Shown one piece after another: positions 1-32,716 of a stretch of 32,716 nucleotides of DNA (positions within the stretch are counted from its first letter, which is position 1; the number at the start of each line of letters is the position of its first letter). The notes beneath the pieces were generated by a model that was not told the DNA's origin, did no database searches, and saw nothing but the letters and a program-made list of their open reading frames with translations. The stretch is from Spirochaeta sp. (GTDB lineage Bacteria; Spirochaetota; Spirochaetia; DSM-27196; Alkalispirochaetaceae): NCBI GenBank assembly GCA_007130865.1, contig SLRR01000300.1, positions 1 to 32,716 on the forward strand. The letters are read 5' to 3'. The position numbers and the translations under genes are program-made.

Positions 1-362
1 AGTTCCTCGAACTCGACACCGACCCGCCGTGCTCCCTCGCGAGCACTCTTCTCATCACGTGCCAGAACAAGCGCTACCGGCTCTCCCCAGAATCGGGTCT
101 CCTCTCGCGCGAGTAACGGCTGATCCATCATCAGCGGGCCGTAACGCGGTATCTGGTCAGGCAGGTCCGCCGCCGTAAGGACCCGTTCCACTCCGGGGAG
201 TGCCTGAGCCGGCGTCGGATCGATCGCGAGGATCCGAGCTCGCGCGACGTCAAGTCGCACAAAGGCACCGTGAAGAGCATTTGCAAACGGAAGGTCGTCA
301 ACGTACTGCTGGACTCCGGTTACCCGGTAAACACTCTCTCGTATCTCTAGGGTGCTGTCCAT
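1..362 (-). CDS. XDH-family molybdopterin-binding subunit, N-terminal part (cut by window edge)
   Basis: Reading leftwards from an ATG at 362, the frame stays open to the window edge for about 120 residues. It begins MDSTLEIRE and continues with VTGVQQYVDDLP, ARARILAID, LPGVERVLTAADLPD and FWGEPVALVLA. These match the first domain of xanthine dehydrogenase/CO dehydrogenase large subunits and align with the complete paralogue at 8390-10663. The family hydroxylates N-heterocycles, purines or aldehydes at a molybdenum cofactor. The start is supported by GGGGAG about 8 nt upstream. The gene begins 16 nt after the stop of the synthase at 378, so it is probably the last visible gene of the operon starting at 3694 or 4465. 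The molybdenum-binding part lies outside the window, so the substrate class cannot be judged. Confidence 0.9.
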   Translation of the reverse strand, partial: MDSTLEIRESVYRVTGVQQYVDDLPFANALHGAFVRLDVARARILAIDPTPAQALPGVERVLTAADLPDQIPRYGPLMMDQPLLAREETRFWGEPVALVLARDEKSAREGARRVGVEFEE

Positions 363-377
363 CACGTCACTCCCCTA

Positions 378-1589
378 TCAGACCGTCTCCCGGACGATCT
401 CGACGAACTCGTCGTCCGTCAGCAATCCTTTCTTCGCGATTCCGAGTTCTTTTACGCGAGTGAGGATCTGTTTTTTCCGGTCGTCCGATACGGGCTCCAT
501 CCCGAGGTCGGACAGTTTAAGATCCACCGATTGCAGTCCCGACTTTTTTCCGATCACGTATCCCGGTTCCTGCCCGAGGAACGCCGGATTCAGCGCGAAC
601 AACGCCAGCGGCTCCTCCCGGATCAGGTCCAATCCCATGCCCGACTCGCGGGTAAACGTCCTGTCTCCCACCATCGGCTTGGAGATCGCCATCGTATGTC
701 CCGCTATACGCATCGTTTCCCGGGCGAGAGCGGTCAGTTTCGAGAAGTCGATGCCCACCTCAATGCCGTACAGCGCACGGAGCGCCGTAGCTATGGACTC
801 GAGCGCCGTATTTCCGGTGCGCTCGCCCAATCCTGCGATACTGCAGTGCACGACTTCAGCACCGGCAGCTACCGCCGCGAGAGGCGTCGCAACGCCAAGC
901 TCAAAGTCGTTATGCGTATGTATCTCTGTGATGCAGCCGGTAATATCTCGTATACGCCGGATAAGGTATGCCGCCGCTTCAGGGAGGAGACTGCCGGTGG
1001 TATCCACCAGCGTGACCGAATCCGGCTTCGGGCCTCTGGTGGCTATCGCCTCCATGTAGCGATCGAAAAATGCCGGCTCCGCCCGTGAAATATCCATCGG
1101 AAAGAGGACGATCTTGAGCCCCTTGCTCCGGGCATACTGCAACGCGTGCAGCGTACGTTCTATTACAATATCCTCGTCCCAGTTCTTGAACTGATACTGC
1201 AATCTTGGTCGGCCCGCGGGCATCTCGAGAACGATGCCGTCCACGCCGCATTCCACGGCGAGGTCGATGTCGCTTTCCGTGACCCGACTGAGTACGTACG
1301 TTTCCGCTTTCAACTTCCGTGCAACGACAGCTTTTACGGCGTCCACATCTTCCTCGGAAACCGCGGGCAGGGCAACCTCGATCCGATCCACACCGATATC
1401 GTCAAGCATCTCCGCGATGCGCAGTTTCTCTTCCTTCCGAAAAACCACGCCCGGTGTCTGTTCACCGTCCCGCAACGTCACGTCGTGAAACCGGACGTTA
1501 CCCGGTATATCCTTCAGCGAAGCCCGGACATCGGAAACGTAGTTGAAGGGACTGACCCACCAGTCGTCGGTGTGATACGTGTTACTCAT
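378..1589 (-). CDS. DRE-TIM metallolyase-superfamily synthase (isopropylmalate/homocitrate synthase-like)
   Basis: A 403-residue protein of the HMGL-like superfamily. Members condense acetyl-CoA with a 2-oxoacid, or run the related cleavage. Visible motifs are TLRDGEQTPG (residues 38-47, catalytic R40/D41), the metal-binding HTHND (H224, H226) and GLGERTGNT (253-261). The GKKSG and LTDDEFVEI C-terminal pieces are typical of isopropylmalate, citramalate and homocitrate synthases. It lacks the LeuA regulatory dimer domain, so it is closer in size to homocitrate synthases. I chose the ATG at 1589 because AAGGAG lies about 6 nt upstream; an upstream in-frame ATG at 1610 has no such site. It overlaps the cyclase stop by 8 nt. 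Its place inside an XDH operon suggests a catabolic or acyl-transfer role rather than leucine synthesis (inference). Confidence 0.85.
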   Translation of the reverse strand: MSNTYHTDDWWVSPFNYVSDVRASLKDIPGNVRFHDVTLRDGEQTPGVVFRKEEKLRIAEMLDDIGVDRIEVALPAVSEEDVDAVKAVVARKLKAETYVLSRVTESDIDLAVECGVDGIVLEMPAGRPRLQYQFKNWDEDIVIERTLHALQYARSKGLKIVLFPMDISRAEPAFFDRYMEAIATRGPKPDSVTLVDTTGSLLPEAAAYLIRRIRDITGCITEIHTHNDFELGVATPLAAVAAGAEVVHCSIAGLGERTGNTALESIATALRALYGIEVGIDFSKLTALARETMRIAGHTMAISKPMVGDRTFTRESGMGLDLIREEPLALFALNPAFLGQEPGYVIGKKSGLQSVDLKLSDLGMEPVSDDRKKQILTRVKELGIAKKGLLTDDEFVEIVRETV

Positions 1590-2352
1590 TATCATCTCCT
1601 TGTTCGTCAATGAGCGCTACGGCACGGCACCATCCCGCGGAAGCACCAAGAATTTTCACCGGAAACGCTGCCACGACGAAACCCGTCTCTGGAACCGCGT
1701 CGAGGTTGGCGAGTTTTTCGATCTGGATGTACTCCTGTTTGCGACCATGGAAGTGCGCCGGCCAGAGCGCGTTCGGCTCGCCCCGCCTGTGAGCTTCCGC
1801 CATCTTCGCGACCGGGCGATCCAGCCCCCATCCATCGATCCCGATGCATCGGACACCCTGATCGAGAATGTACGCCGTCGCTTCCAGGGAGAGGCCGGAC
1901 TGTGCCGGCAGGTACTGCTCCGTCATCCAGTAGGCATCGGCACCTGTCTGAATGAGAACGATCTCGCCCGGTGAAAGCTTGTGGTCTATCAGATCAAGAG
2001 CCCGCCGCACGTCGTCGCCCGAGATACTGGAACCGGCTTCCATATTCCGGAAGTCCAGCCGGACACCCGGTCCATAACACCAGTCCAGGGGTATCTCGTC
2101 GATCGTCCTGGCTTTCTTCCCGGCCACCTCCGGACCGTAATGCCACGGTGCGTCAACATGCGTTCCGGAATGGGCACTGGCGGTAATCTTCTCCGTGGCG
2201 AGCGCTATTCCGCCGGGAAAATCTTCCGGGGGGATTCCCGCCAGCTGTCCGAGTCGTCGAGCGCCGTCCCTGTGGTCCATGTACTCTATAACCGGCGGAT
2301 ACGGTTCGCTCCCGCCGTTCTGGTGCGGGGTGCTGAGATCGACTATTCTCAT
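1582..2352 (-). CDS. cyclase-family metal-dependent hydrolase (kynurenine formamidase/isatin hydrolase-like)
   Basis: A 256-residue protein of the putative cyclase family (PF04199 type). The metal-binding signature HSGTHVDAPWH is at residues 61-71 (H61, H65, D67, H71), and MRIVDLSTP is a typical first strand. Characterised relatives hydrolyse amide or lactam bonds, for example N-formylkynurenine or isatin. Such a step fits after ring hydroxylation by the neighbouring XDH-type enzyme, but the substrate is unknown. The open frame extends further upstream, but the ATG at 2352 overlaps the 2Fe-2S gene stop as ATGA and matches the family N-terminus, so I place the start there. The 3' end overlaps the synthase gene by 8 nt, indicating translational coupling. 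Confidence 0.87.
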   Translation of the reverse strand: MRIVDLSTPHQNGGSEPYPPVIEYMDHRDGARRLGQLAGIPPEDFPGGIALATEKITASAHSGTHVDAPWHYGPEVAGKKARTIDEIPLDWCYGPGVRLDFRNMEAGSSISGDDVRRALDLIDHKLSPGEIVLIQTGADAYWMTEQYLPAQSGLSLEATAYILDQGVRCIGIDGWGLDRPVAKMAEAHRRGEPNALWPAHFHGRKQEYIQIEKLANLDAVPETGFVVAAFPVKILGASAGWCRAVALIDEQGDDNE

Positions 2353-2828
2353 TTGCTCAGCCTTTGTGCGGCGTCTTCCACCGCGTCGATGATATGCTTG
2401 TATCCGGTGCACCGGCACAGGTTACCCGCCAATCCTTCCAGGATTTCCTCGCGGTCTGGACTCGGATTCGCGTCCAGTAATGCCCGGGCGGACATGATCA
2501 TCCCCGGCGTGCAGTAACCGCATTGAGAACCGTCGTGACGTATGAAAGCATCCTGCACTACATCAGGACGTCCGCCCCGACCGAGTCCTTCGATCGTCGT
2601 AATCTCGCTACCGTCGGCGACTGCCGCCAGGATAAGACAGGAGTTGATCGGCACTCCGTCCATGATGATCGTACACGCCCCGCACTCGCCCTGCCGGCAA
2701 TTATACTTAGTGCCCGTCAGTCCGATCTGTTTACGGATAATGTCGAGCAGAAGATCATCCGGCTCGATCGCCACGATATGATCCTCACCGTTTATCCGGT
2801 ACTGAACCGTCATAAATCGTTCCGTCAT
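2349..2828 (-). CDS. XDH/CODH-type (2Fe-2S) subunit, set A
   Basis: A 159-residue small subunit that carries two 2Fe-2S clusters and passes electrons from the Mo site to the FAD subunit. The plant-type ferredoxin cluster uses C44, C49, C52 and C64 (NCRQGECGACT). The second, helical cluster uses C103, C106, C138 and C140 (CGYC and CRC). Length and spacing are normal for the CoxS/XdhC family. The start at 2828 overlaps the upstream FAD gene stop as ATGA and has GGGGAG about 8 nt upstream. The next gene downstream is the cyclase rather than a Mo-subunit. That departs from the common medium-small-large order and is the odd feature of this operon. Confidence 0.95.
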   Translation of the reverse strand: MTERFMTVQYRINGEDHIVAIEPDDLLLDIIRKQIGLTGTKYNCRQGECGACTIIMDGVPINSCLILAAVADGSEITTIEGLGRGGRPDVVQDAFIRHDGSQCGYCTPGMIMSARALLDANPSPDREEILEGLAGNLCRCTGYKHIIDAVEDAAQRLSK

Positions 2829-3694
2829 CGGTTACTCCCCTTCGCCAGTCGCTCCTGCGCGATGCGGTACGTCCTGGCGGTCAACACGCCGACCATCGCG
2901 ACACGATACTCCCGGGAACTCCGGACGTCGGCGATCGGGTCAACCTCGGCCATGGCGGCGCGGGACGCTTCATTCAGGAGGTCGTCATCCACCTCGTTTC
3001 CCTCAAGAAGTTTCGCTGCGGCAACACCCGGCATCGGTCGCGGCGAGACCGCACCGTAGGAGAACCGGACCTCACCACCGTCGGTGACCAACGCGGCCAC
3101 GTCGACCGTCGCAAGATCTACCGCTCGGCGGCGTGTTATCCGGAGATAGGATGACCCCGCTTGCGCCGGTAACGCGGGGATATCCACGCTCGCCACGAGT
3201 TCCCCTTCTCGGAGCGTGGTCCGACCCGGTCCGGTGATGAAATCGATTACGGACTCGGATCGATTTCCTTCCGGTCCGACGACGTTCACTCGCCCGTCGA
3301 ATATCACGAGCGGTGGCACGGTATCGGCTGCCGGCGAGGCATTGCAGATGTTCCCCGCAAGGGTTGCGCGGTTGCGGATCTGGATCGACCCGATCAGGAG
3401 TATAGCTTCCCGGAGCGCGTGATACGTACCCGTGGTACCGAGATATTCCGCTACTTCAGTCAACGTAGCACCTGCGCCGATTCTGAGCGTCCCGTCGTCG
3501 AGCGTCCGGATATAGCGCAAGTCGGCGATCCCTCCGAGATCGACCAGCAGGTCCGCGTAAAAACGATCGGTCCGGGCCTGGACGATCAGGTCGGTTCCAC
3601 CGGCGTGCACTCTGGCAACGCCCCGGGCATTCCGGAGGATTGAACAGGCTTCGTCCACCGTGTTCGGTCTTACCACGTCAAATCGACTCGCCAC
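2825..3694 (-). CDS. XDH/CODH-type FAD-binding subunit, set A
   Basis: A 289-residue FAD-binding medium subunit (CoxM/XdhB family). It has VHAGGTDLIVQ near residue 30 (pyrophosphate-binding loop) and IGSIQIRNRATLAGNICNAS near residue 103, the second FAD-contact motif. ITRRRAVDLATV lies near the C-terminal domain. It receives electrons from the 2Fe-2S subunit and hands them to an acceptor. Start is GTG at 3694, with GAGGGA 6-8 nt upstream. It follows the GntR gene by 27 nt on the same strand, so regulator and enzyme genes may be one transcription unit. It is paralogous to 11139-12008: both share IQIRNRATxxGNICNASPAADT. Confidence 0.94.
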   Translation of the reverse strand: MASRFDVVRPNTVDEACSILRNARGVARVHAGGTDLIVQARTDRFYADLLVDLGGIADLRYIRTLDDGTLRIGAGATLTEVAEYLGTTGTYHALREAILLIGSIQIRNRATLAGNICNASPAADTVPPLVIFDGRVNVVGPEGNRSESVIDFITGPGRTTLREGELVASVDIPALPAQAGSSYLRITRRRAVDLATVDVAALVTDGGEVRFSYGAVSPRPMPGVAAAKLLEGNEVDDDLLNEASRAAMAEVDPIADVRSSREYRVAMVGVLTARTYRIAQERLAKGSNR

Positions 3695-3721
3695 AGTTTG
3701 TTCCCTCGTGTCTGGACGCGC

Positions 3722-4465
3722 CTAGGACACGCTGTCGTCGGATTGAACGCGTGCTATAACCACGTCGTTCGTCCAGGCGTTCTTCTCAAACGACTCGAGA
3801 AGCAGGTTCATCGCATTGAATATGTGCTCTTTCACGAGTTCCCCGGCGAGATCAGCGTCCCGATCGAGGCAAGCTTGAAAGATTTTGTCGTGATCCGGTC
3901 CGACCGTGTGCAGACGCTGAATAAATACGTGGGATATCGCGATATACCGGGCCACGTTGTTTCGCAATCGCACGATCAACCCGTTGAGCGTGTCCCATTC
4001 CGACGGCTCGTACAGGAGCGTGTGGAACTGCTGGTTCAGTTGGGAGAACATCTCGATGTTGTCGTTGTATTCGCTCAGTTCATCCAGAACTTTCCGAACC
4101 TTGTCCAGATGAGCGTCGGTATACCGTGGAACCGCACGTTCAATCGCCAGCTTCTCCAGCGTCGCCCGGATCGAGTAGATCTCCTCAATCTCCGCCGGTG
4201 TAAGTTCCGTCACCGTGACCGATCGCTTGTAGGCGCGTGTAACCAGCCCTTCCGACTCGAGCACCCCCATCGCCTGACGGACGGGCATGCGGCTGAGGGA
4301 GAGCAGATCCGCCACAACCTCCTCGTCGATTACCTGTCCCGGAGGAAGCACCCCGGTAATAATCGCTTTTCTGAGTGCCGTCAGTGCCAGTTGATCCGCT
4401 TTCACGAAGCGTCCGAAGTCCCCGGAGAAAACGTCTTTCAAGCGCTTCAAATCGACCTGTTCCAT
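3722..4465 (-). CDS. GntR-family transcriptional regulator, FCD (FadR-like) subfamily
   Basis: A 247-residue regulator. The N-terminal winged helix-turn-helix (about residues 23-85) includes LRKAIITGVLPPGQVIDEE and LSLSRMPVRQAMGVLESEGLV. The all-helical FCD effector domain (about 93-235) includes EIYSIRATLEKLAIERA and LNQQFHTLLYE. FCD regulators usually sense small carboxylates, often through a bound metal. The ATG at 4465 is preferred over an in-frame TTG at 4468. It sits directly upstream of XDH set A and diverges from the enolase-superfamily gene. The intergenic region carries a 22-bp operator-like palindrome at 4484-4505, and a near copy lies at the 6123 gene promoter, so it probably controls both directions. 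The effector is unknown. Confidence 0.93.
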   Translation of the reverse strand: MEQVDLKRLKDVFSGDFGRFVKADQLALTALRKAIITGVLPPGQVIDEEVVADLLSLSRMPVRQAMGVLESEGLVTRAYKRSVTVTELTPAEIEEIYSIRATLEKLAIERAVPRYTDAHLDKVRKVLDELSEYNDNIEMFSQLNQQFHTLLYEPSEWDTLNGLIVRLRNNVARYIAISHVFIQRLHTVGPDHDKIFQACLDRDADLAGELVKEHIFNAMNLLLESFEKNAWTNDVVIARVQSDDSVS

Positions 4466-4483
4466 CAAACCCCCATTTGATCT

Positions 4484-4505
4484 ATGATCATTGATTACTG
4501 ATCAT
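4484..4505. promoter_or_regulatory. operator-like palindrome, GntR/enolase intergenic region
   Basis: A 22-bp site with outer arms ATGATCA (4484-4490) and TGATCAT (4499-4505) around the core TTGATTAC. It matches the site at 6082-6103 in 18 of 22 positions. It lies between the divergent GntR and enolase-superfamily genes. It is probably the operator of the GntR/FCD regulator next to it (inference from position and repetition). Confidence 0.65.
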
Positions 4506-4580
4506 ACCGTACCACCATACCCGGTGGTGGTCAACGAAAAAAAGATGCAGCAGGCAGACGGGTGGTTAGGAGGAAGTTTC

Positions 4581-6038
4581 ATGAGACAAAACGGATGCCG
4601 CGTACGTGCGATCGAGGTCTCGACGGTGTATATGAGAACACGGATACCGTTCCAGTACGGCATCGCGACGCTCACGCGGTTGCCGCATATCTTTCTTCGG
4701 GTAACCCTTGAGGGTTCCGACGGTAAAGTACATCAGGGTATCGCAGCGGAAGGACTCCTGCCTAAATGGTTTGAAAAGAATCCGGACAGCACCAGCGCCG
4801 AGGATCTCCGGCGGATGTGGACCGTGATCCGGAACGCCGCTCGAACAGCCCTGGAGTTTCCGCCGATGCCCGACTCGTTCAATATCTGGCGAGAACTTTA
4901 CCAGGAGCTGGAAAGACAGGAGATACAGAACAATTTTCCGCCGCTCCTGTGGCATTTCGGAGCAAGTCTGGTGGAACGGGCCCTGGTTCACGCCGTGTGC
5001 CGCCGGCACGCGGTACCGTTTCACAAGGCTTTACGCGACGGACTTCTCGGTTTCGATATTACTGCGATTCATCCGGAAATCCCCGGCAGGTTCACGGGGA
5101 AAGCGCTTCCGCGATCCCCGCTTTCGTCTGTTCATGCCCGCCACACCGTCGGCCTTGGAGATGCCCTCACGGCCGATGACATCGATACGGCCGTCAACGA
5201 CGGCTTGCCGGAGACTCTGGAAGATGACATCGCACGATACAACCTCCGTTACTTCAAGATCAAAGTTCGGGGAGACCCAACCGCCGATATGGAGCGGTTA
5301 CGTAGAATCGTCTCGCTCCTCCGGCGAATGAACGTGGCGGACTACCGGTTTTCGCTGGATGGAAATGAACAGTTCTCGTCGGTAGACTCCTTCCGAGCGT
5401 TCTGGGACCACCTCCAAGAGGACAAGATTCTTTCACCCGCCCTGAAACATCTCCTGTTCGTGGAACAGCCTTTCAGCCGTTCGGTAGCGTTGACGCGAGA
5501 ACTGGGACGCGATCTTCTGCGGTGGGAAACGAGGCCGCCGATCATCATCGACGAATCGGACGGCGCCCTTGAGGACGTTCAAACCGCTATCGACCTCGGG
5601 TATCAAGGCTCCAGTTACAAGAACTGCAAAGGCGTGTTCAAGGGAATCGCCAACAGGGTGCTCCTGGCATACCGCTCCGACCACCCGGAAAACCAACAAC
5701 TGATAATGAGTGGTGAGGACCTGGCAAACGTCGGACCCGTCGCGCTCCTGCAGGACCTGGCGGTAATGTCCGCCCTGGGGATTTCCCACGTCGAGCGGAA
5801 CGGTCACCATTTCTTTCGGGGTCTGTCCATGTTCTCCCGCGAGCTGCAATCCCATATCGTCGCGATGCATCCGGACCTGTACGCCGAGACACCAGCGGGC
5901 GAGGCGATTCTCCGAATTCACAACGGCCGAATCTCGATGAACAGTATCAACGCGTCGTCCTTCGGGACCGAGCTTATTCCGGAAGAAGCACCGTATGTCG
6001 ATATCGCCGACTGGGAGTGCCCGACGGAAACCGCGTGA
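4581..6038 (+). CDS. enolase-superfamily enzyme, muconate-lactonizing/dipeptide-epimerase-like subgroup
   Basis: A 485-residue protein of the mandelate racemase/muconate-lactonizing enzyme group, which abstracts a proton alpha to a carboxylate. The MLE-subgroup catalytic set is visible: K226-I-K228, metal ligands D260 (DGNEQ), E295 (EQP) and D324 (DESD), and a lysine on the opposite face at K347 (YKNCKG). HTVGLGDAL near 188-196 matches the usual strand before the barrel. It is about 100 residues longer than typical members; extra sequence lies between 65 and 185. The start at 4581 is chosen because AGGAGG (4568-4573) is 7 nt upstream. A longer frame from 4491 would run through the operator. 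Racemase, epimerase, cycloisomerase or dehydratase are all possible. Confidence 0.85.
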   Translation: MRQNGCRVRAIEVSTVYMRTRIPFQYGIATLTRLPHIFLRVTLEGSDGKVHQGIAAEGLLPKWFEKNPDSTSAEDLRRMWTVIRNAARTALEFPPMPDSFNIWRELYQELERQEIQNNFPPLLWHFGASLVERALVHAVCRRHAVPFHKALRDGLLGFDITAIHPEIPGRFTGKALPRSPLSSVHARHTVGLGDALTADDIDTAVNDGLPETLEDDIARYNLRYFKIKVRGDPTADMERLRRIVSLLRRMNVADYRFSLDGNEQFSSVDSFRAFWDHLQEDKILSPALKHLLFVEQPFSRSVALTRELGRDLLRWETRPPIIIDESDGALEDVQTAIDLGYQGSSYKNCKGVFKGIANRVLLAYRSDHPENQQLIMSGEDLANVGPVALLQDLAVMSALGISHVERNGHHFFRGLSMFSRELQSHIVAMHPDLYAETPAGEAILRIHNGRISMNSINASSFGTELIPEEAPYVDIADWECPTETA

Positions 6039-6047
6039 AGATTCTTT

Positions 6048-6076
6048 TTGACAACCCCGCTCGCCCGTGATAGCCT
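6048..6076 (+). promoter_or_regulatory. probable sigma-70 promoter of the OYE-like gene
   Basis: Perfect -35 TTGACA at 6048-6053, a 17-nt spacer and a weak -10 TAGCCT at 6071-6076. Transcription would start near 6083, inside the operator-like palindrome at 6082-6103, which fits repression. Confidence 0.55.
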
Positions 6077-6081
6077 AATCA

Positions 6082-6103
6082 ATGATCAGTGATCACTGAT
6101 TAA
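6082..6103. promoter_or_regulatory. operator-like palindrome upstream of the OYE-like gene
   Basis: Contains TGATCAGTGATCACTGATTA (6083-6102), with an inner perfect palindrome CAGTGATCACTG. It is 18/22 identical to the site at 4484-4505. It covers the predicted transcription start of the 6123 gene, so the divergent GntR regulator probably controls both units. Confidence 0.65.
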
Positions 6104-6122
6104 ACATCAGGAGGGCATGCCG

Positions 6123-8099
6123 ATGCATTGTTCGAACCTGTTCTCCCCCGTGCGTATTCGAGACCAGGAAATACCCAATCGATTCACAGTCCCCGCTATG
6201 GTTCTTAACTACTGCCGGGAAGACGGGTATCCCACGGAGCGGTATTTCCGGTACCACGAGGCAAAGGCACGCGGCGGGTGGGGGCTGATAATTACCCAGG
6301 ATTACGCAGTGGAGCCCCGCGGCAAGGGATACAGCAATATTCCCGGCCTGTGGGAAGACGCCCAGATCCAACCGCATGCAGAGCTTCCCCGGCGGGTACA
6401 CCGGTACGGTGCGAAAATCTTCGCCCAGATTTACCATGCGGGACGCCAGAGCAACCAGGAAATCATGGGGATGCAGCCGGTAGCGCCCTCGCCGATACCG
6501 TGTCCCACCAAGAAGCAGATGCCTCACCCGCTTTCGATTGACGAGATCGAGGACCTGGTGGACAAGTTCGGCAATACGGCGCGTCGCGCCAGGGAAGCGG
6601 GGTTTGACGGTATCGAGGTACACGGTGCGCACGGCTACCTGGTAGCGCAGTTTCTTTCCGCGTATTCCAACAAGCGGACCGACGAGTACGGGGGAACCGT
6701 GTGGAACCGGTGCCGTTTTGCCCTCGATATCGTCCGCGATATTCGCCGCAAGGCGGGAAACGACTTCCCGATTATTTTTCGAATATCCGGCGACGAGTTT
6801 GTCCCCGGCGGTCGAACGATCGAAGAGACAAAAGCGGTCTGCATGCTGCTCGAAGACGCAGGCGCGGACTCTATCCACGTGTCCGCCGGTGTATACGGAA
6901 GCCGCCACCGCGTGGTACCACCGGCGCGTATGCCCCACGGTCATATTGTCGACCACGCCGCCGAGGTCAAGTCGGTCGTATCCGTCCCGGTCATAACCGT
7001 CGGGTGGATAAACGATCCCTTCATGGCGGAATCGATCGTGAAATCCGGTAAAGCGGACCTCGTCGCTATGGGACGCGCCTCCCTGGCGGACCCGGAGCTG
7101 CCGAACAAGGTCGCCGCCGGACGTTATGACGAGATCATCTACTGCATCGGCTGCATGCAGGGATGCGCGGAGAAGATCCGCAAAGCCGGCTCCGCGGGCG
7201 GTTGCATGCTGAACCCGCTCACAGGCCGGGAGGAAGAACTCGAGGTGATTCCGACGGATACACCCCGGACGGTGTACGTGGCCGGCGGAGGCATAGCCGG
7301 CATGGAAGCCGCGATCATCGCGTCCCGTCGCGGACACAATGTCGACGTGTTCGAGCAGAGCGACCGACTCGGCGGTGAATACGGACTCGCTTCTGTAGCG
7401 CCGGGCAAAGGTGAGATAGCAGGGTTCATTTCCTGGCAAACGCTCGAGATGAGCCGTAACAACGTACGGGTACATTTCAACCGACCGCTCACCGCGGAAA
7501 TCGTCAAGGACGATCGTCCCGACACGGTGATCGTTGCCACCGGCAGCAAACCGAGTGTGCCGTCGATTCCCGGCATTGATGATCCGTCGGTCGTGTCCGC
7601 CGCGGATGTGTTGGCCGGTCGCGTCGACGTCGGCGACTCGGCAATTATCCTCGGCGGCGGCATGGTGGGATCGGAAACGGCAAACCACCTGGCAAGCCAC
7701 GAGAAACGCGTAACTATACTGGAAATGCAGGGCCAGATCGCGTTGGACGAAGAAGCAAACTCCCGATATCTGTTGTTATGCGACCTTGAAGACCACCAAG
7801 TCAGGATAGTCACAGACTCGGTGGTGACCCGGATAGAAGATGGAATCGTATACGCGAGCACAACCAGGGCAGACATGGTTGGAGCAACAAGCACCGTCGA
7901 TGCCGGCGCCACACAGGAAGAAATACCGTTTGGCCCGTTTGATACGATTATCGTTGCCATGGGTTCCGAGGCGGAGCAGACACTGGCCTCTCAGGTGGAA
8001 TCGATCGGAATACCGGTTACCACCGTCGGCGACGCCCGGGGAGTCCGGAAAGCCCTGGAGGCGATAGAGGAAGGATATCGTGCCGGTCTGACCGTTTGA
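6123..8099 (+). CDS. NADH:flavin oxidoreductase, Old Yellow Enzyme/2,4-dienoyl-CoA reductase (FadH)-like
   Basis: A 658-residue three-domain flavoprotein. Residues 1-370 form an FMN TIM barrel: VHGAHGYLVAQFLSAYSNKR with H167/H170, and MGRASLADPE. An Fe-S motif follows with C341, C344, C348 and C361 (CIGCMQGC...C). The C-terminus holds FAD and NAD(P)H folds with VAGGGIAGMEAA near 386 and LGGGMVGSETA near 518. The family uses NAD(P)H to reduce activated C=C bonds such as enoyl-CoAs or cyclic enones; related enzymes demethylate trimethylamine. I chose the ATG at 6123 because AGGAGG (6109-6114) lies 8 nt upstream; the ATG at 6117 would leave only 2 nt. It has its own promoter and operator and is followed by a convergent gap of 290 nt. 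Confidence 0.93.
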   Translation: MHCSNLFSPVRIRDQEIPNRFTVPAMVLNYCREDGYPTERYFRYHEAKARGGWGLIITQDYAVEPRGKGYSNIPGLWEDAQIQPHAELPRRVHRYGAKIFAQIYHAGRQSNQEIMGMQPVAPSPIPCPTKKQMPHPLSIDEIEDLVDKFGNTARRAREAGFDGIEVHGAHGYLVAQFLSAYSNKRTDEYGGTVWNRCRFALDIVRDIRRKAGNDFPIIFRISGDEFVPGGRTIEETKAVCMLLEDAGADSIHVSAGVYGSRHRVVPPARMPHGHIVDHAAEVKSVVSVPVITVGWINDPFMAESIVKSGKADLVAMGRASLADPELPNKVAAGRYDEIIYCIGCMQGCAEKIRKAGSAGGCMLNPLTGREEELEVIPTDTPRTVYVAGGGIAGMEAAIIASRRGHNVDVFEQSDRLGGEYGLASVAPGKGEIAGFISWQTLEMSRNNVRVHFNRPLTAEIVKDDRPDTVIVATGSKPSVPSIPGIDDPSVVSAADVLAGRVDVGDSAIILGGGMVGSETANHLASHEKRVTILEMQGQIALDEEANSRYLLLCDLEDHQVRIVTDSVVTRIEDGIVYASTTRADMVGATSTVDAGATQEEIPFGPFDTIIVAMGSEAEQTLASQVESIGIPVTTVGDARGVRKALEAIEEGYRAGLTV

Positions 8100-8326
8100 G
8101 AGAGGTAGACCTGCCATAAGGGCCGAAGAGATTAAGCACCCCCCGGGGGAGCAGGACGTGAGATGATCGGTCGCGTATGCTTCGTTGAAGAGCGTGGCCG
8201 GTCAACGCCGGCTTCGTCTCTGTTCCCCCGGTTTCTTTACCACGCGGCACGCCGGTAGACACACCAACACCCCGAACAGAGGTCTGCCGGCCGAACGCGC
8301 ACTCCGTATTATACCGTAAAGAAGTC

Positions 8327-8353
8327 AGGCCGCAACCGGGATTGGTGCGGCCT
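8327..8353 (-). terminator. hairpin in convergent gap, probable terminator of XDH set B
   Basis: AGGCCGCA (8327-8334) pairs with TGCGGCCT (8346-8353) around a short loop. On the minus strand it is followed by a moderately T-rich GACTTCTTTACG, so it may end the transcript finishing at 8390. The rest of the 8100-8389 gap holds a GC-rich CCCCCGGGGG palindrome and no convincing gene. Confidence 0.5.
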
Positions 8354-8389
8354 TCGGGACGAAAGTAGGGAAACACTCCGTGTGCGTTC

Positions 8390-10663
8390 TCACCGGCTGC
8401 TGATCGCCCTCCAGACGCGCTCGGGACTCAGCGGCAGATCACGGATCGCGACGCCGATAGCATCGCGAACGGCAGCTCCGAGCGCCGGAGCGACCACCAG
8501 CAGACTCCCCTCGCTGACGCCCTTTGCTCCGTACGGTCCGGGACCATCACCGTTCTCGATCGCATCGCTGATCAGTTCCAGCGGCAGGTCCTTGCTGGTG
8601 GGAATGCGGTAGTCGATCGCGCCCAGATTGCGTACGCGGCCTTCCTCGTCAAAGATGTAGTGTTCCATCATCGCGTGACCGAGTCCCATGATCGCCGCTC
8701 CGTCGTCCTGCGCGCGCACCTGCATCGGGTTGAGGGATTTACCCGAGTCACCGACCGACACATGCCGGAGAACCGTGAATTGCCCGGTTTTCGGATCGAC
8801 ATCCACCTCGATCGCGGTACAGTTGAACTCGAAGAACGCAGCGGTCCCGCTGAGCGGATGGCCGGCAACCGCGTCCTTGCGTCCAATCCCGTTACCGATA
8901 ATCTCACCACCCATTTTACCGAGTCCCGCCTGCGCCACTTCAACGATCGTGCGCTCGCCGTCGGGTAGACGCACCACGCCGTCTTCCACGACGACCCGTA
9001 GTTCCTCCGCATCATACACGCGCGAAGCGATCGCCCTGATCTGAGCCTGGATATCCCGGCACGCGTTGAGCACCGCGGTACCCATGATTACGGTGGATCG
9101 GCTGGCGGATGTCTGCTGGTCGTACGGGACGGTAGCGGTATCGCCCATAACGACGGATATCCGTTCAACGGGAATACCCAGCTCCTCCGCTACGATCTGA
9201 GAGAAAACGGTACGCGCGCCCTGCCCCATGTCCGATGTACCGGAAAAAACGAAAGCACTGCCGTCGGCGAGCAGCCGTACCGTGGAATAGGAGAGCCCCG
9301 TCGTTGGACCGGATTTTGCGCCGACTGCGATCCCCCGCCCACGTCCCGGCGGCAGCGGGTCTCCCCAGTTGATCAGCTCCGCGGCGCGTTTCACCGCCTG
9401 CTCCCACCGCCCGTCCGCCGGCGTGTCGCCGGGAACGAACTCCTCGCCGTAACGTGCCAGGTTCTTAAGGCGGATGTCCAGGCGATCGATACCGAGCGAC
9501 AGGGCTCCTTCGTCGAGGTTCATCTCGCGCGCCCAGGAAGTTTCCGGAACTCCGAAGCCGCGCATCGCCGTAGCCGGCGGTGTATTGGAAAGTAGAGCGC
9601 GGGCAACAATTCGGACAGCCGGAAGCCGGTAGGGACCGCCGGCAAGGAAGTTGCCCTTGCTCACGACCCGGTCGGCGATATCCACGTACGCACCGATAAG
9701 AAAGTTGCTCTCGATATCTTCAAAGACCAGGGTACCGTCGTTCTTCAGACCCGTCCGGATACGCACCTTTGCAGACGTGCGCCGAACCGCCTGGAAACTC
9801 TCTTCCAGAGTAAGCACAAGGCGCATCGGGCGACCCGCGCGCAGGGCCATCAATGCCACCAGGGGCTGCACATTAGGCCACTGCTTCCCACCAAATCCTC
9901 CACCCGCATCCGGAGCGATAACGCGCACCTTGGAAAGAGGAAGATCAAGCACCTTTGCCAGGATTTTCTGCGCCTGAAACGAGTGCTGAATCGTCGTCCA
10001 GACGGTCACTCCGCCTTCATCGGGAGCCGCTACGCACCCGTGCGTCTCGATCGCAAAATGCGTGACGATCGGGTACTCGTAGGTATTGTCCACCACAAGA
10101 TCCGCCTCGGATTCCACGCTTTCCACGGTACCCCAACCAAAGCGGTGTTCCGAGAAAATGTTTGTTTCGGCCAGGGGATCGTCGGCGCGACGCAAAGATG
10201 GGTCCTGGACCAGCGGGGCGTTTGTCGCGAGTGCATCATCCACTGTTGTAACCCGGGGAAGATCCTCGTACTCAACCCGTACCAGGGCGACGGCTTCCTC
10301 CGCCGCCTCCTTCGTCTCCGCCGCCACGGCTGCAACCGGCTCTCCGTGATAGTTCACCTGGTCAACGGCGATCACCGGTCGATCCTGAACCTGCGGGCCA
10401 AAGCGAGGAACGGGCTGCGGCAGATCCGCGGCGGTAATAACCATCCGTACACCCGGCACCTTTTCCGCCTCGCTCGTATCTATCGAGATGATGCGGGCCC
10501 GGGCCGATTGTATCGTCACCAGTTTTACCTGGAGGACATCAGCGATCTTCAGATCCGCAAAGTACTGCTGACCGCCGGTAACGCGCGCCAGGCCACCGGA
10601 ACGGGAAGGAGACATCCCGATCGAACGATGGGTCGTCGGTTTGGTATCCAGGTTAGTGCTCAT
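8390..10663 (-). CDS. XDH-family molybdopterin-binding catalytic subunit, set B (complete)
   Basis: A 757-residue large subunit. The N-terminal domain (about 20-130) has LARVTGGQQYFADL and VITAADLP. Mo-cofactor motifs are DAGGGFGGKQ, TAMRGFGVPE (xanthine-dehydrogenase-like RGFG rather than the CODH AYRCSFR loop), GTSDMGQGARTV, and near the C-terminus GPYGAKGVSEGS with the presumed catalytic Glu. It should hydroxylate a heterocycle or oxidise an aldehyde using water as oxygen donor. The start at 10663 overlaps the 2Fe-2S gene stop by 4 nt. The FAD, 2Fe-2S and Mo subunits form a compact operon from 12008 to 8390 with its own promoter and palindromic operator. The substrate is not determinable. 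Confidence 0.95.
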   Translation of the reverse strand: MSTNLDTKPTTHRSIGMSPSRSGGLARVTGGQQYFADLKIADVLQVKLVTIQSARARIISIDTSEAEKVPGVRMVITAADLPQPVPRFGPQVQDRPVIAVDQVNYHGEPVAAVAAETKEAAEEAVALVRVEYEDLPRVTTVDDALATNAPLVQDPSLRRADDPLAETNIFSEHRFGWGTVESVESEADLVVDNTYEYPIVTHFAIETHGCVAAPDEGGVTVWTTIQHSFQAQKILAKVLDLPLSKVRVIAPDAGGGFGGKQWPNVQPLVALMALRAGRPMRLVLTLEESFQAVRRTSAKVRIRTGLKNDGTLVFEDIESNFLIGAYVDIADRVVSKGNFLAGGPYRLPAVRIVARALLSNTPPATAMRGFGVPETSWAREMNLDEGALSLGIDRLDIRLKNLARYGEEFVPGDTPADGRWEQAVKRAAELINWGDPLPPGRGRGIAVGAKSGPTTGLSYSTVRLLADGSAFVFSGTSDMGQGARTVFSQIVAEELGIPVERISVVMGDTATVPYDQQTSASRSTVIMGTAVLNACRDIQAQIRAIASRVYDAEELRVVVEDGVVRLPDGERTIVEVAQAGLGKMGGEIIGNGIGRKDAVAGHPLSGTAAFFEFNCTAIEVDVDPKTGQFTVLRHVSVGDSGKSLNPMQVRAQDDGAAIMGLGHAMMEHYIFDEEGRVRNLGAIDYRIPTSKDLPLELISDAIENGDGPGPYGAKGVSEGSLLVVAPALGAAVRDAIGVAIRDLPLSPERVWRAISSR

Positions 10664-11142
10664 TTCTTCACCGCCTTTGACTTTGAAACGTCAAGAATCG
10701 CCTCGGTCATCTGCTCGTACCCGGCACACCGGCAGAGATTGCCTGCCAGCGCCTCCTGTATTTCCTCTACCGTGGGGCTGGAGTTACGCGTCAGCAGATA
10801 GTGCGCCGACACGAGTTGTCCCGAGATACAGAAACCGCATTGTGCGGCGCCGTGATCGAGAAAAGACTGTTGCAGCGGGCTTGGTTTTCCCCCGGACGCG
10901 AGGCCCTCCACGGTGAGGATATCGCACCCGTCCGCTTCAACCGCCAGCATCAGGCAGGAATTCACTGTTCGACCGTTCACGATCACGGTACACGCACCGC
11001 ATTCCCCCACCACGCAACACTCCTTGGTTCCGGTAAGGCCAAGGTCGTCCCGAAGAAGATCGAGCAGCGTGTGGCACACGGGAACATCCACGCTGTAACG
11101 CTGACCGTTTATCGTCAGCTCTATCGGATATCGATCACTCAT
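10660..11142 (-). CDS. XDH/CODH-type (2Fe-2S) subunit, set B
   Basis: A 160-residue small subunit with two 2Fe-2S clusters. The ferredoxin-type cluster uses C43, C48, C51 and C63 (CVVGECGACT). The second uses C102, C105, C137 and C139 (CGFC, CRC). It transfers electrons between the Mo subunit at 8390-10663 and the FAD subunit at 11139-12008. Both gene ends overlap their neighbours by 4 nt (ATGA), indicating coupled translation. It resembles the set A small subunit at 2349-2828 in length and in the AGNLCRC region. Confidence 0.95.
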   Translation of the reverse strand: MSDRYPIELTINGQRYSVDVPVCHTLLDLLRDDLGLTGTKECCVVGECGACTVIVNGRTVNSCLMLAVEADGCDILTVEGLASGGKPSPLQQSFLDHGAAQCGFCISGQLVSAHYLLTRNSSPTVEEIQEALAGNLCRCAGYEQMTEAILDVSKSKAVKK

Positions 11143-12008
11143 ACTGGAATTCCTTTCGATAATCGTTCTATCGCAGCCTGCAGGGCGCGGTATCCAAGCA
11201 CCGGGAGCATCGCGAGGCGGTAATCGGGCCCCGCGCGCATCGACCGAGGAGAAGGACTCGCTCCCGCCAGCATCTCCGTCAGAACCGGCATCTTCGCTTC
11301 CTGCGATGCGTTCGGATCGGCCAAAACGCCGCTCGTGTCAAACTCCAGCACCGGCCGGGGTCCGACGCTCCCGTAGGAGAGTCGCGTGACACCCTTCTCG
11401 TCGACGCCGACGCATAGCGTAACCGAAGCAAGATCGGTACCGCGTCTTCTTGTGAGGCGAGTGTAGGCCGAGCCCATCGAGAGCGTCGGTAAAGGAACGT
11501 CGATCCGCGTAACCAGTTCCCCCGGTTGCAGCGTAGTCTTCCTGGACCGCACGAAAAAATCGTCCAGCGGGATCGTACGCGCTCCGCCTGGACCAACCGC
11601 CTGAATCGAGGCTCCGTACACCAGGAGCGGAGGAGCGGTATCGGCCGCGGGGGAAGCATTGCAGATATTCCCGACGACGGTCGCGCGGTTGCGGATCTGC
11701 ACGGACCCTACCCAGCGCGCCGCTTCCGCGAGCGCCGGAAAGTGGTGCTGTACGTCGACGTTCTCTTCCACATCGGTCATCACCGTGGTGGCGCTGAGAC
11801 GCAGAACACCATCTTTTATTCGCACCTCGGGATCCAGTTCCGAAATATACTTGAGATCGATAATGATCTTCGGATCCACCTGCCTCCCCCGGAGAGCGAT
11901 CACCAGATCGGTACCACCCGCGAGAATATGCGCATCCGCACCGTACTCGGCGAGCAGGTCCAGAGCTTCCGCAACTGTCCCGGGTCGTACATACTTAAAG
12001 CACCGCAT
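11139..12008 (-). CDS. XDH/CODH-type FAD-binding subunit, set B
   Basis: A 289-residue FAD subunit with ILAGGTDLVIALRG near residue 30 and VGSVQIRNRATVVGNICNAS near residue 102. TRLTRRRGTDLASV lies in the C-terminal half. It is the first gene of the set B operon. Its ATG at 12008 follows a purine-rich AAGGTGG. A good promoter (12073-12101) and a 16-bp palindrome (12109-12124) lie upstream. The gap from the AOR/MoaD-like operon is 185 nt, so set B is probably transcribed independently of that upstream unit, though read-through is possible. Confidence 0.94.
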   Translation of the reverse strand: MRCFKYVRPGTVAEALDLLAEYGADAHILAGGTDLVIALRGRQVDPKIIIDLKYISELDPEVRIKDGVLRLSATTVMTDVEENVDVQHHFPALAEAARWVGSVQIRNRATVVGNICNASPAADTAPPLLVYGASIQAVGPGGARTIPLDDFFVRSRKTTLQPGELVTRIDVPLPTLSMGSAYTRLTRRRGTDLASVTLCVGVDEKGVTRLSYGSVGPRPVLEFDTSGVLADPNASQEAKMPVLTEMLAGASPSPRSMRAGPDYRLAMLPVLGYRALQAAIERLSKGIPV

Positions 12009-12072
12009 TTTCCACCTTGCCTTTCCCGTCCGCAGTCGGAGAAATGTGTATCACTTACCTGGAAGTGATTTG

Positions 12073-12101
12073 AGGATACACCGGCTTGTACTACCTGTCA
12101 A
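12073..12101 (-). promoter_or_regulatory. sigma-70 promoter of XDH set B
   Basis: On the minus strand TTGACA (12101-12096) is followed by a 17-nt spacer and TATCCT (12078-12073). The first gene starts at 12008. The palindrome at 12109-12124 is 7 nt upstream of the -35, unlike the other copies, which sit in or after the promoter. Confidence 0.65.
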
Positions 12102-12108
12102 CGAAAAT

Positions 12109-12124
12109 CGATAATCGATTATCG
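12109..12124. promoter_or_regulatory. palindromic operator CGATAATCGATTATCG, copy 1
   Basis: A perfect 16-bp palindrome upstream of the set B promoter. It recurs with small changes at 15862, 18704, 21175 and 27978, always at the start of a transcription unit. Its position upstream of the -35 could mean activation here rather than repression. Confidence 0.7.
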
Positions 12125-12193
12125 GCTGCCTGGTGTGCAGACAACGTAACGGCTGCGACAGATGCGTGCTTCACCGTAACGCCTTCGTCGGGG

Positions 12194-12466
12194 CTACCAG
12201 AACGTAATAGTTGCTCCGTCGAGTATCGGCTGATCAGGCTTAAGCACGCCCCTGGGTACCGATCCGATCTCTCCGTAATAGATCATCGTGTTAAGCGTAA
12301 GGACGCTTGCAGCTGTGTCCAGAAACATCTCGGAGAAACCACCGTACTTTCCGTCGAGTTCCCGGATAAGATCGCCTATCGTACATGCATCCGTCTCGTA
12401 AAACTCACCAAGCTTGCGGGTAATCGGATAAACCGCCGCGACATACTGCAGGTTCAGTTTCTTCAC
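12194..12466 (-). CDS. MoaD/ThiS-like small protein lacking the C-terminal Gly-Gly
   Basis: A 90-residue protein starting with GTG at 12466, overlapping the AOR stop by 4 nt. The pattern (KKLNLQYVAAVYPITRKLG, TIGDLIRELDGKYG, MIYYGEIGSV, LKPDQPILDGATITFW) resembles the ubiquitin-like fold of MoaD, which often accompanies AOR-type tungsten enzymes and carries sulfur for pterin cofactor synthesis. Canonical MoaD ends PPxxGG after the final DGDEVxFF strand. Here the protein stops at ITFW with TAG at 12194-12196. The other two frames past the stop show no nearby GG tail, so a simple frameshift does not explain it. It may act structurally in the AOR complex, or be a decayed carrier. Similarity is by eye and moderate. 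Confidence 0.6.
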   Translation of the reverse strand: MKKLNLQYVAAVYPITRKLGEFYETDACTIGDLIRELDGKYGGFSEMFLDTAASVLTLNTMIYYGEIGSVPRGVLKPDQPILDGATITFW

Positions 12467-14412
12467 CCCGTCACCTCGATTCCGTTACTTTCCAGATCCG
12501 TTATCACATCAACAAGGTCGAGCTCCGTCAGCTTTGCCCGCGTCGGCACGCTCGTCACCAGGTCCCATCCGTTTTCGGCGTAGTATTCGTCCAGCATCGT
12601 ATCCAGCACATCCCGACTTATGCGCTTGTACCCGAAGTCCGGCACGTCTTCGTGGCTCATCCGATACGGAACCCGATCGTCAACGCGGGAAAACCCTTCC
12701 CGAACGTTAAACAACCGATCCATGTTCATCAGACGCTCACCGGCACGCACCAGCTGCTGATACTCCAGGTCCAGTCCGGTCACGGCGTTAAACAGCTTCC
12801 ACCACGGACGCAGATCCAGTCCCAGGGTATCCCGCACCAGGAAGACGCAGCTCGGTAATGCTTCCACCACGGCTCTGCTTATCGTAAACCACCGCAGGAG
12901 TTTTCCTTTCTGCTCGGGATTACGCGTGTCGAACGCGAGTGTCAGATCCAGATCTATACCAAGCTCCCGCAACTCCCCGGGGCTGATAATCCCGGGATTC
13001 GGCGGATACGGGGGATACCAGCGCGTATGGTCGGGCCCAACCTCACTCACGGCGATCCCCAGCGCCACCATCAGCAGGTTTCGTTGAGTAATCGCTTCCA
13101 GCTCCTGGCCTTTCACGGCGAGACAATATTTCTCCGTGCCGCGCCCGACGATTCTCGCTGCTTCCGAGCAACCCAACGCGAGCAATCCGCCGAATCCTTC
13201 CTTGCGGGCGATTTTTCCTACAAGCTCGATGAGCGATTCATGGTCGTTCATGCCGAAGCGTAGTTCCACCCCGTCGGTATCGATGGTGGTAAGCAACCCC
13301 CTCTCAAAACACTCCATCGCCCAGGACAGGGTAAATCCAACGTGAAAGATATCGAGCCCGTACTGATTACAGAGCCCCGACAGAACCAGGACGAGGTCAA
13401 GGTCTCCGTTGTCGATCCCGGATCCGAGAGCGACCGGCTGTCCCGCCCAGTAGTTACCTCCGCGAAATCCCCGGTGTTTGCCTTTCTCGATCTGGAACGT
13501 CTTTTTACACCCCGGCCACGGACAATTGAAGCATGCCTGGCCGCGGCGGACGTAGTCGTCCATGAAAATCTCCGACGATATCGCCCGTGCTTTTTCCTCT
13601 TCCCAGGTCATCACCTGAGCGTTGCGGGTCATCAGATTTCCGAGACTCGGGAACAAACGGGAGAGAACGGGTGCGCCGTAGGTCGACCAGACCGGCGTCC
13701 ACATGTCACGTGACGTCCGAAGATCCAACCGTGTTCTGAATTCCCTGTACGCGTCGACGAACTTATCGTAGTCGTGCGGTTTTACACCGCCGTGACCGCG
13801 CACGACGATCGCCTTGAGTTTCTTTGCGCCCATCACTTCACCGCCGCCGGCGCGTCCCCCGGCGGAGTCGCGACCGCTGAAGACCATTGCGGCGTGGACG
13901 CCGTTCTCTCCCGCAGGGCCGATATAGAGACAGTGTGCGTCGGGATCCCTGATCTCCCGGTAGAGCGCGTCGTCGGTATCGTAGGTGGTTTTACCCCAGA
14001 GATGCCGGGCATCGCGGATTTCCACCGTTTCGTCCTCGATGAAGAGATACACCGGATTCTCTGCAATTCCGCGTATCGCCACGTACTCGTATCCGGCACG
14101 ACGCAGTTCCGGTCCGAAGAATCCCCCCACGCTTCCCTCACCGATACAGCCGCGAGGTGACTTCGTAGCAATGGAAAGGCGTCCCATGCCGACGGGGAAC
14201 CCGTCCATTGGCCCGGTTCCGATGAACAGAACGTTATCAGGCCCGAGCGGATCCGTTCCGGAGGGTACGTCACGGAAAAGCAGTCGGCTCGTTATTCCGC
14301 GTGTTCCGAGAAACAGCGCAGTGTATTCGCCCGGCAGTTCTTCGATCCAGGTTTTGCGTTCGGTGAGATCCACGTGCAGAACGCGCTGCCGTATGTTGTC
14401 ACGTACGGTCAT
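12463..14412 (-). CDS. aldehyde:ferredoxin oxidoreductase-family (tungsten/molybdenum bis-pterin) enzyme
   Basis: A 649-residue AOR-family protein. The family oxidises aldehydes to acids, or reduces acids, with ferredoxin at a tungsten-bis-pterin centre. The N-terminal beta domain (1-210) has VLHVDLTERKTW, GTGPMDGFPVGMGR, GGFFGPELRRAGY and MGAKKLKAIVVRG. The 4Fe-4S ligands are C294, C297 and C302 (CFNCPWPGC), with the fourth probably C522 (LPSCVF). AVKGQELEA near 432 matches the usual AVKG(L/M)E motif. The start at 14412 overlaps the ferredoxin stop as ATGA; the open frame upstream of it reads through the ferredoxin gene and is not real. The operon order is ferredoxin, AOR, MoaD-like, suggesting a dedicated electron partner. 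The substrate may be an aldehyde made by neighbouring dehydrogenases (inference). Confidence 0.93.
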   Translation of the reverse strand: MTVRDNIRQRVLHVDLTERKTWIEELPGEYTALFLGTRGITSRLLFRDVPSGTDPLGPDNVLFIGTGPMDGFPVGMGRLSIATKSPRGCIGEGSVGGFFGPELRRAGYEYVAIRGIAENPVYLFIEDETVEIRDARHLWGKTTYDTDDALYREIRDPDAHCLYIGPAGENGVHAAMVFSGRDSAGGRAGGGEVMGAKKLKAIVVRGHGGVKPHDYDKFVDAYREFRTRLDLRTSRDMWTPVWSTYGAPVLSRLFPSLGNLMTRNAQVMTWEEEKARAISSEIFMDDYVRRGQACFNCPWPGCKKTFQIEKGKHRGFRGGNYWAGQPVALGSGIDNGDLDLVLVLSGLCNQYGLDIFHVGFTLSWAMECFERGLLTTIDTDGVELRFGMNDHESLIELVGKIARKEGFGGLLALGCSEAARIVGRGTEKYCLAVKGQELEAITQRNLLMVALGIAVSEVGPDHTRWYPPYPPNPGIISPGELRELGIDLDLTLAFDTRNPEQKGKLLRWFTISRAVVEALPSCVFLVRDTLGLDLRPWWKLFNAVTGLDLEYQQLVRAGERLMNMDRLFNVREGFSRVDDRVPYRMSHEDVPDFGYKRISRDVLDTMLDEYYAENGWDLVTSVPTRAKLTELDLVDVITDLESNGIEVTG

Positions 14413-14804
14413 ACCACGTCTCCGTCGGGTGCACGCGCCCGGTCCTCGCCGGGCCGACGCCAGGGGAACGGCCACTTCCACGGAGCGACCACCTTGAACA
14501 GGCCATGCTCGCGACGAGCCGCTTCGTAATCGAGACGAACCTCCGCCGCGCGGTCGTGTTCGGCGTAAATCAGCGCGCCCGTAGGGCATAGTCCGACACA
14601 GGTCGGCCGCATGTCCTCATACAGCGATCTGATGCAATCCCCGTCGCAATGTACGATCGGCACCGATTTGTCGTCGCCGGGGATTTTGATCACCCGAATC
14701 GGTCCGGCATCGGCGCAGAAAACGCCAGACTCCAGAGATGAACAGAAAGACTCACATAAACGACACCCGTTACAAAGGTCTTCAATCACGTAAATCCGTT
14801 TCAT
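14409..14804 (-). CDS. 2[4Fe-4S] ferredoxin-like electron-transfer subunit for AOR
   Basis: A 131-residue Fe-S protein. One cluster is CNGCRLCESFC (C11, C14, C17, C21). The second can be formed by C53, C57, C69 and C73 (CDGDC...CVGLCP). The cysteines at 30 and 57 are extra or alternative ligands. After residue 85 the sequence is charged and lacks further cysteines. It resembles the HycB/AorA-like ferredoxin subunits found directly before AOR genes and should pass electrons to or from the tungsten enzyme. It is the first gene of the unit. No strong Shine-Dalgarno sequence is visible before the ATG at 14804. The upstream 102-nt gap is shared with the divergent AraC gene. Confidence 0.88.
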   Translation of the reverse strand: MKRIYVIEDLCNGCRLCESFCSSLESGVFCADAGPIRVIKIPGDDKSVPIVHCDGDCIRSLYEDMRPTCVGLCPTGALIYAEHDRAAEVRLDYEAARREHGLFKVVAPWKWPFPWRRPGEDRARAPDGDVV

Positions 14805-14848
14805 GCTATGTATATCGTAGCAAACCGTGGGTGTCCGGCATTCGGATA

Positions 14849-14860
14849 AAGGACGTCCTT
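14849..14860. promoter_or_regulatory. AAGGACGTCCTT palindrome between AOR operon and araC-type gene
   Basis: A perfect 12-bp palindrome in the 102-nt divergent region, extended imperfectly to ATAAAGGACGTCCTTAT. It is a candidate regulator site distinct from the CGATAATC motif. Function is inferred only from its position. Confidence 0.4.
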
Positions 14861-14906
14861 ATCTGATATATGGACAAACAGACGGGACAGGCGTACCATT
14901 TCTCCG

Positions 14907-15737
14907 ATGTCCCCTGTACAGGGTAACAAAGAAACCCACCTCGATGATTTCGGTATCGATCATCGTTTAGTAACCGCGTTCACCCGGAGCGGTCTGTGGG
15001 ATGATGATCCTTCCGACCATCTGAACATCCACTCCTGCCACCAGATTATCGTCGTAAACCGGGGCATGGTGATCGTTGAAGAAGCCGTGGAAAAACGCCC
15101 TCTCTACCGCGGTATGGCGGCGTTTATTCCCGCCGGGAAAGCACACCTGATCACTACTCTGCGTGACAAGATAGATGTGCGGTGTCATTCGCTCTTTATT
15201 GTCCCAGCGATTTATGCCGCTCCCGATGACGGGATCCGCATCTTCGAGACAAGCGAGCTCTGTCGCGCTCTTCTCACGTCGTTGAACGAACAAAATCTGG
15301 TGGATATCTCCGGCGGTATCTCCGGCCACTGCTTGCGCCTGTTTCTGGAAATCCTACCGTCGGACCTCCAGCGGGACGTGAACCCGATCAAACTTCCCGA
15401 ACCGCAAAGCAGTCGTGTCCGGCGTATCGTCACGTTTCTCCAGGACAACCACACACGCCGGGTAAAGCTGGAGGACCTGACACGGGTCGTATCTCTCTCC
15501 ATCCGGCAGATCTGCCGTTCCTTTAAGAGCGAGATGAAAATAACCACCTTCGAGTACCTGAAGATCTATCGCCTCCTGCATGCCTCCTCGCTTCTGAGCG
15601 ATCGCGAAAAAAAAGTGATCGACGTTTCTCACGACTGCGGGTTTGAGTCGGTCTCCACGTTTTTTAACGAGTTCAAGCGTTACTTCGGAATATCACCGGA
15701 CAGGTTCCGTGGCCACCGGTACGGCGAGCTGCCGTAA
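14907..15737 (+). CDS. AraC-family transcriptional regulator with N-terminal cupin sensor
   Basis: A 276-residue regulator. Residues about 35-110 look like an AraC-type cupin (HSCHQIIVVNRGMVIVEEA, GMAAFIPAGKAHLI), a small-molecule sensor. Residues about 168-270 are the double helix-turn-helix: VKLEDLTRVVSLSIRQICRSFK, then VIDVSHDCGFESVSTFFNEF and KRYFGISPDRFR. It is divergent from the ferredoxin-AOR-MoaD-like operon, so it probably regulates that unit, perhaps in response to an aldehyde or related metabolite (inference). The start at 14907 has only a weak ribosome-binding site. It could also influence the downstream unit at 15892, but that unit carries the CGATAATC-type operator instead. Confidence 0.92.
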   Translation: MSPVQGNKETHLDDFGIDHRLVTAFTRSGLWDDDPSDHLNIHSCHQIIVVNRGMVIVEEAVEKRPLYRGMAAFIPAGKAHLITTLRDKIDVRCHSLFIVPAIYAAPDDGIRIFETSELCRALLTSLNEQNLVDISGGISGHCLRLFLEILPSDLQRDVNPIKLPEPQSSRVRRIVTFLQDNHTRRVKLEDLTRVVSLSIRQICRSFKSEMKITTFEYLKIYRLLHASSLLSDREKKVIDVSHDCGFESVSTFFNEFKRYFGISPDRFRGHRYGELP

Positions 15738-15832
15738 CATCGAGACACCTGTCCTCGTCTCGCTGATATCAGAATGCGCCAACGCACTGATATAGCATAT
15801 ATTTTGTAATAATAAAAAAATATTTTTAGCGC

Positions 15833-15861
15833 TTGACATTTGCCCGGACCGGGTTGACGAT
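15833..15861 (+). promoter_or_regulatory. candidate promoter with AT-rich UP-like region before the PEP-type gene
   Basis: TTGACA (15833-15838) with a 17-nt spacer and a weak -10 GACGAT (15856-15861). Just upstream, 15790-15828 is strikingly AT-rich (TAATAATAAAAAAATATTT) in otherwise GC-rich DNA, like an UP element. The operator copy at 15862-15877 would cover the start of transcription. Confidence 0.5.
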
Positions 15862-15877
15862 TGATTATCGATTATCG
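15862..15877. promoter_or_regulatory. palindromic operator copy 2 (TGATTATCGATTATCG)
   Basis: Matches CGATAATCGATTATCG at 14 of 16 positions. It lies directly after the predicted -10 and about 15 nt before the start codon at 15892, a position suited to repression. Confidence 0.65.
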
Positions 15878-15891
15878 TTAGAGGAGGCTCC

Positions 15892-17589
15892 ATGGATCCC
15901 GTAAAAGACACCAGCCCGGTGCTGGCACAGTTTCTAGGTGACAAGGATTTTCCCGTCGACTGGGAAGACGACGAGGAAAAGAAACTATTCTGGTTCTACG
16001 ACGACAACCACTGCCCGTTCCCGATCTCACCCATGTGGTACAGTTTGAACGGATGGTGGGGTCCGACCTGCGAGTATCTCTTCCGTCGGTTCGATATCGA
16101 TACCGGCGTACGGTGGCACGGCAAGAAAGTAAACGGTTACCTGTACACCGCGATCGAACCGCGGGATCCCAAGGACGTTCCGGAAGTTCAGAAATACTAC
16201 CATTGGATCATGCCCACCTACGCTATGAACTTCCTGGAATGGTGGAAGAAACGGTACTTGCCGGAGATTCTCAGAAACTTTGAATACCTGGACAATTTTG
16301 ACACGGAAAACGCTACGGTTCAGGAACTCATGATCTACCTGGAAGAGGCGATCGATATCCAGGAACGACATTTCCGCCTGCACTGGATCCTGAACTGGGC
16401 CCAGTTCGCCGCGTCGATGAATTTCAACGGAGTCGCCAAGTCACTTATCCCCGACGTCGATCCGGATAAGCTCGGTAAAGTAAACGTCTCCCGGGAAGAC
16501 CGCAACTGGGACAGTCTCAAAGCGCTCTATGACCTGAAAGAAGCTGTGAAAAACAGCAAGGAGCTCCGGTCCATCTTCGACTCCGCCGAGACCGCCACCG
16601 AAATTCGCCCCGTACTGGAAGGAAACGCCGCCGGCCGCGCGTTCCTAAAGGATCTTGCCGCCTACGCAAAGGAGTTCGGATACAAGGCAGTCTACCCTCA
16701 CGAGTACGTGTTCAAAACGTACGTCGAGGACGACACGCCGATCCTGGAACAGATCAAGGGGTATCTCGCATCCGACTGGAACTACCACGACGTGTACGAC
16801 AACGCTATTCGGGAACAGGACCAGGCGATCGCGTACCTCCGGGACAAGGTCAAGGACAAGTCCTCTGAGGAAAAACAGCAGTTCGAGAACGCTCTCAAAT
16901 TGAACCTCAATATGCTGCCCCTGACACCGGATCACCACTTCTACATGGACCAGGGTACGTGGGCCCGCATGCGTCTCACGCTCATCGCCGTGGGCAAACG
17001 TCTCGTAAAGGACGGCTTGCTGGACGACCAGGAAGACATCATGATGCTTACCCACGAGCAACTGCGGCGGTATGTTCCCGATCCTGAAAACTATCCCGGG
17101 CGGAAACTGATCGCCGAAGCCAAGGCAAAGATCAAGGAAGCGGAAAAACTCACCCCGCCCGACTGGGTCGGTACAGTCACCAAGTGGAACATGTACGAAG
17201 AACCGTACCACACACTCTGGGGTTATCCGGAACGGTTTGAGCGGAAGCAGAAAGGCGAAAGTGTAAAAGGCGTCGTCGATGGCGTCCCCGCTTCACCGGG
17301 TGTTGTAGAGGGCATCGCGCGCGTCGTGAAGAGTCCGGCGGAGTTTGATTCCGTCAAACAGGGTGAGATCATCGTTTGTATCATGACAAACCCCGCGTGG
17401 GTCGTTGTTTTCAGCAAGATCATCGCGATCGTCACCGACTCCGGTGGCGCCCTTTCTCACTCGGCGGTGGTAGCGAGAGAATTCATGATTCCCGCCGTGG
17501 TAGGTACCGGAAGCGCTACCAGGGAGATCAAAAGCGGCGACCGGATTCGCGTCAACGGTAACGAAGGAAAGGTTACGATTATCGAATAA
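15892..17589 (+). CDS. PEP-utilizing enzyme with C-terminal phosphohistidine swivelling domain, no ATP-grasp domain
   Basis: A 565-residue protein. The C-terminus (about 475-565) is the mobile phosphohistidine domain of PEP synthase/PPDK-type enzymes: VDGVPASPGVVEGIARVV, then TDSGGALSHSAVVAREFMIP with the presumed phospho-acceptor H523. Residues 1-470 are a large, tryptophan- and tyrosine-rich, mostly helical region without an ATP-grasp nucleotide-binding domain or a PEP-binding barrel. It somewhat resembles the substrate-binding part of rifampin phosphotransferase or the large subunit of phenylphosphate synthase. No ATP-grasp partner is in the window. AGGAGG lies 6 nt before the ATG at 15892. 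It is probably monocistronic, with an operator upstream and a hairpin downstream. The likely role is phosphoryl transfer to the pathway substrate, in need of a partner; this is inference. Confidence 0.8.
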   Translation: MDPVKDTSPVLAQFLGDKDFPVDWEDDEEKKLFWFYDDNHCPFPISPMWYSLNGWWGPTCEYLFRRFDIDTGVRWHGKKVNGYLYTAIEPRDPKDVPEVQKYYHWIMPTYAMNFLEWWKKRYLPEILRNFEYLDNFDTENATVQELMIYLEEAIDIQERHFRLHWILNWAQFAASMNFNGVAKSLIPDVDPDKLGKVNVSREDRNWDSLKALYDLKEAVKNSKELRSIFDSAETATEIRPVLEGNAAGRAFLKDLAAYAKEFGYKAVYPHEYVFKTYVEDDTPILEQIKGYLASDWNYHDVYDNAIREQDQAIAYLRDKVKDKSSEEKQQFENALKLNLNMLPLTPDHHFYMDQGTWARMRLTLIAVGKRLVKDGLLDDQEDIMMLTHEQLRRYVPDPENYPGRKLIAEAKAKIKEAEKLTPPDWVGTVTKWNMYEEPYHTLWGYPERFERKQKGESVKGVVDGVPASPGVVEGIARVVKSPAEFDSVKQGEIIVCIMTNPAWVVVFSKIIAIVTDSGGALSHSAVVAREFMIPAVVGTGSATREIKSGDRIRVNGNEGKVTIIE

Positions 17590-17611
17590 GTTCGAGGTTG
17601 AATCGTTTTCA

Positions 17612-17652
17612 GGGGGCCGGAACAAGACCGCAGCTACCCGGTCCCGGCTCCC
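17612..17652. terminator. two-part hairpin between convergent genes
   Basis: GGGGGCCGG (17612-17620) pairs with CCGGCTCCC (17644-17652; one G-U pair). Inside it, GACCG (17626-17630) pairs with CGGTC (17639-17643). It lies 23 nt after the stop of the PEP-type gene. No U-tract follows, so termination is plausible but not certain. Confidence 0.45.
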
Positions 17653-17764
17653 GGCGTGCGGTGGTGGCGGATAACTTTCCGTCGCCGCCCACGCCTCTTC
17701 CGGTCTGACCCCGGTGCGCTGCGCATCGTTATCAACAAGAACCGCGCCGGGTCGGGAAGACCGT

Positions 17765-18703
17765 TCAGTACGCCTTTACGATCTCCCATGCTTCTTCAAG
17801 TGTTGCAAGCGAGTGCTCTACCACAACGTCGGGAGTCCACTCGCCGTGGGGAGATACTTCGAAACTGAGAACAGGCCTGGTTTCCCGGTTCAGGAAGCCG
17901 CCGTCAAGCAGGACCTGCAGGTACTCCGCAAGCTCCGCCACGCAGTTTTCGCCCGCTGGGTCGCAGAGCGGCGGATGAGTGTCGCCGTTGAGGGGGTGGC
18001 CCGGTTTGTCCTTCACGCAGTTTCCCATGTGCGCGTGTACCACAAACTCTCCGGCGGCGTCCCAGGCCTCCCGAGGAGTTTCCCCCTGGAGCGGCAAATG
18101 GCTGAGGTCGAGCATCAACCCGAAGGAGGGGTGGGATTTCCTTACCTCCCGAGCGACCGCGGCAGCAGCTCGGTTCGGTCCGATGAGGCGGTTTTTTCCG
18201 TAGTCGAGCTGGTCGAACGACACAAGTACGAGCGGTATCGCCCCCCGGTCAGCCAGTGTGTCGGCGATCTCCGTCAGGGAACGTACGAGCCGGTCCGTGG
18301 CGCGGGCGCGGTCGGCCTCACCTGTGGCGGGACCACTCAACAGGGCGAACCCCGTCGCTCCGAGCTCGTACGCCTGCGGCACCACCGCCCTGACGGCGGA
18401 AACGGCGCGGCGGCGATGATCCTCGTCGAGGGAATTGAGATCGAGATCCTGCGTAAGCAATACCGGGTGCGCACCGAACGCGATCGTCTTCCCATTCCGC
18501 GCTTTGCACCGCGTGACGGCGGCACGCATCGCGTCATCGTTGATCCAGGCACACTCCACCGCGTCAAACTCGGGTGACTCCAGGAGGCTGATCAGAGACG
18601 AGTGGTCGCCGCCACCGGTAATCGTGTCCTTGTACAACATATAGTGTACGATGCCGAGCCTGCAGTAATCTCGAATCCTATCGTCCACACGAAGGTTGCT
18701 CAT
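17765..18703 (-). CDS. sugar phosphate isomerase/epimerase-like TIM barrel (xylose isomerase-like family)
   Basis: A 312-residue AP-endonuclease-2/xylose-isomerase-like barrel. Probable metal-site residues are E50 (FDAVECAW), the Asp/His of LMLDLSHLPLQGE, HAHMGNC, and the Glu of LSFEVSPHGEW near the C-terminus. Members isomerise or epimerise ketoses and related polyols, or dehydrate inosose-type compounds. The ATG at 18703 fits the family start. It has no clear Shine-Dalgarno, and the operator copy 18704-18719 abuts the start codon, so the message may be leaderless or the start may differ. A longer frame to 18760 begins with TTG inside the divergent gene leader and is less likely. It is divergent from the dehydrogenase/lactonase unit. 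Confidence 0.82.
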   Translation of the reverse strand: MSNLRVDDRIRDYCRLGIVHYMLYKDTITGGGDHSSLISLLESPEFDAVECAWINDDAMRAAVTRCKARNGKTIAFGAHPVLLTQDLDLNSLDEDHRRRAVSAVRAVVPQAYELGATGFALLSGPATGEADRARATDRLVRSLTEIADTLADRGAIPLVLVSFDQLDYGKNRLIGPNRAAAAVAREVRKSHPSFGLMLDLSHLPLQGETPREAWDAAGEFVVHAHMGNCVKDKPGHPLNGDTHPPLCDPAGENCVAELAEYLQVLLDGGFLNRETRPVLSFEVSPHGEWTPDVVVEHSLATLEEAWEIVKAY

Positions 18704-18724
18704 CGATAATCGATAACATACAAT
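18696..18724 (+). promoter_or_regulatory. candidate promoter of the dehydrogenase/lactonase unit
   Basis: TTGCTC (18696-18701), a 17-nt spacer and TACAAT (18719-18724), the same -10 as in the binding-protein promoter. The spacer is filled by the operator copy at 18704-18719, so a bound repressor would block polymerase. Confidence 0.5.
18704..18719. promoter_or_regulatory. palindromic operator copy 3 (CGATAATCGATAACAT, degenerate)
   Basis: Matches CGATTATCGATAATCG at 12 of 16 positions. It is placed between two divergent genes, inside the plus-strand promoter spacer and next to the minus-strand start codon. It is the weakest of the five copies but is well positioned. Confidence 0.5.
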
Positions 18725-18753
18725 GCCCGGTAGATCAAGGAGACGCGCTGCAA

Positions 18754-19833
18754 ATGACAATACCGGAAGAAATGGACGCCCTGGTTTTGACGGGGCCTGG
18801 AACGTTTGAGGTACGGAAAGAACCGGTACCGCATCCCGGTCCGGGAGAAGTCCTGTGCAGAATACGGGCGATCGCGATCTGCGGGAGTGATCCCGAGATC
18901 ATCCGGGGGGATATCGCCGGGTACTGGCCTCCCCACTACCCGTTCATCGCAGGTCATGAGTGGTCCGGTGAGGTTGTCGCTCTCGGAGAAGGGGTTACCA
19001 ACTTCAGAGAGGGAGACCGCGTCGCCGGAGAAGCGCATAAGGGATGCGGATACTGCTCGCGATGCCTGGAAGGTCGATACAACTTGTGCCGTAACTACAT
19101 GAAGCCGGAAACGGGTCACCGCCATTACGGGTTTACCAATAACGGCGCGTACGCCCAGTACAACGCGTACTCGGTGAAGGCGATCACCCACCTTCCGGAC
19201 AACCTCTCGTTTCGGGAGGGCGCTCTCATCGACACCGCGGGAATCGTGGCTCACGCGATGGAACTCACCGGGATCACCCCCGGTGGCACGGTGGCCGTTA
19301 TCGGACCGGGTCCGATCGGACTGATCGCGCTTCGTCTCGCCCGCGCCCTCGGAGCCGCCCGGACGATCATCGTCGGTCGAAAACCACGTCTGGCCGCGGC
19401 GGAGTCAACCGCGGACCACCTGGTCGATTTCGAGTCGAGCGACCCCGTCGATACCATACGGACGATAACCGGCGATTTCGGCGTGGACGAGGCTTTTGAG
19501 TGTTCCGGAGCCCTGGGCACGTTCAACCAGGCGGTACGCATCGTGAAACGGGGTGGTCGGATCGGCCTGCTGGGCGTACCACCAAAGGACGTGGTGGAGG
19601 AATTACCGTTCGCCTACATCGTGGCAAATGAGATAGCCGTATTCGGTTCCAAGGCGAATCCGCACGTTGCCGCCGGCGTTCTCCGGCTTTGCGCGTCGAA
19701 ACAGCTTCCGATCAGGGACCTGATTACACACGCGTTCCCGCTGGAGTCGTTCGGCGACGCGCTTGATACGTTTGTCCGCCGACGCGAGGGCGCTTTGAAG
19801 GTGGTGATCGAACCGCACGGCCCGGAGCTCTGA
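18754..19833 (+). CDS. zinc-dependent alcohol/polyol dehydrogenase (MDR superfamily)
   Basis: A 359-residue medium-chain dehydrogenase. Catalytic zinc ligands are C43 (ICGSD) and H68/E69 (GHEWSG). The structural zinc lobe is C98, C101, C104 and C112 (CGYCSRC...LC). The Rossmann loop GPGPIG is at about 184-189. The family oxidises secondary alcohols of polyols, sugars or sugar acids with NAD(P), for example sorbitol or threonine dehydrogenases. AAGGAG precedes the ATG at 18754 by 11 nt; an alternative ATG at 18772 would drop six residues. The lactonase starts 12 nt after its stop, so the two form one operon. A dehydrogenase followed by a lactonase suggests oxidation of a cyclic hemiacetal, or a following step (inference). 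Confidence 0.92.
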   Translation: MTIPEEMDALVLTGPGTFEVRKEPVPHPGPGEVLCRIRAIAICGSDPEIIRGDIAGYWPPHYPFIAGHEWSGEVVALGEGVTNFREGDRVAGEAHKGCGYCSRCLEGRYNLCRNYMKPETGHRHYGFTNNGAYAQYNAYSVKAITHLPDNLSFREGALIDTAGIVAHAMELTGITPGGTVAVIGPGPIGLIALRLARALGAARTIIVGRKPRLAAAESTADHLVDFESSDPVDTIRTITGDFGVDEAFECSGALGTFNQAVRIVKRGGRIGLLGVPPKDVVEELPFAYIVANEIAVFGSKANPHVAAGVLRLCASKQLPIRDLITHAFPLESFGDALDTFVRRREGALKVVIEPHGPEL

Positions 19834-19845
19834 CGGGAGTCGTTT

Positions 19846-20955
19846 ATGACAGATAACACGCTCCGCATGTTCGTCGGAACATATACCGAGCCGATCCTGT
19901 TTGGTACGGGATCCGTTCTCCACGGTAAAGGTTGCGGGATATACGCGTACGATATAGATATCGACAGTGGTGACGCCGTACACGCCGGTACGATCGAGAG
20001 CGTCCGCAACCCCTCCTACCTGACGTTATCCGCCGATTCTTCCGTTCTGTTCTGCGTTAATGAGTTGAAATCCGAAGACCGGCGTACCGGCGGAGCAGTC
20101 AGCTCATACGCCCTGGCCGGTGGTCCGGGGGAGGCTCGTTTTATCGGTTCCCGGCCCTCCCGTGGCGCCGACCCGTGCCACCTCACCCTCGATCGTTCCG
20201 GTCGTTTCCTGCTTACGGCAAACTTCATGAGCGGAAGTATCAGCGTCCATCCCGTTTCAAACACCGGAGAAATAGGCTCGACAAGCGATTTCCGGGAGCA
20301 CCGCGGTTCCGGCACGGATCCCGTACGCCAGCAGGGGCCTCACGCCCACGCAGTTACGGTAAGCGCGGATAATCGATTTGTCTTTGTACCCGACCTGGGA
20401 CTCGACGCGATCGTAGTATACGAGTTTGATTCCCTGCGAGGACTCCTCAGGGACAGGCCGGATCTCCTGGTCGCATCGAGACCCGGCGCGGGACCGCGCC
20501 ATATCGTATTTACCCCGGACGATCGGTTTGCGTATCTGATCAACGAACTCAACTCGACGATAACAGCGTACCGGTACGATCCGCCGTCGGGCCGCCTGAA
20601 CACGCTGCAGGTACTATCCACGTTGCCGGCGGTGTTCCGAGGTCACGCCACCGGCGCACACATCGATCTTTCTCCCTGCGGTCGATATCTTTACGCGTCC
20701 AACCGCGGCCACGATTCGATCGTAACGTTCCGCATTGACCAACAGTCGGGGGAGCTTGCCGTATCCGGGCACGTCGGCAGCGGGGGAGCGTGCCCGCGCT
20801 GCTTTGCGATTACTCCTGCCGGAGATCTGCTGGCAGCAGCCAACCAGGACACCGATACGATCGTATTTTTCTCTCCCGATCGGGAGACCGGATTACCGAC
20901 GCGTATCGGCCATGAAGTATCGATACCTACTCCGGTGTGCGTGGTTTTTGCGTAG
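19846..20955 (+). CDS. seven-bladed beta-propeller lactonase (6-phosphogluconolactonase YbhE-like family)
   Basis: A 369-residue protein with repeated propeller blades. Blade-like repeats include NPSYLTLSADSS, PCHLTLDRSGRFLLTANF, HAVTVSADNRFVFVPDLGLD, PRHIVFTPDDRFAYLINELN, IDLSPCGRYLYASNRGHDS and CFAITPAGDLLAAANQ. This matches the cytoplasmic lactonase family that includes E. coli 6-phosphogluconolactonase (Pgl) and cis,cis-muconate-lactonizing relatives. No signal peptide is evident. It should hydrolyse a sugar lactone or related ester formed by a partner oxidoreductase. It is co-transcribed with the zinc dehydrogenase. It has a weak ribosome-binding site; the ATG at 19846 is the natural start. 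Confidence 0.9.
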   Translation: MTDNTLRMFVGTYTEPILFGTGSVLHGKGCGIYAYDIDIDSGDAVHAGTIESVRNPSYLTLSADSSVLFCVNELKSEDRRTGGAVSSYALAGGPGEARFIGSRPSRGADPCHLTLDRSGRFLLTANFMSGSISVHPVSNTGEIGSTSDFREHRGSGTDPVRQQGPHAHAVTVSADNRFVFVPDLGLDAIVVYEFDSLRGLLRDRPDLLVASRPGAGPRHIVFTPDDRFAYLINELNSTITAYRYDPPSGRLNTLQVLSTLPAVFRGHATGAHIDLSPCGRYLYASNRGHDSIVTFRIDQQSGELAVSGHVGSGGACPRCFAITPAGDLLAAANQDTDTIVFFSPDRETGLPTRIGHEVSIPTPVCVVFA

Positions 20956-21066
20956 GATCAGCCGCGCTCGGCGACTACCGGGTCCACAATCGCTTATCAC
21001 GCCCGCAACCAGCAATTCTCAATCTTTCCTGGTATGGATGGTTATACTCCTCGATATGGCGTGTTT

Positions 21067-21110
21067 CAAAGTGAAGGCGATGCATCCGGGGATGCATCGC
21101 CTTCACTTTG
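21067..21110. repeat. 20-bp perfect inverted repeat (hairpin) with CGGG loop
   Basis: The arm 21067-21086 (begins CAAAGTGAAGG) is exactly complementary to 21091-21110, with a 4-nt loop CGGG. It lies 111 nt after the lactonase stop and 27 nt before the -35 of the binding-protein promoter. No T-tract follows on either strand. It may act as a terminator, an RNA-stabilising stem or a barrier to read-through into the transporter promoter. The surrounding 20956-21239 gap has no convincing gene. Confidence 0.85.
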
Positions 21111-21137
21111 AGAACACCTGGCCCGCAACGATTTTTG

Positions 21138-21166
21138 TTGACAGCTCAATGACCCGGGCATACAAT
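21138..21166 (+). promoter_or_regulatory. strong sigma-70 promoter of the ABC binding-protein gene
   Basis: TTGACA (21138-21143), a 17-nt spacer and TACAAT (21161-21166): close to consensus. Transcription should begin near 21173, at the edge of the palindrome at 21175-21190. Confidence 0.8.
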
Positions 21167-21174
21167 GAACGTAT

Positions 21175-21190
21175 CGATTATCGATAATCG
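21175..21190. promoter_or_regulatory. palindromic operator CGATTATCGATAATCG, copy 4
   Basis: A perfect 16-bp palindrome covering about +2 to +17 of the binding-protein transcript, a classical repressor position. It is made of the same half-sites as copy 1, with their order exchanged. Confidence 0.75.
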
Positions 21191-21239
21191 CTGGACTTTG
21201 GTTCCGGCGAGGTTTTTTTATCCCACAAGGAGGAAGAGT

Positions 21240-22511
21240 ATGAAACGATTGCTCATCGTGACCCTGGTATTACTGACGGCAACGACGGTTGTCTTTGCCG
21301 GTGGACGCGCGGAAGCGGAACCGGATGATGTCATTCGGGTCGGTGTGTTGGCCGTAGGCGAAGGTGCGTTTGCGATCCAGGGAGTGGATTGCTTTCGTGG
21401 ATTCGACCTGGCGATTGGAGAGTACGACGGTACGGTCGCGGGCAAGCGGATCGAGACGCAACGGTATTACTCCGATGGTACGCCGGACAGCGCCATGACT
21501 GCCGCGCGTCGTGCGATCGAGCAGGACGACGTGGATATTCTCGTCGGACCCCTGTCGGGAAGTGAAGGTCTGGCAATCGCCGAATATGCCAAGGACTGGC
21601 CGAACAAAACGTTTATCAACGGCAGCTCCGGCGCCGCGGATACAACGCTCGTAGTTCAAGCGCCCAACTTCTTCCGTTTCTCCCTGGACGGTACGCAGTG
21701 GCAAGGCGGTCTCGGAACCTATGCGTATGACGAGCTCGGTTATCGACGCATAGCGATCGTAGCGGAAGACTATTCCTTCCAGTACACCCAGCGCATGGGC
21801 TTTCTGCTTGAGTTCGGTGAGCTCGGCGGACGCGTGGTGGAGAACTTCTGGGTACCGATCGACGTTGATGACTTCAGCTCCGTAATAGCATCTCTGCCCG
21901 ATGACGACGAGATCGACGCTGTCTGGCTCGGACTCGGTGGATCAAACGCCGTAGTGTTCCTCGAACAGTACGTACGGGCCGGCCGCGAGACACCGCTTAT
22001 CGGAAGTTCCGTAACGGTCGATGCAACGGTTCTCGACGTGGAAGGTCGTTTCCGCGAGTTCCTGATCGGGACTCCCTCGGCGGGCCCCGTCGCAGCTGAC
22101 ATCGATACACCTGAATGGCGCGCGTTCCTTAACGCGTATCGCCAGGAGTTTCCTGACGGGTTCGCGTCTCCTTCCCTGTTTGGACACGCATACTACGTAG
22201 GGACAAAGGCGATGCTTCTGGCGCTCGAAGAAGTCGGAGGCGATCTCTCCGACGGGCAGGCCCGGTTCCAGGAAGCGCTTGCCAATCTCGACTTCCAGCA
22301 GCCTACCGGCCGCCTCCGCCTCGACCACAATCGACAGGCGATCGGTACAAACGTGGTAACGGTGGTTCGTGAGGACGCCGACGGCAACCTGGTCAACTCG
22401 GCGATCCACATCGCCACGGATATCAACCAGACAATGGGTGTACCGGAAGATGAGTTCCGGGCGATGGGCAGCCCCAGTCGGACGAACCCGAGTTATCCGG
22501 TAGAGGATTAG
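21240..22511 (+). CDS. ABC transporter substrate-binding protein, branched-chain amino acid (Leu/Ile/Val) type
   Basis: A 423-residue periplasmic binding protein, type 1 fold. The signal peptide covers residues 1-20 (MKRLLIVTLVLLTATTVVFA), followed by GGRAEAE with no lipobox cysteine, a spirochaete-like pattern. Core motifs are IRVGVLAVGEGAFAIQG, GFDLAIGEYDG, DILVGPLSGSEGLAIAEYAK and LGLGGSNAVVFLEQY. AAGGAGG is 6-7 nt upstream of the ATG at 21240. It delivers solute to the LivH/M permeases encoded on the opposite strand at 26119-27965. Liv-type systems transport amino acids but also purines, aromatics, amides and other carboxylates, so the ligand is open. Expression is probably repressed through the operator at 21175-21190, and a good terminator follows at 22550-22584. 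Confidence 0.93.
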   Translation: MKRLLIVTLVLLTATTVVFAGGRAEAEPDDVIRVGVLAVGEGAFAIQGVDCFRGFDLAIGEYDGTVAGKRIETQRYYSDGTPDSAMTAARRAIEQDDVDILVGPLSGSEGLAIAEYAKDWPNKTFINGSSGAADTTLVVQAPNFFRFSLDGTQWQGGLGTYAYDELGYRRIAIVAEDYSFQYTQRMGFLLEFGELGGRVVENFWVPIDVDDFSSVIASLPDDDEIDAVWLGLGGSNAVVFLEQYVRAGRETPLIGSSVTVDATVLDVEGRFREFLIGTPSAGPVAADIDTPEWRAFLNAYRQEFPDGFASPSLFGHAYYVGTKAMLLALEEVGGDLSDGQARFQEALANLDFQQPTGRLRLDHNRQAIGTNVVTVVREDADGNLVNSAIHIATDINQTMGVPEDEFRAMGSPSRTNPSYPVED

Positions 22512-22549
22512 ATCAACCTGTTAATCACTTGATATTAACGGAACGGTAT

Positions 22550-22584
22550 CGGCCGCTTGCGCCTGGGCGTAGGCGGCCGTTTTT
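22550..22584 (+). terminator. intrinsic terminator after the binding-protein gene
   Basis: CGGCCGC (22550-22556) pairs with GCGGCCG (22573-22579), followed by five T (22580-22584). The inner part can also form CGC/GCG pairs. It is a clear rho-independent terminator 38 nt after the stop, placed just before the convergent UPF0261 gene end. Confidence 0.85.
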
Positions 22585-22598
22585 GGCACATTGTGAGT

Positions 22599-23795
22599 TT
22601 ATTTATGAACTTCGCGAAACGCGTCAAGAAGTGCGTCGGCAAACTGAGAATCGTTGATATTGAACGGAAGCCGGATCACCGTTCGGCACCCGGTCTCATG
22701 TACTGTTTCTTCTATTGCGCTGAACAGCGCCTCATCCGCCTCGGGATCATGAAAGGGTTGTCCCTCGGCGTCCAGCAGCGAGACGCCTTTTTCCGGTAAG
22801 AGGAATCGCACCTCGCCCTGCATTTGATTGAGCTTTTCACCGATCCAACGTCCCGCAGCCCGGTTCTCCGCGACCGTAGTCCGCATGAGCGTCACGTTCG
22901 CGTTATGAATGTAGAGATTGCGGTGGGAGAACTCCTTGGGAACCGTGTCGCGGGCGGCGAAGTTCACCATATCAAGAGCCCCCGCGGACCCTACGTACGG
23001 AATGCCTCGTCGTATCACCGCTCCCAGACGATCTTCCCCGGCGCTCATGATTCCGCCTACGATCAGATCGGCGATCTCCGTCGTGGTCACATCGATAATA
23101 TGGGATATCATCCCCGAGTCGATCAGTTTTTCCATCGATCGGCCACCGGTGCCGGTAGCGTGAAACACAAGCGGATCGTATTCAGTCTCTATGCGACCGC
23201 GAATCGCCGTGACGCAGGGCGTGGTGACTCCGAACATCGTCATTCCGAGGGTAGGTTTCTCCTCGGCACGGTTGGATACGGCGTTCATTGCCATACCAGC
23301 GACGGCGTGTGCCGCGTTACCCAGAACAACCCGGGAGATCCGATTGATACCGGCCACGTCGGTGACCGAATACGTCATCGTGATATCACTCGGTCCCACA
23401 TACGGCGCGACGTTGCCGCTGGCCATCGTGCTCACCATCACTTTGGGCACGCCTACCGGTAACCGTTGCATCGCGGCGGTCACGAGGGCGGTGTTCCCGG
23501 AACCTCCGATTCCGATCACACCGCCGATATCCTTCCGCGAGAGAAGAAACTCCGCGAGCGCTGTCGACATAAGTCCGACCGCTTCTCCACGATCATCCAC
23601 CGTACCGAGAAATCCGGGACGACTCGGGTGAAACGCTGCAATATCCCGGTTCGTAACGTCCGCCTGCGCGGTCCCGGGAAGCGACGAAACATCCACCGTA
23701 ATTACTGCGGCACCGGCCTCCCGTACACAATCCGCTACATACTGCAGTTCGTCCGACTTGGTATCAAACGTTCCCACTACGTAGACAGCGTTCAT
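22599..23795 (-). CDS. Tm-1-like / UPF0261 family protein
   Basis: A 398-residue protein of the family related to the ATP-binding N-terminal domain of the tomato Tm-1 resistance protein. It opens MNAVYVVGTFDTKSDELQYVAD. A glycine-rich IGGSGNTALVTAAMQRLPVGVPKVMVST lies near residues 95-125, and TYSVTDVAGINRISRVVLGNAAHAVAGM follows. The fold comprises two Rossmann-like domains. Biochemical function in bacteria is not established to my knowledge. It lies 8 nt downstream of the PEP-hydrolase-like gene; the two correspond to the N- and C-terminal halves of plant Tm-1. GAGGTGA precedes the ATG at 23795. It is last in the Liv transporter operon, so a role in processing the imported solute is likely (inference). 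Confidence 0.9.
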   Translation of the reverse strand: MNAVYVVGTFDTKSDELQYVADCVREAGAAVITVDVSSLPGTAQADVTNRDIAAFHPSRPGFLGTVDDRGEAVGLMSTALAEFLLSRKDIGGVIGIGGSGNTALVTAAMQRLPVGVPKVMVSTMASGNVAPYVGPSDITMTYSVTDVAGINRISRVVLGNAAHAVAGMAMNAVSNRAEEKPTLGMTMFGVTTPCVTAIRGRIETEYDPLVFHATGTGGRSMEKLIDSGMISHIIDVTTTEIADLIVGGIMSAGEDRLGAVIRRGIPYVGSAGALDMVNFAARDTVPKEFSHRNLYIHNANVTLMRTTVAENRAAGRWIGEKLNQMQGEVRFLLPEKGVSLLDAEGQPFHDPEADEALFSAIEETVHETGCRTVIRLPFNINDSQFADALLDAFREVHK

Positions 23796-23803
23796 GGTTC
23801 ACC

Positions 23804-24637
23804 TCAAAATTTCAGAGACTTGAATTCCTCGATCCGGTCGGTAATTGCGGTTTCCACCGGCAGGCGCTCCATTGAACTTGCACCATAGAACCCGTCGATA
23901 CCGTTAACGTTCCGAAAAACGTACTGAGCATCCTCAGGCGTCGCGATAGGACCTCCATGGCACAAAACGATCACGTCGGGGCGCTTCTTTTTAGCGGCAT
24001 CGACAATCGCCTGGACGATCTCGGAACTCTGATCAAGGGACATCGCGGTCTCCGCCCCGATCGACCCTTTGGTGGTTAGTCCCAGGTGGGCGACGATAAC
24101 ATCGGCTCCCGCCTCCGTCATCGCGGTTGCCTGGTCCGGGGTAAATACATACGGCGTTGTAAGCAAATCGAGCTCATGCGCTTCCCTGATGAGGTCGATC
24201 TCAAGCTGATACCCCATCCCCGTTTCCTCGAGGTTCTTCCGGAAATTACCGTCGATCAGTCCGACCGTTGGAAAGTTCTGGATTCCCGCGAACCCGAGAT
24301 CTTTCAGTTCCTGCAGGAGATGTGTACGCAGCATGAACGGGTCGGTTCCGTTCACGCCCGCCAGGACCGGTGTATGCGCGACGGCCGTAAGAACCTCGCG
24401 CGCCATTTCCTTGACGATATCGTTCGCATTGCCGTAGGCCATCATACCCGCGAGAGATCCGCGACCGGCCATCCGGAAGCGACCGGAGTTATAGATCACG
24501 ATCAGGTCAATACCTCCGGCTTCTTCACACTTGGCCGAAATTCCCGTGCCGGCACCGCCGCCGATAATCGGTATGCCGTTGCGAACCTTTTCGTGAAAAC
24601 GTTCCAGAATTGCGGTTCGACTCATTGTGGCACCCAT
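23804..24637 (-). CDS. PEP hydrolase-like TIM-barrel protein (Tm-1 C-terminal-domain family)
   Basis: A 277-residue TIM barrel of the phosphoenolpyruvate hydrolase-like family (PF09370 type). Motifs include [104 protein letters not shown] and [12 protein letters not shown]. The true activity of most members is unknown, and the PEP-hydrolase label comes from a small number of proteins. I chose the ATG at 24637 because GGAGG lies 5 nt upstream; an in-frame ATG at 24655 lacks a site. It follows livF by about 20 nt and precedes the UPF0261 gene by 8 nt, reproducing the two halves of plant Tm-1 as separate genes. Confidence 0.9.
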
Positions 24638-24657
24638 CACGACCTCCTCGATCATTC

Positions 24658-25368
24658 TTAATGCGACTCCGCCGTACTTACCCCAAGCAGTTGATTCTTG
24701 GCTGTCTCATCCTGGAGCAGGCGTTCCGACTCCATCTGCATCGCTACCTTTCCGTTTATCATGATCGAAACCCGATCCGCGAGACTGGTCGCCACGTGTA
24801 AATTCTGCTCGATCATCAGTATACCGATCCCCTCCGCCGCTATATCCCGAAACACCTGAATCAACGTTTCTATCAATGCGGGCGCAATACCCTCGGTAGG
24901 TTCGTCCAGAATCAGAATCGCCGGGTTTGCCACGAGAACACGACCGATTGCGAGCATCTGTTGTTCACCTCCGGAGAGGTTCGCGCCAAGGTTCTGCTTT
25001 CTCTCACCCAATCGCGGAAACAGATCATAAATCCGCTGTATCGTCCAGACTCCCCCGGGACGTTCCTGATCGGTCAGCCGCAGGTGTTCATCGACGGTCA
25101 GCGACGGGAATACCCGCCGGCCCTGGGGGACGTACCCTATACCGAGACGGGCAATCTCGTACGGCTTCATGCCGGAAATCTCAACGTCCTGATACCGGAT
25201 CTCACCGCTGGACACGGGGTACAAACCCATAATTGTCTTGCAGAGAGTCGTCTTTCCCATCCCGTTGCGTCCGATGAGCGAAACCAGGGTCTCGCCCACA
25301 TCCAGCGAAACGCCTTGCAGGATATGGCTTTTCCCCAGGTGCACATGCACATCTCTGATCTCAAGCAT
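24658..25368 (-). CDS. livF: Liv-type ABC transporter ATP-binding protein (LivF-like)
   Basis: A 236-residue ATPase. Walker A is GRNGMGKTT near residues 34-42, then Q-loop [15 protein letters not shown], signature LSGGEQQ near 130, Walker [14 protein letters not shown] and H-loop region ILMIEQN. It has the short LivF form. It energises import together with LivG and the LivH/M permeases. The start at 25368 overlaps the livG stop by 8 nt, and GGAGG lies about 10 nt upstream. Symbol is given by family and operon position, not by known substrate. Confidence 0.95.
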
Positions 25369-26122
25369 GAGCTCTCTGCCCTCCTACGTACAGTTCCTGG
25401 ATATACCGGTCGTTCTTTACCTGGTCGACGGTCAGGCGCTCCCGGATCGCCTTCCCGTTATGCAGGACGGTTACGAAGTCGGCGAACTGCAACGCAACGT
25501 TCATGTCGTGTTCAATCATCACCAATGTAATGTTCCTCGGCAGGTTCGACAGCACTTTGGGAATAAGAGCTCTGTCCTCGTGCGACAGACCCGCCACGGG
25601 TTCATCCAGGAGGATCACCTTCGCTTCCCCCGCGAGCGCCATTCCGATCTCCACGAGCTTCTGGTTGCCGTGGGAAAGATCCGCCACCGGTTCCGACAGA
25701 AAGCCGTCGATTCGCAGCATCGCCGCTATTCGTCCCACCTCTTCGGCGGCGGGAGACGACGAGGTCACCGACCGCAGGCTGTAGCGGTCCGGCTGAACCC
25801 CTTTTACCGCAAGAAAGAGGTTTTCGAACACCGTTAATCCACCGAACAAAAGAGTATTCTGATACGTACGCCGTATACCGCTTCGTATTCGCCGATACGC
25901 CGACAGCGAGGATATCTCATGGTCGTACAGGAAAACCTTACCGCTCGTAAGAGGCAGATCACCGGTAATCACGTTAAACAACGTCGTCTTTCCGGAACCG
26001 TTCGGTCCGAGAATCGCGTGTTTTTCTCCCTCCGCAATGGATAGCGACACCTCATCCACCGCCAGCAGAGCGCCAAATGCTTTGGTGGCATTTTCCACCC
26101 GTAACGCGATTCGTTCCATCAT
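25361..26122 (-). CDS. livG: Liv-type ABC transporter ATP-binding protein (LivG-like)
   Basis: A 253-residue ATPase with Walker A GPNGSGKTTLFN near 39-50, Q-loop RRTYQNTLLFGGLTV and a slightly unusual signature LSHGNQ where LSGGQ is expected. Walker B is VILLDEPVAGL and the H-loop region LVMIEHDM. LSHGxQ variants are known in LivG proteins, so the change is not by itself inactivating. The ATG at 26122 overlaps the livM stop as ATGA. It pairs with LivF to power the transporter. Confidence 0.95.
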   Translation of the reverse strand: MMERIALRVENATKAFGALLAVDEVSLSIAEGEKHAILGPNGSGKTTLFNVITGDLPLTSGKVFLYDHEISSLSAYRRIRSGIRRTYQNTLLFGGLTVFENLFLAVKGVQPDRYSLRSVTSSSPAAEEVGRIAAMLRIDGFLSEPVADLSHGNQKLVEIGMALAGEAKVILLDEPVAGLSHEDRALIPKVLSNLPRNITLVMIEHDMNVALQFADFVTVLHNGKAIRERLTVDQVKNDRYIQELYVGGQRAHA

Positions 26123-27105
26123 TCTGCCTCTGCTTTCCTGTTGCGGACGTTTCGCGCCGAGCGCAGCAGACGCTGACCGATTCCCACTAGACCGTCGGGC
26201 GAAAACATCAGAACTACGACGAAAACCGCCCCGATCACGGAATTGAACCGCGCCCGGTCAAAGAAATCTATCGCGAAGCTGTCCACCAGGGTGTACAGGA
26301 CTCCTCCGATAAACGGCCCGATCGGATGGGTGACACCACCGATCACCGCGATTACCAGTATGCTTAACGTCCGGGAAAGGTCGACCGACCCGGGCGAGAT
26401 CCTGATGTTATACCAGACCGACAGCAAGCCCCCCACGGAAGCGACAAGACCGGCAATTGCAAAGGCGAATATCTTCTGCAGTTCGACCTGGTATCCCAGA
26501 GCGGTTATCCGTCGACTGGAGTCGCGCATTCCCCGCAGAGCAAGTCCGAACTGTGTGCGTTCCACGTACCGGACCAGGGAGTACGCGCCGATTGCGCACC
26601 CCAGCGTCAAAAAGTAGAACGGTGTCGGTTGTCTCCAGTTAATCCCCAGGACTTCCGGAGGACGGACCCCTCCGAACCCGTCGATCCCGTTGAACAGATC
26701 ATAGTTTCCACGGACGAAAAGGTAAAACCCGTAGCTGATCGCCAGGGTAATCATCAGTACGTAAACGTCCTTGGTGCGAGCACTTAGAACCCCCACAACC
26801 GTCGCGAAGAGTGTCCCTCCGGCCAGCGCAATCAGAATCGAGAGCGGCCACGGCATTGCGATTCCAATTCCAACACTCGTGACGCTGGTCAGAGCATACA
26901 GATACCCCGCAAAACCGGCCACCGACATCTGCACCAGTGATGTGATCCCCGCTTGTGACGTCAGAAACACCAGACTCAATGCTATCGTACCGAGAACCAG
27001 TCCACGTGCGACGATCGAGTACACCCAGAAACGGGGGCCAAAGAACGGATACAGTATCAGAACCGTCAGGACAATCGCCCCGATAATAGTATTTTTACGG
27101 CTCAT
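26119..27105 (-). CDS. livM: Liv-type ABC transporter permease (LivM-like)
   Basis: A 328-residue, strongly hydrophobic inner-membrane permease. It begins MSRKNTIIGAIVLTVLILYP and has many predicted spans, including GLVLGTIALSLVFLTSQAG, the Liv permease motif SLVQMSVAGFAGYLYA, ALAGGTLFATVVGVLSA and TLSILVIAVIGGVTHPIGPF. The ATG at 27105 overlaps the livH stop as ATGA. The longer open frame up to 27501 is charged, Arg-rich sequence that lies across the livH gene and is rejected. It forms the channel with LivH. Confidence 0.94.
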   Translation of the reverse strand: MSRKNTIIGAIVLTVLILYPFFGPRFWVYSIVARGLVLGTIALSLVFLTSQAGITSLVQMSVAGFAGYLYALTSVTSVGIGIAMPWPLSILIALAGGTLFATVVGVLSARTKDVYVLMITLAISYGFYLFVRGNYDLFNGIDGFGGVRPPEVLGINWRQPTPFYFLTLGCAIGAYSLVRYVERTQFGLALRGMRDSSRRITALGYQVELQKIFAFAIAGLVASVGGLLSVWYNIRISPGSVDLSRTLSILVIAVIGGVTHPIGPFIGGVLYTLVDSFAIDFFDRARFNSVIGAVFVVVLMFSPDGLVGIGQRLLRSARNVRNRKAEAE

Positions 27106-27965
27106 AAGACGGCCTTTCCAAGAATTCCGCTCGGGCGTACAGCCAGGGCGAGCGCCATGATCACGAATACCACCAGGATACCGTACTCGGGTATGAGATA
27201 CAGACCGTACGACTGCGCCAGCCCTACGATCAGCGCTCCGATCGCTGTTCCGGGGATACTCCCCATCCCGCCCACAATGACGACGACCAGGGAATAAAGC
27301 ATAAAACGCATATCGATTCCCGGGGCCGCCGTGTACGTCGTCGCTCCGAGTACGCCTGCGACGCCGGCGAGAAACGCGCCGAGAGCAAAGATCGCAACCA
27401 TGTACTTGTCGGTGTTGATTCCCAGGGCGGAGAGCATATCCTTGTCGTCCGTTCCGGCGCGTATAATCATGCCGAGGCGCGTACGTTTCAGAAGCAACCA
27501 TAAAAGCACCCCGATAACCGCCGCCGCCAGAATCATCGAAATCCTGTCAAATCCAAATTCTCCCACGACGGGAAGTCTTATTGTGCGGACGATCCAGTCC
27601 GGTCCCTGGAGCTGGTATATCTGTCCGCCCCACCGCGCGATCATCTGGTCGGCCAGGATGATCGCCAACCCGAAGGCGATCAGGCCCTGACGAAGCAATT
27701 GTCCCTGCATACGCCGGAGGAAGATTATATTGAATAGTCCGCCCATCACCGCCGCCCCTAAACCTCCGACCAGGATACCCAGATACCAGTTACCGGTCGT
27801 GACCGCCACGTCATGGCCGATATAGGCACCTAGCAGATACAAACCGCCGTGGGTAAAGTTGACCGTCTTCATCACACCGAAAATCAGACTGAATCCGGTC
27901 GCTGTGATGAAGTACAGTGAGGCGAGAGAGATCCCGTTTAACGTTATCGTAAGAAACTGCGTCAC
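27102..27965 (-). CDS. livH: Liv-type ABC transporter permease (LivH-like)
   Basis: A 287-residue inner-membrane permease beginning at a GTG at 27965 (MTQFLTITLNGISLASLYFI). AAGGAG lies about 5 nt upstream. Motifs include GFSLIFGVMKTVNFTHGGLYLLGAY, the Liv permease signature, and VVVIVGGMGSIPGTAIGALIVGLAQ. The long open frame to 28037 runs through the promoter and operator and is not the start. It is the first gene of the transporter-Tm-1 operon, which has a dedicated promoter overlapping the transaldolase stop codon and an operator copy at 27978-27993. Confidence 0.94.
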   Translation of the reverse strand: MTQFLTITLNGISLASLYFITATGFSLIFGVMKTVNFTHGGLYLLGAYIGHDVAVTTGNWYLGILVGGLGAAVMGGLFNIIFLRRMQGQLLRQGLIAFGLAIILADQMIARWGGQIYQLQGPDWIVRTIRLPVVGEFGFDRISMILAAAVIGVLLWLLLKRTRLGMIIRAGTDDKDMLSALGINTDKYMVAIFALGAFLAGVAGVLGATTYTAAPGIDMRFMLYSLVVVIVGGMGSIPGTAIGALIVGLAQSYGLYLIPEYGILVVFVIMALALAVRPSGILGKAVL

Positions 27966-27977
27966 TGTCACTCCTTC

Positions 27978-27993
27978 TGATAATCGATTATCG
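27978..27993. promoter_or_regulatory. palindromic operator copy 5 (TGATAATCGATTATCG)
   Basis: Matches CGATAATCGATTATCG at 15 of 16 positions, with the inner GATAATCGATTATC a perfect palindrome. It lies downstream of the livH promoter, between the start of transcription and the ribosome-binding site. Confidence 0.75.
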
Positions 27994-28008
27994 ATCGCTG
28001 TTATGACA

Positions 28009-28037
28009 ACTTTACGGCGCTTTTCGCGCCCTGTCAA
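28009..28037 (-). promoter_or_regulatory. sigma-70 promoter of the livH operon
   Basis: On minus: TTGACA (28037-28032), a 17-nt spacer, TAAAGT (28014-28009). The -35 overlaps the stop codon of the transaldolase gene. The spacer holds a small GGCGC-GAAAA-GCGCC hairpin that could also weaken read-through from the transaldolase transcript. Confidence 0.6.
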
Positions 28038-29113
28038 CGATCCGGATCCGGCACCAGGTAGTCCCGCATCATCGCGATAAGCGCATCGTAACTTGCGGTG
28101 AAGGAACGGAGGGTACGGGCGGTAGCACCGTACGTATCAAACTCCCCCACCGCGAGCCCCTCCGGCTCCCAGGCACGGTTAAAATCGACAAACTTCTCCC
28201 TCAGTCGATCCAGAAAGCGCGCCGGAACAGGGTCATGAATACGATCACGTACTTCCACGTCTGAATCGTTGAAGCGCAACGCCCATTTGTACGGAATCGT
28301 GGCGATAAGATCTCCACCGATAAACTGTGACCAGTGGTAGTGATTGCGGTACGCCGCGGCCATGAGCCGGGAACGATAGCCCCGCTCCTGAAAGATTTCG
28401 TACGCGCGCTTGAGCACGGCTACACCCGCCCACTCCAGGCAGTCCGGTTCGACTATGATGTCTTCCTTGTTGGCCACAATCTTCAACCAGTCGTCCACGC
28501 GACCGACCATCACGACGCAATTGGGAGATATGCGGTCGATCGGCAGGTTTTCCTGAACGCGTCGCTCCAGGCCGCGCTCCACCGCTTCCGCCGCGGCTAT
28601 AACCTGGGATACGGTGAACGAAACTGTGGCGGTTATGCTGATTCCGTGATACGTAGCTTCCTCGATCGCGTCGATGCCGGCGGTAGTGGCCGGAAACTTC
28701 ACCGTCACGTTTTCTATCAGATCCTGAAAGTGTCGTGCCTGTGTGACCATGGCGGCGCTATTCCGAAAGTTCCGCGGATCGACCTGGACCGCGATCCGCC
28801 CTTTACGGCCGTTGTGCGCGTTGTATACCGGCTTCAGCATCGCCGCGCCGGTACTTGCCACGGACTCGATCATTGTCCAGGCAATATCGATTTCCGTTGC
28901 AGCCGGCGACTGCTGTACCACCTGTCGTATCCGTTTTTCCCACTGGTCTATCTGCTCGTTAAGTACCGCGTGGACGATCGTCGGGTTGGTCGTTGCACCG
29001 GTCGCACCGTGCGACAGCGCGTACGCCAGATGATCGGTGTTGCACGTATCGCTCCAGTAATCGGTAGCGGTGTCGTTTGCCGTCTTCAGAAGCGGACTCT
29101 CGTATGTGCTCAT
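28034..29113 (-). CDS. transaldolase-family protein
   Basis: A 359-residue TIM-barrel aldolase. GATTNPTIV (residues 39-47) is the transaldolase entry motif. NVTVKFPATTAGI contains the presumed Schiff-base K139, and HGISITATVSFTVSQVI follows. Transaldolases move a dihydroxyacetone unit between sugar phosphates. At 359 residues it is in the long class and may be a pathway-specific paralogue. I chose the ATG at 29113; an in-frame TTG at 29125 would overlap the transketolase stop. The gene follows the transketolase with almost no gap, so the two are one unit for non-oxidative pentose-type carbon shuffling. Confidence 0.9.
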   Translation of the reverse strand: MSTYESPLLKTANDTATDYWSDTCNTDHLAYALSHGATGATTNPTIVHAVLNEQIDQWEKRIRQVVQQSPAATEIDIAWTMIESVASTGAAMLKPVYNAHNGRKGRIAVQVDPRNFRNSAAMVTQARHFQDLIENVTVKFPATTAGIDAIEEATYHGISITATVSFTVSQVIAAAEAVERGLERRVQENLPIDRISPNCVVMVGRVDDWLKIVANKEDIIVEPDCLEWAGVAVLKRAYEIFQERGYRSRLMAAAYRNHYHWSQFIGGDLIATIPYKWALRFNDSDVEVRDRIHDPVPARFLDRLREKFVDFNRAWEPEGLAVGEFDTYGATARTLRSFTASYDALIAMMRDYLVPDPDR

Positions 29114-29121
29114 ATTGATCT

Positions 29122-31200
29122 TCAAACCTTTCCTGACTCGATTGATTCTTTCACCCTGGCGGTGATGCTTGCCGGATCCAGACCGGATTGTTTCAACAGC
29201 TGATCGTACGTTGCAGAATGCAGATACCGGTATTCACCGTCCGGCCCGTTGCAGTCAATCGTCACCAGGCGGCGGGGGGCGTGCGCAATACCGCGTCGAA
29301 GGAGGAACTGTGCCAGCTGGTGCCGGATATAGCCGTTGTTCTGTTCCGCGATTACCACTGTTCCCTTCCCGGCCAGCCGCGCCTCCAGAAACTCTCCGTT
29401 AAAAGAGTGCATATCGATCACTTCCGCGGAGATTCCCTCCTTTTCGAGAATGCTTGCCGCTTCAACGATCTCGTGCACACCACGCCCGCTTGAGACCAGA
29501 TGCACCACGCTCGACTCGTCCCCGCTCAGAACGTCCGGCCGGCCAAACTCGAACCGGTAACCCGGGGCGTACAGCACACCGGAACCGGCGCGCATGATCC
29601 GGATATAGGTCAACCCGCGGTTTCCCTCCATCACCCATCGCATCACGCCCACCATCTGGTTGGGACAGGATACGTCGATGATCTTGAGTCCTGCGATGCC
29701 GCTGAAGATGATCGCGTCGTCGTTACCCATGTGGGTGGCACCGTTGACGCGCGTTTCGAAGTTTGACGCTGTCGCAAGAAATGTCAGATCCAGCCCGTGT
29801 CCTTCCGAGAGCCAGCTCCCAGGATCGGCGATCGCCTCACGGCGCTCCTGGTACCCAACCGCGATCCGGCGGAGTACTTTCCAGTCAAAGAAGGGACAGA
29901 AGGTGCTCACCCAGGCGTTGTACCCCAACGCTGCGTACGCTTCACCAATGCACATCATGTTCGATTCGGCGACACCTACGTTCAGTGCGCGGGTCTGGTC
30001 GATAGCGCCCACACCACCTTCAAGCCCGCTGGTTGAGCCGAGGTCGGAGTCCACCGATACGACCCGTTCGTCCCGGGAGAAGACGCGCATACACGCCGTT
30101 ACGACGTCGTTCGCGGCAACGGTCCTTCCCATCTCGTAGGACGGCAACGCATCGGGGTCATACCGGATCGCCTTGTCCCGGGAAGGAACTTTCCCGGACC
30201 GGGGTTTCACTCTCACCGTGGAAACCGAGTTCTTCTCTACTCGCAGGTGCATCTCCTCGGCACGGCGGCGCAACTCCTCGACCAGGAGCGTATGTCCCTG
30301 ATCCGTCAGCCCTTTCAGGAACGCGATCATTGCCGACTCCCGGCTGTGGCGACGGCTTTCCTGCAGTGCCACCTCTGCTTCGTAAACGCTTGTTCCGAGT
30401 GTGACCTTGTGTTTGTTGAGACCCGCGGAGAACGCGCCGTGTCCTTTGCGGGTGTTGCAGACAATCGCCGTCGGACGACCATCCCGGGGAGAACGCACAA
30501 ACGTGTCGAGAGCGGCGGTCACATCGCTGTAGCTGGTACCGTCGACGGAAAGCACTCTCCATCCGAAGGACTCGATCTGCTGAGCGAGGTTGTCCATCGG
30601 AAAGATCAGCTGCGCGGAATTGTCGAGCTGTCCCTCGTTCTTGTCTACCAGGACGCACAGATTATCCAGACGCTCCTGCGGGGCGTACATGATCGCCTCC
30701 CAGGCAACGCCTTCCTGCAGCTCGCCGTCGCCGGTGACGCAGTAAACATCAAACGTAGGATCCCGCCGACCCGCCAGGGTAAATCCCTGCGCCACGGCGA
30801 GCCCCTGGGCCAACGGCCCGGTAGCGATCTGCACGCCGGGCAGGATCGGTCCTGGGTGACCGTTGAGTATGCTCTCTATCGACCGGGAGTTCTCGAGTAT
30901 CGCCGGTTCGATGTACCCCAGGTCCGCGTAGATTGAGGCGAGCGTCGCCACGGCGTGACCTTTGCTCAGGACGAACATGTCCTGGCCGATTCGAGTCGGG
31001 TTCTGAATATCAAGACCAAGGTATCCCCCGTAGAAGAGACTCACCATGGGGATCGTCGCCGAGAACGCTCCCCCGATGTGAACACCCTGATCCACCGCGG
31101 AAAATCCCTGCTTGAGTACGGAGATTCTGATATCTGAATCTTTGATCTTGAGCAGACCCGCCATACCCCGGGCCAGCAACTCCTTGTCGATTTCTTTCAT
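29122..31200 (-). CDS. transketolase (full-length, fused N- and C-terminal parts)
   Basis: A 692-residue transketolase. The N-terminal part has LSKGHAVATLASIYADLGYI, GHPGPILPGVQIATGPLAQGLAVAQG, and the thiamine diphosphate motif GDGELQEGVAWEA through NEGQLDN. The C-terminal pyrimidine domain has LNVGVAESNMMCIGEAYAALGYNAWVSTF. Many anaerobes split this enzyme into two genes; here it is one chain. It transfers two-carbon ketol units between sugar phosphates. GGGAGG lies about 8 nt upstream of the ATG at 31200. It sits 26 nt after the XDH Mo-subunit of set C and directly before the transaldolase, so it is probably a pathway-specific enzyme rather than the sole housekeeping transketolase (inference). 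Confidence 0.93.
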   Translation of the reverse strand: MKEIDKELLARGMAGLLKIKDSDIRISVLKQGFSAVDQGVHIGGAFSATIPMVSLFYGGYLGLDIQNPTRIGQDMFVLSKGHAVATLASIYADLGYIEPAILENSRSIESILNGHPGPILPGVQIATGPLAQGLAVAQGFTLAGRRDPTFDVYCVTGDGELQEGVAWEAIMYAPQERLDNLCVLVDKNEGQLDNSAQLIFPMDNLAQQIESFGWRVLSVDGTSYSDVTAALDTFVRSPRDGRPTAIVCNTRKGHGAFSAGLNKHKVTLGTSVYEAEVALQESRRHSRESAMIAFLKGLTDQGHTLLVEELRRRAEEMHLRVEKNSVSTVRVKPRSGKVPSRDKAIRYDPDALPSYEMGRTVAANDVVTACMRVFSRDERVVSVDSDLGSTSGLEGGVGAIDQTRALNVGVAESNMMCIGEAYAALGYNAWVSTFCPFFDWKVLRRIAVGYQERREAIADPGSWLSEGHGLDLTFLATASNFETRVNGATHMGNDDAIIFSGIAGLKIIDVSCPNQMVGVMRWVMEGNRGLTYIRIMRAGSGVLYAPGYRFEFGRPDVLSGDESSVVHLVSSGRGVHEIVEAASILEKEGISAEVIDMHSFNGEFLEARLAGKGTVVIAEQNNGYIRHQLAQFLLRRGIAHAPRRLVTIDCNGPDGEYRYLHSATYDQLLKQSGLDPASITARVKESIESGKV

Positions 31201-31226
31201 TTCTGTGTCCTCCCTAGAGTATTCAA

Positions 31227-32716
31227 TCAGTCCTGTAATGCTTCCCAGATGCGTTGCGGAGTTAGAGGCAGATCTCGTACCACCCTGCCGACCGCATCGT
31301 ATAGCGCCGCCGCAACTGCCGGCGGGAGAGCCAGAATGCCGCCCTCCGCAGCACCTTTTGCACCGTACGGCCCCGGTCCGTCGCCGTTCTCAACGTGCAG
31401 CGAGATCAGCTCCTCCGGGGTGTCCATCGTCGTGGGAATCCGGTAGTCCAGCGAACCAAGATTGAGCACCCGCCCGCGATCGTCCATCACGTAGTGTTCC
31501 ATCAAGGTGTGACCCAGCGCCTGAATCGCACCGCCATCGTCCTGCATAGCCACGTGCTGCGAGTTGAGTGCCCGTCCCACGTCGGCGACGGTCACAAGCT
31601 TGTGAAACACGATCATCCCGGTTTCCCGGTCAAGTCCGATCTCCACTGCGGTACACGTGACCTCGTAAAACGCGGGCCTGCCGTTCAGCGGATGATCCTC
31701 GACGTACTCGGCCCGAGCCGACCCGGTACCGATCACTTCGCCTTTAACCTTGCTGAACCGCTCCGCCATTACCTCGGTAAAAGTCTTTCTTCCGACGGCA
31801 CATTCGATCACTCCCGGTTCAACGATCCGCGCCTCACATCCGTAATACTCCTCGGCGATCTCACGAACCTGTCGCGCCACATCACGACTCGCCCGGAGCA
31901 CGGCGTTTCCCATGAATACCGACGATCGACTCGCCGACGTCTGGAGGTCGAAGGGAACACTCTGGGTGTCGCCCATCGCCACCAGGATGTTCTCCACGGG
32001 CAATCCGAGTTCTTCCGCCGCGATCTGTGTATATACCGTGCGCGCGCCCTGACCCATATCCGAGGTGCCGGCGTGAACGGTGGCACTGCCGTCGGGGTGC
32101 AGACGTACGATCGAGTAGGACGCTCCCGTGGTAGGGCCGAACTTGAGCCCCATCGCCAATCCCCGGTAACGGCCCGGAGGACGGGGAGCATCCCATCCGA
32201 TCGCGTCGGCGCCCTTCTGAAGCGTTTCCACCCAGCGTCCGTCCGCGGGAGGATCGTCGGGCATGAAAGTCTCGCCAAACTCCGCTAGATTTCTCATACG
32301 CAACTGCACCGGATCGATATCAAGACGACGAGCTCCCTCGTTTATCTGGCACTCTACAGGCCAGTTGGACTGGGGAATTCCGAATCCCCGCATCGCGGTG
32401 CTCGGCACGGTATTTGAAAAAACGCCCCGCGCGAGGATCCTAACGTGCGGTACACGATAGGGTCCGGCGGCCGCGTATCCTCCTTTTGCTATCAGGCGAC
32501 CGGCGATATCCTCGTACGCGCCGATCAGGTAGTTAATCTCAAGATCCTGAAAAACGATCCTTCCGTCCCGGCTGAAACCGGTCCTGATGTGTGCCTCCGC
32601 GGACGTACGGCGAACCGCCTGGAAACTCTCCTCCAGAGTGAGCTCCAGGCGCAGCGGACGGCCGATTCTCGTCGCGAAGTACGCCAGAAGCGGTTCGTAC
32701 TTCGCGTGCTGCTTCC
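31227..32716 (-). CDS. XDH-family molybdopterin-binding subunit, set C, C-terminal two thirds (cut by window edge)
   Basis: The frame is open from the right edge to a stop at 31227 (about 495 residues). From the edge it reads KQHAKYEPLLAYFATRIGRP, following the expected GGFGGKQ motif, then GPYRVPHVRILARGVFSNT, TAMRGFGIPQ, GTSDMGQGARTVYTQI, and GPYGAKGAAEGG with the presumed catalytic Glu. It is closely similar throughout to the set B catalytic subunit at 8390-10663. The N-terminal part and any small and FAD subunits lie outside. It is followed on the same strand, 26 nt later, by transketolase, making an XDH-transketolase-transaldolase unit. Confidence 0.94.
   Translation of the reverse strand, partial: KQHAKYEPLLAYFATRIGRPLRLELTLEESFQAVRRTSAEAHIRTGFSRDGRIVFQDLEINYLIGAYEDIAGRLIAKGGYAAAGPYRVPHVRILARGVFSNTVPSTAMRGFGIPQSNWPVECQINEGARRLDIDPVQLRMRNLAEFGETFMPDDPPADGRWVETLQKGADAIGWDAPRPPGRYRGLAMGLKFGPTTGASYSIVRLHPDGSATVHAGTSDMGQGARTVYTQIAAEELGLPVENILVAMGDTQSVPFDLQTSASRSSVFMGNAVLRASRDVARQVREIAEEYYGCEARIVEPGVIECAVGRKTFTEVMAERFSKVKGEVIGTGSARAEYVEDHPLNGRPAFYEVTCTAVEIGLDRETGMIVFHKLVTVADVGRALNSQHVAMQDDGGAIQALGHTLMEHYVMDDRGRVLNLGSLDYRIPTTMDTPEELISLHVENGDGPGPYGAKGAAEGGILALPPAVAAALYDAVGRVVRDLPLTPQRIWEALQD

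Follow-up and report, generated by a model that had tools for sequence, protein, structure and literature searches.

The Swivel Protein and Its Family

Within the window, the whole 32,716-nt stretch of DNA analysed here (Table 1), one gene encodes a 565-aa protein in which a helical substrate-binding domain is followed by a C-terminal phosphohistidine swivel domain. An earlier sequence-only reading had described this protein as having a complete swivel motif and no visible nucleotide- or PEP-binding domain in residues 1-470, and both points held. The ORF is intact and H523, the predicted phosphate-carrying histidine, lies within TDSGGALSHSAVVARE; PF00391 was the sole Pfam domain found, and residues 1-470 gave no Pfam match even at E-values up to 10. 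H523 is invariant in 14/14 sequences of the family alignment (A1) as well as in three PRK08296 members, and is equivalent, by motif, to H581 of HpeH and H825 of rifampin phosphotransferase (RPH). A Pfam scan found no PPDK_N/ATP-grasp gene on the window's contig.

Scanning of GTDB genome contigs revealed relatives of the window protein at 14 loci. Thirteen of these entered the full-length alignment together with the window protein, the one at L063 being broken into pieces. The 13 full-length orthologues are 44-79% identical, come from Spirochaetota, Chloroflexota, and Acidobacteriota, and all have the swivel histidine, which rules out a chance ORF. More than 100 columns of the 14-sequence alignment are invariant across the three phyla, indicating that the window gene belongs to a genuinely conserved family rather than being a truncated PEP synthase. 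While the swivel sequence is itself PEP-synthase-like, a catalytically inactive PEP synthase, whether degenerate or truncated, is extremely improbable given this conservation, the lack of any PEP-binding barrel or ATP-grasp remnant in Pfam and Foldseek searches, and the gene's own operator (see below).

Table 1. Features of the window and their coordinates.
Feature	Position	Strand	Basis
Operator-like cluster upstream of minus-strand XdhM/S/L operon	12102..12124		
Aldehyde:ferredoxin oxidoreductase (AOR)	12463..14589	-	
Perfect operator-like site CGATAATCGATAAT, 14 bp upstream of swivel start codon	15864..15877	-	Genome-wide pattern search
Predicted large component of two-component dikinase, 565 aa	15892..17589	+	ORF (ATG start); RPH profile and Foldseek matches; 26% identity to PRK08296/Pps-type
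Motif PLTPDHHFYMDQG, residues 343-355, putative second active-site motif of substrate-binding domain	16918..16956	+	Alignment of 14
Swivel domain, PF00391 match, residues 489-559	17356..17568	+	Pfam, E 3e-23
H523 codon, predicted phosphate-carrying histidine	17458..17460	+	Alignment and motif
Operator-like site before Zn-dehydrogenase gene (18754-19833)	18704..18717	+	
Operator-like site at 5′ end of ABC solute-binding protein gene	21175..21190		
Operator-like site at 5′ end of livH	27980..27993	-	
Transaldolase-like, ATP-grasp/Xdh operon	28034..29125	-	TAL_FSA, E 3e-41; L098
Transketolase-like, next gene of ATP-grasp/Xdh operon	29122..31200	-	Pfam Transketolase_N/pyr/C; same order in L095, L098
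XDH-family large subunit XdhL, cut by window end, continued on C88 after XdhM, XdhS	31227..32716	-	
121-bp exact overlap with end of partner contig C88	32596..32716	-	Identity to reverse complement

The N-Terminal Region Has an RPH-Like Fold

A profile of the 14 sequences matched residues 529-866 of RPH (5fbs; E 1.5e-43), a stretch that reaches the C-terminal end of RPH and takes in the swivel domain and a portion of the rifampin-binding domain. The AF2 model of the window protein had a mean pLDDT of 72.7 and a pTM of 0.68, being weak around residues 421-456, and RPH chains made up all six of its best PDB matches in Foldseek (E 3e-17 to 2e-14). TM-scores against these chains were ~0.5 with a large rmsd, which may reflect differing placement of the swivel and the body. 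These data support a resemblance of residues 1-450 to the substrate-binding domain of RPH. An ATP-grasp fold hidden in residues 1-470, which the earlier reading had proposed to look for by structure prediction and structural search, was rejected, as both the profile and Foldseek pointed to a fold like that of the RPH substrate-binding domain.

This domain contains the putative second active-site motif PLTPDHHFYMDQG, in which P343-Y351, D353, Q354, and G355 are invariant in the 14 sequences; H348 and F350 are kept in Pps-type proteins too. In the profile alignment, on which the placement of the motif (PLTPDHHFYxDQG) rests and which is possibly off by a residue or two, it falls at the position of the catalytic R666/E667/K670 of RPH, with Arg666-Glu667-Lys670 replaced by P346/D347/F350 in the window protein.

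A Probable ATP-Grasp Partner in the Same Locus

The genome (3.73 Mb in 303 contigs, a fragmented assembly 94% complete with 5.4% estimated contamination) has PPDK_N matches on five contigs, and its sole stand-alone ATP-grasp gene is C88:227-1198, encoding 324 aa. The product matches HpeI (9GOJ, E 3.9e-48) and the ATP-grasp domain of RPH (E 4e-47). In RPH the first phosphotransfer depends on the catalytic residues K22, R117, and T136 (PMC4844700); their aligned counterparts in the C88 protein are K21, R118, and T137. The PPDK_N genes on C284 and C110 were rejected as partners because they encode large multi-domain proteins. The C54 matches fall within an 889-aa frame, and the C124 match is a 70-aa fragment at a contig edge that could come from a second ATP-grasp gene. 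The large C284 and C110 proteins (L023, L024) lack PF00391, have N-terminal parts that look signalling-like by eye, and possibly represent other uses of the ATP-grasp domain. PF00391 matches on C235 and C74 look, by size and sequence, like PTS enzyme I.

C88 ends in 121 bases that exactly match the reverse complement of the window's final 121 bases, and no other contig has this sequence at full length. In joined numbering, the minus-strand ATP-grasp gene occupies ~34837-35808, 17.2 kb downstream of the swivel gene. It begins ~2.1 kb beyond the window's right end, which is the only reason why the window itself, as had been stated, contains no partner gene; the term "orphan" is not borne out, as the partner lies downstream on the opposite strand of the same locus. 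The join was deduced from the assembly and from synteny rather than from a read, and it is supported by L098, in the genome that holds L050, where the order LivH-TAL-TKT-XdhL-XdhS-XdhM-ATP-grasp on one unbroken contig is that of the window's right end plus C88. On the complete chromosome of L095 the order is swivel-GntR-HD-ATP-grasp-XdhM-XdhS-XdhL-TKT, and in G224 the swivel and ATP-grasp genes are 17.4 kb apart on a single contig. At its opposite end C88 breaks off within what is apparently a single HD-domain gene, in which C87 too has its right end; ~30 bp are lacking between the two contigs, and thus C87, C88, and the window very probably form one locus of ~49 kb. C87 (L018) encodes, at 9963-11645, a second large component that is 72% identical to the window protein, and one ATP-grasp gene appears to serve the two large subunits.

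The genes of this locus also share a candidate operator. CGATAATC is present in 14 exact copies in the window vs 1.6 expected, a count reached by 0/100 shuffles. There are three perfect copies of CGATAATCGATAAT in the 3.73-Mb genome, all in the dikinase locus: that before the swivel gene, one at C88:147-160, 66 bp upstream of the ATP-grasp start, and one at C87:3024. All copies with one mismatch are on C87, the window contig, or C116, and allowing up to two mismatches gave 55 matches vs 1 for the reversed control pattern. No copy with one mismatch or fewer was found in six other genome stretches totalling 81 kb. Among the relatives, L095, L097, and L098 have the operator in front of the ATP-grasp gene and L095 has it before the swivel gene as well, and the GntR/FCD regulator of the cluster is its likely predicted binder. 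The genome search for an operator-bearing ATP-grasp subunit, suggested by the sequence-only reading, recovered the 324-aa C88 protein; the operator was as foreseen, while the expected location elsewhere proved to be the same locus. On C116 (L049), a 3-hydroxyacyl-CoA-dehydrogenase-family (3HCDH) gene at 5316-6260 has two overlapping operator copies just upstream (6278-6298) and for this reason probably belongs to the regulon.

We also assessed co-occurrence across genomes. Across 296 Spirochaetota genomes, the large and the ATP-grasp component each had orthologues in two, and these two were the same for both, one being the window's own. ATP-grasp matches at E <= 1e-20 were present in 11 of the 15 distinct genomes having the large component, the window genome included (G224 and G303 are the same genome and were counted once). 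None at this threshold was found in G299, G302, G304, and G309, all MAGs with the large component; in G302 the usual place of the ATP-grasp gene between GntR and XdhM is sequenced and the gene is absent there. The best ATP-grasp matches in Chloroflexota and Acidobacteriota genomes are 34-37% identical and mostly unlinked.

HpeHI, CreHI, and PpsAB are two-component small-molecule dikinases, comprised of an ATP-grasp protein and a second protein homologous to RPH in the rifampin-binding and swivel domains; AMP is formed, and activity is lost in H581Q (Dexter et al., 2025, PMC12167813). It is highly probable that the window gene encodes the large component of such a dikinase, paired with the C88 ATP-grasp protein. 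Domain content, fold, and pairing (shared operator, synteny, and co-occurrence) were computed here, and the phosphotransfer chemistry was inferred from homology. The suggestion that the protein is half of a phenylphosphate-synthase- or RPH-like dikinase is thus supported by the RPH-like fold, the profile match, and the finding of the partner.

A ~300-aa P-loop protein with HPFHSSAVRYKGKTILFLGGENNHGKS, weakly PEPCK/HprK-like and tied to the swivel cluster, is encoded on C87 (L018) at 8954-9856, and the same kind of protein is present in L051, L052, L053, L056, L058, L061, L063, L097, and L098. It matched no Pfam or NCBIfam family above cut-off, its AF2 model (pLDDT 31) was unusable, and it is possibly a regulatory kinase or an alternative phosphoryl handler. 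Were this protein, or the PTS, to phosphorylate the swivel protein in place of the ATP-grasp protein, one could account for the fact that most loci encode a GGE(N/S)NHGKS-bearing protein beside the swivel gene or close to it, among them those of G302 and G304, which gave no ATP-grasp match, and for the resemblance of the swivel domain to that of PTS enzyme I. We consider this very unlikely, since the P-loop protein is absent from the window and was not found in L055, L059, L060, and L062, its PEPCK match is weak (E 0.001-0.02), the ATP-grasp protein co-occurs with the swivel protein and shares its operator, and the fold is that of RPH, whose donor is an ATP-grasp domain.

Gene Neighborhood and Candidate Substrate

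The conserved neighbors of the swivel gene encode transketolase, transaldolase, an SMP-30-type lactonase, a cupin, a Zn-dehydrogenase, an HD-domain protein, the HprK/PEPCK-like P-loop protein, and XDH subunits, and the window additionally has a 7-blade lactonase, AOR, and a xylose-isomerase-like TIM barrel. AOR genes, one of them 60% identical, lie directly 3′ of the swivel gene in the Anaerolineae locus L055. The transaldolase (363 aa) and transketolase (692 aa) at 28034-31200 score far below standard model cut-offs and are apparently a divergent pair dedicated to the dikinase pathway. UPF0261 (Tm-1-like) and PEP-hydrolase-like TIM-barrel genes occupy 22599-23795 and 23804-24655; UPF0261 also adjoins the Pps-type pairs in other Spirochaetota (L091, L092, and L093) and is near the swivel gene in L055. 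At 4491-6038 lies a gene whose 515-aa enolase-superfamily-like product gave no hit in Pfam and only a weak one to menC.

Proteins over the PRK08296 cut-off were found in three Spirochaetota genomes, each with an adjacent ATP-grasp gene. These pairs (L091, L092, and L093) have UbiD-like genes nearby, plus CBS or UbiX-like flavoprotein genes (neighbors Pfam-confirmed for L091 and L092, assigned by sight for L093). Their neighborhoods resemble the phenylphosphate synthase layout, and from this UbiD/CBS context PRK08296 presumably includes PpsA itself.

No UbiD match was found in the window's genome (94% complete). Together with the gene neighborhood, this favors a sugar- or cyclitol-like (polyhydroxylated) hydroxyl over phenol as the substrate; such a compound is the likeliest candidate, albeit a speculative one, and phenol its main rival. 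The same two-component dikinase may instead act on phenol or another aromatic hydroxyl, the XDH-like genes then being hydroxybenzoyl-CoA-reductase-like. All characterized two-component members do act on phenols (PMC12167813), and the best NCBIfam model for XdhL is 4-hydroxybenzoyl-CoA reductase alpha, although below cut-off. The pps genes of D. anilini adjoin 4-HBCR and CODH-type subunits, and Pps clusters can hold XDH-type reductases (PMC6114531), so that the XDH genes seen here are compatible with an aromatic substrate. We nonetheless regard an aromatic substrate as rather unlikely, considering the missing UbiD where Pps-type pairs of the same phylum adjoin UbiD, UbiX-like, and CBS genes, the deep separation from Pps-type proteins, and the nature of the neighbors (transketolase, transaldolase, SMP-30 and 7-blade lactonases, cupin, and a Zn-dehydrogenase whose best NCBIfam model is scyllo-inosose 3-dehydrogenase, below cut-off).

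Proposed Mechanism and Implications

In the mechanism that we propose, the C88 protein would bind ATP and the swivel domain would dock at it, H523 accepting the beta-phosphate (ATP -> AMP + Pi). The swivel would then return to the helical domain (approximately residues 20-450), where the phosphate would be passed from H523 to a hydroxyl of the pathway substrate, and the phosphorylated sugar- or cyclitol-derived compound would enter transketolase/transaldolase chemistry. Two large components, those of the window and C87, and one ATP-grasp component would thereby operate within one operator-linked catabolic locus. We tentatively suggest that this is a distinct dikinase subfamily, in which a non-aromatic sugar- or cyclitol-derived substrate is fed to a dedicated transketolase and transaldolase and two large subunits of different specificity share one ATP-grasp subunit.

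An apparent orphan has in this way become a defined pair with a predicted operator, a single ATP-grasp subunit being shared by two large subunits that are candidates for conferring specificity. The characterized two-component dikinases in the literature found are phenol kinases, and the window clade keeps the machinery in a different conserved catabolic cluster. The spread of this cluster over Spirochaetota, Chloroflexota, and Acidobacteriota offers a test of the split dikinase as a general route of catabolic phosphorylation.

Comparison With Known Systems

PEP synthase and PPDK likewise have ATP-grasp and swivel domains, but the window protein has no PEP/pyruvate-binding TIM barrel and no ATP-grasp domain in the same chain, and its swivel domain is C-terminal rather than central. 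For the prodigiosin ligases PigC and RedH, the ATP-grasp part of the model matches the partner and the middle and swivel parts match the large component; however, these are single-chain proteins from a different context, and the matches are far below the model cut-offs. RPH-Lm (5FBS/5FBT/5HV1) is the best structural match of the whole protein, also has a C-terminal swivel domain, and has its ATP-grasp residues K22/R117/T136 kept in the partner. In contrast to its three domains in one chain, two polypeptides are present here, identity is ~20%, and by profile alignment the catalytic Arg666-Glu667 is not kept.

With the three Spirochaetota proteins of Pps type (PRK08296), the window protein has 26% identity over 551 aa and shares H40, W117, W118, H164, H348, F350, and swivel residues; identities to the Pps-type sequences compared span 23-29%. 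PRK08296 models match it over its full length (E 4e-58), scoring 197 bits against a cut-off of 578 and thus below it, and in a tree with long branches it falls, with full support, in a deep clade separate from the Pps-type proteins. Given this score, identity, and placement, the window protein probably shares the mode of action of Pps/Hpe dikinases without being phenylphosphate synthase proper, whose UbiD-type phenylphosphate carboxylase was not found in this genome.

The closest functional parallels are PpsAB (Thauera), CreHI (Corynebacterium), and HpeHI (Rhodococcus); in the literature found, only the 2025 HpeHI paper names this kind of enzyme. As in these systems, the large component has an RPH-like substrate domain and a C-terminal swivel histidine within T/SxxGGxxxH (TDSGGALSH in the window protein), the small component is a stand-alone PEP-synthase-type ATP-grasp protein, and both belong to a catabolic gene cluster, the assignment of the separate ATP-grasp component (C88:227-1198) to the same pathway resting on operator, synteny, and co-occurrence. 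HpeH and its homologues have M two positions before the histidine, whereas the window family has L or V. Unlike in the known pairs, the genes here are not adjacent but ~17 kb apart on opposite strands, two large paralogues accompany one ATP-grasp gene, and in place of UbiD the neighbors are transketolase, transaldolase, lactonase, and a sugar-type dehydrogenase.
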